A stretch of 64,000 nucleotides of DNA, taken from the NCBI RefSeq assembly GCF_029016285.1, contig NZ_CP091976.1:1302001-1366000 (forward strand), read 5' to 3'. The translations under genes and the position numbers were made by a program. Below are positions 1 to 64,000 of this stretch, in pieces; within the stretch, counting starts at the first letter, position 1, and every line of letters begins with the position of its first letter. Origin of the DNA: Vibrio sp. DW001. GTDB taxonomy: Bacteria > Pseudomonadota > Gammaproteobacteria > Enterobacterales > Vibrionaceae. Below the pieces are notes generated by a model, which saw only the letters and a list, made by a program, of their open reading frames with translations, had not been told where the DNA came from and made no database searches.

Positions 1-1037
1 GTGACAAGATACCAAGTGGTCTTAATAAATTTGCGAATTTATTAAACAAACAAGACATGAAATTTGGTCTGTGGTTTGAACCTGAAATGATCTCGCCAGA
101 TTCGGAACTCTATAGATCGCACCCAGACTGGTGTCTTCATGTCGCTGGCCGACCGAGAACCGAAGTGCGTAACCAACTTGTTCTGGACCTTTCTCGTGTT
201 GATGTTCAAGACTATATTATTGATACGCTAAACCGCGTTTTGTCTTCCTGTAATATCGAATATGTTAAGTGGGACTTCAATCGTGAGTTAATGGAAATCG
301 GGAACGTTACTCACCCTGTGGATCAGCAACAAGAACTCGGTCATCGGTACATATTGGGTTTGTATCGTGTTATGGGTCACCTTACACAGTCTTTTCCCCA
401 TATTCTCTTTGAAGGATGTGCCTCTGGTGGCGGTCGATATGACCCCGGTATGCTTTATTATATGCCCCAGATCTGGGCGAGTGATAACACCGATTCTATT
501 TCTCGATTGTCAATTCAATATGGCACGAGCCTAGTTTACCCTGCTTGCACAATGGGGGCTCATGTTTCTGATAGTCCAAATCACCAAACAGGAAGACGTA
601 CCTTGTTGCAGACAAGAGGGCAGGTTGCCATGGCGGGTTGCTTTGGATATGAATTAGATTTATCGATGCTTTCTACAGAAGCGCTTCATGAAATCAGCAC
701 CCAAGTTCAAGAGTACAAATCCATTCGTAACTGGATTATCCATTCTGACTTATATCGACTTCATTCACCTATTTCTCGTCAAAAATGCGCTTGGATGTAT
801 GTATCTGAAGATAAAAGCCGTGCGATTGTGCAATATGTAAAAATACTCACTTTACCGGTTCGAATTAACATTGAAAGGATAAAGCTCAAAGGGTTATCTT
901 CAACCAAGCTTTATCACGTTGTTGGAGATAAGCAAGTCTACACTGGCTCTGAACTGATGAAACTGGGTTTAGATTGTTCTCAATTAACGGAAGATTTTTG
1001 TAGTCAAAGTTGGATAATCAATGAGTATCAGGAATAG
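1..1037 (+). CDS. Alpha-galactosidase, GH36 family (5' end outside window)
   Basis: Hydrolyses terminal alpha-galactosides such as melibiose or raffinose. The reading frame is open from the window edge (codons begin at base 3), so the N-terminal beta-sandwich and part of the barrel are missing. Visible GH36 landmarks are the FGLWFEPEM strand, the KWDFNRE nucleophile motif (Asp codon 273-275), the GCASGGGR loop and the SDNTD acid/base motif (Asp codon 483-485). There is no signal sequence in the visible part, and most bacterial GH36 enzymes are cytoplasmic. An AraC-family regulator starts 7 bases downstream and is probably co-transcribed. The precise substrate cannot be told from this fragment. 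Confidence 0.9.
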   Translation, partial: DKIPSGLNKFANLLNKQDMKFGLWFEPEMISPDSELYRSHPDWCLHVAGRPRTEVRNQLVLDLSRVDVQDYIIDTLNRVLSSCNIEYVKWDFNRELMEIGNVTHPVDQQQELGHRYILGLYRVMGHLTQSFPHILFEGCASGGGRYDPGMLYYMPQIWASDNTDSISRLSIQYGTSLVYPACTMGAHVSDSPNHQTGRRTLLQTRGQVAMAGCFGYELDLSMLSTEALHEISTQVQEYKSIRNWIIHSDLYRLHSPISRQKCAWMYVSEDKSRAIVQYVKILTLPVRINIERIKLKGLSSTKLYHVVGDKQVYTGSELMKLGLDCSQLTEDFCSQSWIINEYQE

Positions 1038-1043
1038 CATTCT

Positions 1044-2015
1044 ATGAAACGAAGTCACAAATCAATGATAGTGGAAGCCGAGGGCTACAATGTCAGTCCG
1101 CTCTCTCTGATACAAGACGACGAGCAAATTGATGTTCAATTAAGAGCACCAATTCCGATGTCTGATTATCACTGGCATAACCATCTGGAAGTCAACATTC
1201 CTCTTGAGGATGAAATAGAGTTGTTGATTAATGGCATAAAATGCGTCGTTTCCCAAGGTCAGATGGCCGTTTTCTGGGCGCTAACTCCTCATCAATTATT
1301 GTCGTCAAATCGATGCAGTAAGATGGCGATTATCTCAATACCATTACACCTGTTACTTACCTGGACTACGAATGAGCAGTTCTTCAGCGAAATTATTAAC
1401 GGTGAGGTGTTGGTGTGTAATCAAAGAGATTTGGTCGAGGAATCAAGGGTATCGTGCTGGCAACAAGAACTTGAAATGAAAAACCATGCTTTGTATGCGC
1501 TCAATGTGGCTGAAATACGGTTGCTATTAAACCGATTTTATTTATATGGCTGGCACAGTATTACGTCTACGGTTCATCATCCGATTCAACAACAGTCGAG
1601 CGACAAATCCGTATATTATCTCTGGAATACATTAAAATACATTTCTGAGAATTATGACTCTTCCATCACGATAAAAGACATTGCTGATACCGTTGGTATA
1701 AATGAACATTATTTGATGACGATGTTTAAGAAAAAAATGCATATATCCATCAAACAATACATTTTAAAAATGCGCTTGGAACATGCGAAGGCTATGTTGA
1801 CGAGAACAAATTATAACATCACCGATATTGCGATGGTGTCAGGTTTTGGATCGGTTAGTCGATTTTTCGATTGTTTTTCTAAACATGTTGATGTTACACC
1901 CGGTGAATATCGTAAAAGATATCAAGGTTCTTCGGTTGAAGGGCGAAATGAACTGACCAATGAGATGGACGACACTTATATTGGCGGTCGAAGAAAGCTC
2001 GCCAAATATGAATAA
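1044..2015 (+). CDS. AraC-family transcriptional regulator
   Basis: Protein of 323 residues with an N-terminal cupin-like sensor (HWHNHLE near residue 45) and a C-terminal double helix-turn-helix at about residues 195-295, including the family signature around GFGSVSRFFDCF. It resembles MelR/RafR-type regulators of alpha-galactoside genes in size and arrangement. It follows the alpha-galactosidase gene by 7 bases, so a role as a local sugar-responsive activator is likely. The about 25 residues after the HTH domain are extra and not recognisable. The inducer is not visible from sequence. Confidence 0.85.
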   Translation: MKRSHKSMIVEAEGYNVSPLSLIQDDEQIDVQLRAPIPMSDYHWHNHLEVNIPLEDEIELLINGIKCVVSQGQMAVFWALTPHQLLSSNRCSKMAIISIPLHLLLTWTTNEQFFSEIINGEVLVCNQRDLVEESRVSCWQQELEMKNHALYALNVAEIRLLLNRFYLYGWHSITSTVHHPIQQQSSDKSVYYLWNTLKYISENYDSSITIKDIADTVGINEHYLMTMFKKKMHISIKQYILKMRLEHAKAMLTRTNYNITDIAMVSGFGSVSRFFDCFSKHVDVTPGEYRKRYQGSSVEGRNELTNEMDDTYIGGRRKLAKYE

Positions 2016-2118
2016 TCGGTCCATAAGTGCGAACGACCAGCGAATAAAGTGGGGGTGAGTTCTCAAGGACGTTTCTGTGAATGTCAATGTAGCTTCGTTG
2101 TAGTTAATCAACATCAAC

Positions 2119-2142
2119 CCCGTCGATAAACGACGGGTTTTT
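2119..2142 (+). terminator. Rho-independent terminator after the galactosidase-araC unit
   Basis: Perfect 7-bp stem CCCGTCG / CGACGGG with a 5-base ATAAA loop, followed directly by five T residues on the plus strand. It lies about 100 bases after the araC stop codon and faces the convergent binding-protein gene. Confidence 0.85.
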
Positions 2143-2181
2143 AATAAATGAGTACTCGAAAAAAACTCAAGCGCTGACCAA

Positions 2182-3411
2182 TTAAGGTTTGAAAATTCGT
2201 TGGCGTGTTTTCTCTAAGTGACTTAGAATTTTGTCTAAACGCTCTGGGTAAACCATAAATTCTTGAAAGCCTTTCATTCCTTCTTTTGCCATCGCAGGGT
2301 CAGTATCTCTGTCGTAGAACTGAGCCGTACCTGATGCTTCATTCAATACCTTGATACCTTCGTTTAAGAACGGGTCGTCCTTTGCAATGGCTTTATTGTT
2401 GGTGGGGATTTGACTCAGGTAACCATTGATAAATGTTTGTGTATCTGCTCGTGCTACAAACTTGAGAAACTGTTTAGCATCTTGTTTGTTTTTGGCTTTT
2501 GACGGTATGTGAAGAGTGTTCATCGGCGCATCTTCAGCCATTGGTATCGATGACTTAATGTTAGGGAATTGGAAGAAATCCATTTTCTTCGCTATGTCAT
2601 CGGTGAAATTAGCAGCAAAGAAATTGCCGATCAAATACATAGCCGCATCACCATTATAAATAAAAGCTTGTGCTTCCTGCCAACTATACGTTGCGTGGTT
2701 GTTTACAAAGTAACCTTTGTCGATCAACGTCTTCCAATACTGAAATGTCTCTCGAACGCCATTGTCTGTGTATGGGATCTTGCCATCCATAAGGTCGATA
2801 TGGTACTGGAGCCCATTGACACGTAAATTCAGGTAATCAAACCAACCCGCTGCGGTCCACAAGTATTTTGTGCCTATCGTGAACGGGGTGACACCATTAG
2901 ATTTTAACGTGTCGGCGACCTTAATAAACTCTTCCCAATTCGTTGGTTCGCTTAAGTTATATTGGTCAAATATGTCTCTTCGATAGTAGATTCCCCACTG
3001 GTAATAGGTATAAGGAACGCCATATATTTTGCCATTTACCGACATGGCTGCTTGTGTACTTGCGAAGTCTGGCACTAGGTTTTCTTGTTGCCAAAGGTCA
3101 GTAACATCTTCAAACAAACCTCTATCAACAAAGGTTTTCATTCGGTTTCCTGCGAACCAAAACACAACATCTGGTGGTGAGGTTACCAACCAGTTTCTGA
3201 TTGCGGTTTTATAAGACTCATGATCATAAAGGTTGTACTTAACGGTGATGTCTGGATTCTCAATTTCAAATTTTTTGATGACTTCTTCCCACGCTTTCTT
3301 GGGCATAGGGTCAGACTCGCCAGAGTTAATGATTAAGGTCCCAGCATAAGCAGAATTCATTATCGCGAGTGAGGCACATACAGATACGATGGTGTTCTTA
3401 AATCTATCCAT
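2182..3411 (-). CDS. ABC transporter sugar-binding protein (family 1 solute-binding protein)
   Basis: Periplasmic binding protein of 409 residues. It has a Sec signal peptide (about residues 1-23, cleavage after AYA) followed by a typical family-1 fold: strand-loop at GESDPMPKKAWEEVIKKFE, the PPDVVFWF segment and a central YTYYQWGIYYRRDIF hinge region. A strong AGGAG ribosome site precedes the ATG. Such proteins deliver mono- or oligosaccharides to an inner-membrane ABC permease. No permease or ATPase gene is adjacent in the window, so partners must be encoded elsewhere. It is transcribed divergently from the PhyH-type gene across a 320-bp region that carries a probable operator. The substrate is unknown; the galactosidase neighbour makes a galactoside possible. 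Confidence 0.85.
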   Translation of the reverse strand: MDRFKNTIVSVCASLAIMNSAYAGTLIINSGESDPMPKKAWEEVIKKFEIENPDITVKYNLYDHESYKTAIRNWLVTSPPDVVFWFAGNRMKTFVDRGLFEDVTDLWQQENLVPDFASTQAAMSVNGKIYGVPYTYYQWGIYYRRDIFDQYNLSEPTNWEEFIKVADTLKSNGVTPFTIGTKYLWTAAGWFDYLNLRVNGLQYHIDLMDGKIPYTDNGVRETFQYWKTLIDKGYFVNNHATYSWQEAQAFIYNGDAAMYLIGNFFAANFTDDIAKKMDFFQFPNIKSSIPMAEDAPMNTLHIPSKAKNKQDAKQFLKFVARADTQTFINGYLSQIPTNNKAIAKDDPFLNEGIKVLNEASGTAQFYDRDTDPAMAKEGMKGFQEFMVYPERLDKILSHLEKTRQRIFKP

Positions 3412-3731
3412 GATTTTCTCCTGTAACAGTGTTTAAGATAGCGTTTTTTGTACTTGCTATCGATGACTGCGTTTTATCATGCTCTGAACCGCGAACGGTG
3501 ACATCCCGATATATTGTGAATTACTCCCGAAAACTGAACGGACTTCAGAAGTGTGAACTGTTACTTGTTACTTCACATTTTTTTTACAACTCAACAAATC
3601 TCCAGTAAATCGAACAATATGCCTGCTTCTTTATCGTTGCCGTTTGAGTACTTTATTATTACGCGATAGCTTTTCGTCTTGTCGCGAGTTCAGTCTTATA
3701 AATCAATGATAAAAAACTCAACAGGTACATT
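3412..3731. promoter_or_regulatory. Divergent promoter region with a conserved 22-bp motif
   Basis: This 320-bp gene-free stretch separates the binding-protein gene (minus) from the PhyH-type gene (plus). At 3593-3614 it contains AATCTCCAGTAAATCGAA plus flanking AAC-, matching 20 of 22 bases to 12776-12797 between frwC and ptsA. The second site continues into a repeated ATGTCCA half-site; here the equivalent is a weaker ATGCC at 3619-3623. The spacing of about 20 bp between half-sites suits an AraC-family dimer. Binding is inferred. Confidence 0.55.
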
Positions 3732-4496
3732 ATGAATAATACGGCAGAATCTTATCTCGATGAACTTGGTGCCAGTATGGTATTGACCTCCAAGATGATT
3801 GACGAACTTGATCTATATGGGTTTACGGTTATCCATAATGTTATCGATGTAATCTGGTTAGATGAGATGCGTAGAACCTTTGACGCTTTGGTCGAGAGAG
3901 AAGGTGACCAACTCGCCATCGAGCATCATCAAGAAGAAACGGTCACCCGAATTGCCAATCTTATTAACAAAGGAACGGTTTGGGATAAGGTCTGGACTCA
4001 TCCTCTTGTGTTGGCGGCGTGCAAACATATATTTTCGGGTGCGTTCAAAATATCGAGTTTGAACGCGCGTGAAGCTCATGCAGACGGCGGTCATCAACCT
4101 CTCCACGCTGATTGGAAAAAGCCAAGGCCAGACTTTCCCAATGTGCATCTTGTTAACTCAATCTGGGCGCTCGATGACTTGAGTAAAGAAAATGGTGCAC
4201 CTCGCATCATTCCTGGCACGCACCTGCGACCCGATCTTCCGGATGAGGTGCTTGAAGATGTGAATGGTGCACATCCTGACGAAGTGATTCTTGAATGCCC
4301 TGCGGGAAGTGTAATGATATTTAATGCACACACATGGCATGGCGGAACGACGAACGTGCTAGGGACTCGTAGGAGGGTATTGCATGGACTTTATATTGAT
4401 AGAAAAGATGTCGCACAACAGGACCAAAAGAAATGGTTAACGCCCGTGACATCAAATCGCTTAACGACGGCCCAAAAGTGGCTACTAGAAGTATAG
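3732..4496 (+). CDS. Phytanoyl-CoA dioxygenase (PhyH) family protein
   Basis: Predicted Fe(II)- and 2-oxoglutarate-dependent oxygenase of 254 residues. The metal-binding facial triad is visible as HAD (His125, Asp127) and the distal His203 in the HTWHGGT segment, with Arg residues about ten positions later (GTRRR) to bind 2-oxoglutarate. The family hydroxylates diverse small molecules and the substrate cannot be deduced. It lies divergent to the sugar-binding protein and upstream of an AraC regulator with the same orientation. An oxygen-requiring enzyme beside a glycyl-radical locus is odd; it may act in a separate aerobic branch for the same inducer. Confidence 0.8.
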   Translation: MNNTAESYLDELGASMVLTSKMIDELDLYGFTVIHNVIDVIWLDEMRRTFDALVEREGDQLAIEHHQEETVTRIANLINKGTVWDKVWTHPLVLAACKHIFSGAFKISSLNAREAHADGGHQPLHADWKKPRPDFPNVHLVNSIWALDDLSKENGAPRIIPGTHLRPDLPDEVLEDVNGAHPDEVILECPAGSVMIFNAHTWHGGTTNVLGTRRRVLHGLYIDRKDVAQQDQKKWLTPVTSNRLTTAQKWLLEV

Positions 4497-4529
4497 CGGT
4501 GTCTTAGTATGTCCATCGATACAGGCCAT

Positions 4530-4563
4530 AGATGCAAGAGTGCTTACTCTCTGTGCATCTTTT
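4530..4563 (+). terminator. Possible weak terminator after the PhyH gene
   Basis: AGATGCA-AGAG, loop TGCTTA, CTCT-(CTG bulge)-TGCATCT followed by TTT. The stem is long but bulged and the T-run is short. An ATGTCCA heptamer, the half-site seen before ptsA, lies just upstream at 4509-4515. Confidence 0.35.
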
Positions 4564-4681
4564 GTCGGTTTTCATATCGGCATAAACTTTGTTGTTTTTT
4601 ATGTTCCCAGACGCAGTGAAATCTATACAATTCCTGTAAACTAAAATCCGTCCTTTTGAGTGGTTTATCCATAAGTTTAAA

Positions 4682-5551
4682 ATGAATTCAGACCTTATAC
4701 TTCCAACACAGTTTCTAGACAAGTTACTGTCAAATTATTCAAATTCACCTACGGAGATTGGCAAAGTGTTTTTTGCCAGTAACCTGCCCGAACCACCAGA
4801 ATTGGCCTATCAGGTACATTTTCAGCGCTTGGAAATGGTGATTAAAGGCTCGATTGTAATGGGAATGGGGAATGACACTGGCTTAGAAACGAAACATACA
4901 TTGGTGGGTGGGGATGTTTTGTATATTCCTTGCGATTGTTGGAATAAACCTCATTGGCTTGAACCCGTGACGATGTTGAATGTGTTGGTAGGTAAGCAAA
5001 ACTTTGGAATAAGTGTGTTGCGGTGGGATGGTGAAAGTTTTCATACCGTGTTTAAGGACAACGTTCAGCGACGAGGACCAAGGACCGGTACTTTTATATT
5101 GCAGTCACTGGAAGAGTTGCGTCGACACAAGGAAGATAAGCATACGACAAAATTATTGGTTGCGTCATTACTTAGCCATATCAACGATCTTAAGGTTAAT
5201 CCTCCTGAAACCCTCTCACGAAGTAAGGCACTATTTGAGGCGGTACGAGATTATGTTGAACAGAAATACCAAGAACCGCTCACTCGTGATTCTGTAGCGG
5301 AACAGTTCTATATTTCCCCTAATTACCTTTCTCAGCTTTTTCAAAAAGAAGGGAAAATCAAGTTCAATGAACATCTCAACTATATTCGTTTGGAAAGGGC
5401 AAAGTTTCTTCTGAAAGAGTACGATATGAAAGTAAAAGAGGTGGCACATCGTTGTGGGTTTACGGACAGCAATTATTTCTGTCGAGTATTTCGAAATCAA
5501 ACGGCTCGCTCACCGTCTGATTATAGGACTCAATATCGTAGCCACAGCTAA
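4682..5551 (+). CDS. AraC-family transcriptional regulator with cupin sensor
   Basis: Protein of 289 residues. An N-terminal cupin-like domain (about 1-140) is followed by a canonical C-terminal AraC double HTH (about 185-285), with the signature CGFTDSNYFCRVFRNQTARSPSDYR split around position 265. The ATG at 4682 has no strong ribosome site, so the exact start is uncertain by a few codons. It sits between the PhyH gene and the frwD end of the PTS/glycyl-radical operon and is a good candidate for the protein that binds the motif shared by 3593-3614 and 12776-12797. The inducer is unknown. Confidence 0.85.
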   Translation: MNSDLILPTQFLDKLLSNYSNSPTEIGKVFFASNLPEPPELAYQVHFQRLEMVIKGSIVMGMGNDTGLETKHTLVGGDVLYIPCDCWNKPHWLEPVTMLNVLVGKQNFGISVLRWDGESFHTVFKDNVQRRGPRTGTFILQSLEELRRHKEDKHTTKLLVASLLSHINDLKVNPPETLSRSKALFEAVRDYVEQKYQEPLTRDSVAEQFYISPNYLSQLFQKEGKIKFNEHLNYIRLERAKFLLKEYDMKVKEVAHRCGFTDSNYFCRVFRNQTARSPSDYRTQYRSHS

Positions 5552-5583
5552 CGCTCTATTTACAGTTGAAACGCTGTTCACTA

Positions 5584-5925
5584 CTAAAGTGTAATAACGG
5601 TATCTGGTGGTGAGTTATACGCCTTATTTAACAGGCTAAAAACGCGATCTGGGCTACGTAGAAACGTTGATATATTGCTACGGATCTGGCGAGTATGCTT
5701 GAAGCGGTCGTCCCCCTCTATATTAATATCTGCAATAATCAATGCAACGTCTGCTTCATGAATAGCGTTTACAGAAAGAAGGTTCTCTGTACCCAATGCC
5801 CCTTGTGTTTCTACCACTATTTTGATGCCGTTTTTCTGGCAGTATTTTTCTATTAACTCTGCCGCCATGTAGGTGTGGGCGACACCACTGATGCAAGCTG
5901 TAACCGCAACTATATTCATTTTCAT
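5584..5925 (-). CDS. frwD: Fructose-like PTS enzyme IIB component
   Basis: Small cytosolic phosphotransfer protein of 113 residues, the same length as E. coli FrwD. The phosphorylated Cys11 lies in the family motif AVTACISGVAHTYMAAE. It would accept phosphate from the IIA domain of PtsA, or act as an auxiliary IIB, and pass it to sugar moving through FrwC. It is the last gene of the minus-strand operon frwC-frwB-pflD-pflC-SDR-talC-frwD, so two IIB proteins serve one IIC, as in E. coli. The 89-base gap to talC carries no obvious terminator. Confidence 0.85.
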   Translation of the reverse strand: MKMNIVAVTACISGVAHTYMAAELIEKYCQKNGIKIVVETQGALGTENLLSVNAIHEADVALIIADINIEGDDRFKHTRQIRSNISTFLRSPDRVFSLLNKAYNSPPDTVITL

Positions 5926-6014
5926 CCGTAAAAAAATAGAGATATACCTCCCAGTATACCTCTATTCTTAATGTTCTGATTTATTTAGTAAGATTTTGTC
6001 TGTGCTATTGTGGA

Positions 6015-6692
6015 TTAAAGCACATCCAGTACTGTCTGGCCTTCACCGTATACTGACTCCCAGTCTGCAGTGAACCCGGCAACGCCAGAATCTGTCAATG
6101 GATGATTGAGAAGCAGGTCAAATACATCCGGTGCGATGGTTGCTGATTGCCCGCCAACTTTCGCGACACCATGTACCTGTTGAACGTTTTTAAATGAAGC
6201 CGCCAATACTTTCGCGCTTAAATTATGGGTTTTAAGCAGCTGCGCTATTTCCGCCACTACTTGAATACCGTCCGTGCAAATGTTGTCTAATCGGTTGACG
6301 TAAGGGGCTAAAAACTCTGCCCCTGCAACGGCGGCCATCAACGCTTGTTGAGGCGTTAAAATAGCGGTGGCGGTAACCGGAATCGCTTTTTCTGCCATCA
6401 GTTTTATTGCTTTGATACCCTGAGGTGTCACGGGAACCTTGATATACAAATCTGAATCAAATGCTCGTAGTGCTTCGGCTTCTTGTAACATTACTTCTGC
6501 CGTTTTTCCCATTACCTGCACGTGCAGTAATCGATCTGAACCTATTATTTCTCGGATGTTAAGGATAATCTCTTTCAACGGCTTATTTTCTTTGGAAATA
6601 ATCGTTGGGTTTGTTGTTACTCCCGCAAGAGGGTAGAGATCAACCGCGCGTTTGATGTCATCAAGGTTGGCTGTATCTAAAAAGTAAATCAT
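6015..6692 (-). CDS. talC: Fructose-6-phosphate aldolase / transaldolase-like (FsaB/TalC)
   Basis: Class I aldolase of 225 residues in the short transaldolase family. The Schiff-base lysine is Lys85 in DLYIKVPVT, matching the FSA position, and the N-terminal MIYFLDTANLDDI and VTTNPTII motifs are intact. E. coli FsaB is reported to cleave 1-deoxyfructose-6-phosphate to glyceraldehyde-3-phosphate and hydroxyacetone in anhydroglycolysis, and it also cleaves fructose-6-phosphate. Its position two genes after pflC-pflD supports the first role here. It is separated by 30 bases from the upstream reductase gene and is probably co-transcribed. Confidence 0.9.
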   Translation of the reverse strand: MIYFLDTANLDDIKRAVDLYPLAGVTTNPTIISKENKPLKEIILNIREIIGSDRLLHVQVMGKTAEVMLQEAEALRAFDSDLYIKVPVTPQGIKAIKLMAEKAIPVTATAILTPQQALMAAVAGAEFLAPYVNRLDNICTDGIQVVAEIAQLLKTHNLSAKVLAASFKNVQQVHGVAKVGGQSATIAPDVFDLLLNHPLTDSGVAGFTADWESVYGEGQTVLDVL

Positions 6693-6722
6693 GTTGATAT
6701 CTCCATTTGAATTGTATAGATC

Positions 6723-7583
6723 TTATTTTTTGAAACCGAATTCTTTTAAGCATTGAGTAATCGCGGCTTTACTCTCGGTGAAGACGATGCCTTGGGCTGC
6801 CAATTTGGATGTATCTAAACGCACATCGCGTGTTTTTGGTGCATCTGCGGCTTCCAATAACTCATTGAGTCGAGGCGATTGTCCCATATCCGTTAGTATG
6901 TGTTTGGCAATGTCATAACGACTGTTTGGGTTGTGCGCACCGGTATGATAAGTGCCATATGGAATGTCAAATATCATCTCAAACTGTTCGATTAGCTCGT
7001 GGATATAGGTAAGCCCGCGGAACTCATTGCGACGTTCAGCCATTTTTTCCCCATTGATTAGGGCTTGAAGCGTGTTCCATAATACATTCGGGTTGATGGT
7101 AGTGTTTCGTTCCGGTAATCCAAACATCCACGTGAAGCGAAGAATCCACATCGTATCTAAGATTTTTTTGAGTTCCGCTTCCGCTTCAAGTTTGTTCTGA
7201 CCGTAAACTGTGTCTGGATTTGGTGTGTCGGTTTCGCTGTACGGTCCAGATTCTTGGTTGCCATTAAATACCTGCTCAGTACTTATAAACACCAGTTTGG
7301 CACCCGTTTCTTTACAGGCTTTTGCGACATTAATTGCACCTTGAACATTTACTTGATACGCCACATCTGGGTGTTTGTTACAGAAATCTGTTACAGCAAT
7401 GGCGGCCGCATGGATAACATAATCCGGCTTTTCATCTGCAAAAATCTTGTTCACCTGTGTCGCGTTGGTAATATCAAGTCGCTCAACATCTGTCGCGATA
7501 ATACTGAACTTATGCTGATATTTATTTATGAACCGGGTGCCAAAGAAGCCGTTTGCACCTGTGATAAGAATTCTTTTTTTCAT
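6723..7583 (-). CDS. Extended short-chain dehydrogenase, RmlD-like reductase
   Basis: NAD(P)-binding Rossmann protein of 286 residues. The nucleotide motif GANGFFGT is at residues 8-15 and the catalytic YGQNK (YxxxK) is near residue 128. It resembles dTDP-4-dehydrorhamnose reductase and related sugar-nucleotide epimerases. It starts 2 bases after pflC and lies before talC. The E. coli locus has no such gene in this position but has gldA, which reduces hydroxyacetone; no gldA is seen here. Whether this reductase substitutes for GldA, or converts a sugar before or after the PTS, is open. The family more often acts on nucleotide sugars. Confidence 0.8.
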   Translation of the reverse strand: MKKRILITGANGFFGTRFINKYQHKFSIIATDVERLDITNATQVNKIFADEKPDYVIHAAAIAVTDFCNKHPDVAYQVNVQGAINVAKACKETGAKLVFISTEQVFNGNQESGPYSETDTPNPDTVYGQNKLEAEAELKKILDTMWILRFTWMFGLPERNTTINPNVLWNTLQALINGEKMAERRNEFRGLTYIHELIEQFEMIFDIPYGTYHTGAHNPNSRYDIAKHILTDMGQSPRLNELLEAADAPKTRDVRLDTSKLAAQGIVFTESKAAITQCLKEFGFKK

Positions 7584-7585
7584 TA

Positions 7586-8458
7586 TTAACCTCCAATGGT
7601 AACGTTGTAACCATGAGCCTCTACGTGTCTGCGTATAGAAGCGATTTCGTCTGTGGTAGGAACCGCCACCTTTTCAAGAGCGTATTCCATATGTAGGGTT
7701 TGGTATTTACTCGCGCCATATTGATGGAACGGCAATAGATGGATCTCATTTAGTCCAAATGGTTGGATAAAGCTAAGCACCTTATCCACATTGATAATAT
7801 TGAGTGTGTATCCTGGGATAAGCGGTAAGCGTGGGATAACCTTTACTCCACTTTGTACCAATTGAGTGAACCCCTGTAATACCTTTTCGAGATGAATGCC
7901 AGTCACCTGTTTCGCGAGTTTCTGATCCATAATTTTGAAATCAAACAGCACCTCATCACACAGTTTACCTATCTTCAGTAATTGAGCATTACTGCCCTGA
8001 CCTGAGGTCTCTATTGCGGTGTGGTAACCCAATTCACGCAGTCTCCCAAGCAGCTGAATAACAAAAGGAGCCTGAGAAAGTATTTCCCCACCAGATAGGG
8101 TAATGCCTCCACCAGAAGAGCGGTAGAACACTTCGTCTTTGGCTATCTCTTTCAGTAACTCGTTCAAGTTCATGTCATGCCCAACCAATTCAACTGCGCC
8201 ACTAGGACATTCATCTACATCCATAGAGCAAGTATCACAGTGAATACATTTTGCTTCACGGCGAATCTTCTGTGGCTGATGAGAGCGTGATTCTGGATTG
8301 GCGCACCATGGACAGTGAAGAGGGCAGCCTTTAAAGAACACGACTGTGCGGATACCTTCGCCATCGTTTAGTGAATAACGTTGAATGTTGAAGATATGCC
8401 CAACAGGTAATGCGTTTTCTACCGGCTGCTCAACCTTGATGCTTGAATTACAACTCAT
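7586..8458 (-). CDS. pflC: Glycyl-radical enzyme activating enzyme
   Basis: Radical-SAM protein that installs the glycyl radical on PflD. The ATG at 8458 overlaps the pflD stop by 11 bases and gives 290 residues, like E. coli PflC (292); an upstream extension to 8593 would lie inside pflD and is rejected. The SAM cluster motif GCPLHCPWCANPES (CX3CX2C) lies near residue 42. It is followed by an added ferredoxin-like cysteine cluster CIHCDTCSMDVDEC, typical of the PflC/glycerol-dehydratase activase group. Translation is coupled to pflD by the overlap. It acts in the cytoplasm and only without oxygen. Confidence 0.92.
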   Translation of the reverse strand: MSCNSSIKVEQPVENALPVGHIFNIQRYSLNDGEGIRTVVFFKGCPLHCPWCANPESRSHQPQKIRREAKCIHCDTCSMDVDECPSGAVELVGHDMNLNELLKEIAKDEVFYRSSGGGITLSGGEILSQAPFVIQLLGRLRELGYHTAIETSGQGSNAQLLKIGKLCDEVLFDFKIMDQKLAKQVTGIHLEKVLQGFTQLVQSGVKVIPRLPLIPGYTLNIINVDKVLSFIQPFGLNEIHLLPFHQYGASKYQTLHMEYALEKVAVPTTDEIASIRRHVEAHGYNVTIGG

Positions 8459-10748
8459 GAGACGTTCTTTGAATAATGTCGTCTTGGATCTCTTTCGACA
8501 ACTCAACGAAGAAGGCGCTATAACCCGCGACACGTACGACCAATCCTGCATAATCTTCTGGTGTTTCTTGTGCTTTACGCAATGTTTCTGCATTGAGCAC
8601 GTTAAACTGAATGTGTTGCAGCTTTAGTTTCATAAAGGCACGCAAAAAATCACCCAACTTGGACAAGCCGTTTACGCCATCTAGGGTAGACGGCGTAAAT
8701 TTAACATTCAGTAAGCTGCCATTAGAGAGCAAGTAGTTATCGAGTTTTGACACCGATTTAAGCACGGCGGTTGGCCCTTGATGGTCTTTACCTAGCATGG
8801 GTGAAAGGCCACCATCGGCTAACTGTTCGCCAGAAAGTCGCCCATCTGGCGTCGCACCTACCACTGCACCTAAAGGAACATGCGCGGACACAGTATACGA
8901 ACCCGGTGTAAATTGGCCGCCACGTGGATTGGAGTATTGTTCTACTTCCTTACAGAAAACCCGCAATAATTCAGCACCGATAACATCGACTTTATCGATA
9001 TCGTTGCCGTATTTTTCATATTTGTTCGTTAGGCGAGCACGAATCATTTTACCGTTTTCTACGTCGAAATTGTTATCGAGGACCGTAATAAAATCAGAAA
9101 AAGACAAACGTTTTTCTTCAAACACGAAGCGTTTAAGTGCGTGCAGGGAATCGGATAAATTTGCGATGCCAATACCTTGAACGCCGGAAAAGTTATAGCG
9201 ACCTCCGCCATAAGTAACGTCTTTACCCGACTTAACGCAATCGCTGATAAATGAGGATAACAATGGGACGGGGGCCCAATCTCTATGGCCGATATCACAG
9301 ATGTTCGAACCTTCTACCATCAGTTTAATATAGTGACGCATGTCGTTACGAATTTGATCAACGACGCCGTCATAGCTCACATTCTTATCGAATTGGTTAC
9401 GTTTTAGGACGAGCTCCATCACTTTAAGTAGGTTGAACATCGCGATATCGTGTAGCCCGTAGGTTTTACCCGGTATAGACAGTTCTACACAACCCACAAC
9501 AGAATAGTCACGAGCATCTTCGAGAGACACTCCTCGGTTTAGAAAAGCAGGAATAACCACTTCATCGTTAAATATCTGCGGAATACCAGTACCTAGACGA
9601 ATGGTCTCTGCTGTTTTGTGCATAAACTCCCGGCCCATCAATTCATTCACGCGAACGCCAAGATTAGGTTGTGGTAGCTGTACGCTTTGATAGGCATCTA
9701 AACAGAGTGTGGAAAGCTCGTTAACAGCGCTTCGTCCTGTTTCGGTTAATCCTCCCAACAGTATTGTGTAACCCGTCGGAAAACCGGCAAAAAACTTTGC
9801 ACTGCTAGAAGAGCGAAGTAGCACAATGTCATTGGTCTTTATCCAGAGGCTTTCCAGGTACTCTTTCAAGTATGCTGGGTCTTCACCTTGCTCAATGGAT
9901 TGACGATAAAAGGGCAGCATATATTGATCAAAACGGCCTAACGAAAGTGAACTTGCGTTTGACTCATACTGCAGAATAATATTCATGTACCAAAATAACT
10001 GGCACGCTTCGGGAAAGGTTTCAGGTTTACCCGTCGCTATTTTACCTGATATAGCCGCAATCGAGTGTAGCTCTTTCTTCCTTACTGAGTCATGGCAGGT
10101 TTTCGTCATCTCTAGTGCTATTTTTCCGTATCGACGAATATGGCGGATTGACGCCTGAAGAAGGATGACCACAGACTGATAAAAAGGGTTCTCAGGTTGA
10201 GCTGCGTCGATAGATTCAAGTTCATCAAGGAGTTTGCCAAGACCATTATTCAATAAACGTTCATAGTCGATGATGATATGGCCCTGACCTTTATCCGTTT
10301 GATTGATGCTAAATATTTTTTTCCCTACCGCATCTTTGATCTTTTCTGGTATTTGGCTGTTGATAAAGTCCTTCATGGAGCGTTCTGACCAATAGGGGAG
10401 AAGTTCCTCTTTATAAATGGTTTTATCGTGGTCACTGATATAGAACTTATCTTGTGGACGGCTCTCGAAAATATCTAACTCTTTCTCAATCCAATACGGG
10501 TCCATCTCTGGTGAAACGATACCCGATCGAGGTTTGATAGTACGGTTACCTGCGACGAGTTCATTATCTCGAATGGAAATGGTGACATTGTCCAAGATAT
10601 GAGCGGTTGCTTTGGCGCGCCGAAGTAGCGTATGTTCGCCTTCTGTAAGCTTATGACTTTCTGTATACAGCAGAGCACGTTCTAGCGAGATCTCTCTCTG
10701 TGCTGTAAAAAGTGTCGATTTGAGGTTTTCGATTCTGACAGTGCTCAT
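8448..10748 (-). CDS. pflD: Glycyl-radical enzyme PflD, 1,5-anhydromannitol-6-phosphate lyase type
   Basis: Protein of 766 residues, collinear with and extensively similar to remembered E. coli PflD (765 residues). The thiyl-radical Cys420 is in VVGCVELS and the radical Gly742 in VRVAGYSAFF near the C-terminus. PflD in E. coli is reported to open the ring of 1,5-anhydromannitol-6-phosphate to 1-deoxyfructose-6-phosphate, while YbiW acts on the glucitol epimer; the older pyruvate formate-lyase label is not supported by the GCVE site, since true Pfl has two adjacent cysteines. Neighbours (PTS, activase, FSA-type aldolase) match that pathway. Which epimer is used here is inferred from orthology only. 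Confidence 0.92.
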   Translation of the reverse strand: MSTVRIENLKSTLFTAQREISLERALLYTESHKLTEGEHTLLRRAKATAHILDNVTISIRDNELVAGNRTIKPRSGIVSPEMDPYWIEKELDIFESRPQDKFYISDHDKTIYKEELLPYWSERSMKDFINSQIPEKIKDAVGKKIFSINQTDKGQGHIIIDYERLLNNGLGKLLDELESIDAAQPENPFYQSVVILLQASIRHIRRYGKIALEMTKTCHDSVRKKELHSIAAISGKIATGKPETFPEACQLFWYMNIILQYESNASSLSLGRFDQYMLPFYRQSIEQGEDPAYLKEYLESLWIKTNDIVLLRSSSSAKFFAGFPTGYTILLGGLTETGRSAVNELSTLCLDAYQSVQLPQPNLGVRVNELMGREFMHKTAETIRLGTGIPQIFNDEVVIPAFLNRGVSLEDARDYSVVGCVELSIPGKTYGLHDIAMFNLLKVMELVLKRNQFDKNVSYDGVVDQIRNDMRHYIKLMVEGSNICDIGHRDWAPVPLLSSFISDCVKSGKDVTYGGGRYNFSGVQGIGIANLSDSLHALKRFVFEEKRLSFSDFITVLDNNFDVENGKMIRARLTNKYEKYGNDIDKVDVIGAELLRVFCKEVEQYSNPRGGQFTPGSYTVSAHVPLGAVVGATPDGRLSGEQLADGGLSPMLGKDHQGPTAVLKSVSKLDNYLLSNGSLLNVKFTPSTLDGVNGLSKLGDFLRAFMKLKLQHIQFNVLNAETLRKAQETPEDYAGLVVRVAGYSAFFVELSKEIQDDIIQRTSHEL

Positions 10749-10865
10749 GGCAAGCTCCGTAATGGCTAATTAAGGTCGATTTATTGGGCGAGACTTGCAT
10801 TTTCTCGGCCTTGATTTTCTTATGTTTGCTTGCCTTTGCGGGTAGAAAAGACAAGCAAAGGCTTG

Positions 10866-11183
10866 CTATGCTGTTGTTAAATGGGCCTCGATTTTATCGA
10901 TAACCGTTCCAGCTCGTTTAACGGCATCGCTGACTCCAATACGTACCACTAACTTGCCTTCAAATCGCTCCTGATTTTTGATATCGATATCTTTAGTTAA
11001 AATCACAACATCTGCCTGCGCGACTTGTTCGGCTGTGAGGGCATTTTCAATGCCAATAGACCCTTGCGTTTCTACATGACAGGTCCAGCCCTTTGCTTTT
11101 GCCGCTGATTCGATGGCTTCTGCTGCCATGTAAGTGTGTGCAACGCCAGATGGGCATGCGGTTACTGCTACTAAGTGAGTCAT
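10866..11183 (-). CDS. frwB: Fructose-like PTS enzyme IIB component
   Basis: Cytosolic phosphotransfer domain of 105 residues (E. coli FrwB 106). The active Cys10 lies in AVTACPSGVAHTYMAAE. It would pass phosphate from the IIA domain of PtsA to the sugar in FrwC. It lies between frwC and pflD. The 117-base gap to pflD holds an imperfect hairpin (TTTGCTTG at 10825-10832 with CAAGCAAA at 10852-10859), which could be an mRNA-processing element. Confidence 0.9.
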   Translation of the reverse strand: MTHLVAVTACPSGVAHTYMAAEAIESAAKAKGWTCHVETQGSIGIENALTAEQVAQADVVILTKDIDIKNQERFEGKLVVRIGVSDAVKRAGTVIDKIEAHLTTA

Positions 11184-11265
11184 AATAATATCCTGTGATG
11201 TAAGACTTTTTACCCAAATAAAGGGTAGTAGAGTAAAAAGTGCATCGTTGTATTTCGAATCGTGA

Positions 11266-11300
11266 GCGGGTTATCAATCGTAAGGGCTGATAACCCGCTT
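11266..11300 (-). other. Intercistronic hairpin between frwC and frwB
   Basis: A perfect 12-bp stem, AGCGGGTTATCA with TGATAACCCGCT, and an 11-base loop. On the minus strand it is not followed by a T-run, so it is not a classic terminator. It lies 15 bases after the frwC stop and could stabilise or process the mRNA to set the IIC:IIB ratio. Confidence 0.6.
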
Positions 11301-11315
11301 AATGAATGTGTCCGG

Positions 11316-12389
11316 TTATCCAATGCTGATATCAAGGTTGATATCGTCAGAGGCATTTTCTTTCGGTGCGCCTATCTTGCGTCGAGCTTTTAAGAAGTTG
11401 ACTAAAAGCGCGGTAATCAGTGAGCCGACGGCCAAAGCAATGATGAAACCAAAGCGCCCTTCAACGACTGGTAAGACAATTAATCCCCCCCATGCTGCAA
11501 AGCATCTCACGCCAAGTAAAGCCGCCGTTACGGCGCCACAAGCGGTACCAATCATGATGGATGGAATCACGCGAAGTGGATCGGAAGCAGCAAACGGAAT
11601 CGCACCTTCAGTAATACCCATGGTGCCCATTAAGAGAGATGCACGACCTGCTTCTCGTTCGTCCGCTTCGTAGAGTTTTCGGTTAAGGAATGTCGCAAGG
11701 CCCATACCAACGGATGGTGTAGCAACCGCGACAGCAGAGATACCCGCCACGTTATAGATACCTTCACCGACACATAGAATAACAAAGGCATACGCGACCT
11801 TGTTTACTGGCCCGCCCATATCAAAGGCGATCATTAATCCCATAATAATGGCTAACACCACGATGCTTGAATCTTGCATGCTTTTTAAGAATGCGGTGAG
11901 TCCAGCCGTTGCGGCGCCAATTGGTTCACCGATACCCCAAACAATGGCACCTGCAGTAATAAAGGTACCCACAATAGGAATAACAAAAATAGGCATGATG
12001 GAGCGAGCAAACGAAGGAACCTTTATTTTCTTCAAGTAGTGGACAACAATACCACCGAGTAGGCCTGCGAAAATGGCACCAAAGAAGCCCGTGTTATACA
12101 TGTTTGCGCCAATAAAGGCGGCAATAGCTGACGGTGCAAGAGCCGAACGGTCAGCTATCGAATAACCGATATAGGCCGCTAGTATTGGTACCATGAGTTG
12201 GAACCCGGCAACACCGATAAAGAAGAGGTCATGCAACCAAGTACCTTCTACAGGTACGGCACCTTCGCCGTTAAGCATGACGGAAGCGGCGAGTAAAATA
12301 CCACCAGCAACAACAAATGGTATCATATGTGATACACCAGTCATCAAGTGTGACCGGGTGTTTTTGAGTATGGAAATGATGTCGTTCAT
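11316..12389 (-). CDS. frwC: Fructose-like PTS enzyme IIC permease
   Basis: Inner-membrane channel of 357 residues (E. coli FrwC 359) with about nine to ten hydrophobic segments. The fructose-family IIC motif GITEGAIPFA is present near residue 265, and the N-terminal HLMTGVSHMIPFVVAGGIL start is typical. It translocates and phosphorylates its sugar using FrwB/FrwD and PtsA. In an anhydroglycolysis setting the expected substrates are 1,5-anhydromannitol or 1,5-anhydroglucitol; this is inferred from the downstream enzymes. It is first in the minus-strand operon and divergent from ptsA. Confidence 0.9.
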   Translation of the reverse strand: MNDIISILKNTRSHLMTGVSHMIPFVVAGGILLAASVMLNGEGAVPVEGTWLHDLFFIGVAGFQLMVPILAAYIGYSIADRSALAPSAIAAFIGANMYNTGFFGAIFAGLLGGIVVHYLKKIKVPSFARSIMPIFVIPIVGTFITAGAIVWGIGEPIGAATAGLTAFLKSMQDSSIVVLAIIMGLMIAFDMGGPVNKVAYAFVILCVGEGIYNVAGISAVAVATPSVGMGLATFLNRKLYEADEREAGRASLLMGTMGITEGAIPFAASDPLRVIPSIMIGTACGAVTAALLGVRCFAAWGGLIVLPVVEGRFGFIIALAVGSLITALLVNFLKARRKIGAPKENASDDINLDISIG

Positions 12390-12925
12390 AACACTGTTCC
12401 TTAGAGCACAAAGTTTTTAATTAAAAGAATAGTTAGTTTCAATTTGTTCACGTTTACTCGCTGCGCAGCGTTTGTAATTTTTCCAACCATATATTTGGAG
12501 TTGACCATCAAGGTTGTGCTCATAATATAGTGAGTAAATGTGCTATGCAGTTAGAGGATAAATCATCTATTTACTGGATTTTTGTTAGTTATGTTCAGGA
12601 AGGTGATCTATGGCTCAAAATTGGGTGACTCGATTTTATTGGCATGAAATTTAATTTATATGATTGTTTTTGTAGGATTTATTCTATTATGGTTTGTTTT
12701 TTCCTTGTAAGGAGTGAGATCGATATCTCACAATGAGTAGGATATTTGAGCTTGTTCACAGTTGAATGGACATCTAACAAATGTCCAGTAAAACGAAGGT
12801 ATGTCCAATAGAGGTGTATTTGATGACGTTATATTGTGTAACGAAAGCATATCAACCTATTCTACTTACGCTCTTGTGATACGTATTGAGGTTTGTAAGA
12901 TAATCTATTCTGAGGCCAGAATTTC
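12390..12925. promoter_or_regulatory. Divergent frwC/ptsA control region with repeated half-sites
   Basis: A gene-free stretch of 536 bp. At 12767-12787 there is an inverted repeat, TGGACAT and ATGTCCA with a 7-base spacer. A third copy of ATGTCCA is at 12801-12807, a direct repeat exactly 20 bp after the second. The segment 12776-12797 matches 3593-3614 at 20 of 22 positions. This geometry fits an AraC-family activator controlling both operons. No FNR-type TTGAT-N4-ATCAA site was seen here although PflD is an anaerobic enzyme. Confidence 0.6.
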
Positions 12926-15430
12926 ATGAAAACTTTATCATTCTCTTGTGAATTACCAAATGGTGTTCATGCTCGACCTGCTAGCCATGTTGAAGCGTTA
13001 TGTAACGAATTTAGCGCGGTCATTCAGTGGCAAAATGAACGTACCGGCATCTCTGCAAATGCAAAAAGTGTCCTTTCTCTTATTGGTACAGATACATTGT
13101 TGGGTGACCATTGCCAGATCACCATTGAGGGTGATGATGAAGAGCAAGCATTGGAGAGAATTAGTCGTTTTATCAATACTGAGTTTGCACATTGCGATTC
13201 TTTACTCGAAGTCGTGGAGCAACAGGTTGGTGATTTTCTTCCTCTACCGCGAAGCTTCACCGCCCTCAATGCTCAAGTTTCTCGAGGCAATGCGGTAAGC
13301 GCCGGATTTGGTATCGGTAAACTGATCCGTATTGGTGCTATAAATTTTGACACGTTAGCAGATTTGCCCGAGAACCGTGATATTGAACTCGAGCAGCAGG
13401 CGCTATTGCAAGGTATAAAGCAGCTTTTAAAAGCATTCGAACTTCAGTTGAAAACGGCCAGTCATACAGAAGGCGAAGTCGTCAATGCGCACCTTTCAAT
13501 AATAAAGGATGCTGAGTTCAAATCGGCACTAGAGAGCAATTTAATACAAGGTCGAAGCTGTGCCGATACGATTATTGCGACCGCGAAGCACTTTGGAGAG
13601 CAACTGCAAAAGTCGGCGTCTAATTATATGCGTGAACGTGAGTTAGATATACGTGACGTATGCTTTCAGTTGCTGCAGTCTGTTTATGGTGAAGAGCGTT
13701 TCTGCAATACACTTAGGTTAAGCGAACCGACAATTTGCATCGCAGATGATTTAACCCCTAGCCAGTTCTTAGAGCTTGATAAAGGTCTATTAAAAGGCCT
13801 TATTCTAACCCATGGCGGCAGTACTTCTCATACCGTTATCCTTGCGCGTTCATTTGCTATTCCAACATTGGTTGGTATTGACGAGAGGTCGCTGACAACG
13901 ATTCTTGGTAATGAGGTTTTGGTGGATGGTATCCTTGGCCTGGTTGCGACAGAACTTGATGAACCGCTTCGACGTTACTATGAGCAAGAGCAGCGAGTTG
14001 TCGACATTATTGAAAAACGCCAGAGTCAGTATCGAGATGAAAAAGGGCAGACGCTGGATGGTAAACCGTTAGAAATTGCAGCGAATATTGCGCATTCTGT
14101 TGAAGCCCAAGCGGCATTTAGTAATGGCGCGGAAGCGGTAGGGTTGTTTCGTACTGAGATGTTATATATGGACAGGTCGTCTGCACCAGATGAAGATGAA
14201 CTATACAATATATTTTGTCAGGCGTTAGAGGCCGCCCAAGGTAGATCTATCATAGTGCGTACCATTGATATTGGCGGTGACAAGCCTGTTGATTATTTGA
14301 ATATTCCCGCCGAGAATAATCCGTTTCTTGGTTATCGTGCTGTGCGTATCTATGAAGAATTTTTGGAATTGTTTAAAGGTCAGCTACGCAGCATACTTCG
14401 TGCGTCAGCACATGGTTCATTGAAGATTATGATTCCAATGATCTCTTCGTTGGATGAGATATTGTGGGTAAAAGACATTCTGGCTGAGGTACGCAAGGAG
14501 CTCCGAGCCGAACAAATTCCATTCGATGAAAAAATTCCATTGGGCATCATGATGGAGGTTCCGTCCATTGCCTTCATTATTGATCAGTGCTGTGAAGAGA
14601 TAGATTTCTTCAGTATTGGTAGTAATGACTTAACTCAGTACCTGATGGCAGTAGACCGAGACAATGCGAAAGTAACGAAACACTACAATAGTTTAAACCC
14701 AGCCTTTTTAAGGACGCTTGACCATGTTGTACGTGAGGTACATCGACATGGGAAGTGGGTAGGTTTGTGTGGTGAGTTAGGTGCAAAAGGTTCGGTTCTT
14801 CCTCTGCTTGTTGGTTTGGGTTTAGACGAAATAAGTATGAGCGCACCAAGTATACCTGCGACCAAAGAGCGTATCGCGAATCTAGATAGCCGTGACTGTC
14901 GTCAGTTATTGAATAAGGCGATGAACTGTCGCACCTCGTTAGAGGTAGAGCATCTGTTAGCGCAGTTCCGCATGCATCAGTCTGATGCCCCGCTTATTTC
15001 ACAAAACTGTATAACCCTGGATAACGATTTACGCAGCAAAGAAGAGGTGATAAAAACACTTTCAGATAACTTGTTTTTGGCTGGGCGTTGTCGATATCCA
15101 ACGAAACTTGCGGATGACCTGTGGGCTCGTGAAGATGTATTTTCCACGGGGTTGGGGTTTGGTTTTGCGATACCGCATACCAAAAGCGAACATATAGAAC
15201 AATCAGCCATCAGTGTCTCTCGCCTTGCTAAACCTATCCAATGGGGCGATGAAGAAGCTCAGTTTGTCATTATGCTGACATTGAACAAGCATGCCGCGGG
15301 TGATCAACACATGAAGATATTTTCAAAGTTAGCCCGACGAATTATGCATGAAGAATTCCGTCAAAACTTGATGAATGCAAGTTCAACCGAAGAGATAGAA
15401 AGTATGCTAAAAACTGAATTGGAACTATAA
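12926..15430 (+). CDS. ptsA: Multiphosphoryl transfer protein: HPr - enzyme I - fructose-type IIA
   Basis: Single polypeptide of 834 residues (E. coli PtsA/FrwA 833) that carries a full PTS relay. Domain order is HPr (1-90, phospho-His15 in GVHARPAS), enzyme I (about 115-690, phospho-His302 in THGGSTSHT, with PEP-binding barrel motifs such as IGSNDLTQY) and IIA-fru (about 690-834, His751 in FAIPHTKSE). It would phosphorylate FrwB and FrwD from PEP independently of the general PtsHI proteins. It is transcribed divergently from frwC and followed after 13 bases by a UPF0303 gene. Confidence 0.95.
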   Translation: MKTLSFSCELPNGVHARPASHVEALCNEFSAVIQWQNERTGISANAKSVLSLIGTDTLLGDHCQITIEGDDEEQALERISRFINTEFAHCDSLLEVVEQQVGDFLPLPRSFTALNAQVSRGNAVSAGFGIGKLIRIGAINFDTLADLPENRDIELEQQALLQGIKQLLKAFELQLKTASHTEGEVVNAHLSIIKDAEFKSALESNLIQGRSCADTIIATAKHFGEQLQKSASNYMRERELDIRDVCFQLLQSVYGEERFCNTLRLSEPTICIADDLTPSQFLELDKGLLKGLILTHGGSTSHTVILARSFAIPTLVGIDERSLTTILGNEVLVDGILGLVATELDEPLRRYYEQEQRVVDIIEKRQSQYRDEKGQTLDGKPLEIAANIAHSVEAQAAFSNGAEAVGLFRTEMLYMDRSSAPDEDELYNIFCQALEAAQGRSIIVRTIDIGGDKPVDYLNIPAENNPFLGYRAVRIYEEFLELFKGQLRSILRASAHGSLKIMIPMISSLDEILWVKDILAEVRKELRAEQIPFDEKIPLGIMMEVPSIAFIIDQCCEEIDFFSIGSNDLTQYLMAVDRDNAKVTKHYNSLNPAFLRTLDHVVREVHRHGKWVGLCGELGAKGSVLPLLVGLGLDEISMSAPSIPATKERIANLDSRDCRQLLNKAMNCRTSLEVEHLLAQFRMHQSDAPLISQNCITLDNDLRSKEEVIKTLSDNLFLAGRCRYPTKLADDLWAREDVFSTGLGFGFAIPHTKSEHIEQSAISVSRLAKPIQWGDEEAQFVIMLTLNKHAAGDQHMKIFSKLARRIMHEEFRQNLMNASSTEEIESMLKTELEL

Positions 15431-15443
15431 AGAGGATACCGTA

Positions 15444-15908
15444 ATGTCATCATTGCTCGAACAGATCTTGGAACAGGAACAGCGCCTTCAGTTTACGTAT
15501 TTTTCTCATCAAAGAGCGTGGGAGCTAGGCTGTGCTCTAAAAGACGCCGCAGAGAATAAAAAGGTAAATGTTGCTATTGATATTGCGATGAATGGCCTCT
15601 GTATTTTTAGTTTCGCCATGCCAGGAACCCGGATTGATAACCTTGAATGGATCCGGCGTAAAAAAAATGTGGTCAATCGCTATCAAAATAGCTCTTGGTA
15701 TATAGGCAACTACTACAAGAACAAAGGTGTTTCGATAGAAGAGAGCTCGCTCGTCGATGGTAAAGAGTATGCTCCTTTTGGTGGCTGCTTCCCTCTGGCC
15801 ATACGTAATGTAGGCGTAGTAGGGACGATTACGGTGTCGGGTCTTCCTCAGGAAGACGATCACCAATTAATCGTAGATACCTTAACGACTTTTTTATCTA
15901 AGCTATAA
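15444..15908 (+). CDS. UPF0303 / heme-degrading-domain-like (YBR137W family) protein
   Basis: Cytosolic protein of 154 residues. The VAIDIAMNGLCIFSFAMPGT strand pattern and PFGGCFPL plus VGTITVSGLPQEDDHQ are hallmarks of the UPF0303 branch of the GlcG/HbpS-like fold. No catalytic role is established for this branch. It is co-directional with ptsA and ends at a strong terminator, so it is probably translated with ptsA. A role in handling the pathway intermediate or a cofactor is possible, but nothing in the sequence says so. Confidence 0.75.
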   Translation: MSSLLEQILEQEQRLQFTYFSHQRAWELGCALKDAAENKKVNVAIDIAMNGLCIFSFAMPGTRIDNLEWIRRKKNVVNRYQNSSWYIGNYYKNKGVSIEESSLVDGKEYAPFGGCFPLAIRNVGVVGTITVSGLPQEDDHQLIVDTLTTFLSKL

Positions 15909-15931
15909 TCCGTCCATATCACTATCTGAAA

Positions 15932-15962
15932 AGGTGCCTATGTCTGGCACCTCTCTTTTTTC
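15932..15962 (+). terminator. Rho-independent terminator after ptsA operon
   Basis: A 7-bp stem, AGGTGCC with GGCACCT, loop TATGTCT, and a run of seven T at 15956-15962. It lies 23 bases after the UPF0303 stop. Confidence 0.85.
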
Positions 15963-16093
15963 AACGTCAAAAATCCTTCCAAATGATTCACTTTTGCAAG
16001 CTAAGTAAGTGTGTAATCAACACGAATGTCATTCCGCCGACCACTCTAGATATCCCTATCCAAAGGGTAAGGGCAATACGTATAAATAAGCGG

Positions 16094-16206
16094 TTTGTGA
16101 CGGAGCACTTGTTACTCTAAATAGAGGTGAATACTTTTCCTGTTTTGATCACATTTATCAATGCTGGGCATATATTTATCAAATTACCTACAGCATAATA
16201 ATTGTG
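16094..16206 (+). promoter_or_regulatory. Putative tna promoter with CRP half-site
   Basis: TGATCACATTT at 16146-16156 matches the right half of the CRP consensus; the left half is poor. A CATAAT hexamer at 16194-16199 would put transcription start near 16206, about 61 bp from the centre of the CRP site, the usual class I spacing. E. coli tna is CRP-activated. The rest of the 335-bp stretch between 15909 and 16243 shows no other feature apart from the ptsA-operon terminator. Confidence 0.4.
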
Positions 16207-16243
16207 AATTTAAAGCATCGCTTTTCTTAAGTGGGAACATATA

Positions 16244-16342
16244 ATGAACATGTACCTTAAATCTCAATATAGTTCAGAGCCAGCATTGCTCGCTTGGTAT
16301 AATATTGATCACATTCTCTCCTTTCATTTATCTTCAGAATAA
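16244..16342 (+). CDS. tnaC: TnaC tryptophan-sensing leader peptide
   Basis: A 32-codon reading frame upstream of tnaA. It contains LAWYNIDHI, which repeats the Trp-x-x-x-Asp arrangement of E. coli TnaC (Trp12, Asp16 in KWFNIDNKI); here Trp18 and Asp22. In E. coli, nascent TnaC stalls the ribosome when free tryptophan is bound and blocks Rho from ending transcription before tnaA. The essential Pro24 before the E. coli stop has no equivalent: eight residues after Asp22 is Ser, and the peptide runs two residues further. The GGGAA before the ATG is a weak ribosome site. Function is inferred from position plus the WxxxD motif. Confidence 0.75.
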   Translation: MNMYLKSQYSSEPALLAWYNIDHILSFHLSSE

Positions 16343-16759
16343 CTTCTAGAGACGTTCCTACGTCGCCTTAAAAATTTCGGTAACATTTGACAACTAATTT
16401 ATTTTATTGATTTTTTTAAATCAACGGGCTTATATATATAAAATATGGCGCATTGGTCTAAATCATTTGTTTTAATAAAGAAAAAGCCAAAAGTTATCTA
16501 GAATAGCCGTTGCAATGCAATGGGAAAATATAGACAGACAATACCTCTTTCAATCTCTATAGTTTAGATTGCGAGATTATTTATGCCTATATATATCGAA
16601 AGCAACTCTTGTATTTAATATCTCGTTATTAGTATGTCGCGATTAATTCGGTTGAATTTTTATACGACTTATTTAAAAGATAGATAATAATAACGAAATT
16701 GTTCGTAACTAATTTAATCATGGTGAAATAACACCATGTAACTATATAAAGGCATTATT
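16343..16759 (+). promoter_or_regulatory. tnaC-tnaA transcribed spacer
   Basis: 417 bases without a gene, very AT-rich, about twice the length of the E. coli tnaC-tnaA spacer. By analogy it should hold the Rho-entry and pause sites; no intrinsic terminator or other ORF of interest is visible. Confidence 0.45.
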
Positions 16760-18226
16760 ATGGAAAACTTTAAGCATCTACCAGAACCATTCCGCATTCG
16801 TGTAATTGAACCTGTTAAACGTACTACACGTGAGTATCGTGACCAAGCAATTATTAAAGCAGGTATGAACCCATTTTTGCTTGACAGTGAAGATGTATTT
16901 ATTGACCTTCTTACTGACAGTGGTACAGGTGCAATCACGCAAAAAATGCAAGCAGCAATGCTTCTTGGTGATGAAGCATATAGCGGCAGTCGCAGCTATT
17001 ATGCATTGGCAAACGCAGTAAAAGATATCTTCGGATATGAGTTTACAATCCCGACTCACCAAGGTCGTGGCGCTGAGCAAATTTACATCCCTGTTTTAAT
17101 CAAGAAACGTGAAATGGAGAAGGGTCTTGACCGTACTAAGATGGTCGCTCTATCTAACTACTTCTTCGATACAACGCAAGGTCATACTCAAATGAACTGC
17201 TGTGTTGCGAAAAACGTATATACAGAAGAAGCATTTGATACTGCTGTAAATGCAGATTTCAAAGGTAACTTTGACCTAGTTAAGTTAGAAGAAGCGATTC
17301 TTGAAGCGGGTGCAGCCAACGTACCATACATTGTGAGCACCATTACTTGTAACTCTGCTGGTGGCCAACCTGTTTCTATCGCAAACTTAAAAGCTGTGTA
17401 CGAAATTGGACAAAAATATGACATTCCAGTCATCATGGATTCCGCTCGTTATGCTGAGAATGCTTACTTCATTCAACAGCGCGAAGAAGCATACAAAACG
17501 TGGACGATTGAAGAGATTACTTTTGAATCTTACAAGTACGCTGATGCACTAGCGATGTCAGCGAAAAAAGATGCCATGGTACAAATGGGTGGCTTACTTT
17601 GTTTCAAAGATGATTCTCTAATGGACGTATATACTGAGTGTCGTACTTTGTGTGTAGTGCAAGAAGGTTTCCCAACTTACGGTGGCCTAGAAGGCGGCGC
17701 GATGGAACGCCTTGCTGTTGGTCTTTATGACGGAATGCGTCAGGAATGGCTAGCATATCGTATTGGCCAAGTTCAATACCTTGTAGATGGATTAGAAGGT
17801 TTGGGCATTGTTTGTCAACAAGCCGGCGGCCACGCTGCATTCGTTGACGCGGGCAAGCTACTTCCACATATCCCTGCGGGTCAATTCCCTGCACATGCTC
17901 TTGCTTGTGAGTTATATAAAGTTGCGGGTATTCGCGCGGTTGAGATTGGTTCTCTATTGCTAGGTCGTGATCCGGCTACTGGTAAGCAACACCCTTGTCC
18001 TGCTGAACTACTACGTTTGACTATTCCACGTGCAACATACACTCAAACGCATATGGATTTCGTAATCGAAGCATTCCAAAAAGTAAAAGAAAATGCAGCA
18101 AATGTGAAAGGTTTAGATTTCACTTACGAGCCAGCTGTTCTTCGTCACTTTACTGCGCGTTTACAAGAAGTTGACGCGGTACAGAAAGCGGATAAATCAG
18201 AAGAAAAAGTTCTCGAAAAAGCTTAA
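16760..18226 (+). CDS. tnaA: Tryptophanase
   Basis: PLP-dependent lyase that splits tryptophan to indole, pyruvate and ammonia in the cytoplasm. It is near-identical in long stretches to E. coli TnaA: the N-terminus [20 protein letters not shown] and the PLP lysine Lys270 in AMSAKKDAM at the same number. At 488 residues it is 17 longer than E. coli TnaA because of a charged C-terminal tail after residue 471. The reaction passes through 2-aminoacrylate, matching the ridA gene in the same unit. Indole is also a signal in vibrios. Expression is likely under tnaC control and CRP. Confidence 0.97.
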
Positions 18227-18236
18227 TTGCTATAAA

Positions 18237-18260
18237 AGAGGTACCCATATGGGTGCCTCT
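18237..18260 (+). other. Hairpin between tnaA and tnaB
   Basis: AGAGGTACCC ATAT-centred GGGTGCCTCT forms a 10-bp stem with one G-T pair, followed by only TTTA. The weak T-run suggests partial termination or mRNA processing so that less tnaB than tnaA is made. Confidence 0.5.
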
Positions 18261-18336
18261 TTACCTAAACAGATAATAAAATAATACGTTTTAGGTATGT
18301 AGTCCAATAACGTGAAATAACAAGAGTGAATGAAAT

Positions 18337-19590
18337 ATGGAACAGAGTTCTACGTTTACATCAAATGATAAAGCTGCGGAAAAAAGCCCTTCACTGATTG
18401 GTGGTGCATGCATTATCGCCAGTGTTTGTGTTGGCGCTGGTATGTTAGGCCTACCAAGCGCAGGAGCGGGTGCATGGACAGTATGGTCAATTCTTGCCAT
18501 TACATTAACAATGATTGTGATGACAGTATCGGGTTGGATGTTGTTGGAATCATTCAAGCATTATGACTTAAAGGTATCGTTTAATACGGTAACTAAAGAT
18601 ATGCTTGGTGACAAAATCAACATGTTCAATAACCTCGCGGTTTATTTTGTAGGAGGGATATTACTTTATGCTTATATCACATCTTCAGGCCTTATCCTTC
18701 AAGATACTTTGAATCTAGATAGTAAAATAGCTTCTATCTTATTTGTGTTAGTTTTTTCCGCCTTTGTATGGCACTCCACCAGAGCAGTAGACAGAATTTC
18801 AGTTGTTTTGATCTTATTCATGGTCTTAAGTTTTGTGTTTGGTGTATCAGGATTAGCAATTAAAGTCGATATGTCGATACTGTTCGACACTATCAACGCG
18901 GAAGCGAACTACGCGCCTTACGCTTTAGCAATGCTACCAGTGGCGTTAACCTCGTTTGGTTATCATCATTCGGTTGCTTCTATGCGAGCTTATTACGGAG
19001 ATGAAACAAGAGCGAAGTACGCCATATTGATCGGCACAGTAATCGCGCTGAGTTTGTACTTTTTGTGGTTGTTTAGCATCTATGGAAATCTACCAAGAAG
19101 CCAGTTCGGTCCTATCATCGAGCAAGGCGGTAATGTAGATGCGTTGCTGACGGCATTAGGTTCAGTTATTGAATCTGAAAAAGTAGCCAATGCGATTAAT
19201 ACCTTCTCAATGGCGGCAATCTTGTCTTCTTTCATTGGTGTTGGACTTGGCGTGTTTGACTATTTAGCAGACTTATTCAAGTTTGAAGATACTAAGCAAG
19301 GCAGAGCAAAGACTTGGTTGGTAACCTTCTTACCACCGCTTGTTTTATCGCTGCTGTTCCCATTCGGTTTTGTCATCGTCATTGGCTATGCTGGTGCTGC
19401 GGCAACAGTTTGGACGTGTATCATTCCTGCTCTTCTCGTCAGAAAAGCACGTATGTTAGAGACTGGAGAAAAAGGGTTTAGAGCACCTGGTGGTCAAGTT
19501 ATGATCTATCTTGTTATGGGTTTCGGCGTGCTAACTGCCGTGTTCCATATCATGTCGATGTTAGGTTTTCTTCCTTCGTACGTGGGATAG
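18337..19590 (+). CDS. tnaB: Tryptophan/aromatic amino acid permease (HAAAP family)
   Basis: Inner-membrane transporter of 417 residues with about eleven hydrophobic helices. The family start GGACIIASVCVGAGMLGLP lies at the first helix, and the protein resembles TnaB, Mtr and TyrP. It brings tryptophan in for TnaA. It follows tnaA by 110 bases across a leaky hairpin. Specificity for tryptophan over tyrosine is inferred from the operon. Confidence 0.9.
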   Translation: MEQSSTFTSNDKAAEKSPSLIGGACIIASVCVGAGMLGLPSAGAGAWTVWSILAITLTMIVMTVSGWMLLESFKHYDLKVSFNTVTKDMLGDKINMFNNLAVYFVGGILLYAYITSSGLILQDTLNLDSKIASILFVLVFSAFVWHSTRAVDRISVVLILFMVLSFVFGVSGLAIKVDMSILFDTINAEANYAPYALAMLPVALTSFGYHHSVASMRAYYGDETRAKYAILIGTVIALSLYFLWLFSIYGNLPRSQFGPIIEQGGNVDALLTALGSVIESEKVANAINTFSMAAILSSFIGVGLGVFDYLADLFKFEDTKQGRAKTWLVTFLPPLVLSLLFPFGFVIVIGYAGAAATVWTCIIPALLVRKARMLETGEKGFRAPGGQVMIYLVMGFGVLTAVFHIMSMLGFLPSYVG

Positions 19591-19673
19591 TCAGAATTAG
19601 GTAAACGTATCAATAACTAGCTGGTTATCTAACAATATAGATAATCAACCTCTCAAATAAATAGGAAAGTAAA

Positions 19674-20054
19674 ATGGTTGCGATTAAAACATCCGGTGCG
19701 CCTGCAGCAATTGGTCCGTACGTACAAGGCGTGGATTTGGGCAGTATGATCATTACATCAGGTCAATTACCTATCAATCCAGAAACAAAAGTAATGCCAG
19801 ATGATGTTGCAGATCAAGCCACTCAATCGTTAGAAAATGCATTGGCGATAATAACTGAAGCTGGCTTAACGGCGAAGAATATTGTCAAGACAACGGTATT
19901 TGTAAAAGACCTCAATGATTTCGCACGCATAAATGAGGTTTACGAGGTGTTCTTCAATAAGCATGACGCGCCATTCCCTGCACGTTCTTGTGTTGAAGTG
20001 GCTAGATTACCTCTAGACGCGCAAATCGAAATTGAAGTTATCGCTGTTCGGTAG
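19674..20054 (+). CDS. ridA: RidA-family enamine/imine deaminase
   Basis: YjgF/YER057c/UK114 protein of 126 residues, with the family sequence AIGPYVQGVDLG near the start and the ARSCVEVARLPLDA segment holding the substrate arginine (about residue 105). RidA proteins speed hydrolysis of reactive 2-aminoacrylate to pyruvate. Tryptophanase releases exactly this intermediate, so its place after tnaAB makes sense as a protective partner. It may be an extra copy beside the housekeeping ridA. A strong terminator follows. Confidence 0.9.
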   Translation: MVAIKTSGAPAAIGPYVQGVDLGSMIITSGQLPINPETKVMPDDVADQATQSLENALAIITEAGLTAKNIVKTTVFVKDLNDFARINEVYEVFFNKHDAPFPARSCVEVARLPLDAQIEIEVIAVR

Positions 20055-20088
20055 GTTCTTACGTCTTAGTGAAATAAGTCGTTCTAAT

Positions 20089-20124
20089 AAAGAGTGCAAC
20101 CCAATTCGGTTGCACTCTTTTTTT
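20089..20124 (+). terminator. Strong terminator after ridA, possibly bidirectional
   Basis: Perfect 13-bp stem AAAGAGTGCAACC / GGTTGCACTCTTT with a 6-base loop and a run of seven T. It sits between the convergent ridA and epd genes; the minus-strand T-run is weaker (TTTATT). Confidence 0.92.
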
Positions 20125-20140
20125 GTTTTGTTGGTCGAGT

Positions 20141-21160
20141 CTAATGAAACATCGCGAGAGCAGTATCGAGCATTCGATTAGCAAAACCCCATTCGTTATC
20201 ACACCAAACCAGCATTTTAACTAAATGCCCATTGCTTACCCGAGTCAAGGTTCCGTCGACGATTGCACTGTGAGGGTCATGATTAAAGTCACTGGAAACT
20301 AACGGTACTTCAGTATAATCAACAATACCTCGCAATGAATACCTAGAAGCCTCTAATATGGTTTGATTGATTTCATCAATATTTGCACTAGCGTGGATTG
20401 TGACGCTTAGGTCCATGGCAGTGACATTGACGGTGGGAACTCTGACAGAAATAGCTTCAAATTTGTCAGAAAATTTGGGAAATATCCTTCCAATGCCTTT
20501 GTGAAGTTTTGTATCGACGGGAATAATCGAATGACTCGCTGCGCGGGTTCTGCGAAGGTCTGAATGGTAAGCGTCAATGACGGGTTGATCATTCATAGAT
20601 GAATGAATCGTAGTGATGGTGCCGGACTCGATGCCGAAGCTTTCATCCAATATTTTAATGATAGGCACAATGCAGTTGGTTGTGCACGAGCCGTTTGAAA
20701 CAATGTTATGTTCCGGTTTCAGCGTCTGGTGGTTAACGCCGTAGATGATCGTGTTATCCAAATCGGTCGAGCCGGGGTGTGAAAATAGAACCTTTTTTGC
20801 ACCCGCAACGATGTGTTTTTCGCCATGAGCTTTGTTGCCATACACACCAGTACAATCCAAAACGATGTCAACCTTGAGATCCTGCCAAGGAAGCGGTTCT
20901 ATATCGGCAAAATGAAAAATGCGGACAGAATCAACGCTATTATTTTCGCGGTGAATAAACAGATGACGCTCGTCATAAGTGACGAGATTCTTAAAACGTC
21001 CGTGAGTGGAATCATATTGTAACAAATGAGCCATTGCGTTTGGTTCTGCAAGTTCGTTTACCGCGACTATTTCAATGGTCTTATGTTTATCGCTTTCATA
21101 CAAAGCCCTGAGAACGTTTCTTCCTATACGGCCGAAACCATTGATGGCAACTCTAATCAT
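20141..21160 (-). CDS. epd: D-erythrose-4-phosphate dehydrogenase
   Basis: GAPDH-family enzyme of 339 residues, the same length as E. coli Epd, oxidising erythrose-4-phosphate to 4-phosphoerythronate, the first step of the DXP-dependent PLP pathway. The Rossmann motif [10 protein letters not shown] begins at residue 5 and the catalytic Cys is in SNGSCTTNC. Epd rather than GapA is indicated by [22 protein letters not shown] and [14 protein letters not shown] segments. ATG at 21160 is chosen because GAAGGAAG lies just upstream; a TTG at 21178 is less likely. It is followed upstream by pdxJ in the same orientation. Confidence 0.92.
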
Positions 21161-21253
21161 CTTTACATCTTCCTTCAACTTAACGTGTTACGCAGGTATT
21201 AATAATTCGCTCTCATCAGTATCTTCTCAAAAATGATGATAAGGACGTATATA

Positions 21254-21985
21254 TTACCGGCGCGCTATAGCAATGATTTCTTTCATGTTAGAAACCGCTT
21301 TGCTTAGTCCATCAAAGGCTGCACGACCAATAATAGAGTGACCAATGTTCAACTCATAGATATTCGGAAGGGCAGCAATCGCAGCGACATTGTGATAAGT
21401 GAGGCCATGACCTGCATTCACAATAATACCGAGACTGACGGCATAGGTTGCTGCAGTCGAGATTTTTTCGAGTTCAATCTGTTGGTCGTGCTCTGTTTTG
21501 GCGTTGGCGTAATGGCCGGTATGCAGCTCAATAAATGGTGCTCCACACTCTTTGGCAGCAAATATCTGTTCATTATCCGCGTCTATAAATAGGGAAACGT
21601 GGATACCTGCCTGACAAAGGGTTTGTGTGGCAGCTTTGACTTTATCTAACTGGCCTTTGACGTTTAATCCGCCTTCAGTCGTTAGCTCTTCTCGTTTTTC
21701 AGGAACGAGGCAGACAAACTCTGGTTTTACTTCTAGCGCAATTGTCACCATTTCGTCGGTAACGGCCATCTCAAGATTCATACGAGTTTGAAGGGTGTCA
21801 CGAAGAATACGAACATCCCTGTCTTTTATATGGCGTCGATCTTCTCGTAGATGGACGGTTATACCATCTGCACCTGCTCTTTCTGCTATTTCAGCAGCAT
21901 GTACGGGGTCTGGATATTTAGTACCACGTGCATTTCGTAGTGTGGCAATATGGTCAATATTGACCCCTAATAAAACTGAGCTCAT
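21254..21985 (-). CDS. pdxJ: Pyridoxine 5'-phosphate synthase
   Basis: TIM-barrel enzyme of 243 residues (E. coli 243) that condenses 1-deoxyxylulose-5-phosphate with 3-amino-2-oxopropyl phosphate to pyridoxine phosphate. The N-terminal [26 protein letters not shown] and GLTVNAGHGL-like segment (here [10 protein letters not shown]) are diagnostic. It heads a two-gene unit with epd. In most vibrios and enterics pdxJ follows recO and epd precedes pgk, so a pdxJ-epd pair beside tryptophanase is probably a second set. Confidence 0.95.
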
Positions 21986-22473
21986 TCTGTTACTCCATTT
22001 TTGATACTGGAATTGATAGGTGTTGTGTTAAAATAGGATGATAAATGCGATTTATTATCGATTATATATACCTTGTTCATCGTGATTTGGTGCGGCTATA
22101 AATAGACAGTTAGCAAAGGTAAGGCAAAATAGAATTAACAACGGTATTAAAATGACCACTTACAAACATTGAAAAACAAATTGAAAATATAAAATAACTA
22201 TAATTTGTTGTAATTATTAATGGATGTAGGTTGTTTTTTGTTGGTGAGGAATCACCGAAGAAAAGATTAAATAGCAGAAATGCGCGCAGAAATATTATAG
22301 TCGATATTAAACCAAGCCAATTGCATTGGCTCCAACACTGTTTTTTGACGTGTCATCATTTGTATAATCCTAACAATGCCTATTTGTGTTCTCTATTGTA
22401 TCGGGCAAGGAATAACATACAAATAATTCCCATGAAAACGTGAACACGTATACGTTTTCACAATCGGGATTCT
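21986..22473. promoter_or_regulatory. Intergenic region upstream of pdxJ
   Basis: 488 bases without a convincing gene, AT-rich. It should contain the pdxJ-epd promoter. The one structure seen is an inverted repeat TGAAAACGT (22433-22441) with ACGTTTTCA (22452-22460) just after the 3' end of the lysR gene, without a T-run. Confidence 0.4.
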
Positions 22474-23403
22474 TTAGAAACGGTTTCTGCGCATTTCCAT
22501 TACAATATATTTCGACGTTTCGATTAACTTTTCTCTAAACCATTGATGACTCGGGTCGTGGTTGAACTTCTTTAACCAGATAAGATAATTTGACATCTTT
22601 TTGTAGTCAAAAGGAGGGCTAAAGATCTGCAATTTCAAATGCTCTTCAAATTGCAACGCTATCGATAATGGGACGACAGTAACGTAATCTGATTGGCTAC
22701 AAAATAGCAAGTTATTGAATATTGATCGGCCATGATACGCGACCTTCCGCTTGCTAATATCTATGTTGGTATAGTGTCCAAGGCTGCGTATTTTGTTTCT
22801 AGTTCTTTCTAACACAACATGGGTTTCGTTCATATATTGAGATTCTGTCAGTTCGCCTTTAATCCGGGGATGATCTTTTCGGCAGACAATGACGAAGTCA
22901 CTTTCAAACAATAATGTCGACTCTATGCTTGGATGATTTGGCGGGAATATATCGACCATAACGTCGAATTTTTGTGTAAGTAAATCGTTGTACATCTTGT
23001 CATCATCATCGGGTTGGTCGAAGACTTCTAAGCTGATACCTTTATTTTTTTTGTTAGCAAACCTATTGAGGAAAAACCATTGAAGGTGCTCGGGTGCCGT
23101 CATGAAAAATTGCCGATTTGAAGCCTCAGGGTCAAATTCTCCGAGGGCCTCAAATACTCGATTAAGTTGTTGAACGGGTCCTTGAATCTGCTCGTATAAG
23201 TTTGTTGCATAAGCTGTTGGTGCTACACCTCGTCCACTCCGGATAAACAGATCTTGCCCTATCTCATTTTTTAGTCTTGCTAACGAGGTACTGATCGTGG
23301 ACTGGTTAGTACTCAAATGCTCTGCGGCCTTACTTAAACTACCGTGTTCCATTACGGCAGCAAATACGGCCAACAAGTTAAAATTTGGAATATCGTTGCT
23401 CAT
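22474..23403 (-). CDS. LysR-family transcriptional regulator
   Basis: Regulator of 309 residues with an N-terminal winged HTH (about residues 8-65, LAVFAAVMEHGSLSKAAEHL) and a LysR effector domain resembling the NahR/LeuO-type groups. ATG at 23403 is preferred over an upstream TTG at 23436. It is divergent from the alkylsulfatase gene and the 259-bp gap between them holds a perfect 24-bp palindrome. Control of the alkylsulfatase is therefore likely. The inducer is unknown. Confidence 0.88.
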   Translation of the reverse strand: MSNDIPNFNLLAVFAAVMEHGSLSKAAEHLSTNQSTISTSLARLKNEIGQDLFIRSGRGVAPTAYATNLYEQIQGPVQQLNRVFEALGEFDPEASNRQFFMTAPEHLQWFFLNRFANKKNKGISLEVFDQPDDDDKMYNDLLTQKFDVMVDIFPPNHPSIESTLLFESDFVIVCRKDHPRIKGELTESQYMNETHVVLERTRNKIRSLGHYTNIDISKRKVAYHGRSIFNNLLFCSQSDYVTVVPLSIALQFEEHLKLQIFSPPFDYKKMSNYLIWLKKFNHDPSHQWFREKLIETSKYIVMEMRRNRF

Positions 23404-23543
23404 AGGTTGCTGTTCTTCTTCCGTTACACACCCCAATACTAATCAATCGTGAAAGCGATGTATAGGTCGATATCGCACATAAAAATAGGCTATGTGACGA
23501 CTATTATCGGCGAAATTGTTGTTTTATTTCGTTGAATTTACAT

Positions 23544-23567
23544 AATTCATCGTAATTACGATGAATT
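23544..23567. promoter_or_regulatory. 24-bp perfect palindrome, probable LysR operator
   Basis: AATTCATCGTAA followed immediately by its exact reverse complement. It contains the T-N11-A pattern bound by LysR proteins (ATC-N6-GAT core) and lies in the lysR/alkylsulfatase divergent promoter region, 96 bp before the alkylsulfatase start. Confidence 0.7.
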
Positions 23568-23662
23568 GAATTCGGATTAGCCTGTGGATTCATAGCGGTG
23601 AGTTACCTAATAATGACAGCAAGAAATTACTCAACTGTTTAAAATAATATGAGGTCATTACC

Positions 23663-25633
23663 ATGACTAATTCGTTTAAGAAAATGGCTCTACCCGTTGC
23701 GATTGTGAGTGCTCTACTTACATCGAGTTATGCCACTGCTACTCCCGTTGTAGAAGCAACGTCAAAAATAGGTCAAGAATTTCAAACTAGCTCTGCTGCT
23801 CAGTACCAAAATATCGATATTGACGCACGCTATAAAAGTGATGTTTTATTCGAAAACAAATCTAATCTATTTTGGGGTAAAGGCAAGCGTATCCAAGTAT
23901 TGTCTAAAACAGGTAAGACTTTAGCGTACACAGCAGAATCAGAGAACGTGCATCCAACGCTAACCAAGCATGGTCGTAAGATGGATCAGGCTATCATTCA
24001 AATTGATGACAATGTCTACCTTGGTTACGGTTTCGGACTAGATACCCCAGTCATGATAGAAGGTGATGACGGTATTATTATCGTCGATCCCGGCGAGTCA
24101 GTTCAAATGGCTGAGTCGGTAAAAGAGCAGTTCCGTAAGATTACCGATAAACCAGTAAAAGCGATCATCTACTCTCACAATCATATTGACCATATCTCTG
24201 GCGTGCGGGCGTGGGTAACGGACGCAGAAGTGGATTCTGGTGAAGTAAAGATCATTGCGCAAGAAGGGTTAACGGCTGCGGTGGCCAACTGGTCTTCCAA
24301 TCTTGGTACATTATTCGGTCACCGTACTTCTTACACAGGTGCTAAGCATGTTGAAGAAGGAGAGTTTGGCACCGTTAATGATGGGTTAGGTCCTCGTTTC
24401 ATGCAGGGTGATATCTCATTTATAAAACCTAACATGGCTTTTAAGGATAAGTTAGAGATCACGATTTCTGGTGTAAAATTGGAGATCGCCAATGTGCCTT
24501 CTGAAACAAAAGACGAAATCGTTGTTTATCTGCCAGAGCAAAAAATTCTGCATGCGGCCGAAGTTCTGCAGGGCGAAAATTTTCCTAACCTTCATACAAT
24601 CCGCGGTACTAAGTTTCGCGACCCATCAATGTGGTTTAAAGGCATAGACACTATGCGTCAGTTTGATACGGAGATAATGATCAACTCTCATGGTCGTCCT
24701 GTTGAAGGTAAAGAAGCCGTTGCAAACGTCTTAACTGCATACCGAGATGCGATTCAATACACACATGATCAGACCATTCGTTTCATGAACAAAGGGATGA
24801 CACCCGATGAGTTAGTAGAAGTGGTTAAACTGCCTAAGCATCTTGCTGAACACCCTTGGTTGGGTGAACATTACGGTACTGTGGCTCATGCTGTTCGTCA
24901 GATCTATGTTGGTTACAATGGCTTCTTTGAAGGAGACCCATGGCAGTTAGAGCCGATGGCTTATAACCAACGCGCTGCAGCCTTTGTTGAAATAATGGGG
25001 GGTCGAGACAATATCATCACGACAGCGAAAGCAGCAATCAAAGCAGAAAACTACACATTTGCAGCGGAAATTTTGTCTTATCCTATTACGGTAAATAAAG
25101 ATGATTCAGAAGCTCGTCAATTAAAAGCCGTTGCTTATAAGACGTGGGCAGCAGACCAAGTGAATATTAACTGGCGTAATTGGGCGCTTAACTCAGCGGC
25201 AGAATTAGAAGGCACACGTGACTTCTCTAACCTGATTAGTTTTGCTTCTGTTGATGTATTGACTGCGTTACCAAGTAAACAAATCTTCGACATGATGACG
25301 TCGACTTTGATTGCAGAGAACACGCTCGATGTGCAGATGTCGTTGACATACAACTTTGCGGATACTAACGAATCATTCACTATTGAAATTCGTAACGGTA
25401 TTGCTCAGTTGCATGAGAAAGCGTTGCTAGGTGCAGGTGTCCAAATCAACACCACTCGTGCCGTTCTAAATCATGTATTAGCAGCGGGTCCAAACGCTCA
25501 ACAGGTTATTGGTAAGAACCTTCAATCCGGTGATTTCACGTTCTCAAACGGTGACATAAAGAGTTTTGGTCAGTTTATGAGCTATTTCGATAAGCCAATG
25601 ACCCCTGAAGAGATTATGCTCATTGTTCGTTGA
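23663..25633 (+). CDS. Alkyl sulfatase, metallo-beta-lactamase fold (SdsA1/YjcS type)
   Basis: Exported hydrolase of 656 residues cleaving primary alkyl sulfate esters such as dodecyl sulfate. A Sec signal peptide covers about residues 1-26 (cleavage near ATA-TP). The zinc motif HNHIDH is at 172-177, with VVDPGE-like IIVDPGES before it and NSHGRPVEG further on. The C-terminal third is the alkylsulfatase dimerisation and SCP2-like lipid-binding region, so the length is that of full SdsA1 proteins. Divergent to a LysR regulator. A free sulfate source in seawater makes carbon capture from alkyl sulfates the likelier use. Confidence 0.9.
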   Translation: MTNSFKKMALPVAIVSALLTSSYATATPVVEATSKIGQEFQTSSAAQYQNIDIDARYKSDVLFENKSNLFWGKGKRIQVLSKTGKTLAYTAESENVHPTLTKHGRKMDQAIIQIDDNVYLGYGFGLDTPVMIEGDDGIIIVDPGESVQMAESVKEQFRKITDKPVKAIIYSHNHIDHISGVRAWVTDAEVDSGEVKIIAQEGLTAAVANWSSNLGTLFGHRTSYTGAKHVEEGEFGTVNDGLGPRFMQGDISFIKPNMAFKDKLEITISGVKLEIANVPSETKDEIVVYLPEQKILHAAEVLQGENFPNLHTIRGTKFRDPSMWFKGIDTMRQFDTEIMINSHGRPVEGKEAVANVLTAYRDAIQYTHDQTIRFMNKGMTPDELVEVVKLPKHLAEHPWLGEHYGTVAHAVRQIYVGYNGFFEGDPWQLEPMAYNQRAAAFVEIMGGRDNIITTAKAAIKAENYTFAAEILSYPITVNKDDSEARQLKAVAYKTWAADQVNINWRNWALNSAAELEGTRDFSNLISFASVDVLTALPSKQIFDMMTSTLIAENTLDVQMSLTYNFADTNESFTIEIRNGIAQLHEKALLGAGVQINTTRAVLNHVLAAGPNAQQVIGKNLQSGDFTFSNGDIKSFGQFMSYFDKPMTPEEIMLIVR

Positions 25634-25658
25634 TACTTGTTGTTTAAGGCTACCACAT

Positions 25659-25690
25659 CTCGTCATCCCCACTTTCGTCGGGATGACGAG
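25659..25690. repeat. REP-like palindrome
   Basis: CTCGTCATCCC and GGGATGACGAG form a perfect 11-bp stem with a 10-base loop and no T-run. The CGTCATCCC/GGGATGACG core is like dispersed palindromic repeats common in Vibrio and related genomes. It follows the alkylsulfatase stop by 25 bases. Confidence 0.6.
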
Positions 25691-25832
25691 GAATTAATGA
25701 ACACTTCGTCTTAAATGATTGGCATTAGTCGTTATGGCGTTTTTTATGTCGAGTTTCATTACCTTGTTTTTCAAGTACCGTATGGTATGCACAATCCTCA
25801 TTAGAAAACATAGGGTAGATTTGGTGATTTAT

Positions 25833-26333
25833 ATGAAATTTAAAATCGTAATATTCCTTCTTATCTTGGTTTCATCTTATAGCTACGCGTGCGGTTTACA
25901 TCAAAGCACAGGGTTCAATTTGGTTACTGAACCCGGATCGTTAGAGGTATTTGAGAACGTCATAGCGGTAAGGCAATCCAATGCATTGGGGAACGTAACG
26001 AAGCCTGAACACTTTCTGCTATATTCCTTTAAAGGTGCACTCAATAAGTCGCATAAAAATAAAATTAATTTCAGTATTTTTGAGGCGGTAAAAGGTCATT
26101 ACAGTGAAGTAATATTCGGTCATTCTATCGATGTCTTGGGGCGTGATACATTACCGACAGGAAATGATGTATTGGTGATTACTGAGTTAGATGTGCTTGA
26201 TGCATTAGCCACAAGAGCATTGTCATGGTCGGAGGCTAAGGATCAAGGATTAGTTAAAGTTAGCGGCCAAGCCCATGATGTCGACGCCTTGGATAATTGG
26301 TTTACGACGCTTTTCCCAAATTCTATTCATTGA
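25833..26333 (+). CDS. Small exported protein of unknown function
   Basis: Not recognised. ATG at 25833 is chosen because it begins a clear signal peptide (MKFKIVIFLLILVSSYSYA, cut before Cys) and has GGTGA upstream; the frame is open further 5' from a TTG at 25719. Mature part is about 147 residues, soluble and starting CGLHQS; the Cys directly after the signal could be lipidated but the lipobox is poor. It lies between the alkylsulfatase and an aldo/keto reductase gene with gaps of about 200 bases on each side, so it is probably expressed alone. Confidence 0.7.
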   Translation: MKFKIVIFLLILVSSYSYACGLHQSTGFNLVTEPGSLEVFENVIAVRQSNALGNVTKPEHFLLYSFKGALNKSHKNKINFSIFEAVKGHYSEVIFGHSIDVLGRDTLPTGNDVLVITELDVLDALATRALSWSEAKDQGLVKVSGQAHDVDALDNWFTTLFPNSIH

Positions 26334-26540
26334 AATTAACCATCGTTAATTACGGTATGGAGTGACGCAAATGTGCATGCTTCTAACTTTATGAACACGC
26401 AGTACGTGGAAGGTTGTTACTCGGTTTAAACTGTGTATCCTTAGTGAATAGTCGATGAGAAAATTTGACCAATGCATTCGGTTAATGTCATCGCAGATGA
26501 GCCACCGCATAACGACTAATAGGTAAATCAAGGACGTCAA

Positions 26541-27503
26541 ATGAGAAGCGAATACAAGATTCCAAAAATTGGTTTGGGTTTATGGAAGATCAATAAAGAA
26601 CAGTGTGCTGATACGGTATATAACGCGATTAAACTTGGTTATCGACTGTTAGACAGTGCTTGCGATTATGGCAACGAGAAGGAAGTCGGTGAAGGGATAA
26701 AACGCGCCATTGCGGAAGGAATCGTCACCCGGAAAGAGTTGTGGATTACCTCTAAACTCTGGAATACATTCCATAAAAAGGAACATATAAAACCGGCATT
26801 ACAACGTACGCTCTCTGACCTCGGTGTTGATTACCTAGACTCCTATCTTATCCATTTCCCCATCGCTCAACCCTATGTACCATTTGAGACGCGTTACCCG
26901 CCAGAATGGCTACTTGATCCAGAGGCCGACAAACCAACAATGGAACTCGCACCTGTTCCTTTATATGAAACGTGGCAAGGTATGGAAGCGCTTGTTGAAT
27001 TGGGTTTGGTTAAGAATATTGGTGTTTGTAATTACAATACCGGACTTCTGAATGACCTAATGGCATACGCAAAAATTAAACCATCTGAACTTCAAATTGA
27101 GTCTCATCCTTATCTTACTCAGGAAAAATTAATAAGATTGGCGAATAATTATGGTATTTCAGTGACCTCATTTTCACCTCTAGGTTCGCTCTCTTATCTA
27201 GAAATGAACATGGCAGAAACGCTGGATTCTGTACTCAAAAAGCAGGTGGTTATTGATGCTGCAAAAGCTCATAACAGGACCCCAGCACAGATAGTATTAA
27301 GATGGGGAATACAGCGCGGTTGTTCGATTATTCCCAAAAGTACCAATATCGGACGCTTGCAGGAAAATATATCCATTTTTGATTTCTCACTCACAGACAA
27401 TCAGATGGCTGAGATCTCAAACCTAAATATTAATCGCCGTTTTAACGATCCCGGTGATTTTTGTGAAGCTGCATTTGACCGCTTTATGCCGATATACGAT
27501 TAA
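26541..27503 (+). CDS. Aldo/keto reductase, xylose-reductase-like
   Basis: NADPH-dependent carbonyl reductase of 320 residues. The catalytic tetrad is complete: Asp38 and Tyr43 in LDSACDYGNE, Lys72 in ITSKLW and His105 in YLIHFP. The length, the FETRYPPEWL-type insert and the C-terminal cofactor loop IPKSTNIGRLQEN are like D-xylose/aldose reductases. The physiological substrate is not known. A shared hairpin terminator separates it from the convergent marR gene. Confidence 0.88.
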   Translation: MRSEYKIPKIGLGLWKINKEQCADTVYNAIKLGYRLLDSACDYGNEKEVGEGIKRAIAEGIVTRKELWITSKLWNTFHKKEHIKPALQRTLSDLGVDYLDSYLIHFPIAQPYVPFETRYPPEWLLDPEADKPTMELAPVPLYETWQGMEALVELGLVKNIGVCNYNTGLLNDLMAYAKIKPSELQIESHPYLTQEKLIRLANNYGISVTSFSPLGSLSYLEMNMAETLDSVLKKQVVIDAAKAHNRTPAQIVLRWGIQRGCSIIPKSTNIGRLQENISIFDFSLTDNQMAEISNLNINRRFNDPGDFCEAAFDRFMPIYD

Positions 27504-27521
27504 GGGAATAGGTAAGGTGAG

Positions 27522-27559
27522 ATAAACCATACGCCAGCGATTGCTACCGTATGGTTTAT
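27522..27559. terminator. Bidirectional hairpin between convergent genes
   Basis: ATAAACCATACG and CGTATGGTTTAT form a perfect 12-bp stem with a 14-base loop. T-rich flanks occur in both directions, fitting use by both the reductase gene and the marR gene. Confidence 0.65.
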
Positions 27560-27583
27560 ATTAAGCTCGTTTTGTTGGTTTGC

Positions 27584-28012
27584 CTAAACGTTGCGAAGAT
27601 TGCGCGAGATTATGTCGGCCACTCTTCTGAACTCAGTCAGTTCTTGTTCGGAGAGGTTTTCTTGCATTTTATTGTGCATGTTGCTCTGAGTCTCGGATAC
27701 TAACTTCATCAAGGCTTTGCCACCCTCTGTTAGTACCAAAAGCTGGCTTCTTTTGTCCTCAGGATTAGCACTCTTCGACAACCAATCCTTATCAATCATC
27801 TCTTTAATCAGACGAGCTATCTGCGCTTTATCTCTAGAAAAGAAGTTGACGATATCATTGGCCGTGCAAGACTCATTTTTTTCTATAAAAGTTAAACATC
27901 TGATATGCATGGAATTTAATCCAATTTCGCTCGCTTTAAGTGTTGACCGCATTGTTAAACGGCATAAGTGAACCATATTGAAAATAGTGTCGGAGATAGA
28001 ATCGTTGCTCAT
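27584..28012 (-). CDS. MarR-family transcriptional regulator
   Basis: Winged-helix repressor of 142 residues; the DNA-binding region is about 35-100 (CTANDIVNFFSRDKAQIARLIKEM then the wing SANPEDKRSQLLVLTEGG). It is divergent from the siderophore-interacting reductase gene with a 100-bp gap. The gap contains a perfect 9+9 palindrome and a degenerate copy, so it probably represses itself and that gene. The ligand is unknown; iron or a siderophore is plausible from context only. Confidence 0.88.
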   Translation of the reverse strand: MSNDSISDTIFNMVHLCRLTMRSTLKASEIGLNSMHIRCLTFIEKNESCTANDIVNFFSRDKAQIARLIKEMIDKDWLSKSANPEDKRSQLLVLTEGGKALMKLVSETQSNMHNKMQENLSEQELTEFRRVADIISRNLRNV

Positions 28013-28029
28013 AAAAATAACCTCACAAT

Positions 28030-28050
28030 ATAGTTGACATAGTCAACTAT
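28030..28050. promoter_or_regulatory. MarR operator, primary
   Basis: ATAGTTGAC - ATA - GTCAACTAT, a perfect 9-bp inverted repeat 18 bases upstream of the marR ATG, in the divergent promoter region. Confidence 0.75.
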
Positions 28051-28058
28051 TAAGAACT

Positions 28059-28079
28059 ATAGTAGACTTTATCAACTTA
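28059..28079. promoter_or_regulatory. MarR operator, degenerate second copy
   Basis: ATAGTAGAC - TTT - ATCAACTTA matches the primary operator at most positions and starts 29 bp after it. It lies 34 bases before the siderophore-reductase start codon, where it would overlap that promoter. Confidence 0.5.
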
Positions 28080-28112
28080 ATTACTATTGTTCAAGTTAAA
28101 GAGGAAAACAGA

Positions 28113-28853
28113 ATGCGACCAAATAAACCAAAAGCGCGTTTAACACACGTGTCAAAAATTATCGAACTTTCTCCACATATGCGTCGCATTGTTTTGACTG
28201 GAGAGAGTATGCAGGACTTTCCTATTGATTTGGAAGGCTCGTATGTGAAGGTGGTTTTGCCGTCACAAGATGATAATGAACGCAAGATGCGTTCATATAC
28301 TATTCGTTTTTTTGACCCACAGACGAGAGAGTTGGGGCTCGATTTTGTCATCAATCGCCATAATGGTCCTGCTACCAATTGGGCAAAGCATGCAAAAATT
28401 GGAGATAGCATTATGATTGCAGGTCCAGGGCCGATGAAAATGACCAATTACAATCACCATAGTTATTTGTTGGTTGGGGACATAACTTCGATAAATGCAA
28501 TAAACGGATATGTACCAAGGTTTCGACCCGGAACGGACGTGAAAGCGATCATTGGGGTTCCTACTCGTGCAGATATAATAGAGATGGATTATGACGATTC
28601 AAAAAATACAGAATGGTTTGTGGAAGATGAAGCCACTATAACCCTAGAGGAAAAAGTTCTAAAGGTGGCACAAGGGATGTCGAAAGACACCCATGTGTTT
28701 TTGGGATTGGAAGCTAGAAGCATTCGTTCACTGCGTCCGGTATTACAAGAAGATATCGGCCTTGATAGACTGAATATTTTTGCCGTAGGTTATTGGAAAA
28801 AAGGCGTCGATGCTGACCGATTTGGCGCTCAAAAGAAAGTTAACCCAGTATAG
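28113..28853 (+). CDS. Siderophore-interacting protein, FAD-dependent ferric-siderophore reductase (ViuB-like)
   Basis: Cytosolic flavoprotein of 246 residues. The FAD-binding part (about 1-115) shows MRSYTIRFFD (RxYT/S motif) and the phosphate-binding HGPATNWAKHAKIGD; the C-terminal NAD(P)H half ends with the family YWKKGVDAD segment. Such enzymes reduce imported ferric siderophores to release iron. GAGGA precedes the ATG. Divergent marR gene and two operator-like palindromes suggest local control rather than only Fur; no Fur box was recognised by eye. Confidence 0.9.
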   Translation: MRPNKPKARLTHVSKIIELSPHMRRIVLTGESMQDFPIDLEGSYVKVVLPSQDDNERKMRSYTIRFFDPQTRELGLDFVINRHNGPATNWAKHAKIGDSIMIAGPGPMKMTNYNHHSYLLVGDITSINAINGYVPRFRPGTDVKAIIGVPTRADIIEMDYDDSKNTEWFVEDEATITLEEKVLKVAQGMSKDTHVFLGLEARSIRSLRPVLQEDIGLDRLNIFAVGYWKKGVDADRFGAQKKVNPV

Positions 28854-28928
28854 TCGTTAACGTTGTGGTCTATTTATCGATCGACGGCTTTCAATTCATC
28901 ACCCTTATATCGATCTTTCGATGCGCTT

Positions 28929-29429
28929 TTATTCGTTCATGGATGACTTCAGTTGATTTACCCAGTTTTCAACTCGCTCATGTGTACGTTCCGCTTGTCT
29001 TTCCATATCGATAGCAAGGCCGACAAACCAACCGTTTTTCTCGGCCCTCGATTCCGAATGCGTATAGCCTTTAGAAGGCCACGGACCAATAAGTGTCGCG
29101 CCTGCTTCTTCGCATGCTTGCGCAAGGTCGGCCATGGCATCCACAAAAGTATCGGCGTAGTCGCTCTGATCTCCTAAGCCAAAGACCGCAACCTTGGTGT
29201 TTGTCAGATTAAGATCTTCGATGTCATCGAGTACATAGTCCCAGTCAGACTGAATCTCGCCGTTGTTTACCGTAGGCGTACCGAGAATGATAAGGTCATA
29301 TTGTTCTAAGTCTTCCAATTCTATATCTGCGATGTCGTAGCTATCGACATTAAATTGCTGAGCGATAAGCGTGGCGACTTTTTTTGTCGAACCGGAGTCA
29401 CTTCCATAAAATACGGCGATGTTTGCCAT
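28929..29429 (-). CDS. Flavodoxin, long-chain
   Basis: FMN electron carrier of 166 residues. The phosphate loop GSDSGSTKK is at residues 9-17 and the long-chain insertion after GPWPSKGYTHSES is present; flavin-stacking aromatics are in the TPTVNNGEIQSDW and GLGDQSDYAD loops. It follows nifJ by 74 bases in the same direction, so the pair forms a pyruvate-to-flavodoxin path. Here the reduced flavodoxin could feed the RdhC-like membrane protein or RdhA, which need low-potential electrons. It is similar in size to FldA/FldB. Confidence 0.92.
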   Translation of the reverse strand: MANIAVFYGSDSGSTKKVATLIAQQFNVDSYDIADIELEDLEQYDLIILGTPTVNNGEIQSDWDYVLDDIEDLNLTNTKVAVFGLGDQSDYADTFVDAMADLAQACEEAGATLIGPWPSKGYTHSESRAEKNGWFVGLAIDMERQAERTHERVENWVNQLKSSMNE

Positions 29430-29503
29430 TGTTGTTCTCTCTTTATTTAGTGTTTATACCAATTATAATTGTATGGACTAATCGAATGTCGATACGTTTG
29501 GTG

Positions 29504-32500
29504 TTATTTCCATTCAGCTAATTGATTAAGCAATGACTGTCTATGTTCGACTTGAGATTGCAGTGAAGCAATCCCTTGTAGATAACGTTTATGGTCCCTT
29601 GTTGAAAGCTGATTAAATCGATTTTGGCGTTCAATAAAGTGTTCCACCCCGAGTTTCGCTGGGGGTGAATCAAGCTGAAGCGCAGCTTTACCTTTGGTTT
29701 TTCGTCTAGGATCAAATCGGTAGAGTGGCCACAAACCTGTATCGACAAGTTGTTGCTGTTGCTCGATGCCTTCAGACATGTCGATACCATGGGTAATGCA
29801 GGAAGCGTAAGCGATAATCAAAGATGGTCCGGGGTAAGATTCTGCCTCCTGAATCGCTTTCAAGGTCTGATTCATATTCGCCCCGATGGCGATAGTGGCG
29901 ACGTAAGCGTTGCCATTCATCATGGTGGTAATACCAAGATCTTTTCCTGCTGTCTGTTTACCTTCACTAGCAAACTTAGCGATGGCACCCGTCGGTGTTG
30001 CTTTCGATTGTTGCCCACCGGTATTGGCGTAAACCTGATTGTTTAGCACTATGATGTTGACGTTTTTTTTGCCTGCTAGCACGTGGTCCACACCGCCATA
30101 GCCGATATCAAATGCCCACCCGTCACCCCCTATAATCCATACGGACTTTGAGACTAATGAATTGGCATATTGCGTCATCGAATGCCTCTCATCAGTCAGC
30201 TGTTTCAGGTGCCTGATATTCTCACGTTGCTTCGCGATTCCTTTGACTGAGGAATCATTAACCAGTTTAACGATATCTTCGAATAGAGGTTTCGGAAGAA
30301 AATCTTGCATGGCTTTAAGTTGAGTCAGTGCGATATTTTGCTCGCTTTCTAACGCTATGCGCATACCCAGACCAAACTCTGCATTATCCTCAAATAGGGA
30401 GTTTGCCCATGCAGGCCCTTGTCCTTGTTTGTTTTGGCTATAAGGTGTGGTGGGTAGGTTCCCTCCATATATCGAAGAGCAACCCGTCGCGTTGGCAATC
30501 AGCATATGGTCACCGTACAGTTGTGTAAGCACTTTGATATAAGGGGTTTCCCCACAGCCAGAGCAAGCTCCAGAGAACTCAAGCAATGGCTCCAAAAGCT
30601 GGCTGCTTCGGGCGTCGATGCGCTTTACCTCGATAGGTTTAAGTTCGGGTAATTGGGTGAAGTATTCAAAATTCTGGTTTTGTTCTTCTGATACTGATGC
30701 CCTAGCCACCATTATCAATGCTTTTTTTGAACCATCACCTTCATTCAGAGTAGGGCACATATCCACGCAAAGCTGGCAGCCAGTGCAGTCTTGAGGAGAA
30801 ACTTGAAGGGTGAATCTTTCACCATGGAAGTCTCGTCGTTTATAGTCTGTGGTTATGAAGGATTTAGGTGCATCCTTTAATGACAAGGTGCGACTGACCA
30901 CTTTTACTCGAATAGCGGAATGAGGACAGACTAAGCTGCAGATATTGCATTGGGTACAACTTTCTTGATCCCATTGTGGGACAAAGCTTGCGATATCCCG
31001 TTTTTCCCATTTGCTGGTGGCAGTGGGCCACTGACCATCAACGGGAAAGACACTGACGGGTAATTGATCGCCACGGTTTTGTAAAAGTTCAGCCGTTATT
31101 TTTTTTACAAGCTCTGGCGCGTGATGCGAGACAATTGGCACGTAATCAGGTTTGTTCAATGCGTTAACATTGGGTAAGACCTCAAATAAAACGGCTTCGG
31201 TTTTCGCTACTGTCGCCAGATTGGCATGGATTAACTTATCACCCTTACGTTGATAGGTTTTTTTAATGGCTTCGTTTTGTCGTTCAAATGCCTGTTCAGG
31301 CGTGAGTAATTCGGTCAATAAAAAGAAAGCACGTTGCATAATATTGTTAATACGACCGCGAATACCACATCGGTTCGCGAGGTCGTTGGCGTCGATAGTG
31401 TACATCTTTAAATTCTTTTTAAGGATATGGTTCTGTTCGCGGTAATTGAGCTGACCCCATAACTCGTCTGCGGAATAGACAGAGTTAAATAGAACGGTTG
31501 CCCCCCGTTTGGCGTGGGCAAGAATGTCGTTGTTTTTAAGCAGGCTAAACTGGTGACAACCAAGGAAGTCGGCTTCATCTATGAGATAAGGTGCATCTAT
31601 TAGAGTGTTATCGAATCGCAAATGAGATGTGGTCATCCCCCCACTTTTTTTGGAGTCGTAAACAAAATAACCTTGGGTAAACCAAGAGCTGTCGGAGCCC
31701 ACTATTTTGATGGTATTTTTATTTGCACCGACGGTACCGTCTGATCCTAACCCATAGAAAAGTGCCCGGAGTGTTGACTCGTCATAATCAGTGCTTGTAT
31801 GGACTAACGGTAGCGAAAGGTTGGTGACGTCATCGGTTATACCGACCGTAAAGCTATGAAAAATGGTACCAGACTCTATAGCAATGTAGATTGACTCTGC
31901 ATGACGAGGGGTGAATTCTTTTGAAGAGAGTCCGTATCGTCCACCAAAAATTTCCGGGATGGGGGTGCTATGGTGTGCGTGCCAACCTTGTGACATTGCT
32001 GCGACCATGTCGAGGTATAGTGGTTCGCCGATGGCGCCAGGTTCTTTGGTCCTATCCAGTACGGCAATGCTTTGAATCGTTGGTGGAATAATGCTTAAGC
32101 AATGTTCTACAGAAAAAGGGCGGAATAGATGAACGCATAGAACGCCGACGCGTTTGCCCTGTTTTTGCAATCCAGTAACGGTTTGCTTCACGGTGCTCGT
32201 GGCGGATCCCATCACGACAATAAGTGCGATGGCCTTTTCATCACCAACATATTGAAATGGTTGGTAATGACGTCCGGTAAGCTTGCCAAACCTTTCCATC
32301 ATGTCGACGACGATGTTAGGGCAGATATCGTAATAACTGTTTACCGCTTCCCTTGCTTGAAAGTAGGTGTCTGGATTCTGTGAGGAACCTCTGAGTGTCG
32401 GGGCGTCTGGTGTCAGTCTTCGTTGAAAGTTTTGTGTAATAGCGTCTTCATCTAACATCTTTTCTATTGTGTCATTATGGATAGTTTGGACGTGGTTTAG

Positions 32501-33076
32501 CTCATGAGATGTCCTGAATCCATCAAAAAAGTGTACAAAGGGGATGCGGCTTTGTAACGTGGCAGCCTGAGCAATTAATGCTAAGTCGTGGGCTTGTTGG
32601 CTGTTATTGCTTGAAAGCATGGCAAAGCCTGTTTGACGTACTGCCATCACATCGGAGTGATCGCAGAAGATAGAAAGGGCGTGTGTTGCCACTGTTCTCG
32701 CCGCGACATGCAGTACAAAGGGGGTGAGTTCACCCGCTATCTTATACATATTTGGGATCATTAATAACAATCCCTGTGATGAAGTAAAAGAGGTGGCCAA
32801 AGAGCCTGCCGTTAATGCCCCGTGTACAAGACCCGCCGCTCCGGCTTCCGACTGCATCTCGTAAATACTAGGTATGACGCCTCTGAAGTTAGTGACTTGG
32901 TCATTCGTCCACTCCTCGCAATGCTCTGCCATGGCTGAAGATGGTGTGATCGGATAGATGCCGATGACATCGTTACAGCGATAAGCGACAGAAGCCGCGG
33001 CCTCATTGCCGTCCATTATCCTAATTTCTGTTTCTTTTTGATCGGTGGTGGTCCCCACCTTTTTGTTTACGTTCAT
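29504..33076 (-). CDS. nifJ: Pyruvate:flavodoxin/ferredoxin oxidoreductase
   Basis: Thiamine-diphosphate enzyme of 1190 residues, full length for NifJ. It converts pyruvate and CoA to acetyl-CoA and CO2 and passes electrons to flavodoxin or ferredoxin. The N-terminal YPITPSSAMAEHCEEW domain is intact. Two ferredoxin-type clusters are seen: CTQCNICSLVCP near residue 707 and CTGCQLCVDMCP near 763. The proximal cluster starts with CSGCGETPY near 838 and the TPP motif GGDGWAFDIGYGG lies near 980. A GAGGTAG ribosome site precedes the ATG. It is third in an operon after the RdhC-like and small membrane proteins, which carries a perfect FNR site upstream. Confidence 0.95.
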   Translation of the reverse strand: MNVNKKVGTTTDQKETEIRIMDGNEAAASVAYRCNDVIGIYPITPSSAMAEHCEEWTNDQVTNFRGVIPSIYEMQSEAGAAGLVHGALTAGSLATSFTSSQGLLLMIPNMYKIAGELTPFVLHVAARTVATHALSIFCDHSDVMAVRQTGFAMLSSNNSQQAHDLALIAQAATLQSRIPFVHFFDGFRTSHELNHVQTIHNDTIEKMLDEDAITQNFQRRLTPDAPTLRGSSQNPDTYFQAREAVNSYYDICPNIVVDMMERFGKLTGRHYQPFQYVGDEKAIALIVVMGSATSTVKQTVTGLQKQGKRVGVLCVHLFRPFSVEHCLSIIPPTIQSIAVLDRTKEPGAIGEPLYLDMVAAMSQGWHAHHSTPIPEIFGGRYGLSSKEFTPRHAESIYIAIESGTIFHSFTVGITDDVTNLSLPLVHTSTDYDESTLRALFYGLGSDGTVGANKNTIKIVGSDSSWFTQGYFVYDSKKSGGMTTSHLRFDNTLIDAPYLIDEADFLGCHQFSLLKNNDILAHAKRGATVLFNSVYSADELWGQLNYREQNHILKKNLKMYTIDANDLANRCGIRGRINNIMQRAFFLLTELLTPEQAFERQNEAIKKTYQRKGDKLIHANLATVAKTEAVLFEVLPNVNALNKPDYVPIVSHHAPELVKKITAELLQNRGDQLPVSVFPVDGQWPTATSKWEKRDIASFVPQWDQESCTQCNICSLVCPHSAIRVKVVSRTLSLKDAPKSFITTDYKRRDFHGERFTLQVSPQDCTGCQLCVDMCPTLNEGDGSKKALIMVARASVSEEQNQNFEYFTQLPELKPIEVKRIDARSSQLLEPLLEFSGACSGCGETPYIKVLTQLYGDHMLIANATGCSSIYGGNLPTTPYSQNKQGQGPAWANSLFEDNAEFGLGMRIALESEQNIALTQLKAMQDFLPKPLFEDIVKLVNDSSVKGIAKQRENIRHLKQLTDERHSMTQYANSLVSKSVWIIGGDGWAFDIGYGGVDHVLAGKKNVNIIVLNNQVYANTGGQQSKATPTGAIAKFASEGKQTAGKDLGITTMMNGNAYVATIAIGANMNQTLKAIQEAESYPGPSLIIAYASCITHGIDMSEGIEQQQQLVDTGLWPLYRFDPRRKTKGKAALQLDSPPAKLGVEHFIERQNRFNQLSTRDHKRYLQGIASLQSQVEHRQSLLNQLAEWK

Positions 33077-33084
33077 GTTCTACC

Positions 33085-33312
33085 TCAGTCGTGATTAGGA
33101 GCACTTGGGTCGTATCCTTTGGCCCACTGTCGAATGATATCCATGTCTTCTTGTTTGCGTTTTTCAGCATTGTCATCGGTGATTTGACTAAAAACATATT
33201 GAGGTTTGTTGGAACTACTGGTTTTTAGAATCAGGGTAATGTCTTGATGCAAAGCCAATAGGATGAAGCCGGATGTCACGGCATAAAATAGATATAAAAA
33301 ATGTTTTCTCAT
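33085..33312 (-). CDS. Small single-pass membrane protein in the rdhC-like/nifJ operon
   Basis: Not recognised. 75 residues: a membrane segment at about residues 5-25 (FLYLFYAVTSGFILLAL) and a soluble, charged C-terminal part. Its ATG follows the stop of the RdhC-like gene by 2 bases and its stop overlaps the nifJ ribosome site, so it is surely in the same message. A role as a small subunit or anchor for the electron path is possible but unproven. Confidence 0.7.
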   Translation of the reverse strand: MRKHFLYLFYAVTSGFILLALHQDITLILKTSSSNKPQYVFSQITDDNAEKRKQEDMDIIRQWAKGYDPSAPNHD

Positions 33313-33314
33313 GC

Positions 33315-34586
33315 TTATGACTCCTCAACAGAGATGGCGCTTGGTTGCTTGTTTTTGAGGTGTATATTGGTACGCTTGTTTTGGGGGAGTCTGTCCTGTT
33401 TTCCTGCAAGATTTTTCTTGTTCTTGTTCTTTTTCGGTTTGGTTACCTGTTTATACCACTCCTTTATAAAGAGTAGATAGTCGGTCATTGCATTAATAGG
33501 ACAGAGGGTTTTACACCAAGGACGATGAATGAACAGCGAGGTGATGAGCAGCAAAATTGTCGGAATAAATAGATAGATAGAGCCCACCATGCTGAACATA
33601 ATACCGAATGGTTCAAAGGTGAACGCCGCAGGATTTCTAAAGAACAAACCACCGCTCAACGTCACCAATAAAATAAGCCGTGGGAACCAATGAAAGGCTT
33701 TGTGTTTAAGGTTGATGGTTTTCGCATTAGTAAGTTTGGAGAGACATTGTTGAGTGGTACCCATGGGGCAGATCATCTGGCAATAAATATTTTTGTTAAA
33801 CAACAGAATATAGCCGACACTGAGTATCAGAAGAATAATGGCCGTATAGTTTCCAAGGCCTGATGTCCATGCCCCCGAGATTAATATTCCCATGGTGGCA
33901 GAAGAAACGAGGGCAGCCGAGTAGAAACCAAATATAAGCAGAGCGGAAATCATCACGGTCCATTGCATCTTGTTTTTATGGATGCTGGTAGAGCGGCTGA
34001 TATAAATGGCCAATAGGAAGAACACCACCGCGAGTCCATCAAGGAAGCCTACCGTATCAAATGGGCTAGACGCTTCTTTTAGGCGATAGCCAAATATCTG
34101 CTCACGAATTGGATCTGTGGCATTATTCGCGGCGTTTAGAATGCCGTTTGAAGATAGCGTTGCGCCGCTTATGGCATCGACGTGAATCTGACTTCTGCCC
34201 ATTGTGCTAAGGAACTTATTCACCAAACCATTCTCAATCACCTTGTTTACATAGGAGGCGGTGTCCTTGATGGATAGGATACTGGCTTGCTCAATGGTAC
34301 CTTGTATATTCATACGGATTGCGACGCTAAGTTCACCACCGTAGCCAACCCCTTGCCCGACGCCCAACCATGCTTTTTGTTCGTCGTTTTCGGTGATTTT
34401 GTAAAGGTTATCATCAACCTTTACAAGCTGCTGGTTCTCTTCTAGCAATGAATTTAGCATAGTGCTTTGACGTTGAGATATTTCAACGCCGCCAAACCAC
34501 CAAGCGGCAATAAGCAACAATAACGAAGCTATAGCGGCAACTTTTTCGACGACAAGGTTAAATTTCTGTTTGGATCTTCGAGCCAT
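33315..34586 (-). CDS. Membrane FMN-binding polyferredoxin-like protein, RdhC/PceC/NosR type
   Basis: Inner-membrane protein of 423 residues. One N-terminal helix (about 16-32), a periplasmic FMN-binding domain with SGAT at 140-143 (Thr143 probable flavin attachment) and five more helices (about 180-350). Two CX3CP motifs, C269/C273 and C358/C362, follow helices 4 and 6. This one-plus-five helix layout with FMN and two CX3CP motifs is that of RdhC/PceC in organohalide-respiring bacteria; NosR is larger. It would carry electrons from quinol or flavodoxin across the membrane to RdhA. It leads the operon with nifJ and flavodoxin, 117 bp after an FNR site. Confidence 0.8.
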   Translation of the reverse strand: MARRSKQKFNLVVEKVAAIASLLLLIAAWWFGGVEISQRQSTMLNSLLEENQQLVKVDDNLYKITENDEQKAWLGVGQGVGYGGELSVAIRMNIQGTIEQASILSIKDTASYVNKVIENGLVNKFLSTMGRSQIHVDAISGATLSSNGILNAANNATDPIREQIFGYRLKEASSPFDTVGFLDGLAVVFFLLAIYISRSTSIHKNKMQWTVMISALLIFGFYSAALVSSATMGILISGAWTSGLGNYTAIILLILSVGYILLFNKNIYCQMICPMGTTQQCLSKLTNAKTINLKHKAFHWFPRLILLVTLSGGLFFRNPAAFTFEPFGIMFSMVGSIYLFIPTILLLITSLFIHRPWCKTLCPINAMTDYLLFIKEWYKQVTKPKKNKNKKNLAGKQDRLPQNKRTNIHLKNKQPSAISVEES

Positions 34587-34702
34587 GACCTACCTACCAA
34601 AAGGGTATAAGCGTAATTTTTGCTAATGGTAGCGTTATAGCGAATGGTATAAAGGTAGATAACAACCCATTTCAGATACAAAAAGTCCAAACATAGTTAA
34701 GG

Positions 34703-34716
34703 TTGATTTTCATCAA
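34703..34716 (-). promoter_or_regulatory. FNR site upstream of the rdhC-like/nifJ operon
   Basis: TTGATTTTCATCAA, a perfect TTGAT-N4-ATCAA. On the minus strand a TATCTG hexamer at 34678-34673 would place the start near 34667, about 42 bp from the centre of the site, the class II activation distance. Confidence 0.8.
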
Positions 34717-34781
34717 TGGTAAAGGGGAATGATGAGTTATGTTTTCCCCTAATGATTTATTTACGCTCGAAATAAGGTCTG

Positions 34782-35561
34782 TTATTGCTGTGTGTTAAAT
34801 CGATGATTTAGTTCCAATGATAGATAGAAAGACCGAGTGTTTGCCCGTGAAAACTCTAATTGATCCACCTGCATAAATTTACTACTGAGTATACTGTAGT
34901 TTGGTCTATTTGACGGCAGAGTAGGACGTTTGTTCATAGGCCCGATTTGATAAATATAGTAATCTGGGTCCTCAATCAGAATGCTTTCGATGTTAAATTT
35001 GGCAACCTTGCGCCCCGTGGGTGCGATAAGGTCACCGCCCGCAGCGCCGATAATACCATTCACTATGCTCTTATCTCCTGCCACCATAAATGGGCTTTCT
35101 GTTACTTCAAACACCACTCTTGGTCTTTGCTTCAATGGTTGAATTTGTTCGCGAACATGAACAAGCTCTTGGACAAGTTTATTGGCCTCAGACGGTCTAT
35201 TTACCCGTTCACCTAAGCTTGTTATCTGCGTAAGGATTTGGTCCAATGTGACGGGGTCGTACTTCATCACCTCTACGTCCAGTTGTTGCGACATATACTC
35301 AGAAAAAAATCGGTTTGAACTGATGATAAGAAGGTCAGGTTTTAGGCCTTTTAGTAACTCGACATTTGGCTTGATGTGAGAACCTACCTTTAGCGCATTG
35401 GGGAAGTCGTCGTTACTGCGAGTAACGCCGACCACCTTGTCCTGAACGCCAAGTCTAATCAATATGTCACCAGCTGCGGGTGCAAGTAGGACAATTCTTT
35501 CGTAGGCTAAAGCTTCAGGAACAGAAACTAAAGCTAGTAGTATCAGAAGACACCGTAACAT
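34782..35561 (-). CDS. Periplasmic binding protein, BtuF/FecB-like
   Basis: Substrate-binding protein of 259 residues for a FecCD-type importer. ATG at 35561 is chosen because it starts a signal peptide (LRCLLILLALVSVPEALA) and has GAGG seven bases upstream; the frame is open about 160 bases further. The fold signature VLLAPAAGDILIRLGVQDKVVG and KPDLLIISSN is that of BtuF/TroA proteins for corrinoids, heme or siderophores. It is last in a minus-strand operon that starts with a cobalamin riboswitch, so a corrinoid is the best guess. It overlaps the ATPase gene by 47 bases. Confidence 0.78.
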   Translation of the reverse strand: MLRCLLILLALVSVPEALAYERIVLLAPAAGDILIRLGVQDKVVGVTRSNDDFPNALKVGSHIKPNVELLKGLKPDLLIISSNRFFSEYMSQQLDVEVMKYDPVTLDQILTQITSLGERVNRPSEANKLVQELVHVREQIQPLKQRPRVVFEVTESPFMVAGDKSIVNGIIGAAGGDLIAPTGRKVAKFNIESILIEDPDYYIYQIGPMNKRPTLPSNRPNYSILSSKFMQVDQLEFSRANTRSFYLSLELNHRFNTQQ

Positions 35562-36252
35562 CGTAGACCTCGGAGAGTAGTTGTGGGGTAACTTGGTCCC
35601 TAAGGACATCATAAATAAGCTCCCCTTTTTTAAAGAAAAGGAACCGTTCAAAATAGCGATACGCAAGATTGATATCGTGCACAGAAGTGATGACCGTCTG
35701 TGGCAACTGGTGTAGGTGGTCAAATATCTCTAATGTATGACGGATATCTAAGCTGGAGTTGGGCTCATCTAAATAGATAATCGGGGCTTCCTGATTTAAC
35801 ACGCGCGCTAACATCACTCGACGTTTTTCACCGCCAGAGAGGTCTGAATAACTGCGTTTCTTATACTGTTCGATATCCAGTAACTTCAGTAGCTCGATGG
35901 TCTTGTCTTTATCTTGTTGTTGGAACTCATTGGTTTTCAAGTGTACATATCTTCCGAGCAGCGCAACCTCTAGGACGCTAAACGGAAATGAGATATCTGA
36001 AAACTGGGGTAGAACGGAAAACAGTCTCGCTCGCGTCGAGTGGGCGATCTCTTCCAATGGTTGTTGCTGATAAAATATGGATTGTTGAGGGGTTTCGATT
36101 AACCCAGCAAGCAAATTTATCAATGTACTTTTTCCGCAACCGTTCTCGCCCATTAGTGCCACTTTCTCACCAGATGCAATGGTTAATGAAGGGACGTTAA
36201 GGGAGAAATCGCTTCTGCGATATTCTAGATTTTGAATCTTGATATTAGCCAT
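35515..36252 (-). CDS. ABC transporter ATPase, BtuD/FecE type
   Basis: Cytosolic ATPase of 245 residues. Walker A GENGCGKST is at about 35-43, the signature LSGGEKRRV near 137 and Walker B IIYLDEP near 158. It belongs to the subfamily that powers FecCD/BtuC permeases, and it overlaps the permease gene by 8 bases. With its neighbours it makes a full BtuCDF-like importer controlled by a cobalamin riboswitch. Confidence 0.88.
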   Translation of the reverse strand: MANIKIQNLEYRRSDFSLNVPSLTIASGEKVALMGENGCGKSTLINLLAGLIETPQQSIFYQQQPLEEIAHSTRARLFSVLPQFSDISFPFSVLEVALLGRYVHLKTNEFQQQDKDKTIELLKLLDIEQYKKRSYSDLSGGEKRRVMLARVLNQEAPIIYLDEPNSSLDIRHTLEIFDHLHQLPQTVITSVHDINLAYRYFERFLFFKKGELIYDVLRDQVTPQLLSEVYDVTVSSDTTSFSFCS

Positions 36253-37195
36253 TCCAGAAGTGCTCCCTTCGGTGCTTTAACAGATAGAAGAAGAACGCAC
36301 CACCGAATACCGCCGTCATAATACCGACTGGTAGCTCCGCCCCGCCTGGGATTATCACTCTCGCAATCGTATCCGATGCCATAAGCAGAAACGCACCAAA
36401 CAAACTGGAATAAAAGATATTATGTTTCATATCGCTGCCAAAAAGACTGCGAGAGATATGAGGAACGATGAGACCAACAAAGCCGATAATCCCTGAAAAG
36501 CTGACCGCCACAGAAACCAGTAAGGTCGAGGCGATAAACACTTTTGAACGGAGGCGATGGACATTGACACCAAGGCTCTGTGCCGAGTGTTCATCTAGAG
36601 CCAAGATGTTCAGTTTCATTGAATTGCGGTGCAGATAAAAGAAGACGCCCGAAAACAATAAGGTGCAGATGGTTAGCCTTTCTAGGTTGACCATAAAAAT
36701 GCCCCCCATTAACCAATAGACAATAGAGTTTAATGAGTCCTCAAAATAGTACTTAGAAAAGCTTATCACCGCAGAAGCGACCACATTCATAACGACCCCG
36801 GCTAAGATCATCGTAATTGGATTAATCCGTCCGGCTGTCAGGGACATTCGATAAACCATAGTGAGTCCACCTAACCCTGTTATAAAAGCAAATACAGAGA
36901 CAAAGTGAACCGGCATACCAAGGGAAATGGCTAACACGGCCCCCAATGCTGAGGATGAAGCCGCGCCAGTGGTAAAGCTGTCTGCCAAAGGGTTTTTCAG
37001 CGTAAGTTGATAGATGCTGCCGCTAAGACCGAGCATGGCACCGATAACGGCCGAAAATAACACTCTAGGTACTCGAAGTTCGGTCAGAATTTTGTATTCG
37101 ATCTGCGACATATCAAAAGGATTGATCCAATTGGGACCGATCAGCGTTGAAAGCAGCATACAAATAATAAAGATAGTAACTAATGTCCACCTCAT
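36245..37195 (-). CDS. ABC transporter permease, FecCD/BtuC family
   Basis: Inner-membrane protein of 316 residues with about nine to ten helices. Family motifs visible are LRVPRVLFSAVIGAMLGLSG, NPLADSFTTGAASSSALGA and IGFVGLIVPHISRSLFG near the ATPase-coupling loop. It forms the channel of the importer with the adjacent ATPase and binding protein. Substrate class (B12, heme or siderophore) cannot be set from the permease alone; the riboswitch points to a corrinoid. Confidence 0.9.
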   Translation of the reverse strand: MRWTLVTIFIICMLLSTLIGPNWINPFDMSQIEYKILTELRVPRVLFSAVIGAMLGLSGSIYQLTLKNPLADSFTTGAASSSALGAVLAISLGMPVHFVSVFAFITGLGGLTMVYRMSLTAGRINPITMILAGVVMNVVASAVISFSKYYFEDSLNSIVYWLMGGIFMVNLERLTICTLLFSGVFFYLHRNSMKLNILALDEHSAQSLGVNVHRLRSKVFIASTLLVSVAVSFSGIIGFVGLIVPHISRSLFGSDMKHNIFYSSLFGAFLLMASDTIARVIIPGGAELPVGIMTAVFGGAFFFYLLKHRREHFWNG

Positions 37196-37929
37196 GCTTC
37201 GACCTTATATACAATTCGATTGGCAACAAACAACAATATGAGAGTTAGAACAAACAATATAGCCAATGATGAGGTGTTAAATGGGGTATCCAACAGAGAA
37301 GAGCGAATGAGATCTGCGCTGTAAGTTAGTGGGGAAAACTTAGCCAGTATCTGAATAATCATGGGCATCTGGTCGACAGGAAAAAATGTGCCAGAAAGAA
37401 ACATCATCGGGGTAATCACAAATGAATTCATGGTCGCCTGATCTCTATGATTTTTCATCTTGAGTGAGATGATAAAACCGATAAGCGCAAAGGCAACCAG
37501 ATGCAGCAGTAATGCCAAGGCAAACTGAATTGAGAAATGTAAACTGATACCACAAAAAACGCTATAAATTGCCACGACAGCGACGGGAATCATGCCTTTG
37601 GTGACGCCATAAGCCACTTCGCCAGCCACGATTTGCCACCGCTGGTTAGGTGACAACAGGTACTCCTCAAATATCTTCAGATAGAAACGACTGATATTGA
37701 TTTCGCTCGCGATATTATAGCTATGGTTCATGCTCGACATCGCTAAAAGTCCCGGTAACAAAAATGTGAGATATTCGATACCTTCAATAGTGGTTCCTTT
37801 GCCTACGCCATAGCCGAATGCCATCAGATATAGGAACGGAGGAACCGCTGCTGCCAATATGACACGGATAATCTTTTTCTTTAATACGGTGCATTCCCGA
37901 TAGTAAATGCCTACGACACCATCAAGCAT
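37192..37929 (-). CDS. ABC-2 type transporter permease
   Basis: Inner-membrane protein of 245 residues with about six helices, of the NodJ/DrrB type (FLLPGLLAMSSMNHSYN early and the GTFFPVDQMP segment after the fourth helix). It overlaps the ATPase gene upstream by 8 bases and the BtuC-like gene downstream by 4. ABC-2 systems mostly export lipids, polymers or drugs. Its inclusion in a cobalamin-controlled operon is unusual; see findings. Confidence 0.85.
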   Translation of the reverse strand: MLDGVVGIYYRECTVLKKKIIRVILAAAVPPFLYLMAFGYGVGKGTTIEGIEYLTFLLPGLLAMSSMNHSYNIASEINISRFYLKIFEEYLLSPNQRWQIVAGEVAYGVTKGMIPVAVVAIYSVFCGISLHFSIQFALALLLHLVAFALIGFIISLKMKNHRDQATMNSFVITPMMFLSGTFFPVDQMPMIIQILAKFSPLTYSADLIRSSLLDTPFNTSSLAILFVLTLILLFVANRIVYKVEA

Positions 37930-38839
37930 TCTTTATTAACCTTTTTCCAGTGAAATGGAGGAAAACATCTTCCAATGTGGTTTCTCTGACGCTGGTTTCT
38001 CTTACTCTCGTTTTCTTCGAACGGGTTTCCAAAGGTTCGTGAGAGATATCAGCGAGTTTTTCCAACGCTTGCTCTCGGTTATCGAAAAACTCCTGATGAA
38101 AATCCTCGGTTTCTATTTCAAGAACATAGCGTCCCAAGTTGTGCTTGAGGTTTTCTGCGGTTCCTTGTGTGATTATTTTCCCGCTATCTATAAAGATAAC
38201 GCGATCCGCTAATCGTTCTGCTTCCTCGATATAGTGAGTAGTGAGAAAAATAGTGCAGTTACGTTCTTTGTTTATTTTATTGAGAAAAGACCACATTTTC
38301 CTTCGACTATGGGGGTCTAAACCCACTGTAGGCTCATCCAAAAACAAGATTTTCGGCTTGTGCATCAATGCGCGTGCGATAACCAGTTTTCGCTTCATTC
38401 CACCCGATAGTTTTGAGGCGGGTTTGTCTTTATGCTCTGTTAGCCCGGCGAACTCAAGGCACTCATCGATAGCCTGTGTAAGGTCAGCGCCGCGCATTTT
38501 GTACAATAGGCCGTGAACCTTAAGGTTTTCAACAGAGGTTAGTTCTCGGTCAACATTATTGTGTTGAGGTACGACCCCGATTAATCGCCTCAGTTCATGT
38601 CTGTTAGAGCGATTTTCTATCTTCTCATACAGAACCTGACCAGAGTCGGGTTCGAGCAGCCCAGTCATCATTTTGATTGTTGTGGTTTTTCCTGCTCCAT
38701 TCGGCCCCAGAAAGGCGCACACTTCTCCGCAACGAAGGGAAAAACTCATCTCATCGACAGCCTTGCTTTTACCAAAATACCGGGTCAATGATTTAACCTC
38801 AATGAAAGCGTCGTCGGTGTGATGTTGGTCTGAAATCAT
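37922..38839 (-). CDS. ABC-2 transporter ATPase (NodI/DrrA-like)
   Basis: ATPase of 305 residues with Walker A GPNGAGKTTT near 46, signature LSGGMKRKL near 143, Walker B ILFLDEPTVGLDP near 165 and the accessory C-terminal domain of exporter ATPases (about 215-305). It pairs with the ABC-2 permease that follows. The 42-base gap after cbiK carries no terminator, so it is read with cbiK from the riboswitch promoter. Confidence 0.9.
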   Translation of the reverse strand: MISDQHHTDDAFIEVKSLTRYFGKSKAVDEMSFSLRCGEVCAFLGPNGAGKTTTIKMMTGLLEPDSGQVLYEKIENRSNRHELRRLIGVVPQHNNVDRELTSVENLKVHGLLYKMRGADLTQAIDECLEFAGLTEHKDKPASKLSGGMKRKLVIARALMHKPKILFLDEPTVGLDPHSRRKMWSFLNKINKERNCTIFLTTHYIEEAERLADRVIFIDSGKIITQGTAENLKHNLGRYVLEIETEDFHQEFFDNREQALEKLADISHEPLETRSKKTRVRETSVRETTLEDVFLHFTGKRLIKNA

Positions 38840-38881
38840 GGCTGTACTGCTCTTTCTATTAAATGAGTATGATCAACGGTG

Positions 38882-39916
38882 TTAACGTAGCGTTATGTTG
38901 GCGTCTTTTGCCGCGTCGACGAGGTGTTGAAGATAGATCTTTTGAATGGATTCTTTGCTACCTAGTCCCTCGAGTAAAGGGGTTACTTTGATGTTTTGCT
39001 TCGACAACATCACTTTCCATGAGTCATCATCATCACCAGCCATATCGTTGCTTGCATGGTCTCCAGCCACGACCATTAGCGGTTTTACGGCAACACTTTG
39101 TATTGCGTCGCGTTTTAACTGCTCCATTATATTATCGAAGTTAGGATAACCTTCCACTAGGCCAACATAGATATTTACGTCGGGGTAACGTTTATTCATC
39201 ACCTCTTGCAATTCATAATAGAGACCAGTAGAAAGATGGTCGTTGCCATGACCCATATAGATCAAAGCAGTATTGTTTTCCTTTGCTCGTTTCACATCGC
39301 TAGCGAGTGCTTCAGCCAGTTGGTCTAAGTCTTCTCGGTACGGATTGTGTGACCCCCATGTGCCCATTAATGGGCGGCCAAGAACGACTTTATTAAACGG
39401 TTTCCATTTCTCTTTTATTGTCTGAATGGAAGCCAGAGCGTCGACAGTGGCTTTAAGATCGATAAACTCTTCACCGTGCGACAACAGCGTCGTTTGAACC
39501 ACGATATTCTTATAGCCTTCGTTTTGCAGATCAGCCATCGTACCGAGTACGTTTTTAACTTGGTAAAAACCTTGTGGTACCTCGGGATGATTTTTTTGAT
39601 ACTCATCATCCGATGCGCGTCTATGCCAGATTTTACGGATAATACTCGAGGTAAATGCAAATCGGACGGGAGTATCAGGGTAGGCGTTTTGTACCTGTTC
39701 TTGTATACCAATAAGTGACCCGATTGCCGTGTCATAGCTTGTACCAAATGCGGCGAGTACAATAGCAGATTTTTCTGTTTTAGCGGGAGAATCCGAAGCG
39801 TGAGTAACAGGGATAATAGGCAAGGTGGTCAATAGCCCGATAGAGATGATCTTTAGTGCCTTGCGCGGTATGTTATGTATATTAAACATGCCATTAAAAC
39901 ATTTAGAATTTAACAT
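38882..39916 (-). CDS. cbiK: Exported CbiK-type sirohydrochlorin cobaltochelatase
   Basis: Protein of 344 residues in the anaerobic chelatase family: AIVLAAFGTSYDTAIGS start, chelating His in LLSHGEEF, YMGHGNDH and VAGDHASNDMAGDDDDSW. Unlike enteric CbiK it has a signal peptide (KALKIISIGLLTTLPIIPVTHA, cut before SDS), so it is predicted periplasmic like CbiK-P of Desulfovibrio, for which roles in tetrapyrrole or iron transport have been proposed. ATG at 39916 is preferred (ACGGAA upstream); the frame also opens at 39958 and an internal ATG is at 39889. First gene of a riboswitch-controlled operon with two ABC systems. Confidence 0.82.
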   Translation of the reverse strand: MLNSKCFNGMFNIHNIPRKALKIISIGLLTTLPIIPVTHASDSPAKTEKSAIVLAAFGTSYDTAIGSLIGIQEQVQNAYPDTPVRFAFTSSIIRKIWHRRASDDEYQKNHPEVPQGFYQVKNVLGTMADLQNEGYKNIVVQTTLLSHGEEFIDLKATVDALASIQTIKEKWKPFNKVVLGRPLMGTWGSHNPYREDLDQLAEALASDVKRAKENNTALIYMGHGNDHLSTGLYYELQEVMNKRYPDVNIYVGLVEGYPNFDNIMEQLKRDAIQSVAVKPLMVVAGDHASNDMAGDDDDSWKVMLSKQNIKVTPLLEGLGSKESIQKIYLQHLVDAAKDANITLR

Positions 39917-40095
39917 TTTTATATTCCGTAAGTTTAAGTACAACGTCCTTTCCATCATATGGTGATTCTATTGATGGGGTTCGTGTGACATTTATTTTTG
40001 GCTTACAGGATTGAATATCGGGACCGGCCATAAATAGGCCAGTAAACCACGAGTAACCCGCTCGCCTTTACAAACTCTAGTCTCAGAGCTTTTAT

Positions 40096-40250
40096 CATTA
40101 TTCAGGCAGGTCTCCTGGCTTTTGGGTCAACATCTGGCAGCGCGCCTTCCCGGATATTATCCAGTGGACTAATGTCTGCCGACTCTCCAATTACAGTTGC
40201 GGGCACAGCTCAAGCGTCTAACTTGATTCCCTTTTAAGTGTTATTTAACC
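40096..40250 (-). ncRNA. Cobalamin riboswitch upstream of cbiK
   Basis: Read on the minus strand: GGGAATCAAGTTAGACG, then GTGCCCGCAACTGTAAT, CCACTGG and the B12 box AGCCAGGAGACCTGCCT at about 40103-40119. These are the conserved blocks of the AdoCbl riboswitch in order. It ends about 180 bases before the cbiK start and would switch off cbiK and the ABC genes when cobalamin is plentiful. Confidence 0.92.
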
Positions 40251-40363
40251 TAAACACAGAATAATGGGCATTGAGTGATGTCCATTATTCTGTGTTCAGG
40301 TCAATTTAATAAATATTACACCTGAATGACAATCATATTGCCTTAAAAACATCAATTATAATA

Positions 40364-40377
40364 GTGATTAATATCAA
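40364..40377 (-). promoter_or_regulatory. FNR-like site upstream of the cbiK riboswitch
   Basis: On the minus strand TTGATATTAATCAC, one mismatch from TTGAT-N4-ATCAA. A TATGAT hexamer lies at 40337-40332, near the distance expected for an FNR-activated promoter. Confidence 0.55.
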
Positions 40378-40722
40378 CAAATATAGATATGTTTTTTTAC
40401 GTGACATATAAAGAAAAAGAATCGTACGACTATTTAACCGTGTCAAATTAAACAATGACGTTGTGTGAAAATTGTCAGTTATGGTAAATACCATCCCATT
40501 TAGGATAGAAATAGGCCATACGTCGATTTTATAATCGTAATACCCTTCTTTATGAGAGGTTCGTCACTGTTTATCGTAGATATTATTTCTATAAGAATTT
40601 TTCCTGTGCGCACATACCTCATTTTAATTCAATAATATTAGTAAGTTATATTTTTTGATTAAAAACTCTTCATATCAATTACTGATATTTTTCATGGTTA
40701 TGGTTTTATCATTTAATCTAAA

Positions 40723-40736
40723 TTGATATTTATCAA
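40723..40736 (+). promoter_or_regulatory. FNR site upstream of the cbiD riboswitch
   Basis: TTGATATTTATCAA, a perfect FNR consensus identical to the site at 56704-56717. It is about 84 bases before the riboswitch core, so the cobalamin operon appears to be both FNR-activated and riboswitch-limited. The remainder of 40251-40819 is AT-rich and shows nothing else. Confidence 0.8.
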
Positions 40737-40819
40737 TTTTATTATCGATGCTGTATGAGAGACTTTGGAAATATTTAGTGATAGGTAGTGCTCGTTTATA
40801 TCTTCTGAGTACTATTTTA

Positions 40820-40922
40820 TAAAGTGAATCAGGTTAAATCCCTGAACTGTACCCGCAACTGTGAACGAAATATCTAATCTCGTGTGGTTGAATATATACT
40901 TCGTAAGTCAGAACCTGCTAAA
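40820..40922 (+). ncRNA. Cobalamin riboswitch upstream of cbiD
   Basis: Ordered blocks GAATCAGGTTAAATCC, ACTGTACCCGCAACTGTG and a B12-box variant AAGTCAGAACCTGCT at 40905-40919. About 115 bases separate it from the cbiD start. It controls the 15-gene cbi/cob operon in the opposite direction to the cbiK riboswitch. Confidence 0.85.
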
Positions 40923-41037
40923 TAACCAACAATCAAACAGCCTGGGCGGGATCACTCAGAGTCATTGTATTTCGATTTCGGCCGCATTTAATGTTTGATT
41001 ATATATAACTATCCCGATTGTGCCGGAGTTTCTGTTA

Positions 41038-42255
41038 GTGGGTAAATTAAAGCGTTCGAAAAGCAATAAAGAGCTGCGCTGGGGCTATACCACCGGGGCT
41101 TGTGCGGCGGCGGCGGCTCGCGCGGCAGTTCGGATGCTTATTTCGGATAATCCGTTCTCTCAAATAGACATTCAACTTCCCAATCGAGACTTGGTGACAT
41201 TTCAACTGGTTCGTTTAGAACGAATCGTTGAACGACAAACCGAACAAGTACTTGCCGGTATTATTAAAGATGGGGGAGATGACCCCGACTGTACCCATGG
41301 CCTAGAGATTCAGTGTACGGCTAAATGGAGTCGCTATCCCGGCATTCAACTCAAAGGCGGGGAAGGGATCGCGACTGTGACGCTTCCGGGGCTTGAACTT
41401 CCGGTCGGTGAACCTGCTATCAACCCGATACCTAGGGCCAATATCCTCGAAATGGTGCGGCTAGAGTGGGATCATTTAACGTCAACATTTCCACCAAACA
41501 ACAATAATGATTTAGGCGAACCACATTCTGGGCTTGAACTTACTATTTCGGCTCCCGGAGGAGTAGAAGCCGCGAAACAGACCATCAGTGAAAGGCTAGG
41601 TTTGATTGGTGGAATCTCTATTTTGGGTACGCGTGGAACGGTAAAGCCATTCTCTACATCTGCTTATGCGGCGTCAGTGAGACAGTCGGTTCAGGTTGCG
41701 AAAAGCAATGGTTTAGAACACGTTATCTTAACCACGGGTAGCCGTTCAGAAAAATCGGCGATCAAGCAATGGCCAGAGCTGACAGAATTGGCGTTTATTC
41801 AGGCCGGCGATTTTATTGGCGTTGGGTTAAGAGCGGCGAAACGCTTTCACGTAAAGCGGGTCACCTTGGTGGTCATGATCGGTAAATTAGGCAAATTAAT
41901 TTCCGGTCGAATGATGACTCATGTATCTGGTCATGCTATCGATTTCAAGCACCTTAGCAATCTTGCCAGAGAGGCAAATGTATCCTCTTTCTTATGCGAT
42001 AAAATTTCTGACGCCAACACCGGACGCCATGTGTTAGAACTGGTTAGAGAAAACCGACCAGAGTTGTTTCTTGAGCGCTTGTGTCAGGAGGCAAAAATGC
42101 ATGCGGATCATTATGTAACCTATGACCTAGGTATCGACGTCATTTTAATCGATTTCGATGGCAAACCCTTAGCCCGATATCCCGATGTAAATTCTATATC
42201 AAACCCCACCAAACCTATTGACCAACTTTCAGGTGAAAAGACATGGACACAATGA
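41038..42255 (+). CDS. cbiD: Cobalt-precorrin-5B C1-methyltransferase
   Basis: Enzyme of 405 residues that methylates C1 of cobalt-precorrin-5B in the anaerobic cobalamin pathway. The LRWGYTTGACAAAAARAA start and DGGDDPDCTHG motif are diagnostic. A GTG at 41038 is chosen because CCGGAG lies nine bases before it; a GTG at 41020 overlaps that ribosome site. It is first in the cbi operon and overlaps cbiC by 13 bases. Presence of cbiD plus cbiG marks the oxygen-independent route. Confidence 0.95.
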   Translation: MGKLKRSKSNKELRWGYTTGACAAAAARAAVRMLISDNPFSQIDIQLPNRDLVTFQLVRLERIVERQTEQVLAGIIKDGGDDPDCTHGLEIQCTAKWSRYPGIQLKGGEGIATVTLPGLELPVGEPAINPIPRANILEMVRLEWDHLTSTFPPNNNNDLGEPHSGLELTISAPGGVEAAKQTISERLGLIGGISILGTRGTVKPFSTSAYAASVRQSVQVAKSNGLEHVILTTGSRSEKSAIKQWPELTELAFIQAGDFIGVGLRAAKRFHVKRVTLVVMIGKLGKLISGRMMTHVSGHAIDFKHLSNLAREANVSSFLCDKISDANTGRHVLELVRENRPELFLERLCQEAKMHADHYVTYDLGIDVILIDFDGKPLARYPDVNSISNPTKPIDQLSGEKTWTQ

Positions 42256-42896
42256 AACAGATGACCCAACAAGGGCAGGTAATTGAGAATGACTCGTTCT
42301 CAATTATCGATCACGAGGTCCACCAAATTCACGGTGGTCACCCGTTTGACGAGAAGCAGTGGCCGGTTGTGCGAAGGGCTATTCATACCACGGGTGATTT
42401 CGAGTTTGCTCAGTTGTTTCGGTTTGGTGATGGGGCAGTGGAAGCAGGAATTGACGCGCTAAAAGCGGGTTGTGCAATTATTAGTGATGTGACGATGATC
42501 ACCAGTGGTTTAAGCGCCCAGCGACTATCGGTATATAAAAATGATACCCACTGTTTTATCAGTGACGAGGAGGTAATTACCATTGCAAAATCGAAGGGTG
42601 AAACTAGAGCTATTTGGGCTATGCGCCGAGCACGGGATCTGGGCTTATTGGATGGTGCGATAATTGGCATCGGTAATGCCCCTACTGCTTTGTTTGAAGT
42701 TCTAAGGATGGTGGAAGCGGAGGAGATAAAACCGGCACTAATCGTTGGTATCCCTGTTGGGTTTGTTAAAGCTAAAGAGTCCAAACAGGCCCTCATTGAC
42801 CAGAGCAAAGTGCCTTATATTGCAAGTGTCGGCCGTAAAGGCGGCAGCCCTATTGTGGTGTCGACTATTCACGCACTTCTTTATCAAACGGTATAA
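42243..42896 (+). CDS. cbiC: Cobalt-precorrin-8 methylmutase
   Basis: Enzyme of 217 residues that moves the C11 methyl to C12, forming cobyrinate. The catalytic His is in RRAIHTTGDFEF near residue 48, with GCAIISDVTMITSGL following. The ATG overlaps cbiD and has AGGTGA upstream. It is followed 4 bases later by cbiET. Confidence 0.95.
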   Translation: MDTMKQMTQQGQVIENDSFSIIDHEVHQIHGGHPFDEKQWPVVRRAIHTTGDFEFAQLFRFGDGAVEAGIDALKAGCAIISDVTMITSGLSAQRLSVYKNDTHCFISDEEVITIAKSKGETRAIWAMRRARDLGLLDGAIIGIGNAPTALFEVLRMVEAEEIKPALIVGIPVGFVKAKESKQALIDQSKVPYIASVGRKGGSPIVVSTIHALLYQTV

Positions 42897-42900
42897 GTCT

Positions 42901-44154
42901 ATGGCAAGTATTACGGTAATTGGTGTGGCTGAAGATGGTTGTATGAGCTTAACCAGCAGGGCAGTTAATGCTGTGTCGAAAGCCAGATTTGTAGCAGGTC
43001 ATCCTCGTCATATGGCATGGTTTCCTCAATTCGATGGTGCCTTTCTGGATATGACCCAAGGTTTTTCTGTCTGGTTAAATAAGGTGATCGATGCGTCTGA
43101 AGAAGGGGATGTTGTGGTTCTCGCTTCCGGTGATCCTCTTTTCTTTGGAATCGGAACCACCTTACTGAAAAGGTTACCAGCAGAAGAACTTCTTTTTGTT
43201 CCAACCCAAAGTTCGGCCCAACTTGCTTTTTCTCGATTGGGATTAACGTGGTCGACGGCTCAGTTTCTCTCTTGCCATGGTAGAGAGCGTGCAGGAATGG
43301 TGGCACAGATGCAGTCAGGTCATCTGTTTGCGATTTTGACGGATTATAAAAACACACCGCAAATTGTGGCAAAGCACATGCAACAGTTCAGTGAAACAGG
43401 CTGGAAACTCACCGTTTGTGAGCAACTTGGTGGAACAGCAGAGCACATTCGTTCGTTTTCGGTCGAGGAATTGGCCAGCAGCGAAATCTTGTTCGATGGA
43501 TTGAATATCATTGTCGCGCAACGGAAAAAACACGCAAGATGGGGTGGCAATGGTCAGTTTTCTAATGATGATAGCTTTGTCATGCGTATGCCACAAAAGG
43601 GACTGATTACTAAGCAAGCGGTTCGAAATCTTGCTCTTACCAGTATGTGCATTCAGTCAGAGGACACGGTTTGGGATATCGGTGCAGGTTCAGGGTCTAT
43701 CTCGATCGAGTCCGCTAAATTTGCCACAAAAGGCAAGGTGTTTGCTGTGGAATGCAATCAAACTTGCTTTGAACACATTGAAGCGAATATACGCGCGCAT
43801 GCAACCGATAATGTTCAGCTTATCTCTGACGCAGCCCCGAATGCGCTGATAGACCTGCCTAATCCCGACGCCGTTTTTATTGGTGGAAGTCGAGGCGCGA
43901 TGAACGACATTCTTTCCTATGTGTGGGGCGCACTCAATAACGGTGGTCGTCTAGTCGTTTCAGCCGTCACGATGGACACCGTCGTAGACATTTATCAATG
44001 GGCCAAATCTAACAACCTAAATTTTGATGCACAGCTAGTGAACATTTCTAATACCCAACCACTGGCGCAATACCTTCGCTATCAGGCGGAAAACCCTATC
44101 CACCTCTTTTCAATTGTGAAATCTAAATACCCTTCGGGAGAAATTAATGAATAA
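42901..44154 (+). CDS. cbiET: Cobalt-precorrin-6B/7 methyltransferase and decarboxylase fusion (CbiET/CobL)
   Basis: Fusion of 417 residues. CbiE half (about 1-205): tetrapyrrole methylase with ITVIGVAEDGC and VVLASGDPLFFG, acting on C5. CbiT half (about 220-417): SAM methyltransferase with VWDIGAGSGSISIE and AVFIGG, methylating C15 and decarboxylating the C12 acetate. The ATG at 42901 follows cbiC by 4 bases; the open frame further upstream lies in cbiC and is not used. The same fusion is known as CobL. Confidence 0.93.
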   Translation: MASITVIGVAEDGCMSLTSRAVNAVSKARFVAGHPRHMAWFPQFDGAFLDMTQGFSVWLNKVIDASEEGDVVVLASGDPLFFGIGTTLLKRLPAEELLFVPTQSSAQLAFSRLGLTWSTAQFLSCHGRERAGMVAQMQSGHLFAILTDYKNTPQIVAKHMQQFSETGWKLTVCEQLGGTAEHIRSFSVEELASSEILFDGLNIIVAQRKKHARWGGNGQFSNDDSFVMRMPQKGLITKQAVRNLALTSMCIQSEDTVWDIGAGSGSISIESAKFATKGKVFAVECNQTCFEHIEANIRAHATDNVQLISDAAPNALIDLPNPDAVFIGGSRGAMNDILSYVWGALNNGGRLVVSAVTMDTVVDIYQWAKSNNLNFDAQLVNISNTQPLAQYLRYQAENPIHLFSIVKSKYPSGEINE

Positions 44155-44911
44155 CGGCAAATTCGGTCAGCTATATGCTGTTGGTGTAGGTACAGGTGAT
44201 AGTGAATTGTTGACACTAAAAGCAGCGCGACTAATTCAGGAAGCTGACGTTGTGGCGATTCCAGAAAAAAATAAAGGAAAAGCGGACTCATTTGCTTGGG
44301 AGATAGTGAACGGTGCATTGCCTGAAGAAGAGATCCCAGGAGAGCGTTGTTTTTTACATTTCCCTATGACACGTGACGCAAACATAAATGTTCCGGCTTG
44401 GCGCGTGGCAGCGATGACTATTTTTGAACGTCTCAAGCAAGGTAAATCGGTGGTATTTGTTACCGAAGGAGACCCTTCTGTATTCAGCACATGGGCCTAT
44501 ATTCAAGAAGAGCTTGATGAAATAGCACCCGAGATCGTACCGATTATTGTCCCAGGAATCACCTCAATTACGGCGGTCCCTGCTGCGACAAAGATACCGT
44601 TGGCGGATGGAATGGAACGTTTTTGCGTCGTTCCTGCGACCTATGGAATTGAAAGCCTTGATAGTCTAGTAAAAGAATTCGATACCATCATGCTTATCAA
44701 AGCAGGTCGAATGATCCCTCAATTGTCGGCGAAACTGAAAGAGCTTGGTCTGAGTGATACGGCGACGTATGTGTCTCATGCTAGCACCGATAAACAAGAG
44801 ATCTACCATGATCTCGACCAAGTACCGGAAGAGCATCGTTATTTCTCTATGGTTCAATTGTCGATTCGTAGCCGCCGTGGCGTCTTACGTGGCAAACAGT
44901 CGGTAGCATAA
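44147..44911 (+). CDS. cbiL: Cobalt-factor II C20-methyltransferase
   Basis: Tetrapyrrole methylase of 254 residues. The start LYAVGVGTGDSELLTLKA and VVFVTEGDPSVFSTW with GITSITAVPAA are typical of CbiL/CobI. It methylates C20, which is later lost in ring contraction. It overlaps cbiET by 8 bases and lies 12 bases before cbiG. Confidence 0.93.
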   Translation: MNNGKFGQLYAVGVGTGDSELLTLKAARLIQEADVVAIPEKNKGKADSFAWEIVNGALPEEEIPGERCFLHFPMTRDANINVPAWRVAAMTIFERLKQGKSVVFVTEGDPSVFSTWAYIQEELDEIAPEIVPIIVPGITSITAVPAATKIPLADGMERFCVVPATYGIESLDSLVKEFDTIMLIKAGRMIPQLSAKLKELGLSDTATYVSHASTDKQEIYHDLDQVPEEHRYFSMVQLSIRSRRGVLRGKQSVA

Positions 44912-44923
44912 GTAGGTGAGAAG

Positions 44924-46579
44924 ATGAAACTTGCGATTTACGCCATCACCGTAGCGGGCGAAAAACAAGGGGCTAAGCTGAAAAGGGCGCTCCCTTTTGC
45001 CGATTTATTTGTTGCTCCAGTTGCGATAGACGTGTCACCAGACGCGACACGATTGATGTTGCCGTTATCAAGCTTTGTTGCTGATAGGTTTAATCAGTAT
45101 GACGGCCATATCTTCATCTGTGCTAGCGGTATTGTCAGTCGAATCATCGGACCTTTGCTGAAGGACAAAACAAGCGATCCAGCGGTGGTCTGTCTGGATG
45201 AGCAAGCGACGTTTGCTATATCCATGCTTTCTGGTCACCGGGGTGGCGCAAATCAATTAACTGAACGAATTGCCCATGTCGTGAAGGCGACACCCGTTAT
45301 AACAACGGCATCCGATGTGTCGGAGACAGTCTCGGCAGATATGCTTGGTTCCCCATTTGGTTGGGTTCTTGACGCCAATTCAGAACCGTCAATTACAAAG
45401 GTTTCGGCCGCTATCGTCAATGAAGAGCCAGTGATTATCGCGCAACAGACGGGTAATAAAGATTGGTGGAAGTACGACAAGCGCATGCCAGCTAACCTCA
45501 TTAGTCATACTAGCCTTGATGGTGTCGAAAGTGTCCATTATCGAGGCGCAATCCTCATCAGTGATGAATATCAAGTTGATCTATCCGGCTGGGAAAACAA
45601 GGTCGTACTTTGGAGACCAAAATCGTTAATTCTTGGTTTAGGTTGCGATCGAAATACACCCTTGTCAGTATTGAAAGCTGGGTTAGTAGCCTTCAGCGAA
45701 CAGTTTAATCTCTGTTTAGAATCCGTTGAAGCCTTCGCTAGTATTGACCTAAAGGCGGACGAAGTTGGACTGCAACAATTGTCGGAACAGAATCAGTGGT
45801 TATTTAACACCTATCCACCGCACCAACTGGATGGACTTGAAGGTATAGAAAGCCCGTCAGATTACGTCAAGAAAGTGACCGGCAGCAATTCTGTGGCAGA
45901 AGCGGCAGCATTAAAACTGAGTGGGACTAAACAGCTTGTCGTGCCCAAATGGGTATTCAAGCAAGATGGTTTCAACATGACGATAGCGTGTTGTCGCCGC
46001 GAGTTTACCGAATCTTTGGTCAGGCATAAGCGTAAGAACTGGTTTGGTGAAAAAAAGCATGGCAGCGAAGTTCTGCATGGCGATAGCGAGTCAAACACCA
46101 ATGAAATCAAAGTAAATGCTTACGGTAATGAAGTAGTAGAAGGCTATCAGTGCAAGCCAAAGCATGTGGATTTGGATCGGCCAATGCTGTTCTATAAACA
46201 CCATATTTTGATCTGTGAAGGCAAACGATGCGCCAAGGCAGGAAGTAAAAATCTTGCACACGACTTGCGGTCAATCTTAAAAACGATGGGACTGTCGACT
46301 GGAGAGCGGCGAATAAAAATAAGCAGAACTATGTGTGCCGGTGCTTGTCGTAATCGTTCGACAATGGTGATCTACCAGCGAAGTGACAAATCTCTTTCTT
46401 CTGAAAACCAAGAGCCCTCTGAAAATAATGCGCTTTGGCTGCGAGGTATCGAAGCGTTTTCCGAACAGGAATGGAAAGCGTTGTTTAACGCGTTGGCGAA
46501 TAACAGGCCGCTTTTCGAAGTGATAGACAATAAATATTTCGCGCAGATTGAAAGCGCGGACGAGACGAACCAATTATGA
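44924..46579 (+). CDS. cbiG: Cobalt-precorrin-5A hydrolase fused to a 2Fe-2S ferredoxin-like domain
   Basis: Protein of 551 residues, against about 330-350 for CbiG alone. Residues 1-about 370 are CbiG (ICASGIVSRIIGPLL, LSGHRGGANQLTERI, LILGLGCDRNTPL), which opens the delta-lactone to release acetaldehyde. After a linker (about 370-420) comes a thioredoxin-like 2Fe-2S domain: HHILICEGKRC near 425-436 and MCAGACRN near 470, the CX4C...CX3C pattern of that fold. The extra domain is not needed for the known hydrolysis. The reading frame is continuous, so this is a true fusion. Confidence 0.88.
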   Translation: MKLAIYAITVAGEKQGAKLKRALPFADLFVAPVAIDVSPDATRLMLPLSSFVADRFNQYDGHIFICASGIVSRIIGPLLKDKTSDPAVVCLDEQATFAISMLSGHRGGANQLTERIAHVVKATPVITTASDVSETVSADMLGSPFGWVLDANSEPSITKVSAAIVNEEPVIIAQQTGNKDWWKYDKRMPANLISHTSLDGVESVHYRGAILISDEYQVDLSGWENKVVLWRPKSLILGLGCDRNTPLSVLKAGLVAFSEQFNLCLESVEAFASIDLKADEVGLQQLSEQNQWLFNTYPPHQLDGLEGIESPSDYVKKVTGSNSVAEAAALKLSGTKQLVVPKWVFKQDGFNMTIACCRREFTESLVRHKRKNWFGEKKHGSEVLHGDSESNTNEIKVNAYGNEVVEGYQCKPKHVDLDRPMLFYKHHILICEGKRCAKAGSKNLAHDLRSILKTMGLSTGERRIKISRTMCAGACRNRSTMVIYQRSDKSLSSENQEPSENNALWLRGIEAFSEQEWKALFNALANNRPLFEVIDNKYFAQIESADETNQL

Positions 46580-46609
46580 AAAATATAACACCTGCCGAGG
46601 AGGCAAACT

Positions 46610-47482
46610 GTGGCTAAATTATCTTTGGTGGGATTAGGACCAGGAAGCGTAGATTTGATGTCGATCCGCGCTCAGGAAGTGATTAAACAAGCCGACGTGA
46701 TAGTGGGTTACGGTCTCTATGTGAAACTTATCTCCTCGCTTATCAACAAACAAGCACTGGTAAGAACAGGAATGACCAAGGAGTGGCAGCGTGCCGATGC
46801 CGCCATTAAACTGGTTCAAGAAGGTAGGAATGTGGCATTGGTTTGCTCTGGTGATGCCGGCATGTATGCAATGGCGCCTCTTGTGTTTGAACTGCTCTCT
46901 TCGCATCAGATTAATATTGAGGTGGAAACTATTCCCGGAATTACTGCGGCTAATGCTTGTGCGTCGTTAGTCGGTGCACCGTTAGGCCATGACAGTTGCA
47001 CGATTTCGCTGTCCGATCTATTGACCCCGTGGGAGGTCATTACTCGTCGAATAGAAGCGGCGGCAATGGCTGATTTCGCGATTACCTTTTATAATCCGAG
47101 GTCAAAAAAACGTCAAAATCATATTGTAGAAGCGCAACGAATCATTCTTAAACACAGACCTCCGACCACGCCTGTCGCCGTTGTCAATGCGGCCTATCGA
47201 GACGAACAGAGTGTGCAGCTTTCGACGCTGGAGAGCTTTACCGATCTTGAGTTTGGAATGAACGCGGCGGTCATTGTAGGGAACGAAAGCAGTTATCGTT
47301 TCAAGGACTGGATAGTGACCCCTCGTGGTTACAAGAACAAATACATTTTAGAAGATGGCGAGACACGAGAAGGTCAAACACCAGGACGTTCCCTTGAATA
47401 CGCTTCAACGGAGTTATCTTTTGTTGAACCGCAACATTCTCTTGATAAAGACATGGTACAAAACAGTAAGGAAGTCGTATGA
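46610..47482 (+). CDS. cbiH: Cobalt-factor III / precorrin-3B C17-methyltransferase
   Basis: Tetrapyrrole methylase of 290 residues that methylates C17 and contracts the ring. LSLVGLGPGSVDLMS starts the SAM-binding fold; VALVCSGDAGMYAMA and FYNPRSKKR are CbiH/CobJ marks. Start is a GTG at 46610 with a strong GAGGAGG ribosome site. The C-terminal about 45 residues are beyond the core domain and not recognised. It overlaps cbiF by 4 bases. Confidence 0.93.
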   Translation: MAKLSLVGLGPGSVDLMSIRAQEVIKQADVIVGYGLYVKLISSLINKQALVRTGMTKEWQRADAAIKLVQEGRNVALVCSGDAGMYAMAPLVFELLSSHQINIEVETIPGITAANACASLVGAPLGHDSCTISLSDLLTPWEVITRRIEAAAMADFAITFYNPRSKKRQNHIVEAQRIILKHRPPTTPVAVVNAAYRDEQSVQLSTLESFTDLEFGMNAAVIVGNESSYRFKDWIVTPRGYKNKYILEDGETREGQTPGRSLEYASTELSFVEPQHSLDKDMVQNSKEVV

Positions 47483-48306
47483 CCGTTTATTTTATTGGTG
47501 CAGGACCGGGTGACCCAGATCTGATCACAGTAAAAGGTGCAAAGCTAATAGAGACCTGTCCGGTTATTCTTTATGCGGGAAGCTTGGTTCCTAAAGCGGT
47601 TATTGAACGCGCTCATCCAGAGGCGAAAGTGTACAACTCTGCCAGTATGGATCTGGATGAAATCACTAAAGTGTATACCGACGCCCATGAACAAGGACAG
47701 GATGTTGCAAGGGTACAGACGGGGGATCTGTCTATCTATTCTTCCCTAGCTGAGCAAACACGTCGACTTAAGGTGCTGGGTATCGATTGGAAAGTCATTC
47801 CTGGAGTGTCTTCATTTCAAGCATCTGCCGCCGCTTTGGGCCAAGAGTTGACGCTTCCAGAAGAGTGCCAAACGATTATCCTTTCGCGTGCCTCTGGTCG
47901 TACTCCGGTACCAGATAAAGAGAATCTCAAGTCCCTAGCTCGACATGAAGCGACGCTATGCTTGTTCTTAAGCGCAACCTTGATAAGAAAAGTCGTGCGC
48001 GAACTTAGCGACGTTTATCCACAAAATTGGCCAGTCTGTGTGGTGGAAAAAGCCTCGCACCCAGAGGAGCGCATTATTCGTGGCACCTTAGCGGACATCG
48101 CCGACAAGATGCATGACGCGAACATCCGTTCTACGGCCATGATTATTGTCAGTAAGGTATTTGCCATAGACGATTTTGTTGATTCTAAGCTGTACGATCC
48201 CACCTTTTCACACGCATGCCGTAAAGCAAAAGTGGTTGAGCCTTCTTCTTGTCGTGCTTTAGAGGTAGAGACCTCAGTAAAGGGAGAGTCACATGACGAA
48301 AGGTAA
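47479..48306 (+). CDS. cbiF: Cobalt-precorrin-4 C11-methyltransferase
   Basis: Tetrapyrrole methylase of 275 residues. VYFIGAGPGDPDLITVKG start, VARVQTGDLSIYSSL and PGVSSFQASAAALG are CbiF/CobM hallmarks. It overlaps cbiH by 4 and cobA by 14 bases, showing tight coupling. A tail of about 20 residues extends past the usual end. Confidence 0.94.
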   Translation: MTVYFIGAGPGDPDLITVKGAKLIETCPVILYAGSLVPKAVIERAHPEAKVYNSASMDLDEITKVYTDAHEQGQDVARVQTGDLSIYSSLAEQTRRLKVLGIDWKVIPGVSSFQASAAALGQELTLPEECQTIILSRASGRTPVPDKENLKSLARHEATLCLFLSATLIRKVVRELSDVYPQNWPVCVVEKASHPEERIIRGTLADIADKMHDANIRSTAMIIVSKVFAIDDFVDSKLYDPTFSHACRKAKVVEPSSCRALEVETSVKGESHDER

Positions 48307-49666
48307 AGTTTATCTGATTGGTGCCGGTCCGGGGGACCCGGGGCTACTTACTTGCCGAGCAAAACAGTTGCTGAGTACCTGTGATGTGGTGTGTTATGAC
48401 AAGCTTGTTAGCGCCGCAATCCTTTCCATTATTCCAGAACATGTTCAGTTGCATCAGGTCGGCTATCGTGGTTATCAAGGCATCCATATTGAATACGGTA
48501 TGCACCCAGATGTAACGGAATTTGCTTTAGCCGGTAAACGCGTCGCTCGACTTAAAGCGGGTGACCCGTGTATCTTTGGTCGCATAACCGAAGAGTGTCG
48601 CGATCTAAAACAACACGACATTCCATATGAAATAATACCGGGTATTACGGCGGCATTAGGTGCGGCTTCTTATTCCGGTTTTCCTCTTACAAGCGGTGGT
48701 GTGGCGTCAAGTGTCACCTTTGTCAGCGGACATAAAAATACGGAGACGCTTGCGTCATGGAGTAGACTTGGTCAAGCTGGCGGTACATTAGTGCTTTATA
48801 TGGGAGCCAAAAAACTGGCACAGCATACCCAAAACCTTATCGAAAATGGCAGAAGTTCGCATACTCCTATCGCGTTAATATGTTCGGCGACAAGTGCTGA
48901 TCATCAATGTATTACGGGAACACTGGGCACTATCGCTGAAAAAGTCGAACAGTCCACGCTTAAAGGACCGGCTTTAGTGATTGTTGGTGAGGTTGTTGCC
49001 CAAGCTGAAGAACTCAACTGGAGAAACAGCCTGCCATTAACTGGCGTTAGGATGCTTGTTTGTGGTCAGTATGAAGAAATAGCCTATTTACGTGACAAGG
49101 GTGCAGAGGTTATCGCGATCGAAAATACCAGAGTCAGTTCGTTAATAGATAAAGAAGACCTCGACTATCTAGCGACGGCGCCGGAACTCGCTTTCAGTGA
49201 CTTACCCTCGTTTAATCTTTGGTGGAATGCGGTACAAGAATATCATTGGGACATCAGAAAGTTCGCGATGCCATTGGGCAGTAATAACCGCTTTGTTAGA
49301 ATGGCGTTGAAAAACATGGGTATTCAAGCAGAAAAAGTGTCTGACAATGCTCTAACACTGACGGTAAATGAAGAGAAAGCGTTTGGTGAAAAAAACCGAT
49401 ATTATCTTGTTGGACGAGTGAATAATGAGCCACTTAGTTATACGATTCCGATGATTAATTGGTTATTAGTGGAAGATATCGCGGTACTTAAATCCATCAT
49501 TTCACACCATTCTAATGCATTAGAGAGTGCTCAATTGGTTCCATTAAATGAAGAAGTTCGCCAGTGGGCAATCCACCACGGGTATCTTTTAGATAACATC
49601 GATTATCCTGATTTCGTTGATATGTCAGACGTATTGAGTTCGCGAGAATGCGCTGATGTTGCCTGA
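48293..49666 (+). CDS. cobA: Uroporphyrinogen-III C-methyltransferase with degenerate HemD-like C-terminus
   Basis: Protein of 457 residues. Residues 1-about 245 are SUMT, making precorrin-2 (VYLIGAGPGDPGLLTCRA, RLKAGDPCIFGR, GITAALGAASYSG). Residues about 250-457 follow the order of a uroporphyrinogen-III synthase after SUMT, as in clostridial CobA-HemD fusions, but conserved HemD strands are hard to see and the domain is about 50 residues short. The second domain may be inactive or repurposed. No separate precorrin-2 oxidase (CysG N-terminal type) is in the window. Confidence 0.88.
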   Translation: MTKGKVYLIGAGPGDPGLLTCRAKQLLSTCDVVCYDKLVSAAILSIIPEHVQLHQVGYRGYQGIHIEYGMHPDVTEFALAGKRVARLKAGDPCIFGRITEECRDLKQHDIPYEIIPGITAALGAASYSGFPLTSGGVASSVTFVSGHKNTETLASWSRLGQAGGTLVLYMGAKKLAQHTQNLIENGRSSHTPIALICSATSADHQCITGTLGTIAEKVEQSTLKGPALVIVGEVVAQAEELNWRNSLPLTGVRMLVCGQYEEIAYLRDKGAEVIAIENTRVSSLIDKEDLDYLATAPELAFSDLPSFNLWWNAVQEYHWDIRKFAMPLGSNNRFVRMALKNMGIQAEKVSDNALTLTVNEEKAFGEKNRYYLVGRVNNEPLSYTIPMINWLLVEDIAVLKSIISHHSNALESAQLVPLNEEVRQWAIHHGYLLDNIDYPDFVDMSDVLSSRECADVA

Positions 49667-50639
49667 TTTCCTGCTCGCTAATGTCAAGTTGACCATAGGG
49701 GAAAGCATGTTAGTTAGTGCGGTTGTCCTTGTAGTTGCTTTGTGGTTGGATCGATGGTTTGGAGAACCAAAACGGTTCCATCCATTGATTGGTTTTGGGC
49801 GTATGGTAAATAGCCTTGAAAAGACGTGCCGGGCGTATGGGTTTATTAGTGAGAAACAGCAGGGTGTACTGGCGTGGATAATGGCGGTTATTCCCATTGT
49901 GGTCACAACGTATATTCTTTTGGCATGGGTCGCGCAGATATCTTTCCCATTATGGATCGGGCTGAATGCGATAGTAGTCTATCTGACCATCGGTGGGACA
50001 AGTCTTGTCGAACATGCGCAGAATATCTACCGGCCACTAAAAGCGAGTGATATAGATCAAGCGCGCTATCAGGTGTCGATGATTGTCAGTCGCAATACTG
50101 ACAACATGGTTGAAAATGAGATCACTTCTTCAACAATTGAGTCTGTTTTAGAGAATGGAAATGATGCTGTTTTTGCCCCTATGTTCTGGTTTTTGATCTT
50201 TGGTGCGCCGGGTGCGGTGTTATTTCGTCTTGCTAATACGCTGGACGCCATGTGGGGCTACAAGAACGAACAGTACCTGAATTTCGGGTTCTTTAGCGCA
50301 AAAAGTGATGACCTTCTCGGTTGGATTCCGGCTCGACTTACTGCGGTGATTTATGCGTTTCAGGGTGACTTCGCCAGTGCAATGCAGTGTTGGCGGGAAC
50401 AAGCAAAACAGTGCAGCAGCCCAAATGGTGGCGTCGTGATGACAGCTGGTGCTGGCGCGTTGCAAGTGATGATTGGTGGACCAACCTATTATCATGGGGT
50501 ACTGCACGACAAAAAACCGATGGGCATAGGCAAGCCTGCTCAATGGAAATCAATCCCCGCGGCCAATCGATTGGTCTCACGTGGGAGTTTTGCTCTCGGT
50601 TATCTTTGGTTAATTTGTGTCATCGTAGGAGTAAGTTGA
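49656..50639 (+). CDS. cbiB: Adenosylcobinamide-phosphate synthase
   Basis: Inner-membrane enzyme of 327 residues that joins the aminopropanol phosphate arm to adenosylcobyric acid. WLDRWFGEPKRFHPLIGFG near residue 30, the SRNTDNMVENEITSSTIESV segment and FAPMFWFLIFGAPGAVLFR are family marks. About five helices. It overlaps cobA by 11 bases; its TGA shares one base with the cobD ATG. Confidence 0.95.
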   Translation: MLPDFLLANVKLTIGESMLVSAVVLVVALWLDRWFGEPKRFHPLIGFGRMVNSLEKTCRAYGFISEKQQGVLAWIMAVIPIVVTTYILLAWVAQISFPLWIGLNAIVVYLTIGGTSLVEHAQNIYRPLKASDIDQARYQVSMIVSRNTDNMVENEITSSTIESVLENGNDAVFAPMFWFLIFGAPGAVLFRLANTLDAMWGYKNEQYLNFGFFSAKSDDLLGWIPARLTAVIYAFQGDFASAMQCWREQAKQCSSPNGGVVMTAGAGALQVMIGGPTYYHGVLHDKKPMGIGKPAQWKSIPAANRLVSRGSFALGYLWLICVIVGVS

Positions 50640-51700
50640 TGGCGATTAAACATGGTGGCAATCTGAATAAGATAGCCGCCGAATATGGCACCGATCCAGA
50701 ATGTTGGATTGACCTGTCAACGGGAGTGAGCCCTTTTACCTATCCGGTAGGAGACGTTCCTCTTTTTGTTTGGAACCAACTCCCTCAAAATAATGATGGT
50801 TTGGAAGTGGCGGCTAGGCGTTATTATGGCGGATACTCTGATCCGGTTATTGTCGCGGGATCTCAGGCTGCCATTATCTCACTACCCGCTGTTCTTACTA
50901 AAGAAATGGGTCGCTGTGGCACAATATCGTTGCCAAGGGTTGGTTACAAAGAACACCAATATGCATGGACACAATTTGAACAAGATTCATGTCACTGGAA
51001 AGTACTGTTTTATGATGGTTTTCCGTCAGAACAACAGATTGCAGAAAGTGACGTGGTGTTGATTATCAACCCTAATAACCCGACGGGTAAGTTTAGCTCT
51101 AAGAACGCACTCTCGACAATCAGTCAAAAAATGCAAGAGAAAAAGGGCTACCTTATTGTCGATGAGGCTTTCGCTGACTGTACACCAGAGATATCGATGC
51201 TAAGTACTGACGAGCAACGGAGCAGCCTGATTGTTCTTCGCTCGGTAGGTAAGTTCTTTGGGCTAGCTGGGGCCAGAGTAGGGTTTGTTTTTGCGTCGGA
51301 AAATATTAAAGGGCAACTCGAAACATTGCTTGGTCCGTGGACGGTTACAGGCCCCGCTCGCTGGGTGATGAAAAAGGCACTATCCGATCACCAGTGGCAA
51401 AAAGAGGTGGCACATCGTATCAAGTCAGCATCCATTCGGTTGAGTGGCCTTTTGGGGCAATATCTCGGCGATAGAACCTCGGTTACCGATCTCTTCATCA
51501 CCGTTTACCTAGATGAGGCGGCTGCTTGTCATGATTTTCTTTGCCAACAACACGTGCTAACACGCCTTTGTGATGAGAAAAACGCGCTTCGCTTCGGTCT
51601 GCCAGCAGATGAAACCCAGTGGAATAAACTGGAGTCAGCGTTGTATCTATTGGCAAGAAATAGAGTGGTTGCACGGAACAAGGATCCTATCTATGAGTGA
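50639..51700 (+). CDS. cobD: L-threonine-O-3-phosphate decarboxylase
   Basis: PLP enzyme of 353 residues that makes (R)-1-aminopropan-2-ol phosphate for CbiB. HGGNLNKIAAEYG near the start, INPNNPTGKF and the PLP lysine in RSVGKFFGLAGARVGF are seen. ATG at 50639 follows AGGAG; the open frame further 5' is within cbiB. It overlaps cobU by 8 bases. By genus naming this is CobD of Salmonella, CobC in Pseudomonas. Confidence 0.93.
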   Translation: MAIKHGGNLNKIAAEYGTDPECWIDLSTGVSPFTYPVGDVPLFVWNQLPQNNDGLEVAARRYYGGYSDPVIVAGSQAAIISLPAVLTKEMGRCGTISLPRVGYKEHQYAWTQFEQDSCHWKVLFYDGFPSEQQIAESDVVLIINPNNPTGKFSSKNALSTISQKMQEKKGYLIVDEAFADCTPEISMLSTDEQRSSLIVLRSVGKFFGLAGARVGFVFASENIKGQLETLLGPWTVTGPARWVMKKALSDHQWQKEVAHRIKSASIRLSGLLGQYLGDRTSVTDLFITVYLDEAAACHDFLCQQHVLTRLCDEKNALRFGLPADETQWNKLESALYLLARNRVVARNKDPIYE

Positions 51701-52286
51701 GTTAGAAACCAGCATAGACGCTAAAGATGCTGACGAAACCGTTACTAAGTTAACCGCTACAGAGAACACTGATGTTGAACTGGTACTTGGCGGTGCACGG
51801 TCTGGTAAAAGTAGTTATGCAGAAAACAGGGCTAAAGCCTGTGGAAAAAGAGTCATTTATATCGCGACATCTGAAGTCAGAGATCAAGAGATGGCGAAAC
51901 GGGTAGCAATGCACAAAAATCAACGACCGTCCGAATGGTTGGTTGTTGAAGAGCCGTTTGACTTGTCTGAAACGCTAATGCAATACAGCGACGAGAGCAA
52001 CTGCATATTGGTTGATTGTCTGACACTTTGGCTAAGTAATTGCCTGTTTGGTGAGCAACCAAGAGAGTGGGCAGAGATCAAAGCCGAATTTATTCATACG
52101 CTAAAGACCCTACCTGGGCAAGTCATTCTGGTCAGCAACGAGGTTGGCTGCGGTATTATTCCGATGGGTGAGATGAATCGCCGATTTGTTGATGAGGCGG
52201 GTTGGCTTCATCAAGCCATTGCAGCACATATCCCAAAAGTTACCCTTGTGACCGCCGGATTGCCATTAACGCTGAAAGGAAATTAA
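51693..52286 (+). CDS. cobU: Adenosylcobinamide kinase / guanylyltransferase
   Basis: Bifunctional enzyme of 197 residues that phosphorylates and then guanylylates adenosylcobinamide. The P-loop GGARSGKSSYAE lies near residue 33, after a short extra N-terminal tail; VDCLTLWLSNCLF and SNEVGCGIIPMG follow. ATG at 51693 overlaps cobD. The guanylylation His lies in the helix after the P-loop region (AMHKNQRP). Confidence 0.94.
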   Translation: MSELETSIDAKDADETVTKLTATENTDVELVLGGARSGKSSYAENRAKACGKRVIYIATSEVRDQEMAKRVAMHKNQRPSEWLVVEEPFDLSETLMQYSDESNCILVDCLTLWLSNCLFGEQPREWAEIKAEFIHTLKTLPGQVILVSNEVGCGIIPMGEMNRRFVDEAGWLHQAIAAHIPKVTLVTAGLPLTLKGN

Positions 52287-52288
52287 CG

Positions 52289-53308
52289 ATGACTTGGTTG
52301 AATTACATTACCTTGAATTCTGTTGCCCCCGTTCCTAACCTGCATTTAATCAGTGATGCTGGCGCGGGTGAAGGATTAATGCAGCTTCATCCAACCAGAG
52401 ACACAGAGCTCATTGCCTGTGGTAAAGCCAATACCTTTTTAAATGGTGAATATTTGCCATCTCCTCTGCTAGGTAATGGGTCGGTGACTCCAGCGATATT
52501 GGTCCATGGGCTTTTTAGTGCTTTGCAAATGAAAGGGTTCAAAATACGTCTTCATTGTTATCAGCTTGGTTTGGACAATGTGCCAGATTTTAGTGACAGC
52601 AACATGGACGAGGTGGTCATTCACTCATGCAGAACAGGTGATGAGTCGACCTTAATTCAACAGGTTCTTGTGCCGGAACTCCGTCGCCAAGCGCTTGAGA
52701 AAGAAGAACATCTGATCGCGGAATCTGGGATAGGTGGTACGACATTCGCGACACTTTGGTTACGACGCTTACTCGACGAATCGCTCTGGTTTTCGGGGAG
52801 TACTAAAGACCCAGAAAAGTTAATTAAAAAATCTCAAGCGGTCGATGATTTATGGAATAAATCGGCATTTTTGGGCAGTGATGTGAGTGGCTATATCAAT
52901 AATATGGAATGTTCAGACCCGACTCAGCGAGCGTGTTGTGCTCTGCTTAATGCCGATTTGAACGGCCTTAACTTTGCAGGAGGTACAATGGTCTTTGCCC
53001 CTGTTATTGCCATGAATGGTAAGACTAAATCAAAGAATGTTTCTGTTGCGACGACCCGTTGGATGCTTGATTCTCGCGACTCGAAAATAGCCGCCGATGC
53101 ACTACCGGATGAATGCAGTTTAACCACGCCAAAGGTGGATTTTCTTCAGTCAAAATTTGACGCTATTCGGATGTACGAAAGAGGGTATGTCGTTGAAGGC
53201 TGTGGTCTAGGAGCGTGTCTGGTCTTTGCAGAACAACACGGTCTCACACACATTGAAATAATAGAAAGTATGGATAATGCGGTTACACATTGGTTTACTG
53301 AGGTTTAG
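52289..53308 (+). CDS. CobT-like nicotinate-nucleotide phosphoribosyltransferase (archaeal/cyanobacterial type)
   Basis: Protein of 339 residues. It does not look like enterobacterial CobT but has the run [29 protein letters not shown] and later [12 protein letters not shown] typical of the alternative CobT family (UPF0284 group) that activates the lower-ligand base. ATG at 52289 has AAAGGA upstream. Its place between cobU and cbiP supports a nucleotide-loop role. Functional assignment is from partial family memory. Confidence 0.62.
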
Positions 53309-53349
53309 ATAAACCTATTGGAAAAAGAATGGCCCTAGGAGATAGAAAA

Positions 53350-54816
53350 ATGCAGTCTTGCTCTAAAGCATTAATGGTTCAGGGAACCACCTCTGACGCG
53401 GGTAAAAGCGTACTGGTTGCTGGACTTTGCCGAGTGTTGGCCAGAAAAGGGGTCAATGTGGCTCCATTTAAACCTCAAAATATGGCGTTAAACAGTGCGG
53501 TTACCGCAGACGGCGGTGAGATAGGGCGTGCTCAAGCGGTTCAGGCTTATGCGTGTCGCGTAGAACCCACAACCGACATGAATCCTGTATTGTTGAAGCC
53601 TAATTCCGATACTGGTGCTCAGATTATTGTGCATGGCAAGGTACTAACGGATATGGATGCAAAGGGCTATCATAATTATAAGCCTAAGATGATGCCGTAT
53701 GTTATGCAGTCGTTTGATAGGTTGCAAAGCACGTTCCAAACCGTTGTTATTGAAGGGGCAGGTAGCCCTGCTGAAATCAACCTACGTGATCACGATATTG
53801 CCAATATGGGGTTTGCTGAAGAGGCCGATATTCCCGTTATTATTGTCGCAGATATCGACCGTGGTGGTGTATTTGCACACCTTTATGGCACGTTAGCATT
53901 GCTAAGTGAGTCAGAACAAAACCGAGTGGTTGGTTTTGTTATCAATCGTTTTAGAGGTGATATTGCGCTTCTGGTGAATGGTTTGGAGTGGCTGGAAGAA
54001 AAGACAGGGAAACCGGTTATTGGGGTACTGCCGTATCTTCATGGATTGATGTTAGAGGCTGAAGACGCGATTGATGTCAGCCAGTTAAATAATGATGAAC
54101 CGCAGCTAAAAGTGGTTGTGCCTGTCCTGCGACGTATTAGTAACCATACCGATTTTGATCCATTGCGAATGCATCCTAATGTCGATCTTGTCTTTGTTGG
54201 CAAACATCAACCTTTGCCTGCGGCCGACCTGATTATTATTCCGGGCTCAAAAAGTGTCCGCAGTGATTTAGCCTATCTACGGGAACAGGGTTGGGACAAG
54301 CAGATTGAACGCCACCTCCGTTTCGGTGGAAAAGTGATGGGAGTTTGTGGTGGATACCAAATGTTAGGCGAAAAAATATCGGATCCGTTAGGAATTGAGG
54401 GTGAATGCGGTGACAGCAAAGGTTTAGGTTTTCTACCGTTGGAAACAGAGCTTAAAAAAACCAAGCAACTCAAGCAGACCAAAGGAAGTTTGACCCTTCC
54501 GGGGCAAGAGACAGCCGAGGTGTTTGGTTACGAAATCCACGCGGGAGAGACCAAGGGCGTGACCGAAGACGCACCGTTAGCACTCGAAGATGGCAAAGAT
54601 GGTGCGGTGGGGTTCGAAGGCCAAGTGTTTGGCAGTTATCTGCACGGTATCTTTGAGTCACCTGATGCCTGTGGGGCCATTCTTCGATGGGCCGGATTAG
54701 AAGAGGCTAAAGGGTGTGACTTTGCTCAGATGAGAGAAGGCGGAATCAACCGTGTTGCTGATGCGATAGAGCAACATCTTGACCTTAAAAAACTCTGGCC
54801 GGATCTGGATTTGTAG
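53350..54816 (+). CDS. cbiP: Cobyric acid synthase
   Basis: Glutamine-dependent amidase of 488 residues that adds four amides (b, d, e, g). The N-terminal P-loop-like [30 protein letters not shown] and the C-terminal glutaminase with [10 protein letters not shown] (nucleophile Cys) and YLHGIFE are in place. ATG at 53350 is preferred because AGGAG lies 8 bases before; an in-frame ATG at 53329 is the alternative. It is followed by cbiA after 11 bases. Confidence 0.95.
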
Positions 54817-54827
54817 GAGTAGGTATT

Positions 54828-56147
54828 ATGAATGTCATTAAAGAAAGTTGCCCCGCATTAGTTGTTGCCGCGCCGAGCTCTGGCAGCGGTAAAACCACGG
54901 TGGTTGCAGCTATTGCACGGCATTTCACCAATCAAGGAAAGAAGGTTCGGGTATTTAAAACCGGACCTGATTTTATTGATCCGAACTTCCTCTCGTTTGC
55001 CTCTCGTCAACCTGTGTACCAGTTGGATTTCTGGATGTGTGGTGAGGAACATTGCAAACAGATGGTGACGGACGCCGCTAAAGATGCCGATTTAATTCTG
55101 ATAGAGGGGGTTATGGGAATGTTTGATGGTCAGTGTTCTAGCGCAGATATTGCCGCGACACTTGGTATCCCTGTGATGGCAGTTATTGATGCTGGTGCAA
55201 TGGCTCAGACATTTGGTGCCGTTGCCTACGGTTTAGCACATTTTCGTGACGATATTCAGATGTTCGGTGTTTTTGCAAATCGAGTTGGTTCGGCAGGCCA
55301 TGCTGAAATGCTCAAAGAAGCGCTGCCAGATTCGTTAGAATTTTGTGGTTATTTGCCCAAGAATAGCGGACTTACGCTACCAGAACGGCATTTGGGTTTG
55401 GTTCAGGCGCAGGAGTTGGAAGACCTTGATGAGCGATTAGACCTTGCGGCAGAACTGATTGCTCAAACTGGAGAAATACCATTACCACCAGCCGTAGAGT
55501 TTACATCTACAACCCAAATTCGAGTCAAACCGTATCTAGAAGGGACGACTATCGCCATTGCGAATGATACGGCGTTTAGCTTCCTCTATCAGGCGAACCT
55601 CGATCTGCTAAAGGAATCTGGAGCCGCTCTTACGTTCTTTTCTCCAATCAATGGTGAGTCGCTTCCCGTGTGTCATTCGCTTTATCTTCCGGGAGGCTAT
55701 CCTGAGTTATATCTTGACGAATTATCATCAAACACCGAACTGAGATCTCAAATTAGAGCCCACGTGGAGGCGGATAAGCCGGTTGTCGCAGAGTGTGGTG
55801 GCATGCTCTATCTAAACCAAACATTGGCGGGTATTGATGGGCAATCCACGTCAATGTGTGGTGTGTTGGATGCCGATTCGCAGATGCAATCGTCGTTGGC
55901 TGCCCTCGGTTTGGTTGAAGGGGAGCTAGCTCAAGAGCAGATGTTGCGGGGTCATACATTCCATTATTCTAAAACGAAATCGAAGGAACCGCAGTTATGC
56001 ATGCCCGTTTCACAGCGTGGTCGCAAGCTTGACCCTGTTTGGAAACATAAAAAGGTTATCGCATCCTATATCCACTGGTACTTTCCTTATAACTTTCCAT
56101 TGGTGGTCAAAATGTTTAAAGGTGAGTTATTTGGAGATGGATGTTGA
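54828..56147 (+). CDS. cbiA: Cobyrinic acid a,c-diamide synthase
   Basis: ATP- and glutamine-dependent amidase of 439 residues, a and c side chains. VVAAPSSGSGKTTVVAAIAR P-loop near residue 11, FKTGPDFIDPNF, LIEGVMGMFDG and the glutaminase nucleophile in VAECGGMLYL are seen. TAGGAG precedes the ATG. It overlaps cobC by 7 bases. Confidence 0.95.
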   Translation: MNVIKESCPALVVAAPSSGSGKTTVVAAIARHFTNQGKKVRVFKTGPDFIDPNFLSFASRQPVYQLDFWMCGEEHCKQMVTDAAKDADLILIEGVMGMFDGQCSSADIAATLGIPVMAVIDAGAMAQTFGAVAYGLAHFRDDIQMFGVFANRVGSAGHAEMLKEALPDSLEFCGYLPKNSGLTLPERHLGLVQAQELEDLDERLDLAAELIAQTGEIPLPPAVEFTSTTQIRVKPYLEGTTIAIANDTAFSFLYQANLDLLKESGAALTFFSPINGESLPVCHSLYLPGGYPELYLDELSSNTELRSQIRAHVEADKPVVAECGGMLYLNQTLAGIDGQSTSMCGVLDADSQMQSSLAALGLVEGELAQEQMLRGHTFHYSKTKSKEPQLCMPVSQRGRKLDPVWKHKKVIASYIHWYFPYNFPLVVKMFKGELFGDGC

Positions 56148-56707
56148 GGGTTGTATTGATCCGCCATGGGCAAACAGAATGGAATTTGGAAAGAAGAATT
56201 CAAGGCCGCCGCAACAGCGATCTTACCAAAGACGCAATAAGCAAGCTTAAACAAATAGAACTCCCTAAGCTTCGTTACCCTGTTATGTACACAAGTGACT
56301 TAGGGCGGGCTCGCGAGTCAGCACGTATTATAGCGAATCTGATTGGTATTGAGTTCACGCAGGATTCTCGCTTGCGCGAGCGTAAATTCGGTGTGCTTGA
56401 AGGCAAAGTAGTCAACCAAACACGGCAACTACGCGAACAGTGGCAGGCCTACCACCAACGTTATACAAAAAAGATAGGCAATGAATTTGGCTTCGAATCT
56501 GAAACCGATTTTGAACAGCGTATTTGCTCCTTTCTGTTAGAGTTAGATAAGCATCCTTCACAATCAGATATTGTCATCGTCTCTCATGGTGAATGGATAC
56601 GAGCTTTTATTAATATTGTAGAAGGGATCCCCTCATGGCACAGCGGCCGTGGTATTGAGGCCAATGGATTGCCTGTTATTATCGATACGCTCGTCGAGAT
56701 AAATTGA
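56141..56707 (+). CDS. cobC: Histidine phosphatase, CobC-like (alpha-ribazole phosphatase)
   Basis: Phosphoglycerate-mutase-fold phosphatase of 188 residues with LIRHGQTEWN (phospho-His10) near the start, the acid residue in LRERKFGVLEG and VSHGEWIRAF late. In the cobalamin pathway it removes the phosphate from alpha-ribazole-5-phosphate or adenosylcobalamin phosphate. General phosphatase families share this fold; the call rests on its place at the end of the cobalamin operon. Confidence 0.75.
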   Translation: MLRVVLIRHGQTEWNLERRIQGRRNSDLTKDAISKLKQIELPKLRYPVMYTSDLGRARESARIIANLIGIEFTQDSRLRERKFGVLEGKVVNQTRQLREQWQAYHQRYTKKIGNEFGFESETDFEQRICSFLLELDKHPSQSDIVIVSHGEWIRAFINIVEGIPSWHSGRGIEANGLPVIIDTLVEIN

Positions 56708-56717
56708 TATTTATCAA
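56704..56717 (+). promoter_or_regulatory. FNR site upstream of TPR-rdhAB
   Basis: TTGATATTTATCAA, perfect TTGAT-N4-ATCAA, overlapping the cobC stop codon. A TTGTAT hexamer at 56738-56743 would put the start near 56750, about 40 bp from the site, close to class II spacing. Identical in all 14 bases to the site before the cbiD riboswitch. Confidence 0.82.
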
Positions 56718-56826
56718 TGTTAGCCCTAACGGCTGATTTGTATCCCCCACCTTACTATTTCTACCTTTAGCCCTTAGCCTAATTCTATACCCTACTCATA
56801 ATAAGGTTATGTTGGGTAGAAAATGA

Positions 56827-57927
56827 ATGGATCATAATAAGGCAAATTGGGTAGAAGACCTGTTTCTCATTCTAGATATTGATGCCACTAAACAGGAGTG
56901 GCATCGTAAGGTTGAAGAGACCTTGTTCTCATTGAAAAATGAGGTGCAGTTTATGGTGTCGACATTAAATAATAACGAAAATCAGCTTATTCAAGAGGCG
57001 CAGAAGCGTGTAACCGGATTTTATATCAATGGGTCAAGAACCAATCTGACAATGGATATAAGAGTGATAGCCAGTGAAATTCTGCTGCGTCACCAACAAC
57101 CAGAACTCGCGCTCACGGTATTGCAACCGATAGAAATGGACGGAAGCAGCGAATACCTTATCAACTTTGGCCGGGCTCTGATGCAGATCGGTATTCTTGA
57201 TCAAGCTAAGCAATGCTTTATGAATGCCTGCGAAAAGAACCCGGAATCACCGGAACCATTTTTTCACCTAGCGTTCTGCTCAAGTGTCAGTGGGGATACA
57301 AAAAGCGCCGCTGGTTTTTATAAGGAAAGCTTACAAAAAGACCCGAAACATATAGGCAGTTTAATGAACCTTGCCTACCTCTATTACCAGCTTGAACAGT
57401 TTGAAGCTGCCATTGAATACGCCAGACAAGTCATCGTAATAGATAAAAACAACCCGGGTGGTTATCTTACGATGTGTGCCTGTCTTAATGCAACCAAGCG
57501 GTTTGTTGACAGCGCTAGCTACATTGAAAAAGCGCGTAAGTTATGCGGTGACAACATTCTTGAGTTGGACGAACTTGAGTGCGTGATCTGTTATGAGCGT
57601 AAACAGTATCAGAGAGCGGTTGATCTGGTTACTCGTTATCTGACAGCTTATCCGAAGGCCATTGATCTGCGCTATATCCGTGGAAATTCAAATATTCAAC
57701 TAGAAAACTGGAATGACGCTCTGGTCGATATGGATGAACTGTTGTCTCTAGAACCATTTGATACACAAACCCTCGAATCGAAATTTATTGTCTTGTATCG
57801 GGCTAAGCGTTGGCAGGAAGCTGAGATCGCGTATATCAAGTTGTTAGAAAACGCACCCCATCTGAGAGTTCAATACACAAAAGAATATACAGAAATCAGA
57901 ACAAACTTAGCAATTGTGATTGGGTAA
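56827..57927 (+). CDS. Tetratricopeptide-repeat protein in the rdh operon
   Basis: Soluble protein of 366 residues, no signal peptide. At least five TPR-like units are seen at about residues 95-330, e.g. PEPFFHLAFCSSVSGDTKSA, GSLMNLAYLYYQLEQFEAA and DLRYIRGNSNIQLENWNDA, spaced 34 residues apart. The N-terminal 90 residues are unrecognised. It is 36 bases before rdhA and probably transcribed with it. TPR proteins act as scaffolds or chaperones; a role in folding or cofactor loading of RdhA before Tat export is plausible but not shown. Confidence 0.8.
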   Translation: MDHNKANWVEDLFLILDIDATKQEWHRKVEETLFSLKNEVQFMVSTLNNNENQLIQEAQKRVTGFYINGSRTNLTMDIRVIASEILLRHQQPELALTVLQPIEMDGSSEYLINFGRALMQIGILDQAKQCFMNACEKNPESPEPFFHLAFCSSVSGDTKSAAGFYKESLQKDPKHIGSLMNLAYLYYQLEQFEAAIEYARQVIVIDKNNPGGYLTMCACLNATKRFVDSASYIEKARKLCGDNILELDELECVICYERKQYQRAVDLVTRYLTAYPKAIDLRYIRGNSNIQLENWNDALVDMDELLSLEPFDTQTLESKFIVLYRAKRWQEAEIAYIKLLENAPHLRVQYTKEYTEIRTNLAIVIG

Positions 57928-57963
57928 TCCATCGGTTTATCCTTACTTTAAGGAAGCAATTAA

Positions 57964-59601
57964 ATGAAAAAAGACGATAAAGCGGAGAATCCAAGCCGTC
58001 GCGATTTCCTCAAGATGGGGGGAGCCACCGCAGCGGTGGCGACCGTCGGCGTAGGAGCAGCGACAGGTTTTGTGTTAGGACGGGAGCCAGATCAAGATAC
58101 GGGCTGGGGAAGAACCGCAGCAGGAAAAGACATGTTCTTTGATCGCGAACCGTTTCGGGTCGACATCGCGCCCACATTGATTAAGGTGGGTACACAACAA
58201 CGTCCAGAAAGGGAAGATTTCTTATTCAAACGCCTCGGTATGATAGGAGGTGCGATACAAGGGGGTTGGGATCCTGCTGGTGGGTGGCAAAGTTGCCCAG
58301 ATGAGCGTGTTGTTAATTACTACCGTAAATTTCCTGCCCGTTGGCCAGAGATCGTTGAAGCATTTAAACAGGGTGCTATCTCTGCAAAGATGCAACATAA
58401 ATACTTGGATCGCTTCGTCATTGCCCATGCCTATGATCATGCTAACAATGCCTCTATGTATGGCCAGAATGGGGTGGAAATCAACTGGCCTCTTCCTCCT
58501 CATGGTGACCCTTCCGTTGCAGATTATAAGAGCATCTATGATGACCAGTATGGCGATCCATCTGCAGGTCGTGTTGGCTTAAAAAGCTCGGGTTTGGTGA
58601 GTGAAGAAGATAAGGTCAATGAAAACCGTCCAATAATTAAGAAGCGTGAATTTAAGACTCCTGCTCATGCGAGTAAATTGATTAAAAAGGTGGCTCATCA
58701 AATGGGGTGCAGCTTTGTTGGTATCACTGCCATTGACCCGGATTTCATCTTTAAAAACATCATGCGTGGTGTTGAAAATGATGGTGAAAATTGGGGCGAT
58801 AAAATTCCGGATCATTGGAAGTCGGTCATTATTCTTGGCGTCCCAATGAGCTGGGATGGTATGTACGCGGCACCGGGTTACGGGACGTCTTATGAAGCTT
58901 ATAGTGAAGTGCGTTTTGCCGCCGGTAAATTAGAGGTATTTTTAAATCGCCTTGGTTGGGCAGGACGAGCCATGGTTCCGGGTGGAGATTATGAAATGAC
59001 GTTGCCGCCGCTAGCCGTAAAAGCGGGGCTTGGAGAGTCGGCTCGAAATGGCTGCTTAATAACGCCAGAAGTGGGACCCAATATTCGTTTAGCATGTGTG
59101 GTCACGGACCTAGAGTTTGAGCATGATAAGCCTATTGATATCGGTGTTCGAGACTTCTGTAATGAATGCAAAATCTGTGCGACATCATGCCCAAGTGGGT
59201 CCATTAGTTTAGCGGACGGACCTGATACAATACAACGTGGCTACAAGATCTTCGAGTTCAACCAAGATAGCTGCTATCGCATGTGGTCGTCATTGCCTTC
59301 TAATGGTCAACAAGGGTGTCGGGTTTGTATTGCGGTCTGTCCGTATACGCGGCGTAATAATTGGATCCACACCTTGGTTAAGGAAGCGGACCCCCGAGAC
59401 CCAACAGGATTAACACGAAAAGCATTATTAGCGATGCAACACAACTTTTTTTATTATCCTGATGCAGAGTCTTATGCCGCGCCACATAATGGAGGTCGAT
59501 TAGCAAACTACCATCAACCTCCAGAATGGTTACGCTCAGAAGAGTTCTTCAAAGGCATTGATAAAGACTGGGATTATGACGGTAACTGGGAGGGATTCTA
59601 A
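57964..59601 (+). CDS. rdhA: Reductive dehalogenase catalytic subunit (respiratory RdhA)
   Basis: Tat-exported corrinoid iron-sulfur protein of 545 residues. Twin-arginine signal SRRDFLKMGG at 10-20; the cleavage region follows a hydrophobic stretch to about 37. C-terminal clusters are complete: C399-C402-C405-C409 (CX2CX2CX3CP) and C437, C452, C455, C459-P, the RdhA pattern. The segment AGLGESARNGCLITPEVG (about 354-371) is the conserved RdhA substrate/corrinoid region; active-site Tyr is likely Tyr310 or Tyr313. It would reduce an organohalide at the outer face of the membrane. Followed by rdhB with a one-base stop-start overlap. Substrate unknown. Queuosine EpoxyQ-reductase-like proteins are smaller and lack Tat and RdhB. 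Confidence 0.92.
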   Translation: MKKDDKAENPSRRDFLKMGGATAAVATVGVGAATGFVLGREPDQDTGWGRTAAGKDMFFDREPFRVDIAPTLIKVGTQQRPEREDFLFKRLGMIGGAIQGGWDPAGGWQSCPDERVVNYYRKFPARWPEIVEAFKQGAISAKMQHKYLDRFVIAHAYDHANNASMYGQNGVEINWPLPPHGDPSVADYKSIYDDQYGDPSAGRVGLKSSGLVSEEDKVNENRPIIKKREFKTPAHASKLIKKVAHQMGCSFVGITAIDPDFIFKNIMRGVENDGENWGDKIPDHWKSVIILGVPMSWDGMYAAPGYGTSYEAYSEVRFAAGKLEVFLNRLGWAGRAMVPGGDYEMTLPPLAVKAGLGESARNGCLITPEVGPNIRLACVVTDLEFEHDKPIDIGVRDFCNECKICATSCPSGSISLADGPDTIQRGYKIFEFNQDSCYRMWSSLPSNGQQGCRVCIAVCPYTRRNNWIHTLVKEADPRDPTGLTRKALLAMQHNFFYYPDAESYAAPHNGGRLANYHQPPEWLRSEEFFKGIDKDWDYDGNWEGF

Positions 59602-59918
59602 TGTTTCCACAATCAACGATTTTAGACCCAATTTTTTGGATGGTACTTGGCGCTGTTCAGGTGTTTATTTATCAGTCAGCTAAGCTATGGGCGCAAGATT
59701 ATGGCCTAAGTATGAATGGCTGGAAGTGGACACTAGTCATGGGTTGGTGGTTTTCTCTTATCCTCACTATCGCAGGTGCATTTACGCTGCTTGGTGAGAA
59801 TGAAGGTAATGCTGGTTGGTATTTCCTTGGTTTCGTCGGGACGGCAATTATCATTGGAGGCGCGATTTTGCTGAAGATTCTCTTAGTCTTGAGTGAAAAA
59901 GCAAAACTGACGGCTTAA
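59601..59918 (+). CDS. rdhB: Reductive dehalogenase membrane anchor RdhB
   Basis: Integral membrane protein of 105 residues with three helices (about 10-27, 41-60, 72-95), the size and topology of RdhB anchors that hold RdhA at the periplasmic face. The helices include WMVLGAVQVFIYQSA and WWFSLILTIAGAFTL. It shares one base with the rdhA stop. No other function is suggested by its sequence. Confidence 0.85.
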   Translation: MFPQSTILDPIFWMVLGAVQVFIYQSAKLWAQDYGLSMNGWKWTLVMGWWFSLILTIAGAFTLLGENEGNAGWYFLGFVGTAIIIGGAILLKILLVLSEKAKLTA

Positions 59919-59927
59919 TGTCTTACT

Positions 59928-59958
59928 AAACCTTCTGCATGTAACTTGTGGAGGGTTT
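59928..59958 (+). terminator. Possible weak terminator after rdhB
   Basis: AAACCTTC with GAGGGTTT (one G-T pair), 15-base loop, followed by CCTTTCTTCC rather than a clean T-run. Confidence 0.25.
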
Positions 59959-60131
59959 CCTTTCTTCCTTTCTCTCTATTCTAAAAATAGTTCAATAACC
60001 TGATTGATATCAAGGTCATTACCAATGGCACAAATGTATCCTTCAAGGGTCTAAATAGACCTTTAGCCAACGTCCGAATTGGCTATCCTATAAACCCAGA
60101 GAGATGAGCTAACCATAGATAGAAATCTAGT

Positions 60132-61001
60132 ATGATAGAAAACATTTGCTTTGATAACGATAGCTACTTGATGGGTATTAGTGTTGGTAGCATAAAGAAC
60201 CTTATTTTTCGTAGAGGTAAGGAAGAATTGACGAAACCTCATCGAGTCGAGTTTTACGCGTTAATTTTGATCACAGAAGGCAATGGCTACCATTATATTG
60301 ATAACAAACTCTTCCATTGCCGACCGGGTACGTTGTTGGTGTTAAGCCCGCATCAAGTCCATTATTTTGATTCCCTTTTTCAGTGGGATGGGTATGTTGT
60401 CACTTTTCAAGATTCGGAAGTCTTTCCCGTTGATAATTTATCTGCAAACTTCGCGATTACTAAGGCGATCAGAAGTGTTGATAACATGAATGATGTGCTG
60501 GATTTGGTAGGACGCGAGTTCAGTATGTTGTACGAAGAGTGTCAGGCCCGTCAAGATCTAGTGAGTGCCAGACTACAAAGAAACTTGCTACAAAGTATTC
60601 TTTATAAAATATTTTTTAGGCATAACTACTGTCAACAGGAAATGTGCTGCAGCAAAGAGTTTGGATCTTTCCAAATATTCAGTGACTCGGTAGAGGAAGG
60701 TTTTAATCATCGACACAATGTAAGTGACTACACAGACGACGTGCGGATGTCGGTTAAACGGCTCAACTCAGTCTGTCAAAAGGTGAAAGGCGTGTCGGCT
60801 AAGCAGGTTATCGATGCTCGATTGATACTTGAAGCGAAACGATTGATTGGTTACACCTCTACCCCTATCTCTGACATTGCGTTTAGTTTGGGGTTTAATG
60901 AACCAACGAATTTAGCCAAGTTTTTTAAAAAACATACGAATATCTCACCAACGGAGTTTAGGAATATGTCTAAGTTTTTTTCCGAGAATAATCCCGGCTA
61001 A
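60132..61001 (+). CDS. AraC-family transcriptional regulator next to rdhAB
   Basis: Regulator of 289 residues: N-terminal cupin-like ligand domain (about 20-100; HYIDNKLFHCRPGTLLVLSPHQVHYF split) and a C-terminal AraC double HTH (about 185-280, ending GFNEPTNLAKFFKKHTNISP). It starts 214 bases after rdhB. A local organohalide sensor is possible; known rdh regulators are mostly CprK-, MarR- or two-component types, so an AraC type would be unusual. It might instead serve genes beyond the IS. No target site is obvious. Confidence 0.85.
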   Translation: MIENICFDNDSYLMGISVGSIKNLIFRRGKEELTKPHRVEFYALILITEGNGYHYIDNKLFHCRPGTLLVLSPHQVHYFDSLFQWDGYVVTFQDSEVFPVDNLSANFAITKAIRSVDNMNDVLDLVGREFSMLYEECQARQDLVSARLQRNLLQSILYKIFFRHNYCQQEMCCSKEFGSFQIFSDSVEEGFNHRHNVSDYTDDVRMSVKRLNSVCQKVKGVSAKQVIDARLILEAKRLIGYTSTPISDIAFSLGFNEPTNLAKFFKKHTNISPTEFRNMSKFFSENNPG

Positions 61002-61241
61002 TAGAGCGAGTTTGCAGCACTACAAATGGTCGATACTCGTAATTATCACGAATATCAACCATTGTTCCATTCCTTATACGATCGTTTGTTGATCGGTTAG
61101 TAGGAGACAGATTTTGTAAACCAAGGCGACCGGGAATCCGTCACTTCGAATAACTCATACTTTCTATTTAGGGTTTGTCCACCATCTCTAGTGATAGGTT
61201 GCAACTGTAACTCGGAATTGCCCCAATATATGGTACGTCCC

Positions 61242-61454
61242 GTTATTGCAAGTAGAGTTAAAAATAACGAGCTGATTTGCGCTAATATATTCAGAGTCTA
61301 TTAGAGACTGTCATTAGTCTCAGCTCTATGATGAGGTGTGCGCCAGACTGTCCTCACAAAACGAAAAGCATTTTAAGTTGCTGTTTGGGGCAACAGGTCT
61401 TCAGTCTGGTGGTCTAACCGTTGTGTCATCTTTAATTCTCATTGCAAATTCTGA
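61242..61454 (-). ncRNA. Candidate seekRNA/bridge-RNA region of the IS1111 element
   Basis: 213 non-coding bases downstream of the transposase, inside the inverted repeat. IS1111-group elements are reported to encode a guide RNA in this position that specifies target and donor. Only position supports this; the RNA loops were not resolved by eye. Confidence 0.4.
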
Positions 61455-62471
61455 TTATGTTCTTATTTCAAAAGATTTTTTATGGACTAAAATTGCCCAC
61501 GCTATACGGGCTATCTTGTTGGCTAGTGCTACCACGGCCACGTTAAAAGGTTTTCGTTTCTTAAGCTCAATAAGCCATGAACCAAAATATTTTTCGACCG
61601 ACTTATCTCTCCATAAAATTGACCTTGCGGCATGGATAAATAGCGTTCTCAGTTCTTTATTTCCTCGTTTTGATATCCCAAGTAGCGTTGACTTGCCACC
61701 CGTAGAATATTGAACAGGAACAAGCCCGATCCATGCAGCGAAATTTCGCCCGTTTTTGAAGTCATTTGGATTACCGACAGTTGATATACAAGCGCTAGCG
61801 ATAACTGGGCCAATACCAGGAACAGTCTGTAATTGTTTTACTTGCTCATTGTCAGCGAGAATTCTCTCGACCTTGTCTGCTTGTGAGTCTATACGTTCAT
61901 TGAGGTTCTGATAGTGTTCATGTAGCTCACTCAATTCAAAGATGATTAGAGGAGGAAGGTGTTGATTCTTATCTACCAACCACTGGAATAAACCTTTCAT
62001 ACTAGCGTGCCCTTTTGGCAAACTTATCCCGAACTCAAGAAGGATAGATCCTATTCGGTTCATACAAGCGGTGCGCTCTCTAATATATCCGCTGCGAATT
62101 TTCCGAATGGTAGATACCACTTGAGCTGATTCGGTTTTTGCTGAAGAAAACCTCATTGTTGGCCGTGAAGCTGCCTCTGCGATAGCATCAGCATCGATGA
62201 AATCATTTTTATTGGTTTTAACGTATGGCTTTACATATTGTGGAGGGATTAGCTTGGCTGTATGACCAAGTTCAGCGCACTTTCTAGCTAGCCAATGAGA
62301 CCCGCCACACGACTCCATGGCTATAATTACAGGCTCATGGAAAGATAAGAACTCTAGTAATTTCTGGCGAGTAAGCTTTTTCTTAAATAATTGATGTCCA
62401 GCTTGGTCATGACCAACTAAATGAAAAGAGTTCTTACCTAGGTCGATTCCGATAATGTGTGAGTTATTCAT
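61455..62471 (-). CDS. IS110/IS1111 family transposase
   Basis: DEDD recombinase of 338 residues, full length. RuvC-like part: Asp10 in IIGIDLGKNSF, Glu53 in AMESCGG and the Asp90-Asp93 cluster NDFIDADAIAEA. The C-terminal transposase-20 domain has VPGIGPVIASA and FAAWIGLVP with the Ser-rich STGGKSTLLGISKRGNK segment. The frame is intact, so the element may still be active. It lies 454 bases past the AraC gene on the opposite strand. Confidence 0.93.
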   Translation of the reverse strand: MNNSHIIGIDLGKNSFHLVGHDQAGHQLFKKKLTRQKLLEFLSFHEPVIIAMESCGGSHWLARKCAELGHTAKLIPPQYVKPYVKTNKNDFIDADAIAEAASRPTMRFSSAKTESAQVVSTIRKIRSGYIRERTACMNRIGSILLEFGISLPKGHASMKGLFQWLVDKNQHLPPLIIFELSELHEHYQNLNERIDSQADKVERILADNEQVKQLQTVPGIGPVIASACISTVGNPNDFKNGRNFAAWIGLVPVQYSTGGKSTLLGISKRGNKELRTLFIHAARSILWRDKSVEKYFGSWLIELKKRKPFNVAVVALANKIARIAWAILVHKKSFEIRT

Positions 62472-62678
62472 GTGGCACTTTCCTTTAAAGACTAAACCAG
62501 TTCAAGTTTAGCTGAAGGGAGGGACGTACCATCTCATTAAACGTGTTTACTTTGTCATTTACCGATAAATGCTGTCCCTGATTTATCGGCATTATCTGCG
62601 CAAACGGAAGCTAAGATGCGGTGCAAGGTTTCTCTCGATTACGTATAAGAATCATTGTTGCGTGGGATGAGCACACAA

Positions 62679-63233
62679 TTACTCATAGACCACATCAAGC
62701 TTGCAGTTGGTTCTTTCGAATCCTGATAACGTGTTCGAGTAAAAAAGACTGACCGTAACCTGCTGCTTTTTTTCAAGAATATGATTGTAATGACCTCTGC
62801 ATGTAATAAGTCGGTCATTATCAGCTACTACAACAAAATCAACTCTAGATTTACCAGTACTAGTCGTCCCAGACTCAATTACAGGTAAACCAGCAATGAC
62901 TTTTTCGTCATAATGAAAGTATTTGTCAGTAATTATGAGCAAATGAATGAGAGAAATCCAAGTGAAGAAAACTATTGTTTTATACGAATACTTCTTGTAC
63001 CAAGGCTTCTTTTTAGCGCTATATTGCTTAAAGGTACTTGAGACATCTTCTGTATATTTAATTGTTTTTGATGCCTTGAACTTAACGGAAAAAAGCGAAT
63101 AAACAACGGCACCAGAAACGACCATTATCAAAGCCGAATATACGAAATTATGAGTGATGTCATAGTTGAAGTCTGCGAGGAGACAGCAGAAAAAGATCTG
63201 AAAAAACAGTTCACCAATAATCCAAAACTTCAA
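62679..63233 (-). CDS. Small membrane protein of unknown function
   Basis: Not recognised. 184 residues with helices at about 4-22, 31-50 and 86-103, a basic loop in between (SAKKKPWYKKYSYK) and a soluble C-terminal domain of about 75 residues rich in beta strands with two Cys (CRGHY, NCKLD). It lies alone to the right of the IS element. The lower coding quality of the surroundings suggests accessory or recently acquired DNA. Confidence 0.6.
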   Translation of the reverse strand: MKFWIIGELFFQIFFCCLLADFNYDITHNFVYSALIMVVSGAVVYSLFSVKFKASKTIKYTEDVSSTFKQYSAKKKPWYKKYSYKTIVFFTWISLIHLLIITDKYFHYDEKVIAGLPVIESGTTSTGKSRVDFVVVADNDRLITCRGHYNHILEKKQQVTVSLFYSNTLSGFERTNCKLDVVYE

Positions 63234-63594
63234 GAAATTCCACCCAACGTTTAAGTATCTCAGCTAAAGATTAACAAACTAAACTTAGGTTGTCTTTATA
63301 TGCATCAGCTGATCCACTTAAGATGTATAGCCATTCACTTTTTTCATCTTACGTACACGCCTTTGAGTGAACGATATTGTCCATTTGCTATCACCGACGG
63401 CATCACCTGAAGTGGTGCCGTTCGGCTATTTGGGATACGAAAAGTGATTTGATGGGCAGAAATTAGCCGTCGCTGTAAATCGGAAATGTCCAATTGCGAG
63501 TTACAGGTTAGAACGGATATGAGTTGGATGCTCAGATGTATGTCCACATTGACGGATCGATAAAATATTCATATCCATCTCACTTATTTCTATC
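63234..63594. other. Gene-poor stretch
   Basis: 361 bases with no gene I can support. It contains a hairpin, GGCATCAC - CTGAA - GTGGTGCC (63400-63420), with one wobble pair. A 67-codon minus-strand frame (63344-63547) has no recognisable features and no clear ribosome site. Confidence 0.4.
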
Positions 63595-63774
63595 TTGCAC
63601 GCCGCTTTTGGCGTTTGGGCAGAGATAAATCAAGTTCCTGAATATATTATGTTTGGGCTGTTTTTGTTGTCATTTATGCTTTATTTAATCCTTGTCAGTC
63701 ATATCTGGAAAGTAGTTGTTTTTTTTAGGATAAAGAAGGTGACTCTGACCAACGAAGCCTCTGAGCAAGGGTGA
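63595..63774 (+). CDS. Possible small membrane protein (start uncertain)
   Basis: An open frame of about 59 codons with one strong hydrophobic helix (YIMFGLFLLSFMLYLIL) and a basic then acidic tail. The frame has no ATG at a sensible place before the helix; a TTG at 63595 is the first alternative start. It may be a real short protein or the 3' remnant of a broken gene. A T-run follows the stop. Confidence 0.3.
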   Translation: MHAAFGVWAEINQVPEYIMFGLFLLSFMLYLILVSHIWKVVVFFRIKKVTLTNEASEQG

Positions 63775-63809
63775 TTTTTTGTTCTTGGCGCAGCGAAAAC
63801 ATAACGCTG

Positions 63810-64000
63810 CTACAGCCCAGTCCCGACTTGAAAATAGATAGCGGTGTCTTCTTCACTAAAAGCGATATCTATCCCGGAGCGTAAGCCATAGCGACGTGCA
63901 ATGGTATACCTTATCCCAGTACCGTATGAGTAATAGTTCTCTGTATCGAACAGTTGTCCGGCCGATTGTGTTGCAGAACCAAGCCCACCGAATACTGAGG
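63810..64000 (-). CDS. Outer-membrane protein, BamA/TamA-like C-terminus (5' end outside window)
   Basis: The last 63 codons of a gene running in from the right edge on the minus strand. The translation has alternating beta-strand pattern with SYGTGIRYTIARRYGLRSGID and ends IYFQVGTGL, like the last strands of surface-antigen (D15) barrels. This is too little to name the protein. An extra-genomic link to the rdh system is not suggested. Confidence 0.6.
   Translation of the reverse strand, partial: SVFGGLGSATQSAGQLFDTENYYSYGTGIRYTIARRYGLRSGIDIAFSEEDTAIYFQVGTGL

Follow-up and report, generated by a model that had tools for sequence, protein, structure and literature searches.

A probable FNR-controlled organohalide-respiration module in Vibrio that groups rdhC with pyruvate oxidoreductase, flavodoxin and cobalamin genes

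Genes and regulatory sites at the locus

We analysed a 64,000-nt stretch of the Vibrio sp. DW001 genome (the window; NZ_CP091976.1, positions 1,302,001–1,366,000, forward strand), in which a respiratory reductive dehalogenase operon, TPR-rdhA-rdhB, had been predicted at window positions 56827–59918. The open reading frames match these positions exactly and the family assignment is upheld by the profile TIGR02486, a tree and the fold, but the boundaries were drawn too narrowly: the window also contains rdhC-PFOR-flavodoxin (28929–34586, minus strand), and B12 uptake and synthesis genes (34782–56707) stand between the two rdh halves. The features are as follows.

28929..29429, minus strand: flavodoxin, third gene, behind rdhC (Flavodoxin_1, 6e-24)
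29504..33076, minus strand: pyruvate:ferredoxin/flavodoxin oxidoreductase (PFOR), second gene, behind rdhC (TIGR02176, 1524 bits)
33315..34586, minus strand: rdhC, membrane FMN protein (SGAT flavinylation motif, two CX3CP motifs, five TM-like segments by hydropathy)
34703..34716, plus strand: perfect FNR-type box upstream of rdhC-PFOR-fld
34782..39958, minus strand: CbiK-like cobalt chelatase and B12-type/ABC uptake genes (BtuFDC-like and a further ABC transporter pair; several matches under curated cut-offs)
40088..40268, minus strand: cobalamin riboswitch of the CbiK/uptake operon (102.9 bits)
40723..40736, plus strand: perfect FNR-type box of the B12 operon, a short distance ahead of the plus-strand riboswitch
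40769..40936, plus strand: cobalamin riboswitch of the cbi/cob operon (35.8 bits, gathering 31.5)
41020..56707, plus strand: anaerobic cobalamin synthesis operon by profile matches (cbiD, C, ET, L, G, H, F, SUMT, cbiB, cobD, cobU, cobT-like, cbiP, cbiA, histidine phosphatase; the cobT-like and histidine phosphatase matches under curated cut-offs)
56704..56717, plus strand: perfect FNR-type box TTGATATTTATCAA upstream of TPR-rdhAB
56827..57927, plus strand: TPR-repeat cytoplasmic protein, 366 aa, first operon gene, proposed RdhA-specific helper or chaperone
57964..59601, plus strand: rdhA, catalytic corrinoid/Fe-S reductive dehalogenase subunit with Tat signal, 545 aa
59601..59918, plus strand: rdhB, three-helix membrane anchor with ExE motif, 105 aa
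60132..61001, plus strand: AraC-family regulator, nearest to HpaA, the 4-hydroxyphenylacetate regulator (119.9 bits, below the cut-off of 274.65)

The motifs described in the original prediction are all present. RdhA carries the Tat signal SRRDFLK, matched by the TAT_signal model, both complete Fe-S motifs with their eight cysteines, and the AGLGE-type string AGLGESARNGCLITP. Hydropathy gives RdhB three TM-like segments; the protein also carries an ExE motif (first Glu in 18/18 sequences, second in 17/18) and returned no Pfam or NCBIfam match. The Tat signal and the adjoining three-TM, ExE-bearing RdhB mark RdhA as a predicted Tat-exported, RdhB-anchored reductive dehalogenase (RDase). The tryptophanase (TIGR02617, 959.9 bits) and PTS genes attributed to the organism were likewise found. 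Across 33 related loci, rdhB lies directly downstream of rdhA in 35/35 genes and the TPR gene directly upstream in 30/35; two of the five exceptions lie at contig ends and three in Endozoicomonas arrays with a TPR gene elsewhere in the array. Because this order recurs so widely, the arrangement is not due to chance. The TPR protein has no TM-like segment by hydropathy, its AlphaFold model is a TPR superhelix (pLDDT 90.4) with generic TPR proteins among the 50 fold matches listed, and it may act as a helper or chaperone of RdhA. A PceT-type chaperone was rejected, as the protein matches TPR and other helical-repeat families, none of them trigger factor.

Regulatory boxes, riboswitches and the AraC protein

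The window holds three perfect FNR-type boxes versus 0.24 expected, a number reached in 0 of 100 shuffles. Upstream of the TPR gene, a box with at most one mismatch occurs in 22 of 31 relatives (8 perfect) versus 12 of 229 control ORFs (2 perfect; Fisher p 1.5e-16, rows not independent). The nine relatives with no such box within 350 bp are three Shewanella, two Ferrimonas, two Endozoicomonas, the B type of Photobacterium obscurum (L029) and Enterovibrio nigricans (L048). A perfect box precedes rdhC in all four Vibrio genomes with this RdhA type, and in the same four a box stands about 20–35 bp ahead of the cbi-operon cobalamin riboswitch (perfect in G000 and G159, with one mismatch in G188 and G007). 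The genome of strain DW001 contains a second B12 operon elsewhere, and the second cbi operon of G000 lacks an FNR-type box of this kind.

An AraC gene lies within 8 kb of 33/35 rdhA genes. HpaA is the best NCBIfam model for all 11 rdh-linked AraC proteins scanned (the window and ten relatives) and for two AraC proteins beside a second-type rdhA, always below its cut-off, and is not the best model for two unrelated AraC proteins. These matches hint that the effector may be a phenolic acid.

The proposed module and its electron supply

Taken together, the identities of the genes, their motifs and conserved linkage, the FNR-type boxes and the riboswitches, all read from the sequence, indicate that the cluster is probably an FNR-controlled, oxygen-regulated organohalide-respiration module; from them we infer dehalogenation, FNR binding, an electron path, the kind of substrate and the role of the TPR protein. 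Under anoxia, FNR would activate three units, TPR-rdhA-rdhB(-araC), rdhC-PFOR-flavodoxin and the B12 operon, the last under added feedback control by cobalamin riboswitches. RdhA would take up its corrinoid and two 4Fe-4S clusters while folding in the cytoplasm, presumably helped by the TPR protein, before Tat exports it and RdhB anchors it to the periplasmic side of the inner membrane. Tyr313 and Arg375 would act in catalysis as in PceA, with menaquinol at the RdhA/RdhB interface the most likely source of turnover electrons and low-potential electrons possibly supplied or topped up by PFOR, flavodoxin and RdhC. AraC would provide substrate control, perhaps through a halogenated phenolic compound.

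Flavodoxin reactivates methionine synthase, and a comparable role of NosR toward NosZ has been proposed. A tentative extension of the respiratory module is that RdhC forms the membrane arm of a pyruvate-driven reactivase, in which PFOR and a dedicated flavodoxin pass low-potential electrons to the periplasmic FMN of RdhC, which would prime Co(II)-RdhA to Co(I), or rescue enzyme that has become oxidised, across the membrane; ordinary turnover through RdhA/RdhB would still run on menaquinol. On this reading the dehalogenase would have been gathered, together with the reactivase and a second B12 pathway induced under anoxia, into one FNR-controlled cassette in this Vibrio lineage, an arrangement we regard as equally tentative.

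The protein at 33315..34586 has the sequence hallmarks of RdhC/PceC, namely an FMN_bind domain with the predicted covalent Thr, two CX3CP motifs and several TM helices. In favour of the reactivase, the flavinylation Thr and both CX3CP motifs are kept in 12/12 RdhC proteins. Absence of RdhC from this rdh type, also considered, was ruled out by the gene on the opposite strand of the window. The genes rdhC, PFOR and fld follow one another on one strand in two Endozoicomonas and in 4/4 Vibrio genomes carrying this RdhA type; neither of the two further PFORs found in this genome (47% identical) has rdhC or a flavodoxin gene beside it within the 18 kb read. In two Firmicutes PceA outnumbers PceC about 50-fold, and PceC is described as a possible helper (available text of PMC8905343); the cobalt of one PceA has a Co(II)/Co(I) potential of -350 mV versus -74 mV for menaquinol (PMC10624902). 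Published discussion treats both the passage of electrons from a menaquinol pool at about -74 mV to RdhA at about -350 mV and the function of RdhC as unsettled or contested (PMC10624902, PMC8905343, PMC7031245).

Against a reactivase, the B-type carriers retain rdhC without a PFOR match, the rdh-side PFOR of genome G007 appears interrupted, docking of flavodoxin on RdhC is a supposition, and the authors of PMC10624902 argue in the relevant passages that menaquinol suffices, likely also for clusters with rdhC. The respiratory module itself is supported by a PFOR above the cut-off in 6/6 Vibrio carriers of this or a second RdhA type versus 8/221 other genomes, in a survey that scored the two best candidates per genome and therefore undercounts copies and does not list the window's own PFOR. 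Speaking against it, PFORs 67% identical occur in two Vibrio without an rdhA match (G005, G162). Since six B-type Vibrio carriers have neither a PFOR nor a cbiD match, neither PFOR nor the B12 operon is needed by all relatives. Gene linkage is read here as association, not electron flow.

RdhA and its relation to known dehalogenases

RdhA exceeds the TIGR02486 'reductive dehalogenase' cut-off narrowly (163.2 versus 160.35 bits; 166.1 bits in a six-frame search with its neighbours). It has the corrinoid-binding fold of solved RDases and groups by tree and fold with reductive dehalogenases, apart from the epoxyqueuosine reductases, placement with which would have told against the prediction. Cysteines C399/C402/C405/C409 and C437/C452/C455/C459 are invariant in 37/37 aligned RdhA sequences, and Tyr313 and Arg375 are the counterparts of catalytic PceA Y246 and R305. 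In the tree, which did not include the characterised Shewanella sediminis Ssed_3769, RdhA belongs to a supported, long-stemmed clade of marine Gammaproteobacteria separate from PceA and NpRdhA.

That this clade comprises corrinoid reductases with a non-halogenated substrate, or detoxifying instead of respiratory dehalogenases, seems unlikely. The barely exceeded TIGR02486 cut-off, the separate, long-stemmed clade and a changed pocket (Gly at the position of PceA Asn272, with further residues altered) speak for it, and we know of no activity for any clade member. Pfam PF13486 (Dehalogenase) adds to this, with no match to window RdhA at 1e-3, nor in its own genome or control genomes; because four other RdhA-type proteins scanned at 0.01 were also missed, the model looks narrow and was not used to exclude RdhA. 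Such readings have to contend with the catalytic Tyr and Arg kept in every row of the clade, the invariant Tat arginines, rdhB in 35/35, rdhC within 4 kb of rdhA in 30/35 genes, and the FNR boxes. The altered pocket suggests that the substrate may be unlike those of known enzymes.

A quinone-independent respiration, in which every turnover electron reaches RdhA from pyruvate by way of PFOR, flavodoxin and RdhC and menaquinol plays no part, is rather improbable. The same rdhC-PFOR-fld linkage would fit, as would loss of two of the five PceA menaquinone-pocket residues: K489/H495/R499/D515/Y520 correspond to R463/H469/E474/Q492/Y497, two identical, one conservative and two changed, with the alignment not firm at R499 and D515. 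However, H495 and Y520 are kept in 25/25 gammaproteobacterial rows, K489 is Arg or Lys in 24/25, the ExE motif is retained, and most relatives have no PFOR beside rdh (within 6 kb of rdhA in 5/35 genes). A function as an epoxyqueuosine reductase relative is practically dismissed, for although QueG models and structures match RdhA weakly, TIGR00276 scores 45.3 bits versus a cut-off of 200, the QueG scores lie far under those of dehalogenases, RdhA does not cluster with QueG, it has a Tat signal and an RdhB partner, and the genome has a separate queG-like gene.

The respiratory module can be set beside several known systems. NpRdhA and the Comamonas 7D-2 dehalogenase BhbA are far longer proteins with Lys in place of Arg375 and form a separate clade. 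These catabolic enzymes (PDB 4ras) are described as cytoplasmic (PMC10624902). Compared with the PceA2B2 menaquinol:organohalide oxidoreductase of Desulfitobacterium hafniense TCE1 (PDB 8q4h), window RdhA shares about 30% identity over 291 residues and differs at the Asn pocket residue, R499 and D515; the window has a TPR gene, an AraC gene and FNR-type boxes, and no pceT was seen. Sulfurospirillum PceA (PDB 4uqu) shares 35% identity over 223 residues, and its region (plasmid pSulSP, L107) likewise has rdhAB pairs beside corrinoid synthesis genes, with two-component genes and a NapGH-like quinol dehydrogenase as described (PMC8865925) where the window has FNR-type boxes, AraC, rdhC-PFOR-flavodoxin and TPR. 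The Desulfoluna rdhABC genes belong to a marine, facultative organism with de novo corrinoid synthesis, an RdhC with the FMN motif and abundant flavodoxin in its proteome, and are associated with Sigma-54, LuxR and MarR regulators; the available text does not connect flavodoxin or Por with rdhC (PMC7031245). A marine gammaproteobacterial RdhC set with FMN and CX3CP motifs, published in 2018 (PMC5928378), covers the same genera, so that rdh genes of Vibrio, Photobacterium and Ferrimonas are already implied in print through RdhC; its main text contains 'flavodoxin' 0 times, and no PFOR or B12 link was found in the text consulted.

Tying rdhC to PFOR and flavodoxin in Vibrio makes the role of RdhC and the electron supply testable by gene removal. 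Vibrio is a fast-growing genus with working genetics, and marine vibrios and Endozoicomonas are associates of organobromine-rich animals and algae. The cluster suggests that both may be facultative players in the natural halogen cycle.

The layout of the locus varies among relatives. In the related Vibrio G007 the two rdh halves adjoin and are divergent, and in Endozoicomonas L025 and L027 they lie within one array. A horizontal island was also considered for the window: the GC content of the module parts is 0.44–0.47 versus 0.42 for the first 28 kb, and an IS110 gene adjoins the module.

Identity and distribution of the dehalogenase

The reductive dehalogenase operon of the original prediction lies where it was placed, with the positions of all three reading frames (TPR-repeat protein, rdhA and rdhB) correct, and comparison with reductive-dehalogenase families bears out the identity of RdhA, which reaches 163.2 bits against a cut-off of 160.35 with TIGR02486, and 45.3 bits against a cut-off of 200 with the epoxyqueuosine reductase (QueG) model. 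The domain-model search matches RdhA to TAT_signal and Fer4_7 and gives no match to PF13486. The closest PDB sequences are PceA (4uqu, 5.1e-30), PceA 8q4h and NpRdhA; with the alignment used as a profile, 8q4h reaches 3.9e-81 and the better of the QueG matches only 2.8e-14. The locus is ordinary in kind and new in make-up. Passages of PMC5928378 already imply rdhA operons in Vibrio; within the open-licence PMC literature, we found no report of rdhC-PFOR-flavodoxin linkage (PFOR, pyruvate:ferredoxin/flavodoxin oxidoreductase), no description of the TPR gene of these loci and nothing on rdh being regulated by FNR/AraC among these bacteria.

RdhA matches at 1e-20 occur in 12 of 227 Vibrio genomes. 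The window type is present in four (G000, the genome of the window, with G159, G007 and G188, the latter three 83-99% identical), a B type with about 53% identity over full length in six, and a second type in four (G000, G159, G171 and G187), with pieces of a second-type rdhA also present in G007. A further scan yielded 28 loci in Photobacterium, Enterovibrio, Endozoicomonas, Shewanella, Ferrimonas, Psychromonas, Aliivibrio and Vibrio, two of window type (L023 and L024); four of the 28 (V. renipiscarius, V. sinensis, V. rhodolitus and V. fluminensis) are also among the scanned genomes. An even sample of the order gives matches at 1e-40 in 4/394. The second rdhA of G000 (461 aa; C2:1646-1652 kb; L002, L069) lies with rdhB and a Sel1/TPR gene, has an RdhC homologue on the opposite strand and groups in the tree with Desulfitobacterium PceA.

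A split rdh locus with PFOR and flavodoxin

Features of the window discussed below:
33315-34586, minus strand: RdhC (FMN_bind 1.4e-12, Fer4_5 1.4e-13)
34703: FNR-type box before rdhC
40723: FNR-type box before the cbi riboswitch
41020-56707, plus strand: anaerobic corrin ring genes and late steps, cobalamin riboswitch at the head
minus-strand operon: CbiK-like chelatase and uptake genes, cobalamin riboswitch at the head
56704: FNR-type box before the TPR gene

Among 35 rdhA genes of the clade at 33 loci, excluding the window itself and duplicates, rdhB lies downstream in every case. The TPR gene immediately precedes rdhA in 30; rdhC is no further than 4 kb away in 30, an AraC gene no further than 8 kb in 33 and PFOR no further than 6 kb in five. 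In L023 it is the second-type rdhA that rdhC comes after. Most B-type loci have the order TPR-rdhA-rdhB-rdhC-araC, except that L029 has no rdhC there and the Ferrimonas AraC gene is on the opposite strand. In the window, rdhC does not adjoin rdhB and is followed downstream by PFOR and then flavodoxin. All 12 RdhC proteins compared retain the flavinylation motif and both CX3CP motifs unchanged. The two rdh halves are adjacent and divergent in G007; B12 genes spanning about 22 kb part them in the window and in G159, and in G188 they are about 144 kb from each other. Endozoicomonas loci L025 and L027 carry rdhA, rdhB, TPR, rdhC, PFOR, flavodoxin and AraC as a single array. Two other PFORs found in G000 have neither rdhC nor flavodoxin as neighbour, and PFORs 67% identical in G171 (with flavodoxin), G005 and G162 (both without) have no rdhC beside them. 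In G007 (L054/L055 and C3:345-347 kb) the rdh-side PFOR frame appears interrupted, the second-type rdhA is fragmented and a stop codon stands in the second copy of cbiD. An IS110-family transposase (model name: RNA-guided; 61455-62471, minus strand) lies directly downstream of the window's AraC gene.

B12 genes and FNR-type boxes

B12 genes also adjoin rdhA in Photobacterium obscurum (L023), and lie beside the second type in G171 and G187; passages of PMC8865925 describe the Sulfurospirillum precedent. In L023, window-type rdhAB and AraC are followed by rdhA of the second type with its rdhB and rdhC, and cobalamin genes precede the whole set, placing both dehalogenase types within one cluster. 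The marker cbiD occurs in 38/227 Vibrio genomes, in 6/6 carriers of the window or second type versus 0/6 B-type carriers, and overall in 6/12 rdhA carriers versus 32/215 others (Fisher p 0.0065). A second operon of G000 (C2:1149-1170 kb; L071, L072) holds much the same synthesis and uptake genes.

The window contains the box TTGATNNNNATCAA three times against 0.24 expected, and none of 100 shuffles contains three. Class II boxes are usually centred at -41.5; so placed, the cbi box would put the transcript start no more than a few bases from the riboswitch's first base. At up to one mismatch and no more than 350 bp from the TPR start, 22/31 relatives carry the box (eight perfect; 109-137 bp away in 15 of the 22), versus 12/229 control ORFs (2/229 perfect), p-values for this comparison not being taken at face value because rows are related, starts mechanical and some control ORFs inside operons. 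The remaining nine (three Shewanella, two Ferrimonas, two Endozoicomonas, L029 and L048) show no box by these limits. Each of the four window-type Vibrio genomes has a perfect box before rdhC, and each also carries a box about 20-35 bp ahead of the riboswitch of a cbi operon, perfect in G000 and G159 and differing at one base in G188 and G007. At the second cbi operon of G000 there is a riboswitch and no such box nearby. G007 has two more perfect boxes within the 18 kb examined.

Electron supply

Menaquinol is the likely, but not certain, turnover donor, as the RdhB ExE glutamates are kept (18/18 and 17/18) and of the menaquinone pocket of 8q4h RdhA keeps H495 and Y520, has Arg for K489 and differs at R499 and D515. 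PFOR, flavodoxin and RdhC would offer a low-potential line. For this line we favour priming or rescue over full turnover, though at low confidence, because in two Firmicutes PceA outnumbers PceC about 50-fold (passages of PMC8905343) and B-type vibrios give no PFOR match. The TPR protein (model pLDDT 90.4) may stand in for PceT, which serves as chaperone in the Firmicutes operon; the two show no homology that would support this. Elsewhere in the window, a pyruvate formate-lyase-type enzyme and activase (7586-12389, minus strand) adjoin fructose PTS EIIC, and tryptophanase lies with an aromatic amino acid transporter (16760-19590); indole or halogenated indoles might be considered as substrates.
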